From: Thiothrix sp.
Lineage (GTDB): Bacteria; Pseudomonadota; Gammaproteobacteria; Thiotrichales; Thiotrichaceae
Assembly: GCA_020442915.1 (NCBI GenBank)
Contig: JAGRJD010000069.1
Coordinates: 1 to 64,000 of the forward strand
Direction: 5' to 3'
Length of the DNA stretch: 64,000 nucleotides
Below, piece after piece: positions 1-64,000 of this stretch (positions are counted from its first letter, which is position 1; the number at the start of each line of letters is the position of its first letter). The notes beneath the pieces are model-generated. The model did not search any database and was not told where the DNA came from. It worked only from the letters and a program-made list of their open reading frames with translations. The translations under genes and the position numbers were made by a program.

Positions 1-387
1 GTCGATCTGAGCCATACCAACAAGGGCGAGGAAATGATCGCAAAGGCCAAGGCACTGGCTGACACGGGAGCCAGCCTGTATCTGGTTCACGTGCTGGAAC
101 CGGTCCCTGCCTATGTCGAGGCACAGGTTCCGGACGCCTTCCATTCCGAGGCCCTGAAAACCACACGCCAGCAGCTGGCGGACATCGCCCGTGAATCCGG
201 CATTGAGCTCAAGACCCAGGTGCGTGCCGGTTCGCCGGCCAGCGAGATTCTGGCGGTTGCAGAAGAAGAAGGTGCCGACCTGATCCTCATCAAGTCACAC
301 AAGCCCGGTTTTCAGGACTACTTTCTGGGTTCCACTGCCGCCAAGGTCGTACGCAAAGCCAAGTGTTCCGTGCTGGTCATGCGCTGA
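1..387 (+). CDS. Universal stress protein (UspA family), 5' end cut by window edge
   Basis: The frame is open from base 1 and begins with VDLSHTNKGEEM, which fits the region just after the first beta strand of a Usp fold, so the true start lies upstream of the window. Downstream come a second strand (LYLVHVLEPVPAY), a helix, and the C-terminal nucleotide-binding signature GSTAAKVVRKAKCSVLVMR, which matches the G-x9-G(S/T) loop and final strand of UspA proteins. About 128 residues are visible, close to a single-domain Usp. These are cytoplasmic stress proteins that bind ATP or act as dimers; the exact role is not evident here. It converges with the surface-protein island that follows. Confidence 0.9.
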   Translation, partial: VDLSHTNKGEEMIAKAKALADTGASLYLVHVLEPVPAYVEAQVPDAFHSEALKTTRQQLADIARESGIELKTQVRAGSPASEILAVAEEEGADLILIKSHKPGFQDYFLGSTAAKVVRKAKCSVLVMR

Positions 388-419
388 GAAAAACAAAGGC
401 GTCATCCTGTGACACCAAT

Positions 420-435
420 CCGGATATCCGGTTTT
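420..435 (+). terminator. Possible weak terminator after the stress protein gene
   Basis: A perfect 12-base palindrome (CCGGATATCCGG) is followed at once by TTTT, 33 bases after the stop codon. The stem would be only 4 bp with an ATAT loop, so this is a weak candidate. The rest of 388-666 has no convincing gene. Confidence 0.3.
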
Positions 436-618
436 CCGGAAGGGTAGTGCGTTGCAAGCCGGTGCCGCACGACAGCAGCTCCGGCAGGGTTCATTGCACA
501 ACAGGCTGGTCGGTACCCGTTGGGTGAATGCCGGTACGCTGTCGTGAATCACCCGCTCGTTGATACTGTCGCCCCCGATATCGGTATGGCGGATGGTATG
601 GCCGTGCGGGATGTTTAA

Positions 619-644
619 GCCGGGAACAGGGACCTGTCCCCGGC
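619..644. terminator. Inverted repeat between convergent genes, possible bidirectional terminator
   Basis: GCCGGGAACAGG and CCTGTCCCCGGC flank a GA centre. Eleven of twelve positions pair, so a strong stem-loop is possible. It lies 23 bases beyond the stop codon of the minus-strand repeat protein. Neither strand has a U-run, so intrinsic termination is uncertain; it could also be a dispersed palindromic element. Confidence 0.35.
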
Positions 645-666
645 GGTTCAAGAAATAAACTGACCT

Positions 667-3600
667 TTAGCGGGCGTCAGGAACCGTACCGTTAATGATG
701 TAGTTGACGGCAGAACTCTGGTTGCCGGGGTGGCGTAATACGTTACCCAGTACCAGATTGATGTCATTGCCCGGTCCGGCAAACAGCGTACTGCCATCCA
801 GGTTGAAGTCGGAATTGTAATAACCTGCAAGGCGGTAGTTGCTGTTGAGTGCCGTGTTGTCCGGCTGGCGCAGTATCAGTGCCAGCAGTGTGGTCGGATC
901 ATTACCCGGCCCATAGGCAATAATGCTGTTGCTTTGGTTTGCATCACCGGACCACATCAGCGCAGGGCCGGTACCTGTCAGGCGGGCATTGGCACCGTAG
1001 ACCGGTGTTGTCGCCAGACCGAAGTCGACCAGTCGGGGCGTGGGTGACAGTGACAGGGTATTGAGTGTCATGACACCCAGATGATTGCGGTGATAGACCA
1101 CCACATAATAATCACCCGCGCTGACATTTTCGAACTGCAGGGTGGTACTGCCACTTGCTGCATCCATGACATCGCCGTCACGCTGCAGCAGTGCGGCCTG
1201 AGCGGCAACCAACTGAGTGCGATCCGTCGCCGAACGCAGCTCCACCAGCACCCAGTCCACCGCCGCATCAGTACCCACCATGCTCAGCAGGCCGGCCTGC
1301 GCCGTTTCGGTACCCGGATAACTGAACCGGTAAGCCGTGCCTGCATAGGGCTGATTCAGTGGCAGCAGGTTCAGGGCACGCAGACTGTCGTTCATCAGGC
1401 CGGTGGTCGAACTGTACGGCCCCTGAAGAATGGTACGCACCTGCAGGGCTACCGTGGAGACATCAACAGCATCCAGATAATCCGGGATACCATCGCCATC
1501 GGTATCCACCGCATCGGCCGGGCTGCCGTCACCGTTCGGATCGTTCTGCTCGGCGGAAGACAGCTTGCCGTCACCGTCATCATCGGTATCCAGATAATCC
1601 GGGGTACTATCAGCATCGGTATCATCATCCGCCGGCGTGCCACCGTTGTAGTTCTCGTTGGCGGTCAGGACGCCGTCACCATCGTCATCGGTATCCAGCG
1701 CATCCGGCGTGCCATCCTTATCGGTATCAACCGGATTGGCCGGGTCGGAACCGACTTCCACACCATCCGGAATGCCATCACCGTCAGAATCCGGATTGGT
1801 CGGGTTGCTGCCAGCCTGTTCCTCTTCACCATTGGTCAGGCCATCCTCATCCGGGTCAGCCAGCGGGCCATCCGTATCATCCGCATCCAGATAATCCGGC
1901 TTGCCGTCTCCATCGGTATCCACCGCATCTGCCGGGCTGCCGTCATTATTCGGATCGTTCTGTTCATCAGCCGACAGCTTGCTGTCACCATCATCATCGG
2001 TATCCAGATAATCCGGGGTACCGTCACTGTCGGTATCATCATCCGCCGGCGTGCCACCGTTGTAGTTCTCGTTGGCCGTCAGGACACCGTCATTGTCATC
2101 ATCGGTATCCAGCGCATCCGGCGTGCCATCATTATCGGTATCAACCGGGTTGGCTGGATCGGAACCGACTTCCACACCATCCGGAATGCCATCACCGTCA
2201 GAGTCCGGATTGGCCGGATCAGTACCTGCTTTCACCTCATCGGCATTACTCAGGCCGTCACCATCCGGATCAGCATCCGGGCCATCGGTATCATCCGCGT
2301 CCAGATAATCCGGCTTGCCGTCTCCATCGGTATCCACCGCATCTGCCGGGCTGCCGTCATTATTCGGATCGTTCTGTTCATCAGCTGACAGCTTGCTGTC
2401 ACCGTCATCATCCGTATCCAGATAATCCGGGGTACCGTCACTGTCGGTATCATCATCCGCCGGCGTGCCACCGTTGTAGTTCTCGTTGGCCGTCAGGACA
2501 CCGTCATTGTCATCATCGGTATCCAGTGCATCCGGCGTGCCATCATTATCGGTATCAACCGGATTGGCCGGATCGGCACCGACTTCCACACCATCCGGAA
2601 TGCCATCACCGTCAGAATCCGGATTGGTCGGACTGGTACCGATAGCTGCCTCCTGCTGGTTGGTCAGGCCATCGCCATCCAGATCGCCCAACGGGCCATC
2701 GGCATCATTGGTGTCCAGATAATCCGGAACCGTGTCACCATCGGTATCCACCGCATCTGCCGGGCTGCCGTCATTATTCGGGTCGTTCTGCTCGGCAGAC
2801 GACAGCTTGCCGTCTCCGTCATCATCCGGGTCCAGGTAGTCCGGAATCCCGTCGCTGTCGGTATCATCATTGGCAAGGGTGCCACCGTTGTAATTTTCAT
2901 TGGCGGAAAAGACACCATCACCATCGTCATCGGTATCACGGAAATCCGGAGTACCATCACTGTCCGTATCCTGCAGCGGTGCCGCCGTACCACCCTGATC
3001 AACATCAAAGGCATCGTCCAGGCCGTCATTATCAGCATCGTTACCGGAAGGAGCCGTATCCGCTACACCATCATGGTTGGTATCACGCGCTTCAATGCCA
3101 TCCGGCACGCCATCGTTGTCACTGTCTTCATCCAGACTGTCCGGAATGCCATCATTGTCGGTGTCGACACTGCCATCACCCTCCACCGTATCCAGGATAC
3201 CGTCGCCATCATCGTCCAGATCATTGGCATCAACGATACCGTCACCATCGGTATCCGGACGGTTATCGACCGCATCCAGATAATCCGGCTTGCCGTCTCC
3301 ATCGGTATCCACCGCATCTGCCGGACTGCCGTCATTATTCGGATCATTATTTTCATCAGCAGACAGGATACCGTCACCGTCATCATCGGTATCCAGGTAG
3401 TCCGGAATGCTGTCATTGTCGGTATCATCGTCGGTCGGGCTGTTGCCGTTGTAGTTTTCATTAGCCGTCAGGACACCGTCATTGTCATCGTCAGTATCCA
3501 GCGCATTGATCGTGCCATCACCATCGGTATCGGTCGGACTGGCAACAGTCCCTACCTCAACCCCATCGGGTACACCATCACCATCGGAATCCGGATTATT

Positions 3601-4272
3601 GGGGTTGGTGCCGATCAGCTTTTCATCTCCGGTGATGATGCCATCACCATCCGGATCCAGACTGTCAGCACAGTCAGCCGCCACACCATAATTCTGACGG
3701 TAGTTGTTGCCGGTGCCATCACCCCAGCCCATGTTGGTGAACTGGTTGCCTGGATTGGTACCCAGACTGTTGCTACCTGAACTTGCACCTAACGTACTGT
3801 TTTCCGGCAGGAACGGGTCACTAGCATCAATCAGGCTGACGGGGCCAAGACAGGTGCCGGAATTGGTGAAGCTGAACACCTCGACCTCCTGCCCGGTCTG
3901 CCAGCCGAATGCGCTTGCTGGTGAAATATAAGTCAGAGCAAATGAAATATAATCGTGGGTCGGGTTTTCTGCCGGCGCATCGGCACGGGAGTTGTCGGCC
4001 CAGTTGGCGCCGGTAACAGTGGAACTCAGGTTACTGACGGTAAAATAATCACTGCCGGTTCCGTGGGGTACCAGAATGGTGACCTGGCCCGTCATGCTGT
4101 TGTCCGGGGCCGGTGTTTCAGTGGGCGTCATGTAGACATGATAACGATTGTCGGCTGTGCTCCAGCGAATCGTATAGTCCAGGACTTCATTGGCAGCCCA
4201 GGCACTGTTGGCAGTCATCAACAATACCGAGGCGCTGAGTCCAAGGGTTTTCAGCAATTTTCCTTTCTGCAT
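667..4272 (-). CDS. Secreted thrombospondin type 3 repeat protein with shared C-terminal module
   Basis: 1201 residues, probably secreted or surface exposed. Residues 1-26 are a signal peptide ending NSAWA. Residues about 27-200 form a domain that is repeated as a stand-alone protein in the next gene upstream (shared landmarks: Q/D-Y start, [27 protein letters not shown]). Residues about 202-935 are acidic thrombospondin type 3 calcium-binding repeats of the form [10 protein letters not shown] and DTDDDGDG, encoded by long near-identical DNA repeats. Residues about 937-1201 form a module also found at the C-terminus of the giant neighbour and alone in the 295-residue protein; it carries two dockerin-like stretches (GDANQSN and DFNLDG, each followed by a GPGND motif). 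The family suggests a rigid calcium-loaded stalk with a sorting or interaction module at its end; this is inference. The start has a modest GAGAGAAG ribosome site. Confidence 0.85.
1471..2712 (-). repeat. Three tandem copies of a 414-bp coding repeat (138 residues each)
   Basis: The landmark (a/g)tccagataatccgg recurs at 1471, 1885, 2299 and 2713, exactly 414 bases apart. Between these points three near-identical copies encode thrombospondin type 3 repeat blocks. A more divergent copy follows, and the next landmark, at 3274, is off the 414 register. The multiple of three means that gain or loss of units keeps the reading frame. Confidence 0.9.
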
Positions 4273-4356
4273 GCTAAGGCTTCTCTCTTAATTTTTATAA
4301 TCCAGCGAGGATGAAAAACAAATAACAGGGCCAGGGTCAGGCCCTCTTGTCAGGCA

Positions 4357-4941
4357 TCACTTGCACTTGGTCTCGGAGCCATATACACCCTTGAAATTGT
4401 TTTCGCCAACTGCTCCCCAACCCAGATTGGTAAACTGGTTGCCCGGATTGGTGTTGGCAGAATTTTCAGGCACATTGAACGGGTCATCATCAGCCATGAT
4501 ACTGATACCATCAACGCATGCACCCTCACTCGAGAACGTGAACACCAGCTTTTCCTCCTCACCTTTCCAGGCATAGCTGCGGGCGCTGTCACCCTGCACA
4601 CCGATATAGGAAAAGGAAATGTAGTCATGTTCCGGATCCTCTTCGGGCGAGTTGACCCGGGAAGCCTCAATCCAGTCCGCGCCATCAACGGAACTGACAA
4701 CTTCCTTGGCACTGAATTTGGCGGCACTGGGAACCTTGAGGGTTACCTGGCCGGTAAGACTGATGTCCGGGGCGGGCGTAGCATCCGGACGCATCCAGAC
4801 CTCATAGGTTTTACCATCGTCAGAGACAGCAACCTTATAGTCGATAACCTGATCGGCAAACACCGAAGCTGCCGAGGTCAGGGCGGACAAACCGGCAACC
4901 AGGACAGCAGCTGCCAGCACAGGGTTTTTTTTATGATTCAT
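4357..4941 (-). CDS. Secreted protein, stand-alone copy of the repeat protein's N-terminal domain
   Basis: 194 residues with a signal peptide (positively charged MNHKK, hydrophobic stretch, cleavage after SVFA) and an AAGGAG ribosome site. The mature part aligns by eye with residues 27-200 of the downstream 1201-residue protein: VIDYKV, TPAPDISLTGQVTLKVP, EHDYISFSY, a conserved Cys near [18 protein letters not shown], and a final YGSETKC. The two Cys positions match, so a disulfide is likely. It lies 84 bases upstream of the 1201-residue gene on the same strand, so the two may be co-transcribed. I do not recognise a named family. The pairing suggests a duplicated subunit, for example a cap or partner of the larger protein. 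The 258 bases upstream (4942-5199) are partly A/T-rich and contain no gene I can support. Confidence 0.75.
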   Translation of the reverse strand: MNHKKNPVLAAAVLVAGLSALTSAASVFADQVIDYKVAVSDDGKTYEVWMRPDATPAPDISLTGQVTLKVPSAAKFSAKEVVSSVDGADWIEASRVNSPEEDPEHDYISFSYIGVQGDSARSYAWKGEEEKLVFTFSSEGACVDGISIMADDDPFNVPENSANTNPGNQFTNLGWGAVGENNFKGVYGSETKCK

Positions 4942-5199
4942 ACAGGCTCCTTAAGCACATTTATTGTTCTGGGTCTCACAAAGTCTAAACGCCAAACTTC
5001 ATATCAATTATTTTTTTTGATGAAAGGCAAAGTAAAGATGATGATACTGTTAACGTCCATTCCACACAAGCAAATAAATCAGGCTGCTTCCGGGCCAACC
5101 TGGGTATGTTCCCATCCTGTGCCTGAATAGCCACTGACTTTCCGCCTGCACAGCGCTCCGCAGATAACCGCGGCAGCGCCGGCATCCATGACAGGAGCA

Positions 5200-8100
5200 T
5201 CACTGGTCGCCCGGAATACCCCCCTGAATCACATAGTTACCGATGTGACCGGTATTGCCCGGATACATCAGGATGTTCCCCAGCAACAGGCTTGCATCAT
5301 TATCCGGTCCGGCAAATACCACCTGGCCATCCAGATTCAGGTCCATGCCGGCATAGGCCTTCCAGAGGAAACTGCTGTTATAGCCCGTGTTACCCGGTGC
5401 CATAAGCACCGAGGACAGTATCCGGTTCATGTCGTTGCCGCTACCCAGCATGTGCAACCGGTGATCATGATTGACATCCCCTGCCCACATCAGGGCCAGT
5501 GTATCGCTCTCCAGCCGCCCATGCTGTCCGGCAGAAACCGGCAGGTCAGGTCGGCTGAAATCCACCAGCGCTGGTACCGCCCCCAAGGTGAGCGCTTGGG
5601 CCGTCATCACGCCAAGGTGGTTTCGATGCCGCAGACTGACAAAATAATCCCCTGCTGACAGACCGGGGAAATTCAGCACCGGCAGGCCACTGGCGGCATC
5701 CACCACATCACCGTCACGCTGCAGCAAAGCGGACCGGGCAGCCACAATCAGCGCCGGACGCTCACGCGAGCGCAGCTCCAGCAGCACCCAGTCCACGACA
5801 GCATCATTTCCGTCTGCCAGTAACAGGATATCAGCGGTCCGCTCCAGTCCCGCATGCCCGAACGGGGCTTCGGCATAAGGCTGCATCCGGGGCAACAGGT
5901 CCAGCAGGCGCAGGTTATCAGCCATCAGACCGGCTTCGGGATCATAAGGCCCCTGCAGCATGGCCCGGACCCGAAGACTGACCCCATCACTCTCTTCGAC
6001 ATCCTGCACCACGACCTTGAGCAGACGGTTGTCCTCATAACCCAGATGATCCACAACACAGAGTATGACCTCATACTCATTATCGCCATTGGCATCCTGT
6101 GGAATTTCATAATCCGGCGGGCTGACAAAGCGCAGAACCCCCGTCACCCGGTCAATGGAAAACAGGGCCATGTCCGCCCCCCCGTTCAGGCGGTAAGTCA
6201 GGCCCTGTCCCTCCATGTCACCGGCATCACTGTCCACGGCGGTCAGATCATACACGGCACCTTCACCCTCTTCGGCGAAGCTCACCTGAGCCGGCGAATC
6301 AATAACCGGCTTTTCATTCACATCCTGCACCGAAACCTGTACCGGTACGGTGACGGAATTCCCGTGCACATCCACGCCCGTGATCTGTACCTCATAGACA
6401 TTATCCTGCCCGGCGTCAGCCGGTGCTTCAAAGTCACCGGGATTGCCTGCGGCGGCAGCACGGAAGGTTGACAGATTGCGCGTGACAACAACTTCATCAT
6501 CCGTACGCAGGAACTCCAGGGTACTGCAGTCAAATGTGGCACCAGGTACGGGCTCATGAATGATGAACGCTGCCGCATCCACGCCACCGCTGATCATGTA
6601 GGAAATGGGGTCGCCGTTCCTGTCCGTCGTCTCCAGCAGCGTCACCAGCGGCTGGTTTTCATTGATTTTCAGGCTGCTCAGATCCGCATCGGGATTACTG
6701 AGCAGGTTGGTGCAGACCGATGAGGCTCCTCCCTTTTTCACTCCGGAAAACTCCGAGGTGCTGCCCAGGGTGTCCGTACCGCTCTTTTCCGTAACGGTAA
6801 CAGCAATACTGTCATCAACCGACACAGCCTGGCTGGCATTCAGTACCCCCTTGAAGTTATGCGGCCCGCCCCCCGGATGCACGATATCCATAAAGCCCAG
6901 ATAAGTCTCACCCTCACCATGGCCCGTAGCATCGGCATCGGTGCTCCTGAAAAACTCGATCCGGTAGCCATCCGGGCTGGACGGGGCATCCAGGTCAAAG
7001 TCATAAGTCAGAATCGGGGTTCCATTGGCACCAAAGGAGCCGGCCTTGACCTCAGGGTAATTCAGCAAGCGGTTCGGCCCGGTATCCACGTCACCCTCAT
7101 CATTGGCCGTCACACCATCAGCCCCCAGATCAATACCCAATCCGCCGTTACCATAAATACGGTTCTGAGTGACCGTGTTGTCGACACCGGTGCCATTCAT
7201 GGCAATGCCGGCCCAGGTCTGGCCCGTAATGGTATTGGCGCTGATGTATGTCACAGAGACCCCATTGCCCAGATAGATACCGTGTCCGCCATTATCCCGG
7301 ATGGTATTCGCCTCCAGGCGATTGCCATTGGCCGACCCATACAGCTGGAACCCGTGGGAGCCCTGCCCGGACAAGGTATTCCCGGTAAACCGGTTGGCAT
7401 TGGAGTCCCCCAGGGAAACACCGATACCCCCCAGACCGACACCATTATCGGCAATGGTATTGTTGCGGAATACGTTGTTGTCGGCATTGTCACGCAGATA
7501 CACCCCATAGCCCGGATTGTTGCTGATGGTATTGTCAGACAGCAGGTTGTCGTGCACATTGCGCTCCAGCGACAGGCCACCATTCCGGTTGCCACTGATG
7601 CTGTTGGCCGTGATGGTATTGTTCACGTTGTTCATGAACAGAACCAGACCATAGCCGTTGCTGGCCGTGATGGTATTCGCCCGTACCAGACTGTCACTGG
7701 TGTAGTAAAGCCGCACGCCATCCTTGAGGGAGATACCGTAACCATTATGGCTGATGGTGTTTTCAAGCAGCCGGAACCCGGTCAGCGAATCGGCGGAGGA
7801 ACCATTCAGCACCACGCCCACACCCCCCATGTTCTGCACCACCACTGCCCGCAGCACCGACTGGTCCGCCGTGGCAGCAAAGACGACTCCGTCTTCATCC
7901 CTCTCGGAGAAACTGCTGTCCAGCACCACGATACCTGCACCGGTATTGGCCGCCAAGGAACGCCCGTCAATCACGCTATGGGGAGCGGATACCTGCAGCC
8001 GGCCATCCAGCACAATCCTTGCCTCACCGTCCACCAGTGCTGCTGCCGGAATCATGAAGTTGACCACATTGTCTTCCGGCCCGTAATCACCTGCCAGCGG

Positions 8101-8304
8101 ATCCGGCAGCACCTGTGTCAGGCGGCTGCTATCCAACAGGTTGGCATTCAGGACATACTGGCGCAATGATCCCTGCCCATCCGGATTGACATTGACCACG
8201 GTGCTGAAATTAAAGCCGAAATCAACCCCCTCCTGCTCCGGACCACTGATGGATACCGGCTGCACTACCTGCGCCTGCCGGCCATCCAGCCCCCCCCCCC
8301 GCAA
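5200..8304 (-). CDS. 3' part of the giant adhesin-like gene: beta-helix, cadherin-like repeats, C-terminal module
   Basis: This frame of about 1034 codons is the continuation of the gene at 8222-17836 and is out of frame with it by one base at a G11 run. Its only upstream start is a TTG inside the run with no ribosome site, so it is not a separate gene. Residues about 20-60 hold the FGFNFSTVVNVN / GQGSLRQYVLNAN linker typical of modular adhesins. Residues about 100-370 are right-handed beta-helix repeats (NTITxNxGxG patterns as in NosD/PbH1 proteins). Residues about 575-775 are cadherin-like (VQDVNEKPVI, DYEIPQDANGDNEYEV). Residues about 778-1034 are the shared C-terminal module with [45 protein letters not shown] and DLNLDG-FAGPDND. 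If the protein is made only up to the G run, all these parts are lost. Confidence 0.8.
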   Translation of the reverse strand: MRGGGLDGRQAQVVQPVSISGPEQEGVDFGFNFSTVVNVNPDGQGSLRQYVLNANLLDSSRLTQVLPDPLAGDYGPEDNVVNFMIPAAALVDGEARIVLDGRLQVSAPHSVIDGRSLAANTGAGIVVLDSSFSERDEDGVVFAATADQSVLRAVVVQNMGGVGVVLNGSSADSLTGFRLLENTISHNGYGISLKDGVRLYYTSDSLVRANTITASNGYGLVLFMNNVNNTITANSISGNRNGGLSLERNVHDNLLSDNTISNNPGYGVYLRDNADNNVFRNNTIADNGVGLGGIGVSLGDSNANRFTGNTLSGQGSHGFQLYGSANGNRLEANTIRDNGGHGIYLGNGVSVTYISANTITGQTWAGIAMNGTGVDNTVTQNRIYGNGGLGIDLGADGVTANDEGDVDTGPNRLLNYPEVKAGSFGANGTPILTYDFDLDAPSSPDGYRIEFFRSTDADATGHGEGETYLGFMDIVHPGGGPHNFKGVLNASQAVSVDDSIAVTVTEKSGTDTLGSTSEFSGVKKGGASSVCTNLLSNPDADLSSLKINENQPLVTLLETTDRNGDPISYMISGGVDAAAFIIHEPVPGATFDCSTLEFLRTDDEVVVTRNLSTFRAAAAGNPGDFEAPADAGQDNVYEVQITGVDVHGNSVTVPVQVSVQDVNEKPVIDSPAQVSFAEEGEGAVYDLTAVDSDAGDMEGQGLTYRLNGGADMALFSIDRVTGVLRFVSPPDYEIPQDANGDNEYEVILCVVDHLGYEDNRLLKVVVQDVEESDGVSLRVRAMLQGPYDPEAGLMADNLRLLDLLPRMQPYAEAPFGHAGLERTADILLLADGNDAVVDWVLLELRSRERPALIVAARSALLQRDGDVVDAASGLPVLNFPGLSAGDYFVSLRHRNHLGVMTAQALTLGAVPALVDFSRPDLPVSAGQHGRLESDTLALMWAGDVNHDHRLHMLGSGNDMNRILSSVLMAPGNTGYNSSFLWKAYAGMDLNLDGQVVFAGPDNDASLLLGNILMYPGNTGHIGNYVIQGGIPGDQ

Positions 8305-11300
8305 ACCGGAAACTCAGGACATCCAACCGTGCACCATCCCGGTTGGCACCGGCATCTGCCAACAGCGGGTTACGTCCACCCACTTCATTCATGACCGCTG
8401 CCGTACCGGTACTGCGATAAGTCATGACACCGAGTTCGGTCCCGTTCGAGCCTCGGCGTACAGAGTCGACACTGTCACTCACCACCCGGATGAAATAGTT
8501 GCCCGGCACCAGTTCAGGTAGCCGGTAGATGCCGTCCTCTCCGTCGGTGGCAGCCGTTCTGAGCGCGGCAACCATCTGGCCTTCACTGTCATAGACCTCG
8601 ACCAGGGCGTTGTTGATACCCGCGGTTCCGGCAGCCCCGAATGAGCGTCCGGCCCCCCCACCGTAATTCATGTCCTCAAACACCCGACCACTGACAGCCC
8701 CGGTTGCCGGGCTGCAGTCGCCTTCCGTCAGGGTCACATTGTCAAGGATCAGCGTACTGGTCAGCACCCCATCGGCATAGGCACTGCCACCGACCGTACA
8801 CCCCCCCATCAGATGCGGAAAACATGACTGACCGGCTGCCGAGGTATCAGCAGCAAACTGGCCATAACTCACAAAGCTTATCGTCGTCGAGTCACTGTCA
8901 GCCACAAAGAAGACCCGGTAATACACGCCCTGCGCAGTATCCGGAACCTCCAGATGCAGCATGCGGGTGGCCAGCCCCCGGACCTCCAGCCCGGCAATAC
9001 CGGATGGTGCACCACTGCCCCCCGTGTCCGACAACACCTCAAAGCCCAGATGATAGGTGACACCCGGCGTGGTATTGAAAGTACGGCTCAGCCGCAGCGG
9101 CTGGCCACCGAAGTCCTGAAGCCCGGCAGTTTCAGCCGGCGTCAGGTCATCGGCCCGGTCACGGATTTCCAGTGCCTGCGGCGGATTTTGAACCAGCCCG
9201 TCGGCATCAAAAACAAAGCCGGCCTCCGGGTACATGCGCCGCACCTGGCCATTACCGAAATAAACGGCCTTGCCTGACGCAACAGCACTGCGCGCAATGA
9301 TGTTCGCCGGAGTGTCGGAACCACCACCGACAGCCGACCAGTCACGAATGGCGACCTGCCCGTCACGGGCCGGCCCCCAGTATGCAGGTGCCAGATCATC
9401 AAAATTATCCGAGAATACCGGTACGGCACAGCTGGCCTCCCCATCCACGCGCTGCAGCCGCAGCTCGCCTTGCGGGTAACGGCCCGTGTTGACGGCGATA
9501 CCGATCAGGTAATCCTCAACCTCACCCAGACCGGCACTGTCAACAGCAGCACTGTCACCGGCCAGGCTGGTTTCACTGCTCAGACGCAGGCGCAGGTAAC
9601 GGGTGCCGGGCCTGAGGTCCGCCGGCAGGGCCGGCCAGTCCAGCATCACATCAGCACCCCCCTCCGGGACTTCGACCTCAGCAGACTCACCAGCCTCGAA
9701 AGTACCACTCTTGTCAAAATCAATCCAGCCCATCAGCTTGGCAACGGCACCACTGACATTATGCACCGGCACTGCCAGCTGGTAGCTCCCGGCCGTTTCC
9801 AACAACAGCGGCAAGGCGACAAACTCGCCATTGACAAGCCCGTCCAGCTCCTCATCATCCTGTCCGCTGGCATCATCGCCATTCGCATCAGGCTTGACAT
9901 TACCGTTGGCAGCCAGGGTGCTGGCCGGGGCATCTTCAGCATCCGGCACTCCGGCCCCGATATGCAGATCAGCAGAAATGACCTGACTGCCGCCACCGAA
10001 ACTGGCCGGAGCATCACCATAATCACGCTGCACCACCTGGCCGATGACAACCCGATGATCCTCTACCTCACCATCTGCGGCAGGCCCCACAGTACCGATA
10101 CCGGCAACCGAAGCCCAGCGGAAACGTGCCATACTGTAGCCATCAGGTATGCCGGCAGGAACACCGACCTCAAAGCTGATCCAGCCGGTACGGCTGTCGG
10201 TGTCACCGGCAGCATTATCCTGCAGGTCCTGCGCCACCTGTTCGCCCGCATCCTGAAAATCACCATCCCGGTTCCAGTCCACCCAGGCCTGCAGATAACC
10301 GGCACCGGTCACGGCAACCGGAACAGTCACGCTACTGCCCGCCGTCAACAGCGGTACCTGAACCCCGTCCTCGTCATCAACACCACTGGTATCATCCCCG
10401 TCTGCTGCCGGACCCGTGCGGGCCTCCAGCTCCCTGTCCGGCGCGATACTGCCCAGATACAGACTGTCATCACCGGTATGAAATGCGCTGCCGTACGAGG
10501 CCGGTGCATCCGAATAATCGGCAGAGATACAATTTTCCTGTGCCGTTGTCACAATCTGCTCCACTTCCACACCAGTGAGCGCAAACCCGCTGCCCTTGAT
10601 GAACAGACGGCGGGGCGTGGCCTGATTGACTTCCGGATCGGCAATGTTGTCCGCCACCTCTCCGGTATAGGCGCCCCCCACTGAGGCAATGGCGGCAAAC
10701 TCCTCCCTGGCATCCGAGCTGTCCTGAATGAAGACCACCGAGAAGGTGACGCCCTGACGCTTGAGCAGGTTGAAAACGGCATAGTTGCTGCCATCTCCGG
10801 GCTCATAGGCCATGTTGTCCAGATCCAGTGTCACGCTGCTGCCACTGTTGGCATAGGCATCACTGAAGACAATGATCTGTAAAGGCCGGGCACCAGAACG
10901 GTCAAGCTCGTGTATCGGTCCGACCAGTTGGTCATGGGTGGTATCCGGATCACCGTCCAGAGCGAAACGCAGGAACTGCAATGCGACAGCCAGGTAGTCA
11001 GAACGGGCGCTGGAATCGAAAACCCCGCCGGTAGCAAACTGGCGCACCGGTGTCGTCATGGGCGCAGCGCTGAAATCCCGTTCGATGTAAACCATCTGCT
11101 GCTGATACGGCATGCTGCCGGCATAATGTGCCACCGCGACCCTGCTGGCCGGACTGTCAGCCAGCAGGCGGCTGCCCACCTGCAGCATGCTGTTCTGGAA
11201 GGCAGCATATTCAGCCTCGGAAATGGAGCCGGAATTATCCACCACAAACAGCACATCCTGTCCGCCATCCACGGAGCAGCTGCCCTCGACCACAGGCCCT

Positions 11301-14300
11301 GCCGTCGGATGAATCACAACCGCATAGTCCTCCACCTCACCATCACTGGCCGGGGCGGACGGTGACAGACTGACATCCCGTGACCAACGGAAACGGCTGT
11401 AAGTCGTGCCCGGTACCGCATCCAGCGGCACCCGCACATTGAAACCGATGTCACCAGTCGATGCCGATGCACTCAGATTAGTGGCAACCCGCTCACTGGC
11501 GTCGGCAAAATCCCCATCGGCATTCCAGTCAAACCAGGCCTGCAGGTACCCGCCACTGCCAGCCGTCCGGACGTTGATCCAGGCCGACTCGCCAGCAATC
11601 AGACGCCCGATGCTGACCCCGTCTTCATCATCCACAGCGTTGTTGTCATCCCCCAGAGCATCCATGCTGTCCAGCGCCTGCGTATCCGCATCCGGAGCCC
11701 CCTGACCCAGGAAAAAGCCGGGATCGGACAGCAAGTGCTCAGCACGCCCGTAACTGGCCGGGGCATCCGAATAATCAGAGAATGGCCCCACGCCACAGAA
11801 TGCCAGATTGTGAATGCCGAAACCGGGCTCACTGTCCGTGATCAGGGCACCATTATTGATGCTGAAGTCGATCACAACCCGATCCACTGTCTGCGGGAAA
11901 GCCACATGCAGCACGCTCTCATCCGAATTGCCACCGGCAGGCCGGGTGGGATAATCACCCAGCACCGTGTTGCCATTGATGATGTGGGCAGAACTGCCCG
12001 TCAGTACCGGCAGCACCACACGGTTCCTGAAATAACCGGTGATGACATATTTTTCCTGACGGTCAAACTTGTCCACTTCGCCATCCGCATCAAAAAGCCG
12101 GAAATGCAGACCATCGACACCGATACCGGAAACACCCACACGGATTTCCGTCTCCAGATGGTTGCTGGTCCCCATGACGGGTAATTTTCCTGCCACCATC
12201 AGGGTATTGCTGGGTGCGGCCTCATCACCCTGATAATAAACACCGTTGCCTGGTGCCGGATAAGGCGTGGTCACCAGCGCACCGGCCGGGTCGGATACGG
12301 TCAGGCTGATGGTTTTGCCCGCCACCCAATAGGCATTGTTTTTGTTGCCGGGAGTCCAGGTCACGTTTGACCAGTCCAGCTGCACCGGTGCCGGACAGAA
12401 TGCCTGGACCCGAACCACGTAATCCTCGACCTCCCCGTCCGGTGCGGGGTCAGTCACGTTCAGGCCCGCCCGCGAGGACCAGCGGAAACGGGCATAGGTT
12501 TCGGCCCGGGTTGCCGTTGCCGGCACCATGACCGGAATGCTGATGCGTCCGTTGCCATCGTTGTCCTGCAGGTCCATCGCTACCTGCTCGCCCGGATCGG
12601 CGAAGCTCCCGTTTCCGTTCCAGTCGATCCAGCCCTGCAGATAACCACCGGTGCCGTTAACCCTAGCCTTGATGGCCACGGTCGTGCTGCGCCCCAGCCA
12701 GGGAATGCTGACGCCTTCATCATCATCAAAGCCGCTGGTGTCATCCCCCATGGCGCCGGCCTGCATCAGGGATACCGAATCCGCATCCGGCAACCGGCTG
12801 CCCAGATAGTACGTTGCAGAATCCGGGATGTCATGGGTTGCCTCTCCATAGCTTGCCGGCGCATCCGAACGGTCCTTCTGAATCCCCAGACAGGCATCGT
12901 TTCCATGGCGTCCGCGTTCCGTTGAGTGCAGGGTGGCATACACATTCCGCCCCGCAGCCGGGGAGGCAAAGCGGATCACAATCCGGGTCACCAGGGTATC
13001 CGGTGTCAGCAGCGCAAAACTGCGGTGATTATCACCGGTATCGGTACTGCTCACGGTTGCGGATGCCGGGTTCCAGGAGGGTGGGGCCGCATCCGGAGAC
13101 TGCCACACGCTCATGTCACCGGCACGGTAACGCCAGCCGGTAAAACGGGAGACTGGATTACCCGCACCATCCAGTGCCGAAATGGTAACGCTGTCCTCAG
13201 CGTCGATGTCCAGCAGCAGCAGGTCCACATTGCCGGTCGGCTGGTCAAAATCATAAGTGACACGGGTGACACTACCGGATGCCGGCTCCAGATACAGGGC
13301 ACTGCCGCTGGCCGGCAGGTTCTCATTCAGCCAGGACTGCTGCTTTACAGCGGTGTCGATGGCCGTATCACTGAGATGGTGCATGCCCCCGGTCTGATCG
13401 ACCGTGACATCAACCCGACCCAGCCCCGGCAGCACCTGTGCCGGATAGGAAAAGCCACCACTGCCGGAAACCGGGGTAGCGGGGATGTCCGTGGTTTCCA
13501 GATTGCCTGTCTGGCCATCCGGCACCACGCAATAGTTTTCTCCACGTTCACAAGCACAGGTCCTGAGCGAGCCATCCAGATTGCGATTGTTGAGCAGATT
13601 GCGATAAATGGCATTGGCCGCTTCATCGTCCGGCTGCTCGGAGAAAATATAAAACTCGTCAAAATAGCCATTCAGCGACGGCAGACGGAAGTTGCCGGCA
13701 ACACTCCCGATACCGCCGGTATAAGGGTTGCTGCCTTTCAGTGCTCCGTTGACATACAGCTTCATCCCGCCCGGACCGAAACTGAGCAGTACATGCGTCC
13801 ATTGCCCATCATCCACGCTGCCATCCTGACGGACGGTGAAGTAGGTTTCTCCGGTACTGATCGTATTGCCGTTCAGGCGTGCACTGATCGTGCCACGGGT
13901 GGGGCTGCCGGCCTGATTGACATTCAGCATCAGGGCCTGAGCAGCCGTTGAGCCCTTCTCCAGCAGACGCGAACCGTTCCAGATATCCTGATTGTCATAC
14001 AGCAGGATCGACACAGCCCCCTGATCCAGCTCGTAACCGCTCTGGTGTGGGACCTCAAGATTCCCGCTGCTGTTGCGCATGGCCGTGCAGCCATAGGATT
14101 TGAAATCACTGACAACCACCGAGGGGGTTCCGGTAACGCTATTACCATAGCCGGAAGCATCCAGATTCCAGCTGCCACTGCCGTCGCAATCATCAAAACG
14201 GAACTCACCGGCCACGGCAATACCCGCCACACTGCCGACCGGGGGATCAAAACCGAAATCCTGCCCGCCCGTATCCGTATCGGCACTGACGTGGACATCG

Positions 14301-17300
14301 GTCAGCGGATTGGGCGTTCCGGGAAGATAGCCGGCAGGAATCGCCGCATCACCCGCTGCCACTTCGATACGGTAGGTCAGCCCCGTACCCACATTTTGAA
14401 ACGCATAGCGGCCATCCGGCTGCGCAACGGTCGTCGCCACCAGACGGTCATCCCTGCCATCAGTGGCACTGCCGCGCTGGTCATACAGTGCAACAGCAGC
14501 CCCACCAACCGGCCTTTCACCGACAGCATCCATGCGGTCATTACCATTGGTATCCACATAAAGACGACCACTGATGGAGCCTGTTGTGCAGCCGGTCTCA
14601 CCATCACGCCCGTCCAGGGTGCTGTGCAGAGTGGTGTAAACATGCCGCCCGGTAACGGCAGGCGCACGAAATGTGACTTTCAGCTCCGACAGCAGGACAT
14701 CGGGGGTCAGGATCGCAAAACTGCGGTTATCATTGCCATCATCCATGCTGGTGACGGTGGCGCTGCCGGCATCCCAACGGGGTGCTTCCGCCACCGGATC
14801 CGGGTTGGCCCAGACACTCATGTCACCGGCCCGGTAACGCCAGCCACGGAAATCACTGACCGGTCGGCCCAGTGCATCCACCGCCGCCAGCGTCACACGG
14901 TCCTCATCGTCAATATCCAGCAACAGTAGATCCACATTACCGGTCGGCTGATCAAAGCGGTAACTCACCGTCAGGGTGCCGCTGCTGTAGGCTTCCAGAT
15001 AAATGGCAGCACCACTGGCGGGCAGACTCTGGTTCAACCAGGATTGCTGATGATCACCATCAAGGGCATTCAGACTGGCAGCATGGGCACCGCCTGCCGC
15101 CTCGACCATGACATCCACCGTACCCAGCCCCGGCAGAACCCGGTCGGGATAGGCATGGACACCATTCCCCGCTACAGTAGCAGACGGCATGTCACCCAGT
15201 TCCAGCAGGCCGGTACTTCCCTGCGGGGCGACACAGAAACTGTTGACATATTCCGGTGGATCGAAGCCGAAATCCTGCCCCTCTATCAGGCCGGTGCCGG
15301 CATTGACGATCAGGGTCTCGGGGGTGCCCGGCTTCAGATCTGCCGGAATATCGGCATCACCCGTATCCAGCACGATGCGGTAGGTCGTGTCAGCCGGCAG
15401 GCCGGAAAAACGGTACTCTCCCCCGGAAGAAGTGGTACCCGTCCCCAGCAGGCCATCATCAGCCGGATCATCAGTTCCCCAGGTGTTGTACAGGCGAACA
15501 CCAATGGCTGCCAGCCCTGGCTCGGCACCCGGCTCAAAACGGTCATTGCCGTCATAATCAACAAAAACCGTACCGGTGATCGCTGCCAGGGCCGGCCTGA
15601 CGATACAGACCCGGTCATAGCTCACGGCATCAACAAGCACCCCGCCATTTTCGCGCACAAAACGCACATAGCGTGCCCCCTCAGCCGGCAGAAGTACCGA
15701 TACCCGTTCCAGCCGCAACAACGGCCCCCCCGGCCAGCTGCCAGCAGTGCCATACGTGCCCAGAACCGTATAGGTCGCACCATCCGCAGAGGTTTCCACC
15801 CTGATCCGTCCCTTGGTATTGTTGCGGGCCAGTGACAGCTCCAGCGAAGTCCCTCCTGCAGCAAACTGCGCCAGAGCCAGTGTCAGGGTGTCACCATTAT
15901 TCACCAGTGCGGCATTCGCGGATGAAGCCGTGGCCCCGACAGCATCCGGAGCACCCAGGGCCTGTTCTGTATCGGTTGCACCGACATTACCGGCAACCGC
16001 CGCCGCATGGCCGGTTTCTCCTTTCATGACATAGCCGGAGGGGCAGGTGCCGGAGGGCTGGGACGTAAACCCGAAATTCTGGTCACCCAGGGTCTGCCCG
16101 GCGCTGACCGCCAGAGCAGTCAGCGGATTCCGGGTGCTGTTGACCAGACCGGCAGGAATATCAGCATCATAAATATCGGCCTCAATCCGCCAGCTTTTAC
16201 CGGAATCCAGCTCAGCAAAATGGTAGGCACCGTCAGCACCGGTTACTGCCGTCTGCATCAGCCGGTCATCGGACAGGTCAGCCGTGCCCCGGTCGTCATA
16301 GGCCCGCACACTGATGTCGGCCATACCGCTATCAGCGCCGGCATCATAAGCACCGCTGGCATTCACATCCTGATAAACCACACCGGCCACCGCGCCCGGA
16401 TCACAATAGCTTTCCACCAGCGCCACATCATCAATGATCAGTTCATTCCCGTGCAGCTCACCACCACCGACGGTACACCAGGCACCCTTGACATATTCCG
16501 ATGCCGGATCACACCAGCCCTCCTGGCTGCTGTTGACATGTCCGTAATTGACAAAAGTCACGGACGAACTGGTCTGGGTGGCCGTAAATTCGACGGCATA
16601 ATCCACCGGAGCCTCCTTGCTGCCGGGAATGCGGAAGTGGATTGAGCCGCCGGGGACATCCAGGCGCATGGCCCCGGTGACAAAACCGCCACCGACATCC
16701 TCCGGCAGGGCACGGAAATACAGGCGGTAGACCGTACCCGGCGTGGTCGCAAAACTGCGCGACAGGGTGACAGGACCCGGCCCCCAGTGTGAGGCGGTGC
16801 CGTTACTCGCCAGCGTGGTGCCGGGGCTGATATCATCGGGCGCATCACGCAGCTCAACGGCGTCAATGACATTGGTGATGCGTCCGTTGACATCATGGGC
16901 AAAGCCGCTGCCCGGTAACGGCGGATCAATCCGGCGCACCGCACCATTGCCCAGGTAGATGGCGGCACCTGCCCCCCCATCACCGGCGGTGATACTGGCA
17001 TAGGTATCGCTGCCGCCCCCGGCAATGGTCCAGTCCCGCACACTGATGGTCGGACCGACACGCCGGGGAGCGATGAACTGGCCGAGGCTGGATGCCAGAT
17101 CATCAAAATCATCGGAAAAGACCGGCTTCTGGCAAGCCAGAGGTGTCACACCGCTGACAATGGAAACCGAAGTGCTTTCCGGCGGAATATCCATGGCAAC
17201 CGCCAGCGGGTAATCTTCCACCTCACCGCTGGAAGCAGCACCAGCCGGTGTAGCAGTTGTCACCGCAGGGTCGCTGGTCAGGCGGAAACGGGCAAAGGTG

Positions 17301-17836
17301 GTCCCCAGGCGGATATCCACCGGCACCTCCCAGTCCAGTGTCACCGTACCGGTGCCCGTTCCATCGGGTACGGCTGCCGAGGCCGCCTCATCCGGATCGA
17401 ACTGCCCGTTGCCATCAAAATCAATCCACCCGAACAGGGTGGCAGCGCTGGCCGTGGCATTGGTCACCGTCAGGTCCACGCGATATTGCATGGCGGTCAT
17501 CTTGAGCACGGGAAACAGGGGAATATAATCGCCAACGGGTTGACGGGGGGCACCATCCTCGTCACCGGAATCGCGCCAGCTCACACTGACACCATCCAGC
17601 ATGGCAGAACGCGGATCGGCATCGCCAAAGGCATTGATACTGTATTGACTTGCCGCTTCGGCATCAGGCGGGTTATTCCCCAGATACAGTCCGGAAACAA
17701 TAACATGGGAAGCATCCCCATAAGTTTCCGGCGCATCGCCGAAATCATCCGCCCCCCATGCCAGCAAGGGCATGGACAGCAGCAGGCCATAGCCCAGCCA
17801 CCTGGAGACCAGTCCAGAAAAAGCTGCATTTTTCAC
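8222..17836 (-). CDS. Giant modular surface protein (GEVED, SdrD-B-like, LamG-like, VWA domains), 5' part of frameshifted gene
   Basis: 3204 codons as read here. It starts at GTG with a GGGAG ribosome site and a signal peptide ending LLAWGA. Five GEVED domains (about residues 29-212, 1652-1808, 2018-2175, 2440-2595, 2602-2785) show the DAPASYG opening and GEVEDY ending. Four SdrD-B/Cna-B-like beta-sandwich domains lie near 478-592, 748-865, 1085-1200 and 3045-3182 (VxxDxNxNG and QDFGFDPP endings). A LamG-like domain (about 1202-1425) and a von Willebrand A domain (about 2182-2440, with the metal-site motif DNSGS) follow. Two unnamed modules each occur twice. The reading frame changes at G11 (8290-8300), after FRFAGGG; the last 21 or so residues are out-of-frame. 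With G10 the gene would run to 5200 as about 4211 residues. The role is probably adhesion or matrix binding at the cell surface, inferred from domains. Confidence 0.85.
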   Translation of the reverse strand: MKNAAFSGLVSRWLGYGLLLSMPLLAWGADDFGDAPETYGDASHVIVSGLYLGNNPPDAEAASQYSINAFGDADPRSAMLDGVSVSWRDSGDEDGAPRQPVGDYIPLFPVLKMTAMQYRVDLTVTNATASAATLFGWIDFDGNGQFDPDEAASAAVPDGTGTGTVTLDWEVPVDIRLGTTFARFRLTSDPAVTTATPAGAASSGEVEDYPLAVAMDIPPESTSVSIVSGVTPLACQKPVFSDDFDDLASSLGQFIAPRRVGPTISVRDWTIAGGGSDTYASITAGDGGAGAAIYLGNGAVRRIDPPLPGSGFAHDVNGRITNVIDAVELRDAPDDISPGTTLASNGTASHWGPGPVTLSRSFATTPGTVYRLYFRALPEDVGGGFVTGAMRLDVPGGSIHFRIPGSKEAPVDYAVEFTATQTSSSVTFVNYGHVNSSQEGWCDPASEYVKGAWCTVGGGELHGNELIIDDVALVESYCDPGAVAGVVYQDVNASGAYDAGADSGMADISVRAYDDRGTADLSDDRLMQTAVTGADGAYHFAELDSGKSWRIEADIYDADIPAGLVNSTRNPLTALAVSAGQTLGDQNFGFTSQPSGTCPSGYVMKGETGHAAAVAGNVGATDTEQALGAPDAVGATASSANAALVNNGDTLTLALAQFAAGGTSLELSLARNNTKGRIRVETSADGATYTVLGTYGTAGSWPGGPLLRLERVSVLLPAEGARYVRFVRENGGVLVDAVSYDRVCIVRPALAAITGTVFVDYDGNDRFEPGAEPGLAAIGVRLYNTWGTDDPADDGLLGTGTTSSGGEYRFSGLPADTTYRIVLDTGDADIPADLKPGTPETLIVNAGTGLIEGQDFGFDPPEYVNSFCVAPQGSTGLLELGDMPSATVAGNGVHAYPDRVLPGLGTVDVMVEAAGGAHAASLNALDGDHQQSWLNQSLPASGAAIYLEAYSSGTLTVSYRFDQPTGNVDLLLLDIDDEDRVTLAAVDALGRPVSDFRGWRYRAGDMSVWANPDPVAEAPRWDAGSATVTSMDDGNDNRSFAILTPDVLLSELKVTFRAPAVTGRHVYTTLHSTLDGRDGETGCTTGSISGRLYVDTNGNDRMDAVGERPVGGAAVALYDQRGSATDGRDDRLVATTVAQPDGRYAFQNVGTGLTYRIEVAAGDAAIPAGYLPGTPNPLTDVHVSADTDTGGQDFGFDPPVGSVAGIAVAGEFRFDDCDGSGSWNLDASGYGNSVTGTPSVVVSDFKSYGCTAMRNSSGNLEVPHQSGYELDQGAVSILLYDNQDIWNGSRLLEKGSTAAQALMLNVNQAGSPTRGTISARLNGNTISTGETYFTVRQDGSVDDGQWTHVLLSFGPGGMKLYVNGALKGSNPYTGGIGSVAGNFRLPSLNGYFDEFYIFSEQPDDEAANAIYRNLLNNRNLDGSLRTCACERGENYCVVPDGQTGNLETTDIPATPVSGSGGFSYPAQVLPGLGRVDVTVDQTGGMHHLSDTAIDTAVKQQSWLNENLPASGSALYLEPASGSVTRVTYDFDQPTGNVDLLLLDIDAEDSVTISALDGAGNPVSRFTGWRYRAGDMSVWQSPDAAPPSWNPASATVSSTDTGDNHRSFALLTPDTLVTRIVIRFASPAAGRNVYATLHSTERGRHGNDACLGIQKDRSDAPASYGEATHDIPDSATYYLGSRLPDADSVSLMQAGAMGDDTSGFDDDEGVSIPWLGRSTTVAIKARVNGTGGYLQGWIDWNGNGSFADPGEQVAMDLQDNDGNGRISIPVMVPATATRAETYARFRWSSRAGLNVTDPAPDGEVEDYVVRVQAFCPAPVQLDWSNVTWTPGNKNNAYWVAGKTISLTVSDPAGALVTTPYPAPGNGVYYQGDEAAPSNTLMVAGKLPVMGTSNHLETEIRVGVSGIGVDGLHFRLFDADGEVDKFDRQEKYVITGYFRNRVVLPVLTGSSAHIINGNTVLGDYPTRPAGGNSDESVLHVAFPQTVDRVVIDFSINNGALITDSEPGFGIHNLAFCGVGPFSDYSDAPASYGRAEHLLSDPGFFLGQGAPDADTQALDSMDALGDDNNAVDDEDGVSIGRLIAGESAWINVRTAGSGGYLQAWFDWNADGDFADASERVATNLSASASTGDIGFNVRVPLDAVPGTTYSRFRWSRDVSLSPSAPASDGEVEDYAVVIHPTAGPVVEGSCSVDGGQDVLFVVDNSGSISEAEYAAFQNSMLQVGSRLLADSPASRVAVAHYAGSMPYQQQMVYIERDFSAAPMTTPVRQFATGGVFDSSARSDYLAVALQFLRFALDGDPDTTHDQLVGPIHELDRSGARPLQIIVFSDAYANSGSSVTLDLDNMAYEPGDGSNYAVFNLLKRQGVTFSVVFIQDSSDAREEFAAIASVGGAYTGEVADNIADPEVNQATPRRLFIKGSGFALTGVEVEQIVTTAQENCISADYSDAPASYGSAFHTGDDSLYLGSIAPDRELEARTGPAADGDDTSGVDDEDGVQVPLLTAGSSVTVPVAVTGAGYLQAWVDWNRDGDFQDAGEQVAQDLQDNAAGDTDSRTGWISFEVGVPAGIPDGYSMARFRWASVAGIGTVGPAADGEVEDHRVVIGQVVQRDYGDAPASFGGGSQVISADLHIGAGVPDAEDAPASTLAANGNVKPDANGDDASGQDDEELDGLVNGEFVALPLLLETAGSYQLAVPVHNVSGAVAKLMGWIDFDKSGTFEAGESAEVEVPEGGADVMLDWPALPADLRPGTRYLRLRLSSETSLAGDSAAVDSAGLGEVEDYLIGIAVNTGRYPQGELRLQRVDGEASCAVPVFSDNFDDLAPAYWGPARDGQVAIRDWSAVGGGSDTPANIIARSAVASGKAVYFGNGQVRRMYPEAGFVFDADGLVQNPPQALEIRDRADDLTPAETAGLQDFGGQPLRLSRTFNTTPGVTYHLGFEVLSDTGGSGAPSGIAGLEVRGLATRMLHLEVPDTAQGVYYRVFFVADSDSTTISFVSYGQFAADTSAAGQSCFPHLMGGCTVGGSAYADGVLTSTLILDNVTLTEGDCSPATGAVSGRVFEDMNYGGGAGRSFGAAGTAGINNALVEVYDSEGQMVAALRTAATDGEDGIYRLPELVPGNYFIRVVSDSVDSVRRGSNGTELGVMTYRSTGTAAVMNEVGGRNPLLADAGANRDGARLDVLSFRFAGGGAGWPAGAGSAAGIHQWSGAGGG
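8290..8300 (-). repeat. G11 homopolymer at the frameshift point of the giant gene
   Basis: The plus strand has eleven consecutive C at 8290-8300, so the coding strand has G11. With eleven G the reading runs FAGGG then AGWPAG and stops 22 codons later. With ten G it runs FAGGG-LDGRQ and joins the downstream frame, which has the expected FGFNF linker. Adding two G would also restore the frame. Homopolymers of this length are prone to slippage in replication and to sequencing error. Confidence 0.95.
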
Positions 17837-18017
17837 CGGAGTACTCCCGCTTATTATTTTTTATTGCCCTGAAGACAAAGACAGGTTACGACATGACCCA
17901 ACCCTGTTCGCAGTGTTGACCAGGTTGGACTATAGCTTTTAATTATCAAATCATATTATCAAGGCTTATCGGGTTATACAATAGCCACCATGCAGGGTCC
18001 AGAAAATTCCGACCAGA

Positions 18018-18905
18018 CTAAAAATCGGGATTGCCGCTGACAATATAATTCATTGCAAAATTAATATTTGAAACATTTGTCAGAACATTCTGCAATAACA
18101 GCGCCAGATCATTACCCGGTCCTGCAAACAGGGCGGTGCCATCCAGATTGAAATCCCCCGCCACATACCCGGACAGACGGTAACTGCTGTTGTGCCCGCC
18201 ATTCCCGTCCGCAGTAAGCACCGACGCCAGCAGCAGGTTGCTGTCATTGCCACTGCCAACCGCGATCAGGTTGTTATCCCGATTGGCATCGCCACCCGGC
18301 AGCAGGCGAAATCCCCCACTGGCAATGCGCACATCCTTTCCGCGCACGGCGGTCGCAGCACTGGAAAAATCAACCAGAGCCCCCGCCTGCGACAGGCTCA
18401 CCGCATTCGCAGTGAAAACCGCCAGATGATTGCGGTGCCGAATGCCGACGTAATAGTCGCCGGCAGTCAGGGTCGGGAAGTTGATACCGACATTGGCCGT
18501 CGCCGGCTCCACCACATCACCATCACGCTGCAGTATGGCTGCCCGGCGTGCCGCCACAGTCCGTGGTGACTGCACCGCACGCAGCTCCAGCAACACCCAG
18601 TCCACCAGGCTGTCCTGTCCGCTCATTCCCATGCTCGCCGGCAGCAGCTGTTCAGTGCCGCCATAATTCCAGGGAGCCTCGGCAAACGGTTGGGACAGGG
18701 GAATGAAACCGGACTGCGAAAGCCGGTCATGCATAAGCCCGGTCGTGTCGACATAAGGCCCCTGCAGCAAAACGCGCAGACTCAGGTTTATCCCCTGCAC
18801 CGGCAGGCTGGAATCAGCAGCAACAATCGGCATCAATCCATGCCAGATCAACAGGACGGGCAGAAGCAGCCTCATGACCGGGCCATAAAATGATTGCAGT
18901 CGCAT
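18018..18905 (-). CDS. Secreted protein made only of the shared C-terminal module
   Basis: 295 residues. I chose the ATG at 18905, ten bases after AAGGAG. The signal peptide runs to MPIVAA. From about residue 40 onward the whole protein matches the C-termini of the two large island proteins: SLRVLLQGPY, GLMHDRL, PLSQPFAEAPW, VDWVLLELR, AILQRDGDVV, GDYYVGIRHRNHLAVFTA, a GDANRDNNLIAVGSGND segment and a [16 protein letters not shown] segment. The last two resemble a pair of dockerin-type calcium-binding loops with a GxGND insertion. It is the first gene of the island in transcription order and lies 181 bases upstream of the giant gene's start codon. It could be a partner for the same module on the big proteins or a stand-alone matrix component. 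No function is established. Confidence 0.8.
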   Translation of the reverse strand: MRLQSFYGPVMRLLLPVLLIWHGLMPIVAADSSLPVQGINLSLRVLLQGPYVDTTGLMHDRLSQSGFIPLSQPFAEAPWNYGGTEQLLPASMGMSGQDSLVDWVLLELRAVQSPRTVAARRAAILQRDGDVVEPATANVGINFPTLTAGDYYVGIRHRNHLAVFTANAVSLSQAGALVDFSSAATAVRGKDVRIASGGFRLLPGGDANRDNNLIAVGSGNDSNLLLASVLTADGNGGHNSSYRLSGYVAGDFNLDGTALFAGPGNDLALLLQNVLTNVSNINFAMNYIVSGNPDF

Positions 18906-19033
18906 GAATGGCAATCTCCTTATTATTTTAAATAATCGATAAATTCATGTATTTTATAAAATGGCATATTTTTTCACACTTGCATCGGTATGGCCATCCA
19001 GTTAGATTGCAGAACCCGATCCGAGGAAAGCTC
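18906..19033. promoter_or_regulatory. A/T-rich divergent intergenic region
   Basis: This stretch between the module protein and arsC is unusually A/T-rich for the window (runs such as TTATTTTAAATAAT and TATTTTATAAAAT). It probably carries the promoter of the leftward island and of the rightward arsC operon. I found no unambiguous -35/-10 pair. Confidence 0.4.
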
Positions 19034-20351
<1,318 letters not shown>

Positions 20352-20452
20352 AAAAGGCAAACAGCGGCAATCCGATACCGGCTTTCAGGTTCGGGATGTG
20401 AATGCAGCAACGGCAGGTATGGCCATTTCCGACAACCCATCAGGCAGAAACA

Positions 20453-22537
20453 ATGCACCAATATACAAAGGGCTTTTACTTTTCCCTGCTACTGACGCTC
20501 CTCACACCGACGGCAGCTGCCAGCGAATCATTCTGGTTCGATCTCGGAGCGGCCAGAATGACGGCTGACACAGACGGCTTTCAGCACCGTCGCCTGCAGC
20601 TGGACGAGGGCACGCTGCAGCAACAGCTGGAAGCCCGGTACCGCAGCAGTACGGATGCCCGCCCGACCCTGAGCCTGCCACTGCCGGCGGGTGGCTTTGT
20701 CGAGGTCATGCTGGAGCCGGTGGCACTGCTGTCCGCCACCGTTGCCAGCCAGCACCCGGAAATCAGCACCTGGAAAGTCACAAGCCACGACCCGCGCATT
20801 GCTGCCGGACGTGCCGAAATGAGTGCACTGGGCTTTCATGTACTGCTGCAGCTCAAGGATGGCAACCAGCTTTACATTGAGCCGGAACAGCAGACCCCTG
20901 ACCCGACCGCGCGCAACTATCACAGTTTCAGCCGCAGTGACAACCCTGCCGCCTTCAGCCAGTCGTTCCGCTGCGGTACGGAGCGCCTGCAACGCACGGG
21001 CATAAGCAGCCCGCTGCAGAACCTGGACTTCAGCCGGACAGCCGCCCGCATCCAGGCCAAAGCCGGTGAGGAGCAGCTCAACTACGACATTGCCATCAGC
21101 ACCACTGCCGAATACACCGCTTTTTTCGGCAGCCAGTCTGCCGCCCTGGGAGCCGTCGTCACCACCCTGAACCGGGTCAACCAGATTTATGAGCGTGATC
21201 TGGCCATTCACCTGAACCTGATCACGGGAACGGAAACCATTTTCACCAATCCGGATACCGATGGTTTCAGCAATGGCTCTCCCGGTCAGATGCTGACTGA
21301 AAACCAGGCCATCCTGAACCGGATTATCGGCAATGCCAATTACGACATCGGTCATGTATTCGGCTACAGTACCGGCGGCGATGGTCTGGCCCAGGTGGAG
21401 GCTGCCTGCAATACCCGCCTCAAGGCCCAGGGCAGCACCAGCTCCCCTGCGCCCAAAGGTGATACCTTCGCTGTTGACTTTGTGGCCCATGAACTCGGCC
21501 ACCAGTTTGGGGCAACCCATACCTTCAATGGCGGCAGCGGCAGCTGTGGTGGCCTCAGCCGTATTGCCGAAACCGCCTGGGAGCCCGGCAGCGGCAGTAC
21601 CATCATGGCCTATGCCGGCATCTGCGGCAGCGACAATATCCAGATGAATTCCGACCCGCTGTTCCACGGCGGTTCCATTGAACAGATCACCAGTTACGCC
21701 CACCTCGGCACTGGTGCCGGCTGTGCCACCCGCACCGTGCTGGGTAACAGCCTGCCGGTTGCCAATGCCGGCTCCGACTACACCATTCCGGCCCGCACGC
21801 CCTTCATCCTGAGTGGCTCAGGCTCGGACAGCGACGGCAACGCCCTGCTGTATGGCTGGGATCAGATGGATGCCGGCTTAGCCTCCAGTCTGGGCGTGGA
21901 CAGTGGCAACAATGCCCTGATCATGAGCAGTCCGCTGCGCAACAGCAGCATCCGCACCATCCCGGCCATGAGCAGACTGACCAGTAGCGGTGCCGGCAGC
22001 TGGAAAGGCGAAAGTCTGCCCACCACCAACCGCAACCTGAACTTCCGGCTTACGGTACGGGACGGTCAGGGAGGTATCGGCCATGACAGCATGAAAATCC
22101 GGGTTTACGATACCGGTGTACGTTTTGCCATCACATCACCGACGGATGCTGTGGCCAAGGGCGCACTGGATGTGAGCTGGGATGTCGCCGGCACAGACCA
22201 GAGCCCGATCAGCTGCAGCAAGGTCGACATTGCCGCCAGCAGCGACAACGGCAGCACCTTCACCGACCTGATCCGCAACACGCCCAATGATGGAGCCGAA
22301 ACAGTCACGCTCACCCGCGCAGCGCAGTATATCCGCGTTAAATGCAGCGACAATATCTTCTTTGCCCTGTCCGGAACCAGCCCGTATCTGGCCAGAAACA
22401 ATGGTACTTCCACTACGGACACCAACCCCGACACCACGACAACCGATGGCGGCGGTGGTTCCCTGCCGCTGGAGCTGCTCCTGTTATTGGGGGCCGCCAT
22501 GATCCGTCAGTATCACTTCCGGAGGAAAACCCCATGA
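20453..22537 (+). CDS. Secreted zinc metalloprotease (reprolysin-like metzincin) with C-terminal anchor
   Basis: 694 residues from ATG 20453, chosen because the signal peptide (hydrophobic FYFSLLLTLLTPTAAAS) starts there; an in-frame ATG exists 51 bases upstream. Residues 346-356 are HELGHQFGATH, the full HExxHxxGxxH zinc site of metzincins, and the Met-turn follows as STIMAYAG. The region after about 430 contains PKD/Ig-like stretches (NAGSDYTIPARTPFILSGSGSDSDGN). The C-terminus is a glycine-rich linker GGGGSLP, a hydrophobic helix LELLLLLGAAMI and basic residues, like GlyGly-CTERM sorting signals processed by rhombosortase. The next gene, a lipoprotein, overlaps by 4 bases. Substrate unknown. 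Confidence 0.88.
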   Translation: MHQYTKGFYFSLLLTLLTPTAAASESFWFDLGAARMTADTDGFQHRRLQLDEGTLQQQLEARYRSSTDARPTLSLPLPAGGFVEVMLEPVALLSATVASQHPEISTWKVTSHDPRIAAGRAEMSALGFHVLLQLKDGNQLYIEPEQQTPDPTARNYHSFSRSDNPAAFSQSFRCGTERLQRTGISSPLQNLDFSRTAARIQAKAGEEQLNYDIAISTTAEYTAFFGSQSAALGAVVTTLNRVNQIYERDLAIHLNLITGTETIFTNPDTDGFSNGSPGQMLTENQAILNRIIGNANYDIGHVFGYSTGGDGLAQVEAACNTRLKAQGSTSSPAPKGDTFAVDFVAHELGHQFGATHTFNGGSGSCGGLSRIAETAWEPGSGSTIMAYAGICGSDNIQMNSDPLFHGGSIEQITSYAHLGTGAGCATRTVLGNSLPVANAGSDYTIPARTPFILSGSGSDSDGNALLYGWDQMDAGLASSLGVDSGNNALIMSSPLRNSSIRTIPAMSRLTSSGAGSWKGESLPTTNRNLNFRLTVRDGQGGIGHDSMKIRVYDTGVRFAITSPTDAVAKGALDVSWDVAGTDQSPISCSKVDIAASSDNGSTFTDLIRNTPNDGAETVTLTRAAQYIRVKCSDNIFFALSGTSPYLARNNGTSTTDTNPDTTTTDGGGGSLPLELLLLLGAAMIRQYHFRRKTP

Positions 22538-22947
22538 AACGCTTGTTTCCCTGCCTGCTGCTGGGGATGGGTCTCGCTGCCGGCACCGGCGGCTGCATGC
22601 CATCCCGGACCGATCAGGGCCAGTCGCCCCCCCCACCCGGCAGCTTCAGCGGGCGGGATCAGGCGTTTCGTCAGAAACGGGAACAGCTACAGGCCCGCAA
22701 CCCGATACAGGATGCCAAGACAGCCATTGCCGCCGGCAAACGTTACCTGCTGTGCACTGCCGGACGCAGCCGTACCGTGCCGGGCCTAAGTGTGGATGAA
22801 TATCAGGCCGCCTCAGGCAACTGCCCCACCGAGTGTCTGGATGGTGTGACGGATGCCCTGTTCGGCCCCGAACACGCCGCCTACCTGCAGACAGCACTGG
22901 ACTATTCGGCCCAATGGAACCGGACCATGCTGCCGGTCTGCCGCTAG
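22534..22947 (+). CDS. Small putative lipoprotein, unknown function
   Basis: 137 residues. The ATG overlaps the protease stop codon (ATGA) and is preceded by a strong GGAGGAAA. The N-terminus is a lipoprotein-type signal: MKR, hydrophobic LLLGMGLAAG, then TGGC as a plausible lipobox. The mature part has four further Cys residues (LLCTAG, GNCPTECL, LPVCR) that could form disulfides. A C8 run at 22627-22634 lies in the proline-rich linker after the signal. I do not recognise a family. Tight coupling to the protease suggests an associated periplasmic or outer-membrane partner, such as an inhibitor or chaperone; this is inference. Confidence 0.75.
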   Translation: MKRLFPCLLLGMGLAAGTGGCMPSRTDQGQSPPPPGSFSGRDQAFRQKREQLQARNPIQDAKTAIAAGKRYLLCTAGRSRTVPGLSVDEYQAASGNCPTECLDGVTDALFGPEHAAYLQTALDYSAQWNRTMLPVCR

Positions 22948-22976
22948 ACCGGACACAGCCGGGCAAGCAAAGCGGC

Positions 22977-23645
22977 TCAGCCTCCCTGTGGTGTCAGCCT
23001 GCGCACACCGTCCGGCGTCCCCAGCAACAGCACGTCGGCAGGGCGGATCGCAAACAGGCCATTGGTGACCACACCGGGAATGTGGTTCAGCAGGCTTTCC
23101 AGACGCACGGCCTCGTCAATCACCAGCCCGTGCACATCCAGGATGACATTGCCATTGTCGGTCACAAAGCCCTCACGCAGCACCGGCTCCCCGCCCAAGG
23201 CTCGCACCTCGCGCGCCACCAGCTCACGTGCCATGGGAATGACTTCGATCGGGAGCGGAAACTTTCCCAGTACATCCACCAGTTTGGTGTCATCGGCAAT
23301 GCAGACAAAATGGTCACTGGCCCCGGCCACGATCTTCTCGCGCGTCAGCGCCCCGCCGCCGCCCTTGATCAGGTGCAGCAGGTCATTGGCCTCATCCGCA
23401 CCATCCACATACAGGGACAGGCGTCCGGCTTCATTCAGGTCCAGAACCGGAATCCCGTGCTCCTGCAGACGCCGGGCACTGGCCTGCGAACTGGCGACAG
23501 CAGCCTCAATCCGACCCTTCACCCCGGCCAGCAGGTCAATAAAATGATTGGCGGTTGAGCCGGTACCGATACCGATAATACTGCCCGGCTCGATGTAATC
23601 CAGCGCTGCCTGCGCTGCCGCCCGTTTCATTGCGTCCTGGTCCAT
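22977..23645 (-). CDS. rpiA: Ribose-5-phosphate isomerase A
   Basis: 222 residues, the usual RpiA length. It interconverts ribose-5-phosphate and ribulose-5-phosphate in the non-oxidative pentose phosphate pathway. Signatures seen: [14 protein letters not shown] (phosphate loop), YVDGADE (catalytic Asp), [13 protein letters not shown] and the C-terminal [10 protein letters not shown] chose ATG 23645 because AGGAGCG precedes it. It is divergent from ilvA, with 69 bases between the starts, a common arrangement in gammaproteobacteria. Confidence 0.97.
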
Positions 23646-23714
23646 ATTCGCTCCTGTGATGCGTGTTGTCAGGGTTTTCCCTATACTAACCGACTCACAA
23701 GTACAAAGACTACC

Positions 23715-25250
23715 ATGACAACCAAGCTGCCCCCACTGCACCAGACCCTGATCGAAAAGACCCTCAAGGCCCGTGTCTATGACGTTGCCATTGAAACCCC
23801 GCTGGAACTGGCCGGCAACCTGAGTACCCGGTTGGAAAACCGGATATTTCTGAAACGCGAAGACCTGCAGCCCGTGTTTTCCTTCAAGCTGCGCGGGGCT
23901 TTCAACCGCCTGTACCAGCTGTCACCGGAAGAGCGTGCACGGGGCGTGGTTGCAGCCTCCGCCGGCAATCACGCCCAGGGCCTGGCACTGGCCGGCAGCC
24001 ACCTTGGTATCACCACCACCATCGTCATGCCCGTTATCACTCCCGACATCAAGATCCGGGCCGTGCGTGCACTGGGTGGACAGATCGTGATTCACGGCAA
24101 TAATTTTGATGAAGCCTATGCCCATGCCCGGCAGCTGGAGCAGGCGCAGGGCATGACTTTTGCCCATCCGTTTGATGATCTGGATGTGATCGCCGGTCAG
24201 GGCACCATTGCCATGGAGCTGGTACGCCAGCACCCGGACCCGATCCATGCCGTTTTTGTCAGTATCGGCGGTGGCGGGCTGATCTCGGGTGTCGGCAGCT
24301 ACTTCAAATACCTGTATCCGGAAACCCGGATCATCGGCGTGGAGCACGAAGAAGCCTCCAACATGCACGACTCCCTGCAACAGGGGCGGCGTGTCATCCT
24401 ACCCCAGGTTGGTACCTTTGCCGACGGGACAGCGGTACGTCAGGCCGGGGAGCTGACCTTCGCTATCGCCCGGGAGGTGGTAGACGCTATTGTCCTGGTC
24501 AATACCGATGAAACCTGTGCCGCCATCAAGGATGTATTCGAGGATACCCGCACCCTGCTGGAACCTTCAGGGGCGCTGGCGATTGCCGGCCTGAAAAAAT
24601 ATGTGGCACAACAGGCCTGCCGGAATGAGGAACTGATAGCCATCAGCAGTGGCGCCAACATCAACTTCGACCGCCTGCGTCATGTGGCCGAACGGGCCGA
24701 GGTGGGCGAAGGACGTGAAGTGCTGCTAGCGGTCAGCATTCCGGAACAGCCTGGCAGTTTCCGCCACTTCTGTGAGGCCATCGGCAACCGTGCCGTAACC
24801 GAATTCAACTACCGCTATGCCGATGCCCGCACCGCTCAGGTATTTGCCGGCGTCAAGGTCACCGGAGGGCCTCAGGAACGTGCGGCCCTGCTGCATGAAT
24901 TACGTGCCCGCCACTACGCCGTCGAGGACCTGAGTGACAATGAAGTGGCCAAGCTGCACCTGCGTTACATGGTGGGCGGACATGCCTATACCCTGAAAAA
25001 CGAACTGCTGTACCGTTTCATGTTTCCGGAACATCCGGGCGCCCTGCTGCATTTTCTGACCGGTATGGGCAGCGGCTGGAACATCAGCCTGTTTCACTAC
25101 CGCAATCACGGTTCCGATTTCGGTCGGGTACTGGTCGGTATTCAGGTGCCGGAAGCCGAGCGTCCCCAGTTCCGGGCGTTTCTGGATCAGCTGGGCTATG
25201 AATACTGGGATGAAACCGGTAATCCGGCCTGCCAGCGCTTTCTGGGCTGA
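23715..25250 (+). CDS. ilvA: Threonine ammonia-lyase, biosynthetic
   Basis: 511 residues, the full biosynthetic length. It deaminates threonine to 2-oxobutanoate, the first step of isoleucine synthesis. The PLP lysine is K58 in [11 protein letters not shown], and the glycine-rich phosphate loop is [10 protein letters not shown]. The C-terminal third holds two ACT-like regulatory domains ([18 protein letters not shown] and [16 protein letters not shown]) that bind isoleucine and valine in this family. Its stop codon abuts that of the convergent trkH with no gap. Confidence 0.97.
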
Positions 25251-26702
25251 TCAGCGGCGCCAGAACGCCGGGGTCAGGATCACCAGCATGGTGAACAGCT
25301 CCAGCCGCCCCATCAGCATCGCCAGACACAGGCACCATTTGGAAAAATCATCTACCTCGGCAAAGTTGGAAGCCACATTGCCCAGACCGGGACCGAGGTT
25401 GTTGAGGGTCGCAGCCACGGCAGAAAATGCCGTGACCTGATCATGCCCGGCAGCCATCAGCAGCAGCAGAAAAATCACGAAGACCGCGATGTACATGGCA
25501 AAAAACCCCCATACGGCCTCCACCACATTTTCCGGCAGTGACTGACGGTTGACCTTGATGGTGATGCGTGCACTCGGGTGGACCAGCCGGTTGACCTCCC
25601 GCATGCCCTGCTTGAACAGCAGCAGGAAACGGATCACTTTCATGCCCCCCGCCGTGGAGCCGGCACTGCCGCCGACAAAGCTGGCCAGCAGCAGCAGTAC
25701 CGGCAGAAAGCCGGGCCAGGCACTGAAGTCGGTGGTGGCAAAACCGGTGGTGGTCATGACGGAGACCACCTGAAACAGGGCATGGCGCACGGTATCGGTC
25801 ATGCCGAAGTGGGTCTTGCTGTAAGTCAGGTAGGCAACGGTAATGGCCGATAATGTCAGCAGCATGCCGATGTACAGGCGGAACTCGGAGTCACGCCAGT
25901 ACCCCTGCAGGCTCAAACTGCGCCAGGCCAGAAAGTGCAGGCTGAAATTGACACCGGACAGCACCATGAACACCACGGCAATGCCCTCAATAAGGGGACT
26001 GGCAAAATAGCCGATGCTGGAGTCGTGAGTCGAAAACCCGCCAATGGCCACAGTGGAAAAGCTGTGCCCCACCGCATCAAACCAGTCCATGCCGGCAAAG
26101 CGGAATGCCAACGCACAGGCGATAGTCAGGGTCAGGTAGATATACCACAGCAGCTTGGCGGTTTCGGTGATGCGCGGGGCCAGTTTGTGGTCCTTCACCG
26201 GCCCCGGAATCTCGGCCCGGTAAAGCTGCATCCCTCCGACGCCAAGCATGGGCAGGATGGCAACCGCCAGAATGATGATACCCATCCCTCCCAGCCACTG
26301 GATTTCCTGACGGTAGAACGCCAGCGAGCGTGGCAGGCCGTCAATCCCGACAATCACGGTCGCCCCCGTGGTAGTCAGGCCGGAAATGGACTCAAACACG
26401 GCATCCGCAAGCGGAAGGCTGAAATTTTCAAACAGCAGGAACGGCAGCGCACCGGATACGCCCAGCACCACCCAGAACAGAACCACAATCAGGAACCCGT
26501 CCCGCAGACGCAGATCAGCACGCACCCGGCGTACCGGCCACCACAGCACGGTCCCGGCGCTTAACAGGATGGCAAACCCTTCCACAAACGGCATGACCTC
26601 CGGGTCCCCCATGAGCCAGCCCACCAGAACGGGAGGCAGCATGGTGAGGCTGAAGGTCATCAGCAGCAAGCCCAGAATACGCTGAATCAGGGTATACTGC
26701 AT
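25251..26702 (-). CDS. trkH: Trk potassium uptake protein TrkH, copy 2
   Basis: 483 residues, integral inner-membrane K+ channel subunit that works with TrkA. The start is the ATG at 26702, two bases after the stop of the first trkH. Selectivity-filter loops are visible: TTTGATVI, VAIGGFSTHD, TTTGFATTD and a final LNNLGPGLG. The sequence parallels the adjacent copy along its whole length, so this is a tandem duplication, but the two clearly differ in loops and filter flanks. The operon order trkH–trkH–trkA in transcription sense is trkA first, then the two channels. Confidence 0.95.
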   Translation of the reverse strand: MQYTLIQRILGLLLMTFSLTMLPPVLVGWLMGDPEVMPFVEGFAILLSAGTVLWWPVRRVRADLRLRDGFLIVVLFWVVLGVSGALPFLLFENFSLPLADAVFESISGLTTTGATVIVGIDGLPRSLAFYRQEIQWLGGMGIIILAVAILPMLGVGGMQLYRAEIPGPVKDHKLAPRITETAKLLWYIYLTLTIACALAFRFAGMDWFDAVGHSFSTVAIGGFSTHDSSIGYFASPLIEGIAVVFMVLSGVNFSLHFLAWRSLSLQGYWRDSEFRLYIGMLLTLSAITVAYLTYSKTHFGMTDTVRHALFQVVSVMTTTGFATTDFSAWPGFLPVLLLLASFVGGSAGSTAGGMKVIRFLLLFKQGMREVNRLVHPSARITIKVNRQSLPENVVEAVWGFFAMYIAVFVIFLLLLMAAGHDQVTAFSAVAATLNNLGPGLGNVASNFAEVDDFSKWCLCLAMLMGRLELFTMLVILTPAFWRR

Positions 26703-26704
26703 GG

Positions 26705-28156
26705 CTACAACTGCCAGAAGGCCGGTGAAAACAGGACCAGCACGGTAAACAGCTCCAGCCGCCCCATCAGCATGGCCAGCGACAGCCACCATTTGGAGAA
26801 ATCATCCAGTACCGAAAAACTGGCTGATACCTCGCCCAGCCCCACTCCCATGTTGTTCAGGGTGGCGGCCACCGCGGAAAATGCCGTGGCCTGATCATGC
26901 CCGTTAGCCACCACCCCCAGCAGGAAGATTCCGTACACCGCGATATAAACCGCAAAAAAACCCCAGACCGCTGTTGTGACCCGCTCCTCCACCGGTTCGC
27001 CGTTGACCTTGACCTTGACATGGGCAGACGGGTGTGACAGCAGCCGGATTTCCCGCGCCCCCTGCTTCATCAGCAGCAGAAAACGGATCACCTTGATGCC
27101 GCCGCCGGTAGAACCTGCGCAGCCGCCGATACAGCTGGAAAATACCAGCAGTACCGGTAACAGGCCGGGCCAGACCGAATGATCGGCAATGGTCAGGCCG
27201 GTTGAGGTCATGATCGAGGTCGCATGAAACAGGGCATGGCGAAAGGCACCTTCCAGGGTCGGATAGGTCTGGAAGTGGAACAGAACCCCCATGATTATCA
27301 GCGTCACCGCCGCCAGAATGCCGAGATAGGCCCGAAACTCGGAATCGTGCAGATACAGCAGCAGGCTGCGGGCACGCCAGACGGCAAAATGCAGTGTGAA
27401 GTTGATCGCGGCCAGAAACATAAACAAGCTGGCGATATAATCCAGTACCGGACTGTCGAAATAGGCGAAATTGGCGTCATGCGTGGAAAAACCACCGGTC
27501 GACAGGGTGGAAAAGGCATGGCAGACCGCATCAAACCAGCTCATGCCGGCCAGCGCAAACGCAATGGTGCAAACCACGGTCATGACCAGGTAGATGTACC
27601 ACAGCAACTTGGCTGTTTCCGTGATCCGGGGCGTGAGGTTGGCATCCTTGATCGGTCCCGGCGTCTCGGCCCGGTACAGCTGCATGCCGCCGATTCCCAG
27701 CATGGGCAGGATGGCAACCGCCAGCACGATAATGCCCATGCCACCGAGCCAGTGCAGTTCCAGACGGTAGAAATTGATGGAGCGCGGCAGTCCGTCCAGG
27801 CTGGTGATGACGGTTGCCCCTGTCGTGGTAAAACCGGAGACGGTCTCAAAGAACGCATCCGTCACCGACAGGCGCAGGGAGTCTGACAGCAGCAGGGGCA
27901 AGGTGGCGGCGGCACTGAGTCCGAACCAGAACAGTACGGCAATCAGGTAGCCATCACGCAGGCGCAGGTTGCTGTGAACCCGGTGGACCGGCAGCCAGAG
28001 CACTGCGCCCAGCAGCAGGATGCACAGAAAGGAAATCCAGAAATTCGACAGTTCCGGATCCCCCATCAGCTTGCCCACCAGTATCGGCGGCAGCATGGTG
28101 AAACTGAATACCATCAGCAACAGGCCAAGAATGCGCTGGATAACTTTGAACTGCAT
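26705..28156 (-). CDS. trkH: Trk potassium uptake protein TrkH, copy 1
   Basis: 483 residues, same length as the downstream copy. It shows filter motifs TTTGATVITS, LSTGGFSTHD, TSTGLTIAD and LNNMGVGLGEV, and conserved GPIKDANLTPRITETAKLLWYIYL near the middle. It follows trkA by two bases, so trkA and both channels are one operon. The two TrkH copies may differ in affinity or ion selectivity, as described for paired TrkG/TrkH in other bacteria; which role belongs to which copy cannot be read from the sequence. Confidence 0.95.
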   Translation of the reverse strand: MQFKVIQRILGLLLMVFSFTMLPPILVGKLMGDPELSNFWISFLCILLLGAVLWLPVHRVHSNLRLRDGYLIAVLFWFGLSAAATLPLLLSDSLRLSVTDAFFETVSGFTTTGATVITSLDGLPRSINFYRLELHWLGGMGIIVLAVAILPMLGIGGMQLYRAETPGPIKDANLTPRITETAKLLWYIYLVMTVVCTIAFALAGMSWFDAVCHAFSTLSTGGFSTHDANFAYFDSPVLDYIASLFMFLAAINFTLHFAVWRARSLLLYLHDSEFRAYLGILAAVTLIIMGVLFHFQTYPTLEGAFRHALFHATSIMTSTGLTIADHSVWPGLLPVLLVFSSCIGGCAGSTGGGIKVIRFLLLMKQGAREIRLLSHPSAHVKVKVNGEPVEERVTTAVWGFFAVYIAVYGIFLLGVVANGHDQATAFSAVAATLNNMGVGLGEVSASFSVLDDFSKWWLSLAMLMGRLELFTVLVLFSPAFWQL

Positions 28157-28158
28157 GA

Positions 28159-29538
28159 TCAGAAGAAACTGATGCCTACCTGGAACAGCTTTTCCACCGC
28201 CGGTATATAACGTTTATCGGTCAGAAAAATAATCACATGATCATCCGCTTCAATCACCGGCTGGGTCTCGTTATCCATCATCAGTACCTCGTCCTTGCGC
28301 ACCAGCGCCACAATCAGCGCCGAGGGTGGCAGCTTGACCTCATTGGTACGGCGGCCTACCACGCGCGAGGTCTTGCTGTCACCATGGGCAACCACCTCGA
28401 TGGCCTCTGCCGCTCCCCGGCGCAGTGAATGCACAGCCACGATATCGCCGCGGCGGATATGGGTCAGCAGGGCACCAATAGTGATCTGCTGGGGGGAAAT
28501 AGCCAGATCAACACTGCTTTCCACCAGGGCGACATAGCTCATGCGGTTGATCAGGCTCATGACACAACGTGCCCCCAGACGCTTGGCCAGCATGGAAGAC
28601 AGGATATTGGCCTCGTCATCATTGGTGACTGCGATAAAAACATCGGTATTCTCGATATTCTCCTCAATCAGCAGGTCTTCATCCTGTGCATCACCTTCCA
28701 GCACAATGGCCTTGTCCAGTCGCTCAGCCAGCTTGGCCGCCCGCTGCGGGTTGTTCTCGATGATCTTGACCTGATAACGTCCCTCTTCCAGTACCCGGGC
28801 CAGCCGGTTGCCGATATTGCCGCCCCCGGCAATGATCACCCGCTTGTAGGGTTTGTCCAGTTTACGGATTTCACTGATGATGGCGCGGACATGCTTGGGG
28901 CTGGCAACGAAGAAGATTTCATCCCCGATCTCCACCAGGGTGTCCTTGTCCATCGGCACCGGTTTGCCTTTGCGGAAGATGGCGGCAATGCTGGCCTTGA
29001 TGCCCGGCATGTGCTCATACATTTCCACCAGCCGGTGTCCGACCAGAGAACCACCGGACAATGCCCGGACACCGACCAGCTGCACCCGGCCATTGGCAAA
29101 ATTCAGCACCTGCATGGCACCCGGATGTGAAACCAGCCGGTAGACATGCTCCGTGACCAGCTGCTCGGGGCTGATCAGTACGTCAATCGGCAATGCCTCC
29201 TGCACAAACAGGCGTGGGTGCTCCAGATAATGGGAGGAACGGATCCGGGCAATCTTGGTGGGGGTGCGGTAGAGCGTGAAGGCGACCTGACAGGCGATCA
29301 TGTTGATTTCGTCACTATTGGTAACGGCAATCAGCATGTCCACGTCCTTGATACCGGCACGCTCCAGCACCCTGGGGTAGGAAGCCTGGCCGATCTCGAC
29401 CCGCACATCCAGCTTTTCCCGCAATTCGCGCAGCACCGTCATGTTGGTATCGACAATGGTGACATCATTGTCTTCACGTGCCAGCACTTCGGCCACCGAG
29501 CAGCCAACCTGCCCGGCACCCAGTATCAGGACTTTCAT
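28159..29538 (-). CDS. trkA: Trk system potassium uptake regulatory protein TrkA
   Basis: 459 residues, peripheral membrane protein that gates TrkH. It has two RCK units: N-terminal GAGQVGCSVAEVLARED and central GGGNIGNRLARVLEEG are the NAD(H)-binding glycine motifs, each followed by a TrkA-C subdomain (second one RTNEVKLPPSALIVALVRKDE). The start ATG has a GGGGGGTGTT leader that can serve as a ribosome site. It begins 30 bases after ntrX and precedes both trkH copies. Confidence 0.97.
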   Translation of the reverse strand: MKVLILGAGQVGCSVAEVLAREDNDVTIVDTNMTVLRELREKLDVRVEIGQASYPRVLERAGIKDVDMLIAVTNSDEINMIACQVAFTLYRTPTKIARIRSSHYLEHPRLFVQEALPIDVLISPEQLVTEHVYRLVSHPGAMQVLNFANGRVQLVGVRALSGGSLVGHRLVEMYEHMPGIKASIAAIFRKGKPVPMDKDTLVEIGDEIFFVASPKHVRAIISEIRKLDKPYKRVIIAGGGNIGNRLARVLEEGRYQVKIIENNPQRAAKLAERLDKAIVLEGDAQDEDLLIEENIENTDVFIAVTNDDEANILSSMLAKRLGARCVMSLINRMSYVALVESSVDLAISPQQITIGALLTHIRRGDIVAVHSLRRGAAEAIEVVAHGDSKTSRVVGRRTNEVKLPPSALIVALVRKDEVLMMDNETQPVIEADDHVIIFLTDKRYIPAVEKLFQVGISFF

Positions 29539-29568
29539 AACACCCCCCGGTCTGAACGGGTAACAAGC

Positions 29569-30945
29569 CTAGCGTCCGTATTTTTTCGGATCAACTCCCA
29601 GGGAACGCATTTTACGGTATAAATGCGTTCTTTCCATCTTTACCTGCTCGGCCAGCTTGCTGACATTCCCATCCGCCTGTTTCAGCTGATAAACCAGATA
29701 GTCATGCTCGAACTGCTCCCGTGCCTGCCGCAGTGGCAAATCAAACAGGCTTTCCGGAATCTGGCCGATTTCACTGGAAAATACCGGAATCGAGGCCCCG
29801 ACCGCCTCTTCCGCCTCATCCAGGGAAATGTCCACCTCGGTACCCAGAATCAACAGGCGCTGTACCAGATTGCGCAACTCCAGCACATTGCCGGGCCAGC
29901 GGTGGTTGCGCAGGAAATTCTGGGCCGGCAGGGTGAAATGCCGGTAAGGCAGGCCATCTTGGGCGGTAAACAGATTGACATAATAATTCAGAAGTTCGGG
30001 AACATCCTCCGGATGCTCGCGCAGGGGAGGAACCTGCATCGGCATGGCACTCAGGAGAAAATACAGCTCGTCACTGAAACGTTCCTCACGCAGATCATCC
30101 TGCAGATCGTGGGTGGAAGACACCACCAGGCTGAGGTCAAAATCCACCGGCTCCCCGCCCCCGACCCGGAAAAAGAAACCATCCTTGAGCGCACCAAGCA
30201 GCCGGGCCTGACTGTCCTCATCCAGCTCGGACACCTCGGCCAGATACAGGAAACCGCCCTTGCACTCGTCTACCAGCCCGTAATGCACCCGCCCCCGCTC
30301 GATGTAGCCGAACAGTTGACGTGCCATGCGCTCCTGATCCATGGTGGAGAGCACGACCTTGCTGAACTGGCGGTCCTTGCGCACGCTGTTGGCATGAATG
30401 TAGCGCGCCACCACATCCTTGCCCACACCCGGCTCGCCATACAACAGGATGCAGGTATTGTGCTGGGCAATACGGTCAGCCTGTTCACGCAGGTGCTGCA
30501 TGGCCTGACTGCTGCCCACGATGTCATGGACGGCCACCATCTGGCTGCGCAGCCCCTGGTTTTCCTGCTCCAGCTGGCGGGTGCGCAGGGCATTCTCGAT
30601 GGTCAGCAGCATCTTGGCCATGGACAGGGGTTTCTCGATGAAATCATAGGCACCAAGCTTGGTTGCCTCCACCGCCGTCTCAATGGTGCCGTGCCCGGAC
30701 ATCATGACCACCGGGCAACGGATACCGTCTTCCTCGCGCCACTCCTTGAGCAGGCTGATGCCATCAGTACCCGGCATCCAGATATCCAGCAATACCAGGT
30801 CCGGACGCCGCTGGCGGAAAACCTCACGTGCAATCGCCGCGTTCTCGGCCACTTCAACACGATAGCCCTCGTCCTCCAGTATTTCGCTTACCAGCTGACG
30901 AATATCCGGCTCATCATCCACTACCAGAATCAATTGTGCTGTCAT
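29569..30945 (-). CDS. ntrX: NtrX-like response regulator with degenerate AAA+ domain
   Basis: 458 residues from ATG 30945, set by AAGGAGACATGAC. The receiver domain is intact: VVDDEPD, phospho-acceptor D54 in LLDIWMPGTDG, and EKP lysine. The central AAA+ region has a Walker A (GEPGVGKD, near residue 170), but where sigma-54 activators have GAFTGA it reads QLFGYIERGRVHYG, and the Walker B position reads FLYLAEVSE, with Ala instead of the usual Asp. The C-terminus is a Fis-type helix-turn-helix ending RTHLYRKMRSLGVDPKKYG. It follows the sensor gene ntrY by 65 bases. NtrYX pairs respond to nitrogen or redox state; this NtrX probably binds DNA without sigma-54 activation. Confidence 0.93.
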   Translation of the reverse strand: MTAQLILVVDDEPDIRQLVSEILEDEGYRVEVAENAAIAREVFRQRRPDLVLLDIWMPGTDGISLLKEWREEDGIRCPVVMMSGHGTIETAVEATKLGAYDFIEKPLSMAKMLLTIENALRTRQLEQENQGLRSQMVAVHDIVGSSQAMQHLREQADRIAQHNTCILLYGEPGVGKDVVARYIHANSVRKDRQFSKVVLSTMDQERMARQLFGYIERGRVHYGLVDECKGGFLYLAEVSELDEDSQARLLGALKDGFFFRVGGGEPVDFDLSLVVSSTHDLQDDLREERFSDELYFLLSAMPMQVPPLREHPEDVPELLNYYVNLFTAQDGLPYRHFTLPAQNFLRNHRWPGNVLELRNLVQRLLILGTEVDISLDEAEEAVGASIPVFSSEIGQIPESLFDLPLRQAREQFEHDYLVYQLKQADGNVSKLAEQVKMERTHLYRKMRSLGVDPKKYGR

Positions 30946-31010
30946 GTCATGTCTCCTTGTACTTGCACCTGTACCTTGCTTTTTTGCCATTTCCATCCGT
31001 AAAACCCGGC

Positions 31011-33194
31011 TCAACTGCGGCCCACCGGCAGGGTGATACTGATCATCGCCCCGCCAGTTTCCAGATTGCGCGCCCCCAGACTGCCATCATGTTCCTCCAC
31101 GATCTTCTTCACAATGGCCAGCCCCAGCCCCGTCCCTTTATGCTTGCTGGTCACATAGGGCTCAAACAGGTGCGGCAGCAGGCTTTCAGGAATGCCCGGT
31201 CCGTTATCCTGCAGGGTCAGCACCGCCTGCTCACCTTCCAGGCCGGTATCCAGAAAGGTATTGATGCGGATTTCACCACCACCGGACGGCTGCTCGCCAA
31301 TGGCCTCCAGGGCATTCTTGACCAGATTGACCAGCAGCTGACGCATGCGATGGGGATCCAGCATGATGGACGGCAGTCTGTCCTGCTGCAAGACCAGACG
31401 CACCTGTCCGGGGTTATCCTGATACAGCTCCACCACTTCTGCAACCAGCTGATTCAGGTCCACCGGTCGTTTCGCCAGCATCGGCGCCTTGGCATACTCA
31501 CTGAAAGCATTCACCATCGCCTTGAGGGTATCCACCTGCTGGATGATGGTACGCGTCATGCGCTCAAGAAAATCCGTCAGTTCCGGCTCCAGTTTACCGC
31601 CCAGCTTGCGGTGCAGACGCTCGGCAGACAACTGGATCGGGGTGAGCGGATTCTTGATTTCGTGCGCCAGTCGACGCGCCACCTCGGACCAGGCCGCATC
31701 ATGCTCGGCCTGTACCACATCGGTGACATCCTCAAACACCAGCACATGACCCTGCTGGTGTACCGAGTCCTTGGGCAGCCCCGCCCCCCGGCATACCAGT
31801 ACCTGCCGCCCCTGATCCGAGGCCAGCACCACCTCAGCCTGCCAATCCTGCTCCGGTGCTGCAAGCCAGGGGCTTAAGGCATCGACAAAAGGCTGCAACC
31901 GCTCCAGATTGCGACAGGCTTCGCCAAAGCTCAGCCCGACCTGATTCTGCATCGAATGCCCCAGAATCTGGCTGGCGGCGCTGTTGATGCGACGGATGAT
32001 CATGTTGCCGTCCAGCGTCACCACACCGGAGGACAGGTGCTCCAGCACCACATCCAGATAATCATGTTCCTTCTGCAGCTGACGCCGGGCCTGCTCCCGC
32101 TCCTCCTGAACGCTGAACAGGCGTTTGGTCATGGTATTGAAGGAGCGCGCCAGCAGGCTGAAGTCATCCCGGTCCGAGACCGGCAGCTTCTTTTTCAGGT
32201 CGCCGGAAGCCACCGCCAGGGTCCCTTCGACCAGATCACGCACCGGCTGGGTCAGGCGGCGCGAGAAAATGAAGGCCGCCCAGAGTGAAAACAGTACCGT
32301 CAGGATGGCAATGACCAGTAGCGCCATGCGCAGGGCATCCTTGAGCGCCTCCCGGTTATAGCTGATGGACTTGTATTCATTACGCACATCCGACACGTTA
32401 CGCGCCAGCAGCTCCTCCCGCTCGGACAGCGTGAACAGGGCGGTCAGGATCGCTATCTGCTCATCCAGCCCGTATACCACCCGCAGGGCGACACGGGCAA
32501 ACAGCTGCTCCTCGCCATCCACATCATGCACCGACTCAATATGCACGTACTCGTTGCGTCCGGTCATGTTGCGCAGCAGATCCCGGACCGTAAAAAATGG
32601 AATCAGACTGTCCACCTCATCCACACTGGTGGCAATATAATGCTGCCCTTCGGACAGCAGGATCACTTCATGCGCCCCACGCCGCATCCGCCAGTCATCC
32701 ATCAGGGCCGAAATTTCCAGCTTGGTGCTGCCAGGCAACTGCTTGGCCAGCTCGGCCAGATCCATGAGATGAACCCGGCTGCGCACCATGAGTGAATAAT
32801 GGGCCAGCTCCAGTGAGTCTTCCAGCGCCCCTTCAATGGAGGTACTGAGCTGACGATCCACATTTTTACCAATCAGGTTCATGGAAAAAAAGGAAACGAC
32901 CGATACCGGCAGCAGGGTCAACACCAGAAAGCCGATCATCAGTCGCAGGGTAAAACGTGAGCCGGCCTGCCGGGTATGCCACTGGTAAATGATGCGCACC
33001 AGATTAAGCAGGATGGCCAGTACCAGCGTGGCCAGGATAAAGGCATTCAGGTACAGCAGGTAGCGAAAACTGTTGGAATCCCCCAGGTTCTGGGTCGCCT
33101 GATACAACATGCCCAGGGAAATGGCCAGCAGGATCCCGATCACCGTCACCGGCAGCCAGCGCAGCATAACCCGGATTACCGTGTCAGTGGCCAC
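31011..33194 (-). CDS. ntrY: NtrY-like membrane sensor histidine kinase
   Basis: 727 residues. GTG start with GGGAG at a proper distance. Two N-terminal membrane helices and a third near residue 85 precede a large extracytoplasmic sensing region; another helix near 300 leads to a HAMP linker (RRLTQPVRDLVEGTLAVASGDL). A PAS domain (ILGHSMQNQVGLSFGEACRN) and the kinase core follow: phospho-accepting H511 in RRLAHEIKNPLTPIQLSAERL, then N-box LVNLVKNALEAI, and G-boxes DNGPGIPESLLPHLF and KGTGLGLAIVKKI. It overlaps the DUF4390 gene by 19 bases, so they are coupled. Its partner is the NtrX-like protein downstream. Confidence 0.96.
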   Translation of the reverse strand: MATDTVIRVMLRWLPVTVIGILLAISLGMLYQATQNLGDSNSFRYLLYLNAFILATLVLAILLNLVRIIYQWHTRQAGSRFTLRLMIGFLVLTLLPVSVVSFFSMNLIGKNVDRQLSTSIEGALEDSLELAHYSLMVRSRVHLMDLAELAKQLPGSTKLEISALMDDWRMRRGAHEVILLSEGQHYIATSVDEVDSLIPFFTVRDLLRNMTGRNEYVHIESVHDVDGEEQLFARVALRVVYGLDEQIAILTALFTLSEREELLARNVSDVRNEYKSISYNREALKDALRMALLVIAILTVLFSLWAAFIFSRRLTQPVRDLVEGTLAVASGDLKKKLPVSDRDDFSLLARSFNTMTKRLFSVQEEREQARRQLQKEHDYLDVVLEHLSSGVVTLDGNMIIRRINSAASQILGHSMQNQVGLSFGEACRNLERLQPFVDALSPWLAAPEQDWQAEVVLASDQGRQVLVCRGAGLPKDSVHQQGHVLVFEDVTDVVQAEHDAAWSEVARRLAHEIKNPLTPIQLSAERLHRKLGGKLEPELTDFLERMTRTIIQQVDTLKAMVNAFSEYAKAPMLAKRPVDLNQLVAEVVELYQDNPGQVRLVLQQDRLPSIMLDPHRMRQLLVNLVKNALEAIGEQPSGGGEIRINTFLDTGLEGEQAVLTLQDNGPGIPESLLPHLFEPYVTSKHKGTGLGLAIVKKIVEEHDGSLGARNLETGGAMISITLPVGRS

Positions 33195-33742
33195 ATGACT
33201 CCCTGACTGACCAGTTCAGTCTTCTCTGAAAACAGGGTGGTGATACTGAAAGCCCCCTCACCTTTCGGCCCCAGCACAGCACTGACATAAATGGCGGAAT
33301 CATTACCAAAGGCTTCGATGGGAATCGACGGCAGGTGATGGCCATTCACCGTCCCCATGAAGGCCAGCGCCGCCGCCAGACTGGAAAAGTTCCAGCTTTC
33401 CCGTGAATGGCGGTCCAGTAGCTGGTAATTATGGCTCAGCGCATGATATTTGAGCTCCGTGACAATGCTGTCCAGCCGCACCTTGCTGTCCCACCACCAC
33501 TCGCTGTGGGTGATGAGATCAAAGCGGATTTCATTGACCAGCGTGACGCCGTTCAACAGGCTGTCACGCAGCTTGTCATCCAGGGTATATTCAAAACGGA
33601 TATTGGCCACCAGCTGCTCACGCAGCGCCCCCTGCGTCAGGGAAAACTCCCGGACCGTAATCTGCTTTTCGGCAGCCAGCACATTACTGGTGACCAGCAG
33701 CACCAGCACCCACAACAAACCCCGGGATATTGCATTTATCAT
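33176..33742 (-). CDS. DUF4390 secreted protein
   Basis: 188 residues. Signal peptide LLWVLVLLVTSNVLAA at the N-terminus, then a mature part matching DUF4390 (LTQGALREQLVANIRFEYTLDDKLRDSLLNG; EWWWDSKV; KYHALSHNYQL). The ATG shares its A with the TAA stop of rsmB (TAATG), and the 3' end overlaps ntrY. DUF4390 genes typically sit between rsmB and ntrY; the role is unknown, and a periplasmic input to NtrY is only suggested by context. Confidence 0.88.
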   Translation of the reverse strand: MINAISRGLLWVLVLLVTSNVLAAEKQITVREFSLTQGALREQLVANIRFEYTLDDKLRDSLLNGVTLVNEIRFDLITHSEWWWDSKVRLDSIVTELKYHALSHNYQLLDRHSRESWNFSSLAAALAFMGTVNGHHLPSIPIEAFGNDSAIYVSAVLGPKGEGAFSITTLFSEKTELVSQGVMWPLTR

Positions 33743-35055
33743 TATCTTGATTCCTGCCCCGCCTTCTCCAGCAGGGCATAGTAAAAGCCATCCATACCGG
33801 CATCCCCGGACAATATCTGGCGGCCAAAAGTCAAGGCCATCCCCCACGTCGCCTGGATTGTCAGAACTTCAGCCTCCGGATGTGCAGCGGTGAATGCCTG
33901 CAGCTGGTGCTCGTTTTCGGCCTGCAATACGGAACAGGTCACGTACAACAACCGCCCCCCCGGACTCAGCACGCGCCATAAAGCCTCCAGCAGGCGTGCC
34001 TGCTCCCGCACCAGCGCCGCAATGTCCGTCTCCCGGCGCAGAACCTTGATGTCCGGATGACGGCGGATCACACCCGTGGCCGAACAGGGGGCATCCAGCA
34101 GGATGCGGTCAAAACCCTGCCCGTCCCACCATGTTTCGGGTGCACTGGCATCCACAGCCTTGCACAGTGCCTGCAGTTTCAGGCGTCCAAGATTGTCCCG
34201 GACCTGCTCCAGCCGGGCCGCGCTGCTGTCCAGCGCCAGCAGGTGCAGGTCCGGGTTATGTTCCAGCAGGTGACAGGTCTTGCCTCCCGGTGCCGCACAG
34301 GCATCCAGCACCCGCTGCCCCGGCTCACATGCCAGCAGCCGGGCCGCCAGCTGGGCGGCAGCATCCTGCACCGACACCTGCCCTTCATCAAAACCGGGGA
34401 GTGTCTCCACCGCCACCGCCTGCGCCAGTACCAGCGCTTCCGGTGCATGAGCCTGCAATACCGCCTCAATACCCTCTGCCTGTAACCGGGCCTGATACGC
34501 GGTCGTCGCCATTACCTGGCGATTGACCCGCAACACCAGGGGCGGATGGGCATTGCTGGCCTCCATAATGGCCCGCCAGTGCCCCGGCCAGTCCTGCTTC
34601 AGGTGCCGCGCCAGCCAGCGCGGGAAGGCATACCGCCCGGTTTCCGAGCGCTCCACCTGCTGCAGAACCGTCTCACGCTGGCGAATGAAGCTGCGCAGCA
34701 CCCCATTCACCAGACCGCCGGCCCAGGGTTTTTTCTTCATGCGCCGGGCCGCATCCACGGTTTCGTTCACAGCCGCATGATCCGGTGTACGCTGGTACAT
34801 GAGCTGGTAAAGCCCGGTGCGCAACAGGCACTCCACATCCCGGTCCGAGCGTTTCAATGGCCGGGACAGCAGGCGCTCCAGTACCACCGTCAGGCGCACA
34901 TGCCAGCGCACACATCCGAAACACAGGTTGTGCACCCAGGCCTGGTCCCGCACAGGCAGGGCGGCCACACGGGGAGCCTGTAACACCGCCGTCAGCGAAT
35001 CCCCCTGATAAACCACCTGAAACAAGGCATCGGCTGCCACGGCCCGGATGTTCAA
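33742..35055 (-). CDS. rsmB: 16S rRNA (cytosine-967 C5)-methyltransferase
   Basis: 437 residues, matching RsmB/Sun. The N-terminal NusB-like RNA-binding domain (AADALFQVVYQGDSL, LLRTGLYQLMYQRTPDHAAVNETVDAAR) is followed by the SAM-dependent methyltransferase: VLDACAAPGGKTCHLLE (SAM loop), RILLDAPCSATGVIRRHPDIK (catalytic Cys of motif IV) and LLYVTCSV (motif VI Cys). The start is TTG overlapping the fmt stop codon as TTGA. Confidence 0.96.
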   Translation of the reverse strand: MNIRAVAADALFQVVYQGDSLTAVLQAPRVAALPVRDQAWVHNLCFGCVRWHVRLTVVLERLLSRPLKRSDRDVECLLRTGLYQLMYQRTPDHAAVNETVDAARRMKKKPWAGGLVNGVLRSFIRQRETVLQQVERSETGRYAFPRWLARHLKQDWPGHWRAIMEASNAHPPLVLRVNRQVMATTAYQARLQAEGIEAVLQAHAPEALVLAQAVAVETLPGFDEGQVSVQDAAAQLAARLLACEPGQRVLDACAAPGGKTCHLLEHNPDLHLLALDSSAARLEQVRDNLGRLKLQALCKAVDASAPETWWDGQGFDRILLDAPCSATGVIRRHPDIKVLRRETDIAALVREQARLLEALWRVLSPGGRLLYVTCSVLQAENEHQLQAFTAAHPEAEVLTIQATWGMALTFGRQILSGDAGMDGFYYALLEKAGQESR

Positions 35056-36038
35056 GCCGGCCCCCCGACACCTGCCTCAACCCGACCGGAATGCACGAAA
35101 CGCCCCCCGGCCAGCGAGCGGGCATTGACAAAATCCGCGACAGGCATGCGCCGCCCCCCGGCAGCCTGCAACTCATGAATGCGCACCACCCGCCCGTCAC
35201 CAGCGGCAATATCAATGCCCTCCCGACACTCGGCCACCACGCTGCCGGGGGCCAGGCCGACCACATCCTGATCCGGTAATGACGCAGAGAAAAAACGCAG
35301 CGGCTGCCCCTGATACAGGCTGTAAGCCGTGGGCCAGGCATCAAAGGCACGGATTTTACGCACCAGCACGGCAGCGGACTGCTGCCAGTCCAGCTCGGCT
35401 TCGGACTTGTTGAGCTTGGCTGCATAACAGGCCTGTACTTCATCCTGCGGCTCGGGGGCAGGCTTTCCCTGCTCCAGCTGCCGCAGCACCGCCTGCAACG
35501 CCTGCGCCCCCAGTTGCGCCAGCTGATCGTGCACCGCCTGTGCCCCGTCGACAGCCCGGATCGGCAGGGGCTTTTTCAGCAGCATGTCACCGGTATCCAG
35601 TCCGGCAGCCATCTGCATGATGGTGACGCCGGTTTCCGGATCACCGGCTTCAATGGCACGCTGAATCGGGGCCGCCCCCCGCCAGCGCGGCAGCAGGGAA
35701 GCATGAATGTTCAGGCAGCCGAAGCGCGGAATATCCAGCACCGCCTGAGGCAGGATCAGGCCATACGCCGCGACCACCATCACGTCCGCAGCCAGCGCCG
35801 CCAGCTCGGCACGGACTGCTTCTGAACGAAAATGCTCCGGCTGTCGAACCGGCACCCCGGCCGCCTGAGCCACTTCCTTGACCGGACTGAAACGCAGCTG
35901 GCGTCCCCGGCCGGACGGACGGTCAGGCTGGGTATAAACCGCCAGTACCTCATGGTGCGACTGCAGCAGTTCCTGCAATGCCGGCACCGCAAACACCGGC
36001 GTTCCGGCATAAACCACCCGTAATCCGTGCCGGCTCAT
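35052..36038 (-). CDS. fmt: Methionyl-tRNA formyltransferase
   Basis: 328 residues, cytoplasmic. It formylates initiator Met-tRNA using 10-formyl-tetrahydrofolate. Seen: [15 protein letters not shown] (Rossmann start), [20 protein letters not shown] (substrate-binding signature, with catalytic Asn/His/Asp positions in [13 protein letters not shown] and GLDTGDML), and the C-terminal RNA-binding domain ([15 protein letters not shown]). It overlaps def by 4 bases (ATGA), the normal def–fmt pair that adds and removes the formyl group. Confidence 0.97.
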
Positions 36039-36565
36039 TCAGCATTCGCCTGCTCGGGCGCCTTGCGTTTGAGGCGCTCCAGTTTTTCCATTTTCCTGCG
36101 CACGCGCTGCTGCTTCAGCACCGACAGATAGTCGACAAACAGCTTGCCCTCCAGATGATCCATTTCATGCTGGATACAGGCGGCCAGCAGGCCGCTGGCC
36201 TCGACCTCAAACGGCTGGCCGTCCTGTCCCAATGCCCGCACCCGGATGTCGGAGGCCCGTGTCACCTTTTCATAATAATCCGGCACGGAAAGACAGCCTT
36301 CCTCGTGTTCAATGACACCGGACTGTGCCAGCAGCTCCGGATTGACCAGAAACAGGGGCGCGCTCTTGTCTTCGGACAGATCAATGACGATAACACGCTC
36401 ATGCACATTGACCTGGGTGGCAGCCAGACCGATACCACGCGCCGCATACATGGTTTCCAGCATATCATCCAGCAGGGTCTGGATGCGCTCATCGACCTGG
36501 TTGACGGGAGAAGCTTTCTTACGCAGCCGGGAGTCAGGGTGGTGTAATATTTCTAATAGAGCCAT
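36035..36565 (-). CDS. def: Peptide deformylase
   Basis: 176 residues. Removes the formyl group from nascent proteins. All three family motifs are present: [16 protein letters not shown] (Cys metal ligand) and QHEMDHLEG (two His ligands and catalytic Glu). It is the first gene of the leftward operon def–fmt–rsmB–DUF4390–ntrY–ntrX–trkA–trkH–trkH and is divergent from the LysM gene, with 114 bases between starts. Confidence 0.98.
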
Positions 36566-36679
36566 GATTAATTATTACCGAAAATCTGAAAATGGTGCCC
36601 TCACCGGTTCCATGACGTTATCATACCGGCAAGTCATCCCGTTAATTAACAATAACGATACAATAACAAGGATACTAGC

Positions 36680-37879
36680 ATGCTGCGTTATTCATCTGTA
36701 CTCCGAGCCGGTTGTTTGACGGGCATTGTTTTTCTATCCGGTTGCTCGACCAGCAGCACCCTGCTGCAGGAGAACCGGGCACAGGCCGACCGTTACTACG
36801 ATGACTATTACGGTCAGCCCGCATCCCGCTCCGGAACCCAGGCCAGCAAAGCACCAGCCGGCACCGGACAGGCTGCCGGCAGCCGCCTGTCCGCCAGTGA
36901 CATCCGGCCCGATGCCCCCCGGCGCTATGTGGTCCAGAAAGGTGATACCCTGTGGAGCATCGCTCAAAAATACCTGTACAAACCCTGGTTCTGGCCGGAA
37001 ATCTGGGATGACAACCAGCGCATCCGCAATCCGCACCTGATCTACCCGGGTGACATCCTGTATTTCGATTACGATGGCCGCCAGCTGGCTCAGGGCAGCG
37101 GCATGAGCATGAAACTCTCGCCCCGCATCCGGGTCGACCGCAGTGGCACCAAAATGGGCGAGCCGCTGGCCCTGCTGGCCCCATTCATGCGCTGGCCGCT
37201 GGTCATGGATGGCTATGAAATCAATAAACTGCCCTATATCGTTTCAGCCCGTGACGGCCAGACGCTGATCCCGGACAATGCCACCATCTACATCCGCGGG
37301 CTGGAACGCTCCCGTATCGGAGAGCGGCTCGGCATTTATCACCCCGATGCCTACCTGCGTGACCCCGAGACCGGCAAGACCCTGGGCCACCAGCTCTCCC
37401 ATGTCGGTACGGCCCGCATCGACCGCCTTGATGACCTGTCAACAGCGACCATTCTGGATATCAAGAACGCCGTGCACAATGGCGACCGTTTACTGCCCGT
37501 TCCGGAACAGGAACAGCAGCAGGCCCTGCGAGCCCCGATCCAGACACCCCGGCAGAAGATTCGCGGCTATATCGCCGGGCTGTATGAAGCCAGCTATCTG
37601 GGAGCCGACTGCATGATCGCCATCATCAACCGCGGTAAACAGCATGGCATCCAGCCTGGTTACATTCTGGGCGTCTATCACGAGGGTCGGGTACTGGAAG
37701 ACAAGTTCCGCTTCTACCATGGTCGCGAGTCAAAGCCCTCCGGGGTCCAGCTGACCCAGCTGCCGCCGGAAAAAGTCTCGAATGCCATTGTCTACAGCGT
37801 AAGCGACAACCTGAGCTATGCGCTCATCATCGATTCCGCCCGGGAAGTCCAGAATGGGGATAGAATAGGCAATCCATGA
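36680..37879 (+). CDS. LysM-domain lipoprotein
   Basis: 399 residues. Lipoprotein signal LTGIVFLSGC, so a lipid anchor at Cys is likely. A LysM peptidoglycan-binding domain lies near residues 80-130 (YVVQKGDTLWSIAQKYLYKPWFWPEI… YPGDILYF). The rest is the conserved C-terminal region of the gammaproteobacterial LysM protein that precedes dprA. The AAGGATA ribosome site is seen upstream. The 114-base divergent region with def probably holds both promoters. The function in the envelope is not known. Confidence 0.92.
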   Translation: MLRYSSVLRAGCLTGIVFLSGCSTSSTLLQENRAQADRYYDDYYGQPASRSGTQASKAPAGTGQAAGSRLSASDIRPDAPRRYVVQKGDTLWSIAQKYLYKPWFWPEIWDDNQRIRNPHLIYPGDILYFDYDGRQLAQGSGMSMKLSPRIRVDRSGTKMGEPLALLAPFMRWPLVMDGYEINKLPYIVSARDGQTLIPDNATIYIRGLERSRIGERLGIYHPDAYLRDPETGKTLGHQLSHVGTARIDRLDDLSTATILDIKNAVHNGDRLLPVPEQEQQQALRAPIQTPRQKIRGYIAGLYEASYLGADCMIAIINRGKQHGIQPGYILGVYHEGRVLEDKFRFYHGRESKPSGVQLTQLPPEKVSNAIVYSVSDNLSYALIIDSAREVQNGDRIGNP

Positions 37880-37898
37880 TTTCAGGATTGACTGCTCC

Positions 37899-39065
37899 GT
37901 GCCAGTAGATGAACAGGAACTGCACGCCCGCCTGCAACTGTGGCGTGCACCCGGCATCGGCACCGTCAGCTTCCAGCGGCTGCTGGGCTGTTTCGGTGCC
38001 ATTGCACACGCCCTGGAAGCGTCCGATGCCGAACTCAGGCAGGCCGGGCTCAAGCCTGCGGCCCTAGCCGGACTGCGCCAGCTTGATCCACTGGCGGCAC
38101 GGGCCGACATGGAGTGGTTGCACCAGCAGCACAACCACCATATTCTGTTCATCGACTCTCCCGGTTATCCCCTTGCACTGAAAAACATCGCCGGCAGTCC
38201 GCCGGTGCTGTTTGTCACCGGCAATCCGCAACTGCTGCAGGACCCGCAGATCGCCATGGTCGGGACCCGCAATCCGACCAGTGGCGGGCGTGAAAATGCC
38301 CGTGCCTTCGCTCGCCACCTGAGCCAGAGCGGCATCACCATTACCAGTGGCATGGCCCTCGGTATTGATGCCGAAAGTCACCAGGGCGCCCTGGAGGCTG
38401 ATGCGCCGACCATCGCAGTGGTGGCAACCGGGCTGGACATTGTTTATCCAGCCCGCAACCGCAGGCTGGCGGAGCAGATCGCACACCAGGGGGCACTGGT
38501 TTCGGAGTTTCCCATCGGTATCAAACCGCACGCGGACAACTTTCCCCGCCGCAACCGGGTCATCAGCGGTCTGGCCGTCGGCACGCTGGTGGTGGAAGCC
38601 GCCCTGCGCAGTGGCTCGCTGGTGACGGCCCGGCATGCCATGGAACAGGGGCGCGAGGTCTTCGCCATTCCGGGCTCCATCCACAACCCGCTGGCCAAAG
38701 GCTGCCATCAGTTGATCCGTGAAGGTGCAAAACTGGTGGAAACCGCCACTGACATCCTGGAGGAAGTCGCAGCCCAGCTGCACAGTTATCTGGACAATAC
38801 CGGCACAACCCTGACAGGTACCCGGAAACCACAACCGGATCATAACCAATCCGCAGACCCGGACCCTGCGCCTTATGCCCCGGCAGGTGATGAACTGCAG
38901 GTGCTCGCTGCCCTCGGTCATGATCCGGTACCGGTCGACCAGATAGTCATGGATACAGGCTTGACCCCTGAAGCAGTTTCATCCATGCTGCTAGTGCTTG
39001 AACTGCAGGGTCATGTGGCTGCGTGTGGTGGTGGGCATTACATGCGGCTGGGCCCGAGAGACTGA
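37899..39065 (+). CDS. dprA: DNA-processing protein DprA
   Basis: 388 residues from a GTG start. DprA loads RecA onto incoming single-stranded DNA in natural transformation. An N-terminal SAM-like part (LHARLQLWRAPGIGTVSFQRLLG) is followed by the Rossmann core: IAMVGTRNPTSGGRENARAFAR, ITSGMALGIDAESHQGAL, VVATGLDIVYPARN, SEFPIGIKPHADNFPRRNRVISGLA and EVFAIPGSIHNPLAKGCHQLIREGA. The C-terminal winged helix (PVDQIVMDTGLTPEAVSSMLLVLELQGHV) is present. It starts 19 bases after the LysM stop and is 6 bases before smg. Confidence 0.96.
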   Translation: MPVDEQELHARLQLWRAPGIGTVSFQRLLGCFGAIAHALEASDAELRQAGLKPAALAGLRQLDPLAARADMEWLHQQHNHHILFIDSPGYPLALKNIAGSPPVLFVTGNPQLLQDPQIAMVGTRNPTSGGRENARAFARHLSQSGITITSGMALGIDAESHQGALEADAPTIAVVATGLDIVYPARNRRLAEQIAHQGALVSEFPIGIKPHADNFPRRNRVISGLAVGTLVVEAALRSGSLVTARHAMEQGREVFAIPGSIHNPLAKGCHQLIREGAKLVETATDILEEVAAQLHSYLDNTGTTLTGTRKPQPDHNQSADPDPAPYAPAGDELQVLAALGHDPVPVDQIVMDTGLTPEAVSSMLLVLELQGHVAACGGGHYMRLGPRD

Positions 39066-39071
39066 ACCCTG

Positions 39072-39545
39072 ATGAAAGAGAACACCCTTGATGTCCTGTT
39101 CTACCTGTTTGAGAATTATCCCGAGCTGGAAGATGAGCCCTCGGAAGACCGCGAATCCCTGAACCAGTACCTGCAGGGAGCGGGGTTCCTGCCCGGTGAA
39201 ATCAACCGCGCCTTCAACTGGCTGGAAAGCCTCGGTGATGAGGCTCATGCCCTCGGCCCTGCCAGTGATCCCGCTGCCATCCGGGTATTCACCGCCGAAG
39301 AGCAGCGCTGGCTGGATACCGAATGCCGCAGCTACCTGCTGTTTCTGGAGCGGGCCGGGGTTCTGAATGCCGAAACCCGTGAACAGATCATCGGACGGGT
39401 GCTTGAGCTGGAAGACAACGATTTTGATCTGGACCGTCTCAAATGGGTGATTCTCATGGTGCTGCTCAACCGCCCGGATGAAGACAATTCCTTCTTCTGG
39501 ACTGAGGGGTTGACCCTGGACGGCACCCAGCCCATTTACCATTGA
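39072..39545 (+). CDS. smg: Smg family protein (DUF494)
   Basis: 157 residues, the full Smg length. Match: MKENTLDVLFYLFENY, then EVNRAFNWLESL-like (EINRAFNWLESLGD), FTAEEQRWLDTECRSYLLFLERAGVLNAETRE and LKWVILMVLLNRPDE. It lies between dprA and topA, its conserved position in gammaproteobacteria. The biochemical function is unknown; the gene name comes from the location near dprA and topA. Confidence 0.95.
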   Translation: MKENTLDVLFYLFENYPELEDEPSEDRESLNQYLQGAGFLPGEINRAFNWLESLGDEAHALGPASDPAAIRVFTAEEQRWLDTECRSYLLFLERAGVLNAETREQIIGRVLELEDNDFDLDRLKWVILMVLLNRPDEDNSFFWTEGLTLDGTQPIYH

Positions 39546-39661
39546 TGCCAATCGATTCAGCAGCGGCTCTTTACTTTTACCGGCTTTTCAGGTTTAAAAT
39601 GCAGGCCAAATACGGGCCTTGAGCCTGTTGACTCCCGAAACACAATCTGAAAAGTGGCTTC

Positions 39662-42235
39662 ATGAGTGAGAACCTTGTCATTGTCGAATCACCCGCCAAG
39701 GGAAAAACCATCAAGAAATACCTGGGAAAGGATTTCGAGGTGCTTGCCTCCTATGGCCATGTGCGCGACCTGATTCCCAAGGAAGGCGCAGTCGACCCCG
39801 AACATGGCTTTGCCATGAAATACGAAGTCATCGACCGCAACCAGCGTCATGTGGATGCCATCGCCAAAGCCCTGAAAAAGGCAGACACGCTTTATCTGGC
39901 GACGGACCCGGACCGTGAAGGTGAGGCCATTTCCTGGCATCTGTACGAACTGCTGAAGGAACGTGGCATTCTGGAGGGCAAGACGGTCCAGCGGGTGGTA
40001 TTTCACGAAATCACCAAACGTGCCGTCCAGACTGCCATCCAGCACCCACGCAGCCTGTCCTATGAGCTGATCGACGCCCAGCAGGCCCGGCGCGCACTGG
40101 ATTATCTGGTCGGCTTCAATCTCTCACCGCTATTGTGGCGCAAGATCAAGCGTGGCCTGTCAGCCGGTCGGGTGCAGAGTCCGGCACTGCGCCTGATCGT
40201 AGAGCGCGAGCAGGAAATTGAAAGCTTTGTACCGCAGGAGTACTGGAGCCTGACCGCCCTGACGGAGAAGGACAGTCAGGGTTTCAATGCCCGCCTGCAC
40301 ACGCTGGATGGCAAAAAGCTGGACCAGTTCGACATCAACCAGGATGCCAGCGCCCACGAGGTCCGTGATCGCCTGCTGGCGGCTGCCAACGGTGAGCTGC
40401 TGGTCGAAAAAATCGAGCGCAGGGAGCGTAAACGTCATCCGGCGGCCCCCTTCACCACCTCCACCCTGCAGCAGGAAGCCGTCCGCAAGCTGTACTTCTC
40501 ATCCCAGCGCACCATGCGCACCGCCCAGCAGCTGTATGAAGGCATTGACCTCGGCAGCGGCGGCCCGGTCGGCCTGATCACCTACATGCGGACCGACTCG
40601 GTAACACTGGCGGGTGAAGCCATCGCCGAATTGCGCGAACTGATCACCGAGAAATACGGTGCCGGCCAGCTCCCGGAAACCCCGCGTCAGTATAAAACCA
40701 AATCCAAAAATGCCCAGGAAGCGCACGAAGCCATCCGCCCCACGTCCTGCAGAATCACACCGGAAGAGGTCCGCCCCTACCTGAGTGACGATCAGTTCAA
40801 GCTTTACCAGCTGATCTGGAAGCGCACCGTGGCCTGCCAGATGATTCACGCCACCGTGGATACCGTGGCGGTGGATCTGGCTGCCGAACCGGGCTCATTC
40901 TTCCGTGCCAATGGCTCCACCATCCGCGATCCGGGCTTCCTGATCGTGTATGAAGAAGGACTGGACGACCAGAAACAGGAGCAGGACCGTACACTGCCCC
41001 CACTGCAGGAAGGAGAAAAGCTGCCACTGCACGACATTGAAGCCAGACAGCACTTCACCGAGCCGCCACCACGCTATTCTGAGGCCTCCCTGGTCAAGAG
41101 TCTGGAAGAATACGGTATCGGTCGACCTTCCACTTATGCCAGCATCATTTCCACCCTGCAGGCCCGTGAATACGTGGAGCTGAACCAGCGCCGCTTCTTC
41201 CCGACCGACATCGGGCGCATTGTCAACAAGTTTCTGACCGAGCATTTCACCCGCTACGTGGACTACGACTTCACCGCCAACATGGAAGACCAGCTGGATG
41301 ATATTTCACGTGGTGAGAAAGCCTGGGTGCCGGTCATGGAGCAGTTCTGGCAGCCTTTCCACGAGCTGGTGGAAGAAAAAATGGACAATGTGCAGCGCAG
41401 TGACGTGCTGCAGGCGCGTGAAATCGGTACCGACCCCAAATCCGGCAAACCGGTATCGGTACGCATGGGCCGCTACGGCCCCTTTGTACAGATCGGCAGT
41501 CGTGATGACGAAGACAAACCCGTCTTTGCCAGCCTGCGCCCCGGTATGAAAATGGATGCAGTCACACTGGAAGAGGCTCTGGAGCTGTTCAAGCTGCCAC
41601 GCACGCTGGGCGAAACCGCCGAAGGTGAAACCATCAGCTGCAATATCGGCCGCTTCGGTCCCTATGTCCGCTATGGCAGCAAATTCGTCTCCCTCAAAAA
41701 AGAAGATGATCCGCACACTGTCACCCTGGAACGCGCCCTGGAGCTGATCAGGGAAAAGCAGGCTGCCGATCTGGCCCGTACCCTGATGGACTTCGGCAAT
41801 GGCATCCAGATTCTCAAAGGACGCTGGGGACCGTACCTGACAGACGGTAAAAACAAGGCGCGCCTGCCCAAGGAGCGTGAGCCCGAATCCGTGACCCTGG
41901 AGGAAGCACAGCAGATACTGGCCAGCATCCCGGCCAAGACCAGGGGGAGTAAAAAGGCTGCTGCCAAGGGTAAAAATCAGGATGCGACAACCGATGGCAC
42001 CGAGGCTGAGGCCCCGAAGCCCCCCCCCAAAAAACGCAGCACCAAAACCAAAAGCGCGGATGGCACTCCAAAACCGACATCCGGCAAACGGGCTGCTCCC
42101 AAAGCCGCCGGCACCAAGGCTGCAGCCAGAACCACCAGAACCAATGGGGGCACAGCCGCCAACAGTCACAAAAAGGCAGACACCAGCAACCGCCGCAGTC
42201 GTGGCAAAAATGCCGGTCCGCCGGCAGAACTGTAA
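39662..42235 (+). CDS. topA: DNA topoisomerase I (type IA), no zinc fingers, basic tail
   Basis: 857 residues. Relaxes negative supercoils. N-terminal TOPRIM: LVIVESPAKGKTIKKYLG and LATDPDREGEAISWHL. The active Tyr is Y308 in ITYMRTDSVTL. The C-terminal part has TOPRIM-C style repeats (RMGRYGPFVQIG, NIGRFGPYVRYG, LKGRWGPYLTDG) and lacks the CxxC zinc ribbons of E. coli TopA. The last 90 or so residues are Lys/Ala/Pro-rich and probably disordered and DNA-binding. Within this tail, C9 (42020-42028) is followed by A6. The stop overlaps tsaC as TAATG. Confidence 0.97.
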   Translation: MSENLVIVESPAKGKTIKKYLGKDFEVLASYGHVRDLIPKEGAVDPEHGFAMKYEVIDRNQRHVDAIAKALKKADTLYLATDPDREGEAISWHLYELLKERGILEGKTVQRVVFHEITKRAVQTAIQHPRSLSYELIDAQQARRALDYLVGFNLSPLLWRKIKRGLSAGRVQSPALRLIVEREQEIESFVPQEYWSLTALTEKDSQGFNARLHTLDGKKLDQFDINQDASAHEVRDRLLAAANGELLVEKIERRERKRHPAAPFTTSTLQQEAVRKLYFSSQRTMRTAQQLYEGIDLGSGGPVGLITYMRTDSVTLAGEAIAELRELITEKYGAGQLPETPRQYKTKSKNAQEAHEAIRPTSCRITPEEVRPYLSDDQFKLYQLIWKRTVACQMIHATVDTVAVDLAAEPGSFFRANGSTIRDPGFLIVYEEGLDDQKQEQDRTLPPLQEGEKLPLHDIEARQHFTEPPPRYSEASLVKSLEEYGIGRPSTYASIISTLQAREYVELNQRRFFPTDIGRIVNKFLTEHFTRYVDYDFTANMEDQLDDISRGEKAWVPVMEQFWQPFHELVEEKMDNVQRSDVLQAREIGTDPKSGKPVSVRMGRYGPFVQIGSRDDEDKPVFASLRPGMKMDAVTLEEALELFKLPRTLGETAEGETISCNIGRFGPYVRYGSKFVSLKKEDDPHTVTLERALELIREKQAADLARTLMDFGNGIQILKGRWGPYLTDGKNKARLPKEREPESVTLEEAQQILASIPAKTRGSKKAAAKGKNQDATTDGTEAEAPKPPPKKRSTKTKSADGTPKPTSGKRAAPKAAGTKAAARTTRTNGGTAANSHKKADTSNRRSRGKNAGPPAEL

Positions 42236-42795
42236 TGCGCATCAGCTCCAGCCTGGATCAGGCGCTGGAGACCGTCCGCAGTGGCGGCATCTTGGCCTAT
42301 CCGACGGAAGCCGTCTTTGGGTTGGGCTGCAATCCCGGCAGCCTGAGTGCGGTACAGCGCATTCTGGGCATCAAACAGCGCCCGGCAGACAAGGGGCTGA
42401 TCCTGATCGGTTCCAGCCTGAACCAGTTTGATGCCTATCTGGCCCCGCTGGATGACCTGATCCTGGCGCGTATTGAACCCGGCTGGCCCGGCCCCGTGAC
42501 CTGGCTGCTGCCGGTACGACCGGAAGTCTCCCCCCTGCTGCGTGGCAACCATGACAAGATCGCCGTGCGTATCAGCAATCATCCGGACTGTCAGTACCTG
42601 TGCCAGCGCCTCGGTCATCCGCTGGTCTCCACCAGTGCCAATCCGAACGGCCAGCTACCGGCACGCAGTGCCCGTGAAGCCCAGAGCTATTTTGGTGCCC
42701 AGATCGACTTCTATCTGGATCGCAACACCGGAAAGCTTGAAAAGCCGACAGAAATTCGCAATGCCCTCACCAATGACATAGTCCGTTCAGGATAA
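42235..42795 (+). CDS. tsaC: Threonylcarbamoyl-AMP synthase
   Basis: 186 residues, the short TsaC form of the Sua5/YrdC family. It makes threonylcarbamoyl-AMP for the t6A37 modification of ANN-decoding tRNAs. Visible: GGILAYPTEAVFGLGCNP, IKQRPADKGLILIGSSL, PGPVTWLLPV, VAVRISNHP-like (IAVRISNHPDCQYLC) and PLVSTSANPNGQLPARSA. The start codon shares its A with the topA stop. It converges with the tatD-like gene; the 37 bases between have no clear terminator. Confidence 0.96.
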   Translation: MRISSSLDQALETVRSGGILAYPTEAVFGLGCNPGSLSAVQRILGIKQRPADKGLILIGSSLNQFDAYLAPLDDLILARIEPGWPGPVTWLLPVRPEVSPLLRGNHDKIAVRISNHPDCQYLCQRLGHPLVSTSANPNGQLPARSAREAQSYFGAQIDFYLDRNTGKLEKPTEIRNALTNDIVRSG

Positions 42796-42832
42796 CCGGG
42801 GCACCCAACCCGATCCGGTACAGACTGGAAAG

Positions 42833-43666
42833 TTATACGGCTGCCCTGCCGCCGCCAGCCGCTTCAGCAGGAAAGAACAGTCGCAGACTGTTGTCCCACA
42901 CCTGGGGCAGCAGGCTTTCCAGTGCCACCTGCTTCACCTCGGCCACCTTCTCGGCAATAAACGGCAGATAGCACGGCGCATTGGGCTTGCCCCGATACGG
43001 TACCGGCGTCAGGTAGGGAGAGTCCGTTTCGAACAGAATCTGCTCCAGCGGTGTCATGGCAATCACCTCACGTACATTGTCGGCGCGGTTGAAAGTGCTG
43101 ATGCCATTGAAACCCAGGTGAAAGCCTTCCCCCAGACAGTATTCCGCCAGCGCCATACCGGAAGTAAAGCTGTGAATCACACCCCGCTGGCGCATGCCGG
43201 GCATGAAATTACGCAGGATGGCCTCGGTATCAGCATCCGCATCCCGGGTGTGCACCACAATCGGCAAATCCAGCTCAATGGCCAGCTGCAGCTGGCGCTC
43301 GAACACTTCGCGCTGGCAGGTGCGATCGGAATGGTCATAATAATAATCGAGTCCGATTTCCCCGATGGCCACCATCCGTTCGGTTTGTGCATTGGCCCGG
43401 ATCTGCGCCTGTACGGCATCCGAATAGTCCCTTGCATCATGCGGATGAATCCCCTGAGTGCCCCAGACCATGACATGAGTTTCCGCAAGCTGACGGACCG
43501 TATCCAGATTGCCCGGTGACACGGCAATGGTGATGATGCGTTCAACCCCGACTGCCTGTGCAGCGGCAAGGGTCTGCACCAGCGCCTCGTCCTGGAGGTA
43601 ATCCAGGTGGCAATGGGTTTCCAGCAGCGGGGATCCAAAAACCGGAATCTCACGTTTCCTGCTCAT
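42833..43666 (-). CDS. TatD family metal-dependent hydrolase
   Basis: 277 residues. It matches TatD/YcfH metal-dependent DNases: LLETHCHLDYLQDE (metal His pair), WGTQGIHPHDARDY, AIGEIGLDYYYDHS, PIVVHTRDADADT, VIHSFTSGMALAEYCL and LFETDSPYLTPVPYRGKPNAP (metal Asp). It is the last gene of an operon in which argD, argF, xth and this gene all overlap by 1-8 bases. Its start overlaps xth by 4 bases (ATGA). A repair or turnover role with the adjacent exonuclease III is plausible. Confidence 0.94.
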   Translation of the reverse strand: MSRKREIPVFGSPLLETHCHLDYLQDEALVQTLAAAQAVGVERIITIAVSPGNLDTVRQLAETHVMVWGTQGIHPHDARDYSDAVQAQIRANAQTERMVAIGEIGLDYYYDHSDRTCQREVFERQLQLAIELDLPIVVHTRDADADTEAILRNFMPGMRQRGVIHSFTSGMALAEYCLGEGFHLGFNGISTFNRADNVREVIAMTPLEQILFETDSPYLTPVPYRGKPNAPCYLPFIAEKVAEVKQVALESLLPQVWDNSLRLFFPAEAAGGGRAAV

Positions 43667-44469
43667 ACCCGGACCTGCCTCAATCCTTGATTTCCGGCAA
43701 AACGGTAGTCAATCACCAGCGGAGCGTGATCGGAAAAGCGCTCCTCCTTGTAAATCCCGGTACTTTCCACCGTACCGCCCAAGGATGGAGATAGCACATG
43801 ATAATCAATGCGCCATCCGACATTTTTGGCCCACGCCTGTCCCCGGTTGGACCACCAGGTATAGGCATGCGCCGGCTGCGGCAGCTCACGAAAAGCATCC
43901 ACAAACCCCCAGTCATCAAACAGCTTGTCGAGCCAGGCCCGCTCCTGCGGCAGAAACCCGGAAGTATTCTGGTTACTTTTCCAGTTGCGGATATCTTCAT
44001 TTTTATGTGCGATATTCCAGTCCCCGCACACCACCAGATCCCGTCCCGCCACAACCCGCTGCTGCAGTACGGTCTCGAAATAATCCATGCAACGGTACTT
44101 GACCAGCTGGCGCTCCTCCCTGGACGAACCGGAAGGCAGGTAGAGGGAAGCCACCCCCAGATTGCCGAAACGGGCCTCCAGATAGCGCCCTTCACGGTCA
44201 AACACCGGGTTGCCCATCCCGATGATGAGCTCATCCGGCTCACGGCGGCAGTAAAGCGCCACCCCGCTGTAGCCCTTCTTCTCCGCATCATGGTAATAAC
44301 AATGGTAGCCTTCCGGAAAAAACAGCGCCCGCTGCTGCTCCAGCTGGTGCACCTGGGCCTTGGTTTCCTGGATGCACACCACATCGGCATCCTGCGCCAG
44401 CATCCAGTCGAAAAACCCCTTTTTAGCAGCTGAACGGATACCGTTGACATTCGCGGTAATGATGCGCAT
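43663..44469 (-). CDS. xth: Exodeoxyribonuclease III
   Basis: 268 residues, the full length of the ExoIII/AP endonuclease family that cuts at abasic sites and degrades 3' ends. Motifs: RIITANVNGIRSAA, CIQETKAQ (metal Glu), GVALYCR, VCGDWNIAHKNEDIRN (catalytic Asp/Asn), AYTWWSNRGQAWAKNVGWRIDYHVLS and FSDHAPLVID (catalytic Asp-His). It starts with an ATG that shares its A with the argF stop (TGATG). Confidence 0.97.
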   Translation of the reverse strand: MRIITANVNGIRSAAKKGFFDWMLAQDADVVCIQETKAQVHQLEQQRALFFPEGYHCYYHDAEKKGYSGVALYCRREPDELIIGMGNPVFDREGRYLEARFGNLGVASLYLPSGSSREERQLVKYRCMDYFETVLQQRVVAGRDLVVCGDWNIAHKNEDIRNWKSNQNTSGFLPQERAWLDKLFDDWGFVDAFRELPQPAHAYTWWSNRGQAWAKNVGWRIDYHVLSPSLGGTVESTGIYKEERFSDHAPLVIDYRFAGNQGLRQVRV

Positions 44470-45401
44470 CAGGCCTCCTGACGCTGGTCCGGGAACCCCA
44501 GCAGCAGAATTTCCAGCAGCGCTTTCTGGGCATGCAAGCGGTTTTCAGCCTCATCCCAGACCACACTCTGCGGCCCGTCGATGACTTCCGCCGCCACCTC
44601 CATGCCCCGATAAGCCGGCAGGCAATGCATGAACAACGCCTCCGGATCGGCACGCTGCATCATGGCTGCCGTGACCTGATAATCCCGGAAGGCCGGCATG
44701 CGCACCTTTTTTTCGTCCTCCTGCCCCATGCTGGCCCAGGTATCGGTTACCACCACATCCACACCGGCCACCGCATCCATCGGATCCTGAAAGCACATAA
44801 CCGCATCCCCGGCAGTCGCCTGTATGCCCGCATCCGGCTCATAACCTGCCGGGCAGGCTACATTGAGTTGAAAACCGAACAATACCGCCGCATTCATCCA
44901 GGAATGGCACATGTTGTTGCCATCCCCGACCCAGGCCACGGTCCTGCCCGCCGGATCACCCCGCTGCTCCACCCAGGTCATGATGTCCGCCAGCAGCTGG
45001 CACGGATGATACAGATCGGTCAGGGCATTGATGACCGGCACCCGCGAATGCTGTGCAAAACACTCGATCATCGCCTGCTGGAAAGTGCGGATCATGACCA
45101 GATCGACCATGCGTGAAATCACCCGGGCAGCATCCTCAATCGGCTCACCGCGCCCGAGCTGGGTATCATTGGGTGACAGGAACAGGGCATGACCACCCAG
45201 CTGGGTCATGCCGGTTTCAAAGGAAACCCGGGTGCGGGTGGAGGCTTTCTCGAAAATCATGGCCAGAGTACGGTTTTTCAGCGGCTGGTAAAGCTCACCG
45301 CGTCTGGCCTTCTGCTTGAGCCTGACGGCATGCCCGATCAAGGCATGCAGCTCGGCTGGACTGAAATCTTTCAGGGTAAGAAAATGGCGTATGTCACTCA
45401 T
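44469..45401 (-). CDS. argF: Ornithine carbamoyltransferase
   Basis: 310 residues. Makes citrulline from ornithine and carbamoyl phosphate in arginine synthesis. Signatures: [21 protein letters not shown] (carbamoyl-phosphate loop), [26 protein letters not shown] (HPxQ), [27 protein letters not shown] and [19 protein letters not shown] ribosome site upstream. It overlaps argD by 8 bases. Confidence 0.97.
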
Positions 45402-46587
45402 TTTTCTCCTCCAGGAACCTTCTCACCAACTCGCTGACGGTGGCAATGATCCGGTCAGCTTCAGCCATCGAAATCACCAGCGGCGGCAATAGCCTTACCA
45501 CATTGCCCGCTGTCACATTAATCAGCAGCCCCTGGACCAGAGCCTGTTTCACCAGCTCGGCACAATCCCGCTCCAGCTCAATACCGAGCATCAGGCCCAG
45601 GCCGCGTACCGCCCGGACACCGGAGACGTCCGCCAGCCGGGCACGCAGCTGTTCCTGCAGGTAGACACCCAGCAGCTCGGCTTGGGCCGCCAGATTGTTT
45701 TCCTCCATCACCGCCACCACAGCCAGCCCGGCCCGGCAGGCCAGCGGATTGCCGCCAAAGGTGGAGCCGTGATTGCCCGGTGCGAAAATATCCGCCGCCT
45801 TGCCAGCCGCCAGGCAGGCACCAATCGGCATGCCATTGCCCAGTGCCTTGGCCAGGGTCATCACATCCGGACGGATGCCGGTGTGCTGGAAGGCAAACCA
45901 TCGCCCGGTACGGCACATGCCGGTCTGAATCTCATCCAGCATCAGCAGGGCATCATGGGTATCACACAGGGCTCGCGCCTGCTCCAGATAACCCTGAGGC
46001 AGCACATGCACCCCACCCTCGCCCTGCACCGGCTCAACCAGTACCGCCACCACATCCGGATTGCCGGCAAACAGCTGTGCCAGGGCTTCGATATCACCAT
46101 AGGGCAGGCGCACAAAGCCTTCCAGCAGCGGACCAAAACCGGCCTGGATTCTGGCATTGCCGGTTGCGGTCAGGGTCGCCAGGGTGCGGCCATGAAAGGA
46201 GTGCTCCATCACGGCAATCACCGGGCACTCAATGCCTTTTTTATGACCGTAAAGGCGTGCCAGCTTGATCGCGGCCTCATTCGCTTCAGCCCCGGAATTG
46301 GCAAAAAACACCCGCTCCAGCCCGGACAGGGCACACAGCTTCTGCCCCAGAGCCTCCTGATTGGCAATGCAGAATACATTCGAGGTATGCATCAGGGTAT
46401 GTGCCTGCTCGCTGATGGCATCGGCGACCTCACGTCGCGCATGACCCAGGCTGCAAACAGCGATGCCTGACATGGCGTCAAGGTATTGTCTGCCATCCGC
46501 ATCCCACAGGGATGCACCTTCGCCTTTGACGAAGGTCACTGGCAGACGCGAATAGGTGGACATCAAGGAACCCTGGGCATCTGTCAC
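45394..46587 (-). CDS. argD: Acetylornithine aminotransferase
   Basis: 397 residues from GTG 46587, chosen because GGAGG precedes it by 7 bases; the next ATG (46563) has no ribosome site. A PLP aminotransferase of class [57 protein letters not shown] and the lysine motif [15 protein letters not shown]. It makes N-acetylornithine. It is the first gene of the argD–argF–xth–tatD-like operon and has a strong promoter with a terminator-like hairpin just before it. Confidence 0.96.
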
Positions 46588-46608
46588 GACGAATCCTCCG
46601 CATGAACC

Positions 46609-46642
46609 AAAAAACAAAAGGCAGCCGAGACAGGCTGCCTTT
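46609..46642 (-). terminator. Terminator-like hairpin in the argD leader
   Basis: On the minus strand a 10-bp perfect stem, AAAGGCAGCC and GGCTGCCTTT with a 6-base loop, is followed by TG and a run of six T. It lies about 5-40 bases after the predicted argD transcription start and 22 bases before the start codon. It has all the traits of an intrinsic terminator, so it may act as an attenuator. Confidence 0.7.
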
Positions 46643-46653
46643 CAGGAAGCCTG

Positions 46654-46682
46654 AATATAGGCAATGCCGATACAAATGTCAA
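46654..46682 (-). promoter_or_regulatory. Sigma-70 promoter of the argD operon
   Basis: On the minus strand TTGACA (46682-46677) is followed after 17 bases by TATATT (46659-46654), a near-consensus pair. The predicted start of transcription is near 46647, which leaves a leader of about 60 bases before the argD GTG. Confidence 0.75.
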
Positions 46683-46859
46683 TCAGCAATCGCATTACTT
46701 GTCAAGGACTTCGGGCGCGAAAATCGACTGACGGCAAGCCCCGGCATAACGGCACGGTAATAACCATTGTGACAACACCAGCTGCCATGCTAAAACCGTG
46801 ACAAATCCGTATTAAATCCGGCTCTGGTCTTCCTCTGGTCCCAATCAGGAGTGATCGTC

Positions 46860-47348
46860 ATGATTCACCCGGCAACCCCGGCTGATGCCGCAGCTATCGT
46901 CAAGCTGTATAACCATTATGTCCTCAACACCACCATCACCTTTGAAGAACAGCCGCTAACAGCCGCAACCATGGCCCAGCGCATGCATGCTGTACAGGGC
47001 GAAGCCGGCTTGCCCTGGCTGATACTGAAACAGGATGGCGTACCGGCAGGCTATGCCTATGCCGGGCGCTGGATGAGCCGCTCTGCCTACCGCTTCACGG
47101 TGGAAGTCACGGTCTATCTGGCTGCGGGACAGGCAGGCCGGGGGCTGGGGCGGGCATTGTATGAGGCACTGTTTGCTGAACTGCGCCAGCGCAGGTTGCA
47201 CACCGTACTGGGCATCATCGCCCTGCCGAATACGGCCAGTGTGGCCCTGCACGAGAAGATGGGGATGCGGAAAGCGGCCCATTTCCACGAAGTGGGCTAC
47301 AAATTCGGGCGCTGGCTGGATGTAGGCTACTGGCAGATGCAACTTTAG
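46860..47348 (+). CDS. GNAT family N-acetyltransferase (phosphinothricin acetyltransferase-like)
   Basis: 162 residues from ATG 46860 (AGGAG 8 bases upstream; an in-frame GTG lies 9 bases earlier). The fold elements are visible: IHPATPADAAAIVKLYNHYV, TITFEEQPLT, AGYAYAGRW, the acetyl-CoA loop VYLAAGQAGRGLGRALYEALF, and ALHEKMGMRKAAHFHEVGYKFGRWLDVGYWQ. The pattern matches the Pat/YncA subgroup that acetylates methionine sulfoximine, phosphinothricin or related amino acid analogues; the substrate here is unknown. It is divergent from argD. Confidence 0.9.
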   Translation: MIHPATPADAAAIVKLYNHYVLNTTITFEEQPLTAATMAQRMHAVQGEAGLPWLILKQDGVPAGYAYAGRWMSRSAYRFTVEVTVYLAAGQAGRGLGRALYEALFAELRQRRLHTVLGIIALPNTASVALHEKMGMRKAAHFHEVGYKFGRWLDVGYWQMQL

Positions 47349-47444
47349 TTGCAGAACCTTCAGGTTTGTGCCGGCACGTTCCGAAGTGGACAGCTGCAGC
47401 TGTACCCGCTGGTCCTGCACCCCCAGCAATCACCCGCGCCCACG

Positions 47445-47882
47445 TTATGATGCACTATGCTGAATCGCGCTTCCGAATGCACCAAACAAGCGTGCCCAAG
47501 CGGCTTCCGTCCCGGCCACCAATCCCAGTCCGCTGCTGGCCGGCTGGTGGCAGGGGCGCGCAGCAAAAGCCCTTGCCACCGCCACTGCTGCCGGAGAAAA
47601 ATAGACCTTGAGCTCGCAGTGCAGACGTCCTTCCGACTCGTGACGCATGAATACCGCCATTTCCGGCGGGTTTCCGGCACGCGCCAGCAGCCGGTCAGTG
47701 GCTGTCCTGATCTGCTCCAGCACCTCCCCGGCCAGCATGGCATCCCCGAGGCTGCAGCCGTACCATTGCTCCATTTGTATCAGACTCCCGGATTCAGACG
47801 CTTCAGGATACACCTGTACCGAAGCCGCTGAAACCTGTTGCGCTTCAGGATCAAACCTGCAGACATTCTGGCACCGAGCCAC
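47445..47882 (-). CDS. Hypothetical protein downstream of the ankyrin gene
   Basis: About 145 residues if started at the GTG at 47882; the start is uncertain, because a G-rich AGGGGGT abuts it with no ideal spacing. It starts 34 bases after the ankyrin gene ends, on the same strand. The middle reads like a real domain (GDAMLAGEVLEQIRTATDRLLARAGNPPEMAVFMRHESEGRLHCELKVYFSP was seen in parts) with a mix of charged and hydrophobic residues. I do not recognise a family. It could be cytoplasmic, since there is no signal peptide from this start. Confidence 0.5.
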   Translation of the reverse strand: MARCQNVCRFDPEAQQVSAASVQVYPEASESGSLIQMEQWYGCSLGDAMLAGEVLEQIRTATDRLLARAGNPPEMAVFMRHESEGRLHCELKVYFSPAAVAVARAFAARPCHQPASSGLGLVAGTEAAWARLFGAFGSAIQHSAS

Positions 47883-47916
47883 ACCCCCTGACAATCCGCT
47901 GGAGCCATATTCCCAC

Positions 47917-48840
47917 TCAGAACATCCCGGCAATCTGCAGATGATGTACCTGGATGGCCAGCTCCCGCGCCCGCAGGCCATCCGAGTTACGCTGCTCCGG
48001 GTCCGAGCCGGCACGCAGCAGAAATGCCACTACCCCGGCATGCCCGAAACGGGCTGCATGATGCAGCGGGGTCCAATCCTTGACCGTACGGGCATTCGGA
48101 CTCAGGCCCGCTTTGACCAGAAACCGGACCATGGGCAGCTTGCCGGCGGCGGCAGCCTGATGCAGGAAGGTAATGCCCTGATCGCCCTGACGGTTGAAAT
48201 TGACCCCTTCTTCATAAAAAATGTCGGCCACCGCTACCCAGCTGCCCTGAACCACCAGATCCAGTGCGGACAGGGCACCGGCATGCGGCTTGTATTCCGG
48301 ATCCGCCCCCCTGCGCAGCAACCAGCGAATATCGCCTGTATCACCGGCCCGTACTGCCGTCAGCAGGCGATCCCCGAGTTCGGCAGCTGAGTACGTTGCA
48401 GGGGCAGGCTGTGGTGCAGGTAGGGCGTCAGTCTGGACCATACCCGACTGCCCACCTTGCCAGGCACCCACAACATCGTAATAAACGGCCCCGCCCTGGG
48501 TCTGGTCAGGCATGGTTTCCACCGGATCAGCACGGGAACTGCCGTACCCGGCTGATGGATAAGCCTGCCCGGTGTCTTGCGCATCACCGCCCTGGTCGTA
48601 AACCGTGCCATCATCCACCGGTGTATATTCCATTATGTCGGCATTGTCATAAACGGTACTGCCCGCCCCCATGCCATCGTAGGTCAGTGCATAATCTGCT
48701 GTCGAATTCCGGGCATATTCGACATCTACCGGGCCGAAACCGGCTTCGTCAGGATAGGGGAACGCTTCGGTATGGACGCTCGGGAGTGAGGCAACGGCCA
48801 GTACGCATGCAGCTGCGATCGGGGTTCTGGTTATTTTCAT
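47917..48840 (-). CDS. Secreted ankyrin-repeat protein
   Basis: 307 residues. A signal peptide (ITRTPIAAACVLAVASLPSVHTEA) is followed by about 130 residues of low-complexity Tyr/Asp/Gly/Pro sequence. The C-terminal half has ankyrin repeats: LLTAVRAGDTGDIRWLLRRGADP, ALDLVVQGSWVAVADIFYEEG, FLHQAAAAGKLPMVRFLVKAG, TPLHHAARFGHAGVVAFLLRAGSDP. The export signal plus ankyrin repeats points to a periplasmic or envelope protein-binding role. No partner can be named. The 191 bases upstream are shared with the divergent DUF302 gene. Confidence 0.85.
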   Translation of the reverse strand: MKITRTPIAAACVLAVASLPSVHTEAFPYPDEAGFGPVDVEYARNSTADYALTYDGMGAGSTVYDNADIMEYTPVDDGTVYDQGGDAQDTGQAYPSAGYGSSRADPVETMPDQTQGGAVYYDVVGAWQGGQSGMVQTDALPAPQPAPATYSAAELGDRLLTAVRAGDTGDIRWLLRRGADPEYKPHAGALSALDLVVQGSWVAVADIFYEEGVNFNRQGDQGITFLHQAAAAGKLPMVRFLVKAGLSPNARTVKDWTPLHHAARFGHAGVVAFLLRAGSDPEQRNSDGLRARELAIQVHHLQIAGMF

Positions 48841-49031
48841 GGTTACACCCTGCTTGCAATAAGCTGTCTGATTGGGGAGAAGCGGCCTTTGTACCGCTAC
48901 ATTCCCATGCTAGCCAGACAATGACGGTCGATCGAAAAAATGCGACATCCGGCCACAAATGCGCAAAACACTGGCTGGTCCGGGAAAAATTGCTAAACTG
49001 CCCCTACGTCAAAATACAGGTAAAGGCATTC

Positions 49032-49424
49032 ATGTCCTACGAATTCAATACAACCCTGCACGGCAGCTTCGATTCCGTGCTGGAAAAGGTCCGGACCATC
49101 CTGCAGGAAGAACAGCTGGGCGTGGTCAGCGAGGTCGATGTACAGGCCATTTTCAAAGCCAAGATGGCGCGTGACATCGCCCCTTACCGCATTTTCGGGG
49201 CCTGCAATCCCAGGCTGGCCGCCCAGGTCATTGATGAAGAACCGAATGCAGGGGTACTGTTACCCTGCAATTTCATTCTGTATGAAAAGGCACCGGACCA
49301 TATCGTGGTCAGTTTCATGGACCCGGTCACCGTGCTGGGGCTGACCCAAAGCATGGCAGCCCATGAAGTCGGCGGGCTTGCACGGGAAAAACTGCTACGG
49401 GTCATTGACAGACTGGCAGCCTGA
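49032..49424 (+). CDS. DUF302 domain protein
   Basis: 130 residues, single DUF302 domain. Match: YEFNTTLHGSFDSVLEKVRTILQEEQLGVVSEVDVQAIFKAK in parts, PYRIFGACNPRLAAQVIDEEPNAGVLLPCNFILYE in parts, then VSFMDPVTVLG. These small proteins bind small molecules or are found near sulfur and redox genes; the role is unknown. Start ATG 49032 has a weak AGGTAAAG upstream. It is followed after 72 bases by the ModA-like gene. Confidence 0.88.
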   Translation: MSYEFNTTLHGSFDSVLEKVRTILQEEQLGVVSEVDVQAIFKAKMARDIAPYRIFGACNPRLAAQVIDEEPNAGVLLPCNFILYEKAPDHIVVSFMDPVTVLGLTQSMAAHEVGGLAREKLLRVIDRLAA

Positions 49425-49496
49425 TCATCCAGCAGTCCGGTGGCATTCAGCCCCCTATCGCCCTTTTCAGACGCTTGCCCAAGAGTAAAACCACCC

Positions 49497-50318
49497 ATGA
49501 AACACCAACGCCGGACAATGCTGGCCCTGCCACTGGCAGCTTCATTATTGTCATTTTCAGCAGTGGCGGAAGAAAACCTGCAACTGTACGCAGCAGGCAG
49601 CCTGAAGTCGGCTCTGGGCACGGTTGCCACCGCTTATGAAGCGGCCTATCAGACACCGGTTGCCACCCGGTTCGGCCCCAGCGGCCTGTTGAGGAAGGCC
49701 ATTGAGGACGGTGAAAATCCTGCTGTTTTCGCCTCGGCCAACATGACCCACCCGGAAAAGCTGGCAGCAGACGGCTGGGGTGGCCCGGTCGTGCTGTTTG
49801 CCCGCAACAAACTGTGTGCACTGGCTCAGGCAGAGGTGGATATTACGCCAGACAATCTGCTGGCGGTGCTGCTGGATGCAAAAATCCGTCTGGGAACGTC
49901 CACACCCAAGGCCGACCCCAGTGGCGACTACGCTTGGGAGTTGTTCGACAAGGCCGGGAAAATACAGGCCGGCAGTTTTGAGCAGCTGTCCGGGAAGGCA
50001 CTGCAGCTCACCGGTGGCCCCGAAAGTGCCAGCGCCCCCGCAGGACGCAACCCGTACGGCTGGGTCATGGCAGAGAAAAAAGCCGATGTTTTCCTGACCT
50101 ACTGCACCAATGCCGTGCTGGCAAAAAAAGAAGTACCGACACTCAAAATTGTCCAGATACCCGCTGCCCTTTCCGTAGGTGCCGATTATGGGCTGCTGGT
50201 CAGGAAAAATGCCCCGGTTGAGGCCTGGCACCTGGCCCTGTACATCCTCTCTCCCGCCGGACAGCAGCTACTTCGGGAATATGGCTTTGAAGCTGCGGCC
50301 ATCCCTGCCGGTGAATAA
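49497..50318 (+). CDS. modA: ModA-like extracytoplasmic binding protein (molybdate type), orphan
   Basis: 273 residues. Signal peptide ([17 protein letters not shown]) and a PBP type II fold: [95 protein letters not shown]. This is the pattern of molybdate or tungstate binding proteins. No modB or modC gene is adjacent, so transport partners must be elsewhere or it has another ligand. It ends 14 bases before dsdA, suggesting co-transcription. Confidence 0.82.
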
Positions 50319-50332
50319 ACCGGAAGCGGATC

Positions 50333-51661
50333 ATGACAGCAATCAACATCCCGGAACTCATCCGTCAATACCCGCTGCTCAGGCAGCTGATCGCCCTTGA
50401 TGAAGTTGCCTGGTTCAACCCGGCCATCACCCCGCTGGCCGAGGCCCTGCCCCATGTCGGCCTCGGTGCCGCTGATATCCGTGCGGCCAGTGAGTGCCTG
50501 CAACGGTTTGCTCCCTACCTGATGCAGGCATTCCCGGAAACCGCCCCCGCAAACGGCATGATCGAATCCGCTCTGGTTGATATTCCCCGCATGCAGTTGC
50601 AGCTGGAACAGGAATCGGCTACCCGCATCACCGGGCGGCTGCTGCTGAAACAAGACAGTCATCTGCCGATCTCCGGTTCCATCAAGGCACGTGGTGGTAT
50701 TTACGCGGTGCTGAAACATGCCGAAACGCGGGCCATGGCCGCCGGCCTGCTGACGGAAACCGACAATTACCGCCAGCTGGCGGATGCATCATTCCGGAGC
50801 TTTTTCAGTCAATACCGCATTGCAGTGGGCTCCACTGGCAATCTGGGCCTGTCCATCGGCATCATGAGCGCCCGACTCGGCTTTGCCGTTACCGTGCATA
50901 TGTCTGCAGATGCCCGTCAGTGGAAAAAGGACAAACTGCGTGCACATGGGGTCCAGGTGATCGAGTATGAACAGGATTACGGGGTTGCCGTAGCTCAGGG
51001 GCGTCAGGCGGCAGCCCATGATCCGGCCTGTTTTTTCATTGATGATGAAAATTCAGAAACCCTGTTCCTGGGCTATGCCGTCGCCGGCGAGCGCCTGAAG
51101 CGGCAGTTTGACGAGCGGGGCATTGCTGTCGATGCCCAGCATCCCCTGTTCGTCTACCTACCCTGCGGAGTCGGCGGGGGGCCGGGGGGCGTCGCCTTCG
51201 GGCTGAAAATGGCATTCGGGGATCACGTTCACTGCCTTTTTGCCGAGCCGACGCACTCCCCCTGCATGCTGCTGGGCGTCCATACCGGGCGGCATGACAG
51301 CATAGCAGTACAGGATATCGGCATCGACAATATCACCGCAGCAGACGGGCTGGCCGTCGGGCGTGCATCCGGTTTTGTCGGCAGGGCCATGGAGCGGCGG
51401 CTGGACGGTTATTACACCGTTTCAGATCAGCGCCTGTATCAGCAGCTGGGTGCACTGAGCCGGAGTGAAGGCATTCAGCTGGAACCCTCGGCACTGGCCG
51501 GCATGCAGGGTCCGGTCGTGCTATCCCGCGCTCATGCCTACCGGCAGCGCCTGCAGCTTGATGAGACCCGGATGAAAAATGCAACGCATCTGGTCTGGGC
51601 AACCGGTGGCGGCATGGTGCCGGAGCAGGAAATGGCGGTTTACCTCTCCAAAGCGGGATGA
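50333..51661 (+). CDS. dsdA: D-serine ammonia-lyase
   Basis: 442 residues, typical DsdA length. PLP enzyme that converts D-serine to pyruvate and ammonia, detoxifying D-serine. The PLP lysine is K118 in [13 protein letters not shown]. Also present: [57 protein letters not shown] (phosphate loop), and [17 protein letters not shown]. No dsdX transporter or dsdC regulator is nearby; instead it follows a ModA-like gene. Confidence 0.96.
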
Positions 51662-51686
51662 TCGCCCCGGCAGATGCCAGCCGGCA

Positions 51687-54104
51687 TCAGATCGAAGCCG
51701 ACGGCTGTCCGAACAGATACCCCTGCAGCAGGTCCGCCCCCAATCCCTCAATCCGCTCCAGCACTTCCGGCGTCTCGACACCTTCCAGAATCACCTGCAT
51801 GCCGGCAGCTCTGGCGAGGTAGACAATCGACTCCACAATGCCCCGGTTTTTTGTGTACTCAGACGCAGCCAGCAATCCCCAGACAATGCTCTTGTCAATC
51901 TTGATGAAATCCAGTTCCAGTTTGCTGATGTAATTGAAGGACGAAAAGCCGGTACCGAAATCATCAAGCGCAAAACGGATACCGGCATGGCGCAGGCCGT
52001 TGATAAAGGACTCTGCCTGCCGGAAATTGACAATTTCAGCACTTTCCGTCAGCTCAATGACCAGGCAGGCCGGGTCATAACCGTACTCTTCCAGCTTGTC
52101 GAGGATATAGGCATCAAATCCGGGGGTACTCAGGGTATTGTTGGAGACATTGAAAAACAGGACCGGCTGTGGCTGGTGTGAACACAGGCAGGCCAGTGCC
52201 TGATCCAGAACCAGCCGGTCGATCCGGACAATCAGGTTGGTCTGCTCGGCATAAGCAATAAAATGCCCCGCATGCAGCACGCCGCCATCCTGCTCCTGAC
52301 AGCGGATCCGGACCAGCGCTTCACAGGCGACCCGCGCATGGCCTGTCTGGCTGACAATGGGCTGGAAATACACCAGAAAACGCTCCTGCTGAAAAGCCTG
52401 AGTCAGATGATTCAGCCAGTTGGTCAGCTGCCGCTCCTGAAACACGATCAGCTCCCTGCCGGTATAGAAATGAAAATCCGCCTGTTTCAGGCGTTTGTTC
52501 TCATACATTGCCGTATCGGCACACACCAGCAGCTCCTCCATATTGCCGGAATCAGCCGGAAAACCGGCCACACCAATGGAAGGTTTGCTTTTCACCACCA
52601 TCCGCAGCCCCCGGCTCCAGAGCGGTGACTGCAGCCAGAGCCGGACGATTCTGCCCAGCAGGGCTTCCACTTCAGCCCGGCTGTTTCCCCGCATGGCCAT
52701 GGCAAACTCGTCCCCGCCCATTCGGGCCAGCAGCAGGCCCTCGCCACTCACTTCCTCGCGCAGGACGTCGGAGAATGCCGCCAGCACATGATCACCGGCA
52801 GCATGACCCAGAGTATCATTGATCACCTTGAAATGATCCAGATCAAACAGGGCCAGATAAAACGGTCTGCCCTCCCGGCGCCAGGATTCCAGCTCCTGCC
52901 GGAAGCGGCGGCGATTCCACAGGCCGGTCATGCCATCAAAATCCGCCAGCACGCGCAACTGGTCATTCTGGCTGCGCAGACTGGTGTGCAGCTGCATCAG
53001 GCGTCCATTCAAAACACGCACCGACTGGTGCATAAAATCCAGCTCATCCTGGCGCACATGCGTCGCCGGCCTGCTGCGCTCCAGCAGCTTTTCAGCCTGC
53101 TCAAACTGACCGGCACCGATCACGGGCAGAACACCGGCCAGAAACTGCAGCCGCCGGATCACATGATGGATGAAAAAATACAGGATCATGCACAGCAGCA
53201 GCATGACCAACAGGGAACCCAGCAGTATCCGGGCAAACGCACTGCCGGCTTGGTCAAAGTTGCGGGTCATGTCTTCCGCCGTGACAAACAGGTAAGGGTT
53301 ATCGGCAAAATACCCGATGTCCAGCCGCCCCAGCAGCAACTCCTGTGCCAGCAGCGTACGCTGATACACGGCCTCCTGCCAGTCCAGCCCGGCCAGCAGA
53401 TCACGGTATTTCAGCCACCTGACCTGACTGCTCGCAGCCTGGAACACATATTGAAGTCTGTCCGGCTGAGCGATACCCGTCTGCCTGCGGAACAGGAAGA
53501 TGCCGGGCCCCACCAGAAACTCGAACTGCCGCAGCAGGTTCTCCACCGGAATACTGAGGTGCAGATAACCCAGTCCGTCGGAATCTGCATCCAGCGTACG
53601 CACCAGCGTAAAAAAGCACAGCTCATGGCAGCTCAGATAAGTGATGCTGCGACGTTCACGCTCTGCCTGCAGCAGGCGTGCCGGCTCCACGTCATGACCG
53701 GCGGCATGCTCCGGTACATCACCCCAGCCCGCCAGCAACCGGCCATCCTCGGCCAGAAAATGCATGGCCAGAAAATCCGGCGGTTTTTCCAGCCCGGACC
53801 AGCCCTGATCCAGACTGGCCACCACCTGCCCCACCGCCAAGGCACCACCGGCATCCGGGGCCGGCAGCGTCGTCAACACCGTTCGGGCAATCTGCTGCAG
53901 ACGGTTTTCAGCCTGCTCCAGAATAGCGGCAAACTGCGCCTTGTTAAAAGACTGGTTGCGTGCATAAAGCTGCAGCACACTGTCGTTGAGGTGCTGGTGG
54001 ACAAATACCAGAAAAACCAGCCAGCCAAGGCAGAACACACCAAAAACCTTGGAAAGAATCCTGGACTCGACCCTGGCCTCCGCTCGCAGTGCTGATTTGA
54101 CCAT
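51687..54104 (-). CDS. Membrane GGDEF-EAL protein (c-di-GMP turnover)
   Basis: 805 residues from ATG 54104, which has AGGTGA 8 bases upstream. An N-terminal membrane helix (VFGVFCLGWLVFLVFV) and a second near residue 290 (ILLGSLLVMLLLCMILYFFI) bracket a periplasmic sensor domain. The GGDEF domain (about 390-545) has an intact LLARMGGDEFAMA active site and no obvious RxxD product-inhibition site. The EAL domain (about 560-800) has EALVRIR, DDFGTGFSSFNY, IKIDKSIV and EGVET, so it looks catalytically competent as a phosphodiesterase. The upstream binding protein gene ends 23 bases before it, so the two are probably co-expressed. Confidence 0.93.
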   Translation of the reverse strand: MVKSALRAEARVESRILSKVFGVFCLGWLVFLVFVHQHLNDSVLQLYARNQSFNKAQFAAILEQAENRLQQIARTVLTTLPAPDAGGALAVGQVVASLDQGWSGLEKPPDFLAMHFLAEDGRLLAGWGDVPEHAAGHDVEPARLLQAERERRSITYLSCHELCFFTLVRTLDADSDGLGYLHLSIPVENLLRQFEFLVGPGIFLFRRQTGIAQPDRLQYVFQAASSQVRWLKYRDLLAGLDWQEAVYQRTLLAQELLLGRLDIGYFADNPYLFVTAEDMTRNFDQAGSAFARILLGSLLVMLLLCMILYFFIHHVIRRLQFLAGVLPVIGAGQFEQAEKLLERSRPATHVRQDELDFMHQSVRVLNGRLMQLHTSLRSQNDQLRVLADFDGMTGLWNRRRFRQELESWRREGRPFYLALFDLDHFKVINDTLGHAAGDHVLAAFSDVLREEVSGEGLLLARMGGDEFAMAMRGNSRAEVEALLGRIVRLWLQSPLWSRGLRMVVKSKPSIGVAGFPADSGNMEELLVCADTAMYENKRLKQADFHFYTGRELIVFQERQLTNWLNHLTQAFQQERFLVYFQPIVSQTGHARVACEALVRIRCQEQDGGVLHAGHFIAYAEQTNLIVRIDRLVLDQALACLCSHQPQPVLFFNVSNNTLSTPGFDAYILDKLEEYGYDPACLVIELTESAEIVNFRQAESFINGLRHAGIRFALDDFGTGFSSFNYISKLELDFIKIDKSIVWGLLAASEYTKNRGIVESIVYLARAAGMQVILEGVETPEVLERIEGLGADLLQGYLFGQPSASI

Positions 54105-54127
54105 TCCGGTGATCACCTATAGGGGGT

Positions 54128-55735
54128 TCAATCCCCGTCGATCAGTCTTTTTCCGGGAACCAGGCTGGAGGCCACCAGAAAAAAATAATTATCGGTATGG
54201 ATATCCAGCGCCAGATCCCGGCGCAACGCGGAGAGATGATTCTCGAAATACAGCGGCACAACAGCCTGATCATCCAAAGCCAGCTCGGCTGCCTGCATCA
54301 GGATGGCCATGCGCCGTAAACTGTCAAAATCCTCATGGGCCTGATCCAGCAGGCGATCAATGGCCGGGTTGCTGTAACGCCCGTCATTGAACATGCCGGC
54401 CACGGTATTTCGTGTATGCACCAGATTGTACAGGCTCATATCCAGGCGGTTATGGGAGTAGATCCCCATCAGGACCGCAGAATAGCGGGAATCGCCGCTG
54501 TCCCGGAAAACAATATTCTTGTCCAGAGACACCACGGTCGTTCTGATTCCAATGGCATTCAGATCGTCAGCAACCGCCGCCAGTATCGCAACATCCTTCT
54601 GGAAATGCCCCCGTGTACCATGCAGGGTGAGCCGGAATCCGTCCGGATAGCCGGCATCGGCCAACAACCGGCGCGCTTTCGCCGGTGAAACAGCCGGTGC
54701 CTGCAGGACCGGATTATAACCCTGGGTGCCGGATGGCAGGAACTGGCCGGTAATTTCACCGACTCCGGACAGGACAACATTGACCAGATGGCGGCGGTCA
54801 ATGGCCAGGGAAATGGCCCGGCGCACCCGGACATCCCGCAGCGGATTCTGCGCCAGCACCCGCCCCTGCAGATCAGACACAAACGGTGAAACCTCACGAT
54901 GGCTGTCCAGCATGAGCTGCATCAGGATACCGGAACTGACCTCAAGCAGCCGGATATTCCTGTCTTCACTCAGCAGCGTCATTTCTTCCGGGGCAATCTG
55001 CTCAACCAAATGGACCTGTCCCTGTCGCAGGGCATGAACCCGCTCCTGCTGCGGCAGGTGACGCAGCTCCACGTGCCGGAGCACCGGCGGCGGCTCGTGA
55101 TACCAGGGATTGGCTTCCAGCAGGATGCCACCCGCCGGACTGATCCCCTGCCAGGTATAGGGGCCGGAGCCGACAAAGCCCTGGCTGGTTGAAAAATTGT
55201 GCGAACTGCTCAGGGTATCCCGGTATTGCAGCACGCTGAACATCCCGAGCAGGCTTGACAGGTCGGACTCCGGCTGCCGGGTTGTCAGCCGGATCGTGTA
55301 GGCATCCGGTGCCTCGTAATGTTCCAGCGCATTGGTGACACGCTGATAGTCGCGGGAATCATGGGCCGCAACACGCCGGAGGCTGTAGAGCACATCACGG
55401 CTGGTGAGCGGGGAGCCATCACTGAAACGGATATCCCGCCGCAGGTGCAACTCCCAGTGCCGCTCGTCCAGTGCCCGCCAGGAGTCCAGTATCCGGGAAT
55501 ACGCCTTACCGCTGGCTGGCATGATCAGCAGAGCGTCGTATAAATGGGCATTGCGCTGCAGGTCCGGGCTGGCACGCAGAAAATGGGGGTCCATGGAGGC
55601 CGGCCTGCCGCTGACCGCCATGATAAAGGGCTCAGGCAGTTCAGGGGCGGTGGAGACCGGTGGCGCAGCGGCAACAGCACCGGGACAGAAACAGGCCAGC
55701 AGAAACGGCCAAAGAATACATGCATGGTTTAACAC
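54128..55735 (-). CDS. Extracellular solute-binding protein, family 5 (oligopeptide type), orphan
   Basis: 535 residues with a signal peptide (LWPFLLACFCPGAVAAA) from a GTG start. It matches periplasmic binding proteins of the Dpp/Opp class: RDIRFSDGSPLTSRDVLYSLRR, GFVGSGPYTWQ, NPLRDVRVRRAISLAIDRRHLVNVVLSG, AKARRLLADAGYPDGFRLTL, YSNPAIDRLLDQAHEDFD. No permease or ATPase genes are adjacent; a GGDEF-EAL gene follows 23 bases on. This suggests ligand sensing rather than transport, but that is inference. Confidence 0.88.
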   Translation of the reverse strand: MLNHACILWPFLLACFCPGAVAAAPPVSTAPELPEPFIMAVSGRPASMDPHFLRASPDLQRNAHLYDALLIMPASGKAYSRILDSWRALDERHWELHLRRDIRFSDGSPLTSRDVLYSLRRVAAHDSRDYQRVTNALEHYEAPDAYTIRLTTRQPESDLSSLLGMFSVLQYRDTLSSSHNFSTSQGFVGSGPYTWQGISPAGGILLEANPWYHEPPPVLRHVELRHLPQQERVHALRQGQVHLVEQIAPEEMTLLSEDRNIRLLEVSSGILMQLMLDSHREVSPFVSDLQGRVLAQNPLRDVRVRRAISLAIDRRHLVNVVLSGVGEITGQFLPSGTQGYNPVLQAPAVSPAKARRLLADAGYPDGFRLTLHGTRGHFQKDVAILAAVADDLNAIGIRTTVVSLDKNIVFRDSGDSRYSAVLMGIYSHNRLDMSLYNLVHTRNTVAGMFNDGRYSNPAIDRLLDQAHEDFDSLRRMAILMQAAELALDDQAVVPLYFENHLSALRRDLALDIHTDNYFFLVASSLVPGKRLIDGD

Positions 55736-55770
55736 GGCAACAAACTCAGGTCAGTGCGCCCACAGGAGCA

Positions 55771-55800
55771 AACAGGGTGCAGGAATTATAACACCCTGTT
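55771..55800 (-). terminator. Inverted repeat at the end of the sugar ABC operon
   Basis: AACAGGGTG and CACCCTGTT form a perfect 9-bp stem with a 12-base loop. It lies 67 bases after the stop of the ATPase gene and upstream of the binding-protein gene start. The tail has only three T, so it is a weak terminator candidate. The loop contains TTATAAT on the minus strand, which could also serve as a -10 element for the next gene. Confidence 0.4.
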
Positions 55801-55866
55801 CCCCGGCTGGCTCAGCCTGCCTTAACCGGACGGGGCTGCCCCAATGACTGCGTCCGGCTGTGACCG

Positions 55867-56979
55867 TCAGCCGATCCGGCCCTCCGTCTGTGGATCAAAC
55901 AGCACTGCATGACGCATGTTGAAGACCACTGACAGCTTTTCACCAACCTTGGCACCACAGCTGGCGCGCATCCGCCCCACAACCTCCCGACCATTAAGCT
56001 CAATGATGGCAAATACATCGGCACCGGTAGGCTCGGTGACATCAATCAGGCACTCACCCTGAAACAGCAGCGGACTGTCCTGCTCGGCACTGCCGACATC
56101 GGTGATGGTTTCCGGGCGCAGTCCCAGAATCACCGGCTTGCCGATCCAGTCCCGGTAAGCCGGATTGTCCCCGACCGGCAGCAGCATGCTGCTCTCATCC
56201 TTGCGCACCATGCGTACCGCCGGCTCGCCATCGGATGCCACCAGTTCCGCCGGAATCAGGTTCATGGACGGGGAACCCATAAAACCGGCCACGAACATGT
56301 TGGCAGGCTGGTTGTAAAGCTCAGCCGGCGTTCCCAGCTGCTGCAGCACCCCGCCTTTCATGATGGCGATCTTGGTTGCCAGCGTCATGGCTTCGATCTG
56401 GTCATGCGTGACGTACACGATGGTGGAACCCAGACGCTGGTGCAGCTTCTTGATTTCAGTGCGCATGTCCACCCGCAGCTTGGCATCCAGGTTCGAGAGC
56501 GGCTCGTCAAACAGGAAGATTTTCGGCTCGCGCACCAGTGCCCGCCCCATGGCCACCCGCTGGCGCTGGCCACCGGAAAGCTGGGAGGGTTTGCGTTTCA
56601 GCAGCGGCTCGATCTGCAGCATCTGGGCGACCTCTGCCACCCGCTCCCGGCGCTGCTTGCGCGGCATCCTGCGCATTTCCAGGCCGAAGGAAATGTTCTT
56701 TTCCACATTCATGTTCGGGTACAGTGCATAGGACTGAAACACCATGGCAATATCCCGCTCGGAAGGATGGGTATCATTCACCACTTTGTCCTCAATACGG
56801 ATTTCACCGGAGGTGATACTGTCCAGGCCCGCAATCATGTTCAGCAGCGTGGACTTGCCGCAACCTGAAGGGCCGACCAGCACCAGAAAATCGCCACTGT
56901 CGATGTCAATATCAATGCCCTTGAGGACTTCTGTCGGCCCGTAGGCCTTGTGTACATCACGAATCGATAGAGAAGACAT
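55867..56979 (-). CDS. Sugar ABC transporter ATP-binding protein (MalK/UgpC type)
   Basis: 370 residues. Cytoplasmic ATPase of a CUT1-type importer. Walker [18 protein letters not shown]-loop [14 protein letters not shown], signature [19 protein letters not shown], Walker [12 protein letters not shown], and H-loop [11 protein letters not shown] are all present. The C-terminal TOBE-like regulatory domain ([25 protein letters not shown]) matches MalK-like ATPases. It is the last gene of the operon. Order in the operon matches the glucose/mannose GtsABCD transporters. Confidence 0.95.
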
Positions 56980-56985
56980 AAGCTA

Positions 56986-57864
56986 CTACCCTTTAACCGA
57001 ACCAGCCATCAGGCCACGAACAAAATAACGCCCCGCCAGAATGTAAACCAGCAAAGTGGGCAGGGCTGCGATCATGGCGGCGGCCATGTGGACATTGTAT
57101 TCCTTCACCCCGGTGGAGCTGCTGACCAGATTATTGAGCGCCACAGTCATCGGTGCGCTCTGGCCGGCGGCAAACGAGGCCCCGAACAGGAAGTCATTCC
57201 AGACATTGGTGAACTGCCAGATGATCGTCACCACAATAATCGGTCCCGAACTCGGCAGCAGGATACGCCAGAAAATTCGGAAAAAACCGGCTCCGTCAAT
57301 CATGGCCGCCCGCACCAGCTCGTTCGGAAACGCTTCATAGTAATTGCGGAAAAACAGGGTGGTAAACCCGATACCGTAGGTGACATGCACCAGCACCAGC
57401 CCGGCAGTGGTACCCGCCAGGCCGAACAGGCCCAGCACCTGTGACATCGGAATCAGCACAATCTGGAACGGGATGAAACAGCCGAACAGCATCAGGCCAA
57501 AAATCCAGCGATGCCCCGGAAAACGCCATTTGGTCAGTACATAGCCGTTCAGTGCCCCCAGCAGGGTGGAAATCAGCACCGAGGGAACCACCATTTTGAT
57601 GGAATTGCCGAAATAACCGTGAATGCCCTCACAGGTTAGCCCCACACAGGCACTGCCCCAGGCGGAAATCCAGGGCGCGATGGTCCATTCCAGTGGCAGG
57701 GCCAGCATGTTGCCCTGGCGGATTTCGTCCAGTGACTTGAAGCTGGTGACCAGCATCACGAACAGGGGCAAGAGATAGAAGGCGGCAAATACGATCAGGG
57801 TGACATAAATCAGTACGCGCCAGAAACGCCCGGACTGTACACCGGTATCAACAGCACTAGCCAT
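56986..57864 (-). CDS. Sugar ABC transporter permease (MalG-like)
   Basis: 292 residues from ATG 57864, with GGGAGAAG upstream; it overlaps the preceding permease by 8 bases. Six hydrophobic segments and the EAA loop YYEAFPNELVRAAMIDGAGFFRIFWRILLPSSGP are clear. It matches the MalG/GtsC type of CUT1 permease, the second membrane subunit. Confidence 0.94.
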   Translation of the reverse strand: MASAVDTGVQSGRFWRVLIYVTLIVFAAFYLLPLFVMLVTSFKSLDEIRQGNMLALPLEWTIAPWISAWGSACVGLTCEGIHGYFGNSIKMVVPSVLISTLLGALNGYVLTKWRFPGHRWIFGLMLFGCFIPFQIVLIPMSQVLGLFGLAGTTAGLVLVHVTYGIGFTTLFFRNYYEAFPNELVRAAMIDGAGFFRIFWRILLPSSGPIIVVTIIWQFTNVWNDFLFGASFAAGQSAPMTVALNNLVSSSTGVKEYNVHMAAAMIAALPTLLVYILAGRYFVRGLMAGSVKG

Positions 57865-58756
57865 GACGCTTCTCCCGGGTTTCGGCATAAAGATAGGGCA
57901 CAATGATGGCAGCAATGGTCATCAGCATCACCATGGCCGATGCGGCACCAACCCCCATCTGGTTGCGGGTGAAGGTGTAGGAATACATGAAGGTGGCAGG
58001 CACCTCGGTGGCATTGCCCGGCCCGCCACCGGTCAAGGCAACCACCAGGTCATAAGATTTGATGGCCATGTGCGCCAGCACCACAAAAGCACTCAGGAAC
58101 ACGGCCCGCAGCTGTGGAATGATGATGCGGCGGTAAGTCTGGAAGGCGGAGGCCCCATCCAGCTGGGCGGCCTTGAGCTGCTCGTTGTCAATACCGCGCA
58201 GACCGGCCAGAAACATGGCCATCACAAACCCGGAGGTCTGCCATACCCCGGCGATGACCACAGTATAAATGGCCATTTTGGGATTGATGAGCCAGTCAAA
58301 ACTGAAACTATGGAACCCCCATTCATGCATGGATTTTTCCAGCCCCAGCCCCGGATTCAGGAACCATTTCCAGGCCGTGCCGGTGACAATAAAGGACAGC
58401 GCCATGGGATACAGGTAAATCGTGCGCAGAAAGCCTTCCGCACGGATTTTCTGGTCCAGCAGAATGGCCAGAAGCAGGCCCAGCACCCCGCAGATCAAAA
58501 TGTACAGGGTACCGAAGATCGCCAGATTGTCGAGGGCAATCTGCCAGTTGAGGGTTTTCCAGAGCTTGCCGTAATTCTCGAATCCTACAAAGCTGTCCAG
58601 CTTGGGCAGCATCCGGGACCGGGTCATGGAAATCCAGGCCGTGTACAGGATGAAGCCGTACACAAAAAACAGGGTAATGGCAAACGAAGGGGACAGAACC
58701 AGCCTGGGCAGATTCTGTCGCAACCAGTCGCCGCTGGTTCTGGTGGTATCACTCAT
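57857..58756 (-). CDS. Sugar ABC transporter permease (MalF-like)
   Basis: 299 residues. Membrane subunit of the same transporter; several hydrophobic segments and the EAA loop GIDNEQLKAAQLDGASAFQTYRRIIIPQLRAV. It matches the GtsB/MalF type. It follows the binding-protein gene by 130 bases, in which a strong hairpin lies. Confidence 0.94.
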   Translation of the reverse strand: MSDTTRTSGDWLRQNLPRLVLSPSFAITLFFVYGFILYTAWISMTRSRMLPKLDSFVGFENYGKLWKTLNWQIALDNLAIFGTLYILICGVLGLLLAILLDQKIRAEGFLRTIYLYPMALSFIVTGTAWKWFLNPGLGLEKSMHEWGFHSFSFDWLINPKMAIYTVVIAGVWQTSGFVMAMFLAGLRGIDNEQLKAAQLDGASAFQTYRRIIIPQLRAVFLSAFVVLAHMAIKSYDLVVALTGGGPGNATEVPATFMYSYTFTRNQMGVGAASAMVMLMTIAAIIVPYLYAETREKRHG

Positions 58757-58828
58757 GAGAATTGTCCTGCGGTTATGGGTGATGCACCCCTGACCTCCTC
58801 CAGCATCACTGGCAAAACGGACAGCCTA

Positions 58829-58860
58829 CCCTGCCGGGCTGGATACAGCTCCCGGCAGGG
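58829..58860 (-). other. Stem-loop between binding-protein and permease genes
   Basis: CCCTGCCGGG (58829-58838) and CCCGGCAGGG (58851-58860) form a perfect 10-bp stem with a 12-base loop, 26 bases after the binding-protein stop codon. There is no following T-run. Such hairpins in sugar ABC operons protect or partly terminate the message, so that the binding protein is made in excess over the permeases. Confidence 0.65.
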
Positions 58861-58886
58861 TAAAAATCAGGGGACAGAAGCCTGGC

Positions 58887-60146
58887 TTACTGCGCGCCTT
58901 CGACAGCGTTGACCAACTGCTCCACGGCATCCGCAGAAGACACCTCATTGTTGAAGTGATTGGTGATCACGTCATACATGGCATTCTTGACTGCAGCCGG
59001 TGCTGAATGGCCATGCGCCATGGAGCCCATCAGGGTGTCATTCTTGGCGGCCTCCGCCAGATCTGCCATTCCTTTTTTGCCGCAATCATCAAAAGCCTCA
59101 TTCGGCACATCGGTACGGGCCGGTACCGAGCCTTTCACCACATTGAAGGCCGACTGGAACTTCGGCGACATGACGGCCTTGGCCATGGCATTCTGGGCGG
59201 CCTGCTTGTCTTCCCCGACCTTGAACATGACGAACTGGTCAGAGTTGAAGGTGACCATCCCCTGGGTGCCGGGAACGCGGAAACAGACAAAATCCTCACC
59301 CGGCTTCTTGCCGGCATTCAGGAACTCACCCTTGGCCCAGTCGCCCATGATCTGGGCTGCCGCCTTGCTCTCGATGACCATGGCCGAAGCAAGGTTCCAG
59401 TCCCGACCGGAAAAATTCTCATCCACATAACCGCGCAGCTGCTTCATGCGGTCAAACACGGTTTTCATGGTATCGGAACCCAGCGCTTCCGGATCAAGGT
59501 CGATCATGGATTTCTTGTAAAAATCCGCCCCGCCGGTAGCCAGCACCACACCATCGAAAATGGTCGCATCCTGCCAGGGCTGACCGCCATGAGCCAGTGC
59601 GGTATACCCCTTGGCCTTGGCCGCATCCAGAAACTTGATGAAACCGTCCCAGTCCGCCGGCGGTTCGGTGACACCCAGCTCATCCATGACCTTCTTGTTG
59701 GCCCAGACCCAGTTGGTGGAGTGCACGTTCACCGGCGCAGCGACCCAGTGACCGTCATATTTGGAGAAACGCTGCAGCGCTGCCGGTACAACCTCATCCC
59801 ACTTTTCCGCACCCGCCAGCTCGTCCAGGTTGGCAGTCGCACCTTCCGCAGCCCAGTCCTGAATATCGAAACCCAGCATCTGTACCGCTGTCGGCGGATT
59901 GCCGGCTGCCACACGTGAACGCAGCACGGTCATAGCCTCGGTACCGCCACCACCGGCAATCGGCATGTCTTTCCAGGCAATGCCCTGGCTTTCCAGGTCT
60001 TCCTTCAATACATTCAGGGCCTTGGCCTCACCACCAGAAGTCCACCAGTGCAGCACCTCCACTTCTTCAGCGGCCTGGGCCCCGGCAGTCAGCGCCAGCG
60101 ACAGGACAGACGCAATGGCGGTTGTCTTGAACATACGGATCATCAT
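58887..60146 (-). CDS. Sugar ABC transporter substrate-binding protein (GtsA-like)
   Basis: 419 residues from ATG 60146, with GGAGGAGATA upstream. Signal peptide [13 protein letters not shown]. The mature start [21 protein letters not shown] and [32 protein letters not shown] match the glucose/mannose binding proteins of the GtsA type, with [15 protein letters not shown] and [25 protein letters not shown]. The ligand is therefore probably glucose or mannose. It is the second gene of the operon, 21 bases after the LacI gene. Confidence 0.94.
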
Positions 60147-60167
60147 TATCTCCTCCACAGGATGATT

Positions 60168-61223
60168 TCAGGATTGCGGCGCACCGCAGGACTCACGTGT
60201 CACCAACGTCACCGGAAGCACCCGGCGCTCCAGTGGCGCCTGTTGATCCCGGATATATAACTGTAACAACTCCATGGCCGACCGGGCAAAGTCAGCCGTT
60301 GACACCCTGACGGTAGTCAGGGCCGGATAGGTCAGCCGGGAATCAACCAGGTCGTCGAAGCCGACCACGGCCAGATCCCGCCCGACCGTAATGCCCAGCT
60401 CACGGGACATACTCAACACCCCGTAGGCCATCAAATCGGAAAAACACACCACCGCACTGATGCGCGCATCGTAATCCAGCACGGCCTTGAGCGCCTGCCG
60501 CCCGGCAGCCCGACTCTGCGGTATCGGATAAACATAGCCCGACGGCATGCTGAGCCTGGCTTCGTTCATGGCATCCCGATAACCCGCCACACGCTCGTGA
60601 TAATCGGAAATATCCTCACGCCCGCCGACAAACGCAATGTGTTTGTGCCCCAGTCCGATCAGGTGCCGGGTCGCCGCATAAGTCCCTGCCCGGTTATCAG
60701 CGACAACCGCCGGAAACTGCCCGAACGGCACTTCACGCATGAGCTGTACCAGCGGGAAGCCATTGCGCCAAATCTTGTCCAGTACGGAACTGGTGGTACC
60801 CGGCACCGGGCACAGGATGAAACCGGCCACCTTGTGCTCCATGTACAGGCGCACCAGCTTTTCCTGCTGCTCCAACCGCTCCCCGCTGCTGGCAAACATG
60901 GGGACAATGCCACCAGCCAGCGCAACCTGCTCCAGCTGATTCAGTATCTCGCCACTGTAAGGCGTATTCAGGCCATTGACAATCACACCCATCAGGCCAT
61001 CCTGCTGGTGCTGGCGCAGGGCTGCGGCCTTGCGGTTATAGACGTAGCCGATTTCATCAATACCACGCAGCACCCGTTCACGGGTCTTGTCACTGACACT
61101 GGGACTGTCCTGTAATACCAGGGATACGGTCGACTTTGAGACACCGACATGCCGTGCGACATCATGCAGGGTGACACGTTTGTGATTCTGATTTGGAACG
61201 TTCCAAGGCCTGACAATCGACAT
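60168..61223 (-). CDS. LacI family transcriptional regulator
   Basis: 351 residues from ATG 61223, with GGAGGG upstream. The N-terminal helix-turn-helix is VTLHDVARHVGVSKSTVSLVL with the hinge IGYVYNRKAAALR. The rest is the periplasmic-binding-like effector domain (GVIVNGLNTPYSGEILNQLE, GHKHIAFVGGRED, AVVGFDDLVDSRLTYPALTTVRV). It is the first gene of the sugar ABC operon. A palindrome lies in its own 5' coding region and a second in the divergent region, so autoregulation and control of the neighbour are likely. Confidence 0.95.
   Translation of the reverse strand: MSIVRPWNVPNQNHKRVTLHDVARHVGVSKSTVSLVLQDSPSVSDKTRERVLRGIDEIGYVYNRKAAALRQHQQDGLMGVIVNGLNTPYSGEILNQLEQVALAGGIVPMFASSGERLEQQEKLVRLYMEHKVAGFILCPVPGTTSSVLDKIWRNGFPLVQLMREVPFGQFPAVVADNRAGTYAATRHLIGLGHKHIAFVGGREDISDYHERVAGYRDAMNEARLSMPSGYVYPIPQSRAAGRQALKAVLDYDARISAVVCFSDLMAYGVLSMSRELGITVGRDLAVVGFDDLVDSRLTYPALTTVRVSTADFARSAMELLQLYIRDQQAPLERRVLPVTLVTRESCGAPQS
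61193..61206. promoter_or_regulatory. Operator candidate O1 within the 5' end of the LacI gene
   Basis: Perfect 14-base palindrome TTGGAACGTTCCAA with the central CG typical of LacI family operators. It covers codons of the regulator near residues 7-11. It shares TTGGAACG and TCCAA with the site at 61350-61369. Confidence 0.75.
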
Positions 61224-61349
61224 CTGCGGCCCTCCTTCCAAACCAGCAGGTCAATGCGGCGAATTCAGCCACAAAAAATACAGAAAAAGTGTTCCAGGGT
61301 TGCCAAAAAACCGGATTGGGCGCACTATTCCGACCTTATTGGTCTAATA

Positions 61350-61369
61350 AATTTGGAACGATCCAAATT
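61350..61369. promoter_or_regulatory. Operator candidate O2 upstream of the DUF1479 gene
   Basis: AATTTGGAACGATCCAAATT is a 20-base palindrome with one mismatched pair and a central CG. It begins 45 bases before the DUF1479 start codon, where it would overlap the promoter or start site. It matches O1 in 13 of 14 central positions. Confidence 0.75.
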
Positions 61370-61394
61370 AAATCATGACAGAGGAGGAATTACA

Positions 61395-62648
61395 ATGCCC
61401 TTGCCCATCAATCTGGATGACATCAGCAACCTGATCCGCAGCGCCAAAACCGACCTCAAACAGCGGGGAGGTGATTATAAGGCCACTTTTGATGCCATGA
61501 GTGCCTCGCTGCAGCAGGAGATTCAGGAAATTGCCGCCCTGCGCGACCGTGGTGCCAGTGTCATGCCGGAAATCCGGTTCCAGGACATTGTGGCCGGGAA
61601 TATCAGCCAGGCACAACAGCACCTGATCCGCAAACGGGGCTGCGCTGTGATCCGCAATACCTTTCCACAGGCCCTGGCAGAAGCGTGGAATCAGCGTATT
61701 GGTGACTATGTGGCTGAAAACGGCTATTACGACACCCCTGACAAGGGGCTGGACAAGTATTTTTCCTCACTGCAGACCGGAAAACCCCAGATTCTGAGCG
61801 TTTACTGGTCCAAACCCCAGATGGAAGCCCGCCAGCATGAAAACATGGCGCAGACACGTCGCTTTCTGAACCGCCTCTGGACCCATGAGCATGGCGGGCA
61901 GGCTGTTTTTGATCCCGACCGTGAATGCACCTATGCAGACCGCACCCGGCGCCGCGAACCGGGGGACAATTCACTTGGCCTCAAACCACACATGGATGGC
62001 GGTTCGGTAGAACGCTGGCTGGATACGGAAGGATTCCACCAGGTTTACCGGCACCTGATCAGTGGCAACTGGGAGGCCTATGATCCCTTTGACGCTGCCT
62101 ACCGCACCGAAACCCGGGAGATTCCCTCACCGGCAGTGTGCAGCATGTTCCGCACTTTCCAGGGTTGGACCGCCCTGACGCCTCAAGGCCCCAATGACGG
62201 TACCCTGCAACTCATCCCCAGCAGCCGGGTCATGGGCTGGATGTTCCTGCGTGCCCTGCAGGATGATGTGCCGGCAGACAGTCTGTGTGATGCCATCCCT
62301 GCCCGCGCCCTGCTCTGTTCACCCCGGTGGCACCAGCTGGCCCTGGATGGACTGACCAGCATCCCGCACATGCAGCCGGGCGATACCATATGGTGGCATC
62401 CGGATGTGATCCATGCCGTGGAAGACCGGCATCAGGGTCAAGGCTACAGTAATGTCATGTATATCGGCGCTGCACCCTGGTGCCAGAAAAATGCCGATTA
62501 TCTGAAAAAACAGGCTCCGGCATTCCTTGGCGGTGAAAGTGCCCCGGATTTTGCGCCGGAAAATTATGAACTTGCCTATCATGACCGTGCCGGAGTGGCG
62601 GACCTGACGCAGCTGGGCAAACAACAGATGGGGCTGGAACCTTGGTAA
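61395..62648 (+). CDS. DUF1479 family protein (YbiU-like, possible Fe(II)/2OG oxygenase)
   Basis: 417 residues from ATG 61395, with GAGGAGG upstream; close to the 421 residues of E. coli YbiU. A candidate iron site is H199-M-D201 in KPHMDGGSVERW together with a distal His in WWHPDVIHAVED (H335 or H340), the HxD...H pattern of cupin-fold oxygenases. No activity is established for the family. It is divergent from the LacI–sugar uptake operon, and an operator-like palindrome lies just before it, so it is probably expressed with the transporter and may modify an imported compound. Confidence 0.9.
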   Translation: MPLPINLDDISNLIRSAKTDLKQRGGDYKATFDAMSASLQQEIQEIAALRDRGASVMPEIRFQDIVAGNISQAQQHLIRKRGCAVIRNTFPQALAEAWNQRIGDYVAENGYYDTPDKGLDKYFSSLQTGKPQILSVYWSKPQMEARQHENMAQTRRFLNRLWTHEHGGQAVFDPDRECTYADRTRRREPGDNSLGLKPHMDGGSVERWLDTEGFHQVYRHLISGNWEAYDPFDAAYRTETREIPSPAVCSMFRTFQGWTALTPQGPNDGTLQLIPSSRVMGWMFLRALQDDVPADSLCDAIPARALLCSPRWHQLALDGLTSIPHMQPGDTIWWHPDVIHAVEDRHQGQGYSNVMYIGAAPWCQKNADYLKKQAPAFLGGESAPDFAPENYELAYHDRAGVADLTQLGKQQMGLEPW

Positions 62649-62718
62649 GGCATGAACCAATGGCCCGCTGCCGGATCATACTCCTATGAGAAACCCGATC
62701 CAGCAAGGAGCGCCATCA

Positions 62719-63315
62719 ATGTATCAACACCTGTCAACCGCAATACGCCTGCTCAGTGCCGGCGTATTGGCCTTTGCCCTGAGCACGGCAAGCCATGCAG
62801 AAGGCCAGCTGGTGCAGCTGAATGCCAAGTACCACAACAACCCGACCCGTGCCGTTTATCTGCAACTGAAGAAAGGCACCTATGAAGTCAGAGCGGTTGG
62901 CGCAGCCGCCGGGGCCGAACACAGTGCCTGGAGCGTCTGGAGCGAGACCAGCTGCAAAGAGGCACGGGGCTGTGCCCGCACGGTTCCAACCCGCTTCACC
63001 GGCCTGCACAACAACTACTATGTCATTTCACCCCTGATCAGTGCAGTCAAGGTGGAGGGAAAGTCACTGGCACCTGTGAGCGAAACACCAGCACCCCGCA
63101 TGAACAGCTACTTTCTGGTGACGGATAAAACCCGTGCCTACGAAGTGGTCGAACCACATGTATATGTCAATGAAGCCACAGCTCTGGCGGGTGCCAAAAC
63201 CTCAACCTTCACCCTGAATGAACCCGGCAAGGTGGGCTTCGCCCTGCTGGACCTGAGCCGTACCTCTGACAATCGTGGCGGTATGGCGCTGCAGGTGCGC
63301 AAGCTGTTCGACTAG
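62719..63315 (+). CDS. Secreted protein of unknown function
   Basis: 198 residues from ATG 62719, with AAGGAG 8 bases before. Signal peptide LLSAGVLAFALSTASHA. The mature part resembles a beta-rich extracellular domain (GTYEVRAVGAAAGAEHSAWSVW, NNYYVISPLIS, KVGFALLDLSRTSDNRGGMAL) with one Cys pair (SCKEARGC). I do not recognise a family. It follows the DUF1479 gene by 70 bases on the same strand and may or may not share its transcript. Confidence 0.8.
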   Translation: MYQHLSTAIRLLSAGVLAFALSTASHAEGQLVQLNAKYHNNPTRAVYLQLKKGTYEVRAVGAAAGAEHSAWSVWSETSCKEARGCARTVPTRFTGLHNNYYVISPLISAVKVEGKSLAPVSETPAPRMNSYFLVTDKTRAYEVVEPHVYVNEATALAGAKTSTFTLNEPGKVGFALLDLSRTSDNRGGMALQVRKLFD

Positions 63316-63329
63316 TTCAGTCCCACCCC

Positions 63330-63926
63330 TCACGCCTGCTGCAGAATGGAAGCCACCCGTTGCTGCAGCAGGGGTAGTAATTCCTCTGCCATCCATGGAT
63401 TTCGTTGAAACCAGTGGATATTGCGCGGGCTGGGGTGTGGCAGCGGTAAAAACCCCGGCCAGTAATCACGCCATGCGGCTACCGTCCGGGTAAGATTCTG
63501 TTTTCGGTCGCGCCCCAGATGATAATGCTGGGCATACTGCCCCAGCAGCAGGGTCAGCTCCACTTCCGGCATTCCGGCCAGCAGACGTGTACGCCAGGTT
63601 GCCGCACATTCCGGACGCGGTGGCAGATCGCCGTGCCTGCCGGTTCCCGGGTAACAAAAGCCCATGGGCACAATAGCGATACGGGGAGAGTGATAAAATG
63701 TCTCCCGGTCAATCCCCATCCAGTCTCGCAGGCGATCACCACTTGGATCATTGAAAGGCAGGCCGGTTTCGTGGACACGCCTTCCCGGAGCCTGCCCCAC
63801 AATCAGGATGCGGGCATCTGGCCGGGCAATCAATACCGGCCGGGGACCCAACGGCAGGAAAGATTCACACAAGCGGCACTGGTGGATTTCAGCCAGAAGC
63901 GCAGCAAAATTTTCAGTAAGAGGCAT
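63330..63926 (-). CDS. Uracil-DNA glycosylase family protein
   Basis: 198 residues from ATG 63926 (a GTG lies one codon earlier). The family motifs are the N-terminal RILIVGQAPGRRVHETGLPFND, then GDRLRDWMG, and the C-terminal HPSPRNIHWFQRNPW with the His-Pro-Ser-Pro signature. Only one CxxC (CRLC) is visible at the N-terminus, so an iron-sulfur cluster of the family 4 type is not assured. It probably removes uracil or related bases from DNA, but some members of this group are not shown to be active. It converges with the secreted-protein gene with a 14-base gap. Confidence 0.88.
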   Translation of the reverse strand: MPLTENFAALLAEIHQCRLCESFLPLGPRPVLIARPDARILIVGQAPGRRVHETGLPFNDPSGDRLRDWMGIDRETFYHSPRIAIVPMGFCYPGTGRHGDLPPRPECAATWRTRLLAGMPEVELTLLLGQYAQHYHLGRDRKQNLTRTVAAWRDYWPGFLPLPHPSPRNIHWFQRNPWMAEELLPLLQQRVASILQQA

Positions 63927-64000
63927 CACATACGGGCTTGCTTTTTAGAGTCAGCAGGATACAGGATTCGTGCCCCCAACAAAAAGGCCCCCGTAACGGT

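Follow-up and report, generated by a model that had tools for sequence, protein, structure and literature searches.

An eleven-base G-run at positions 8290-8300 of the window, by which is meant the whole 64,000-nt stretch of Thiothrix DNA analysed, separates two open reading frames that are one gene, broken by a one-base change in the length of the run. The forward strand reads C11 at these positions (G11 on the coding strand), where a sequence-only reading had placed it, and this is both the sole run of at least 10 in the window and its longest G/C run. The upstream frame of 3204 aa begins with a GTG at 17836 and ends with a stop at 8222, 21 codons past the run and not the 22 first stated. 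With one base fewer in the run the frame stays open for 1028 codons, to position 5200, a little further than the 1020 codons first counted, and no further stop was found in it; the third frame meets a stop after 6 codons. From the ORF coordinates the joined product comes to ~4211 aa.

That these frames form a single gene of ~4.2 kilocodons, as had been proposed, is clear from two observations. A codon-usage score, trained on the genes of the window with both parts of the giant gene included, switches frame at G11 and is of similar strength on either side. In addition, the congeners encode the gene in a single frame of 4383 codons (G006) or 4377 codons (G004), each of which aligns to the N-terminal part through residue ~3187 and to the C-terminal part from residue 1. 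The break lies within 11 of ~12,600 bases, which under random placement would have a probability of ~0.001, and because the sole frame break in a 12.6-kb gene coincides with the longest G-run we infer that slippage, whether in the cells or in the sequencing, was its cause. Two genes that function separately, or a pseudogene that has become fixed, are scarcely credible readings. The deposited frame is broken, but the downstream part has no signal peptide or convincing start, its coding bias is still strong with no further lesions, and the congeners carry one gene. The locus is single copy, with no second copy or haplotype in the assembly.

Table 1. Features of the giant surface-protein locus and its surroundings (window coordinates).
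Feature	Position	Strand	Remarks
Downstream surface-protein gene	667..4272	-	intact; contains TSP3 repeats and a copy of the giant protein's C-terminal module
C-terminal module copy in the downstream TSP3 gene	667-1500	-	
C-terminal part of the giant protein, other frame	5200..8289	-	end of last SdrD_B-like domain, beta-helix, cadherin-like repeats, ~260-aa C-terminal module
C-terminal module of the giant protein	5200..6012	-	absent from the G11 form; the genome has related copies at 13 loci
N-terminal part of the giant surface protein	8222..17836	-	3204 aa; Sec-like signal peptide, GEVED, SdrD_B-like repeats, laminin-G-like and VWA-like regions
G11 run	8290..8300	-	three GGG codons of a Gly-Gly-Gly loop, the final G of a GCG and one extra base
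Neighbouring gene	18018..18914	-	C-terminal module alone behind a signal-like N-terminus

The N-terminus of the 3204-aa frame is hydrophobic and signal-like, ending LLAWGA. Upstream of the run GEVED domains were identified (E 5e-67), along with SdrD_B-like repeats and a laminin-G-like domain; a VWA match falls under the Pfam cut-off. Of the downstream domains originally proposed, the right-handed beta-helix (E 7e-45) and the C-terminal module were recovered, whereas the cadherin match is weak, its 24.9 bits lying under the Pfam cut-off of 28.8. The combination of GEVED and SdrD_B domains, beta-helix, shared C-terminal module and Sec signal is that of a giant Thiotrichaceae surface protein. The C-terminal module has no Pfam or NCBIfam entry, and its second half contains two GxxND-type repeats. 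Structure prediction, from three sequences only, gave a mean pLDDT of 51, and the one hit from a search of solved structures with the module, a cellulosomal scaffolding protein, was very weak and below threshold (E 0.27). Matches in a plasmid search were confined to the cadherin-like and beta-helix parts. Because it recurs at 13 loci and has a stand-alone copy behind a signal-like N-terminus, the module is probably a folded secreted domain and more than a mere tail. Near this cluster of surface-protein genes lies a gene for a reprolysin-type M12B metallopeptidase with a weak PKD-like region (20402-22537, forward strand). Two adjacent TrkH potassium-transporter genes with a listed overlap of 88 nt are found beside a TrkA gene (25251-29538, reverse strand).

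At the run site most homologues read F-x-F-S-G-G-x-L-[TN]-x-[KQ] or near it, in a glycine loop that precedes the strand-like motif VDFGFNF; the site is S-G-G-[GS]-L in G004 and G006 and A-G-G-G-L in the window. The homologues encode the loop with mixed glycine codons and have no run, as in the AGT GGG GGT GGT TTG of G006, and the window has GGG GGG GGG for the glycines of F-A-G-G-G. GGG accounts for 208 of the 1156 glycine codons in the training genes (18%). A comparison of tract length in sister genomes had been suggested, and in all homologues examined, both congeners and other family members, the orthologous site is without a G-run. Since the homologues keep the glycines without the run, the glycines are an old loop and the run is particular to the window's species among those examined. 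A further reading is that ribosomes shift frame at G11, or RNA polymerase slips there, so that both frames yield one product; long homopolymers are able to cause transcript slippage. This is very improbable: the join would require a +1 shift (or one G to be lost), a -1 shift, the common kind, leads into the frame that stops after 6 codons, and the homologues are without such a run.

The explanation preferred here, tentatively and with a little less than an even chance, is a real and recent slippage at a run that was born by chance, an event which is physically reversible and appears not to mark a selected contingency locus. The G-run would have arisen in this species through synonymous use of GGG in a Gly-Gly-Gly loop that lies towards the end of the last SdrD_B-like domain, and the gene, a single one encoding a secreted surface protein of several domains, would have been put out of frame by a slipped-strand +1 change. 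From the gene as sequenced, translation would end 21 codons on, and the G11 product, if real, would retain the GEVED/SdrD_B part together with the signal peptide and lose the beta-helix, the cadherin-like repeats and the C-terminal module; such a truncated form is presumably either non-functional or altered. Because the 1028 downstream codons are otherwise intact, the event would be either recent or reversing. Further slippage could physically reverse the change, which makes a mixture of lengths in the population plausible.

The main rival, which the sequence-only reading had also named as such, is a consensus of the wrong length: the cells would hold the in-frame length and an intact gene, and polymerase or base-calling slippage would have made the break. 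The gene is otherwise fully open over ~12.6 kb and is intact in congeners, G11 is among the longest runs of the genome, and deposited G-tract lengths can be wrong (PMC9187656). A C17 run (L058 4001-4017) lies 39 nt from the end of its contig (G000:C139), where the assembly probably failed, which indicates that long runs gave the assembly trouble. However, in a census restricted to G/C runs of at least 9, of which the window's genome has 45, clear coding bias on both sides was found for 19, and 17 of these lie in frame within one gene, the other two being a gene boundary and the break in the window. Four of the in-frame runs are of length 10, in genes for a polyketide synthase, an alpha-amylase, a GspK-like protein and a TPR protein. 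The gene boundary, at L051, is the sole other frame change at a strongly coding run in this genome; it was considered as a second broken gene and rejected, being the natural boundary between a urate-oxidase gene and a GntR-family (GntR-FCD) gene. General homopolymer errors are argued against, since of the 19 coding runs only that in the window breaks a gene. Accuracy at a length of exactly 11 can be checked only in the sister genome G006, because the window's G11 is the only coding 11-run of its own genome. There, G11 runs lie inside two intact housekeeping genes, aroC (chorismate synthase; L080 4001-4011) and pntB (NAD(P) transhydrogenase beta; L081 4001-4011). As these two and the other coding runs of the assembly keep frame, a real event is favoured over error and the change is likely to be present in the cells, beyond the consensus. 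An error is therefore less likely here than is usual, and is best regarded as a serious but minority possibility.

It is unlikely that the run is a selected, phase-variable contingency locus, at which slippage toggles between the full-length protein and a form without the beta-helix and C-terminal module. As in contingency loci based on simple sequence repeats, the homopolymer lies inside a coding frame and its length sets the reading frame. Surface proteins are typical targets of switching, the downstream frame is intact, and the architecture, with a secretion-signal ORF, a G-tract and a second ORF carrying the C-terminal part, is like that of a Bifidobacterium breve pilin (PMC9187656). However, no homologue keeps the run, and runs of this kind are at chance level in the window, where the count of 9-mer G/C runs is at the expected level and a run of 11 appeared in 26 of 100 dinucleotide shuffles; the presence of an 11-run is in itself unremarkable. 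Of the G11+ runs that could be examined in 63 family genomes most are intergenic, and the coding ones include some in genes for a photolyase, a glycosyltransferase and a DUF2201 protein, these all being in one frame. The long runs are neither above chance in the window nor concentrated in surface or regulatory genes, and since in the family they mostly lie between genes or within housekeeping genes they are no mark of surface-gene switches. A second frame-breaking G-run was seen in the family, a G13 that splits a response regulator in G026:C130 (L150 4553-5522), leaving the receiver and the LuxR-type HTH in different frames. MutS and MutL are present and intact in the window's genome. Mismatch repair is present, the run is not conserved and such runs occur at chance level, all of which speaks against a selected switch; the run looks like a by-product of codon usage and not like a contingency locus that has been conserved and selected. 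What holds of the original phase-variable reading is the one-base break of a single gene at a G-run; the idea of a dedicated device is not supported, given that the run is unconserved, that such runs are common in ordinary genes and that the genome has an intact MutS and MutL.

The closest known case is the G-tract of the B. breve pilins. In B. breve UCC2003 the sortase-dependent pilins bbr_0113 and bbr_1889 are likewise annotated as two ORFs around a G10/G11 tract, with the secretion signal upstream, the C-terminal part downstream and no active start in the second ORF (PMC9187656). There the database has G11, yet 60% of the culture was G12, and deposited lengths can err even in finished genomes (PMC9187656). 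The B. breve tract recurs across the genus and mixed lengths have been measured, whereas the present run is absent from all homologues examined; what is lost in B. breve is an LPXTG anchor, and here it is the beta-helix and an uncharacterised C-terminal module (PMC9187656). In Campylobacter the capD autotransporter has an intragenic poly-G in a large surface-protein gene, and a change in its length inactivates the gene, but the tract position of capC and capD is conserved genus-wide and the present run is species-specific (PMC7168839). On/off switching through a frame change at an intragenic poly-G is also known for hmbR and hpuA of Neisseria meningitidis, where, in contrast, variation has been demonstrated in isolates and belongs to a dedicated set of contingency loci (PMC3786947). 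By analogy, the window locus is a putative switch that may work like the G-tract switches of B. breve and Campylobacter. A literature search found no paper on phase variation in Thiothrix. It is distinctly unlikely that this free-living member of the Thiotrichaceae uses a G10/G11 switch to alternate between a full surface protein of ~4200 residues and one released without the beta-helix and C-terminal module.

The giant locus should be annotated as a single gene, whether or not the run varies. If the run does not vary, the case is one for caution, as G11 runs in this family arise by chance and sit in essential genes, and a G-run in a surface gene alone would be no evidence for phase variation. 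If it truly varies in the population, it would be a case in which an environmental lineage, the Thiotrichaceae, has a giant surface protein under poly-G switching.
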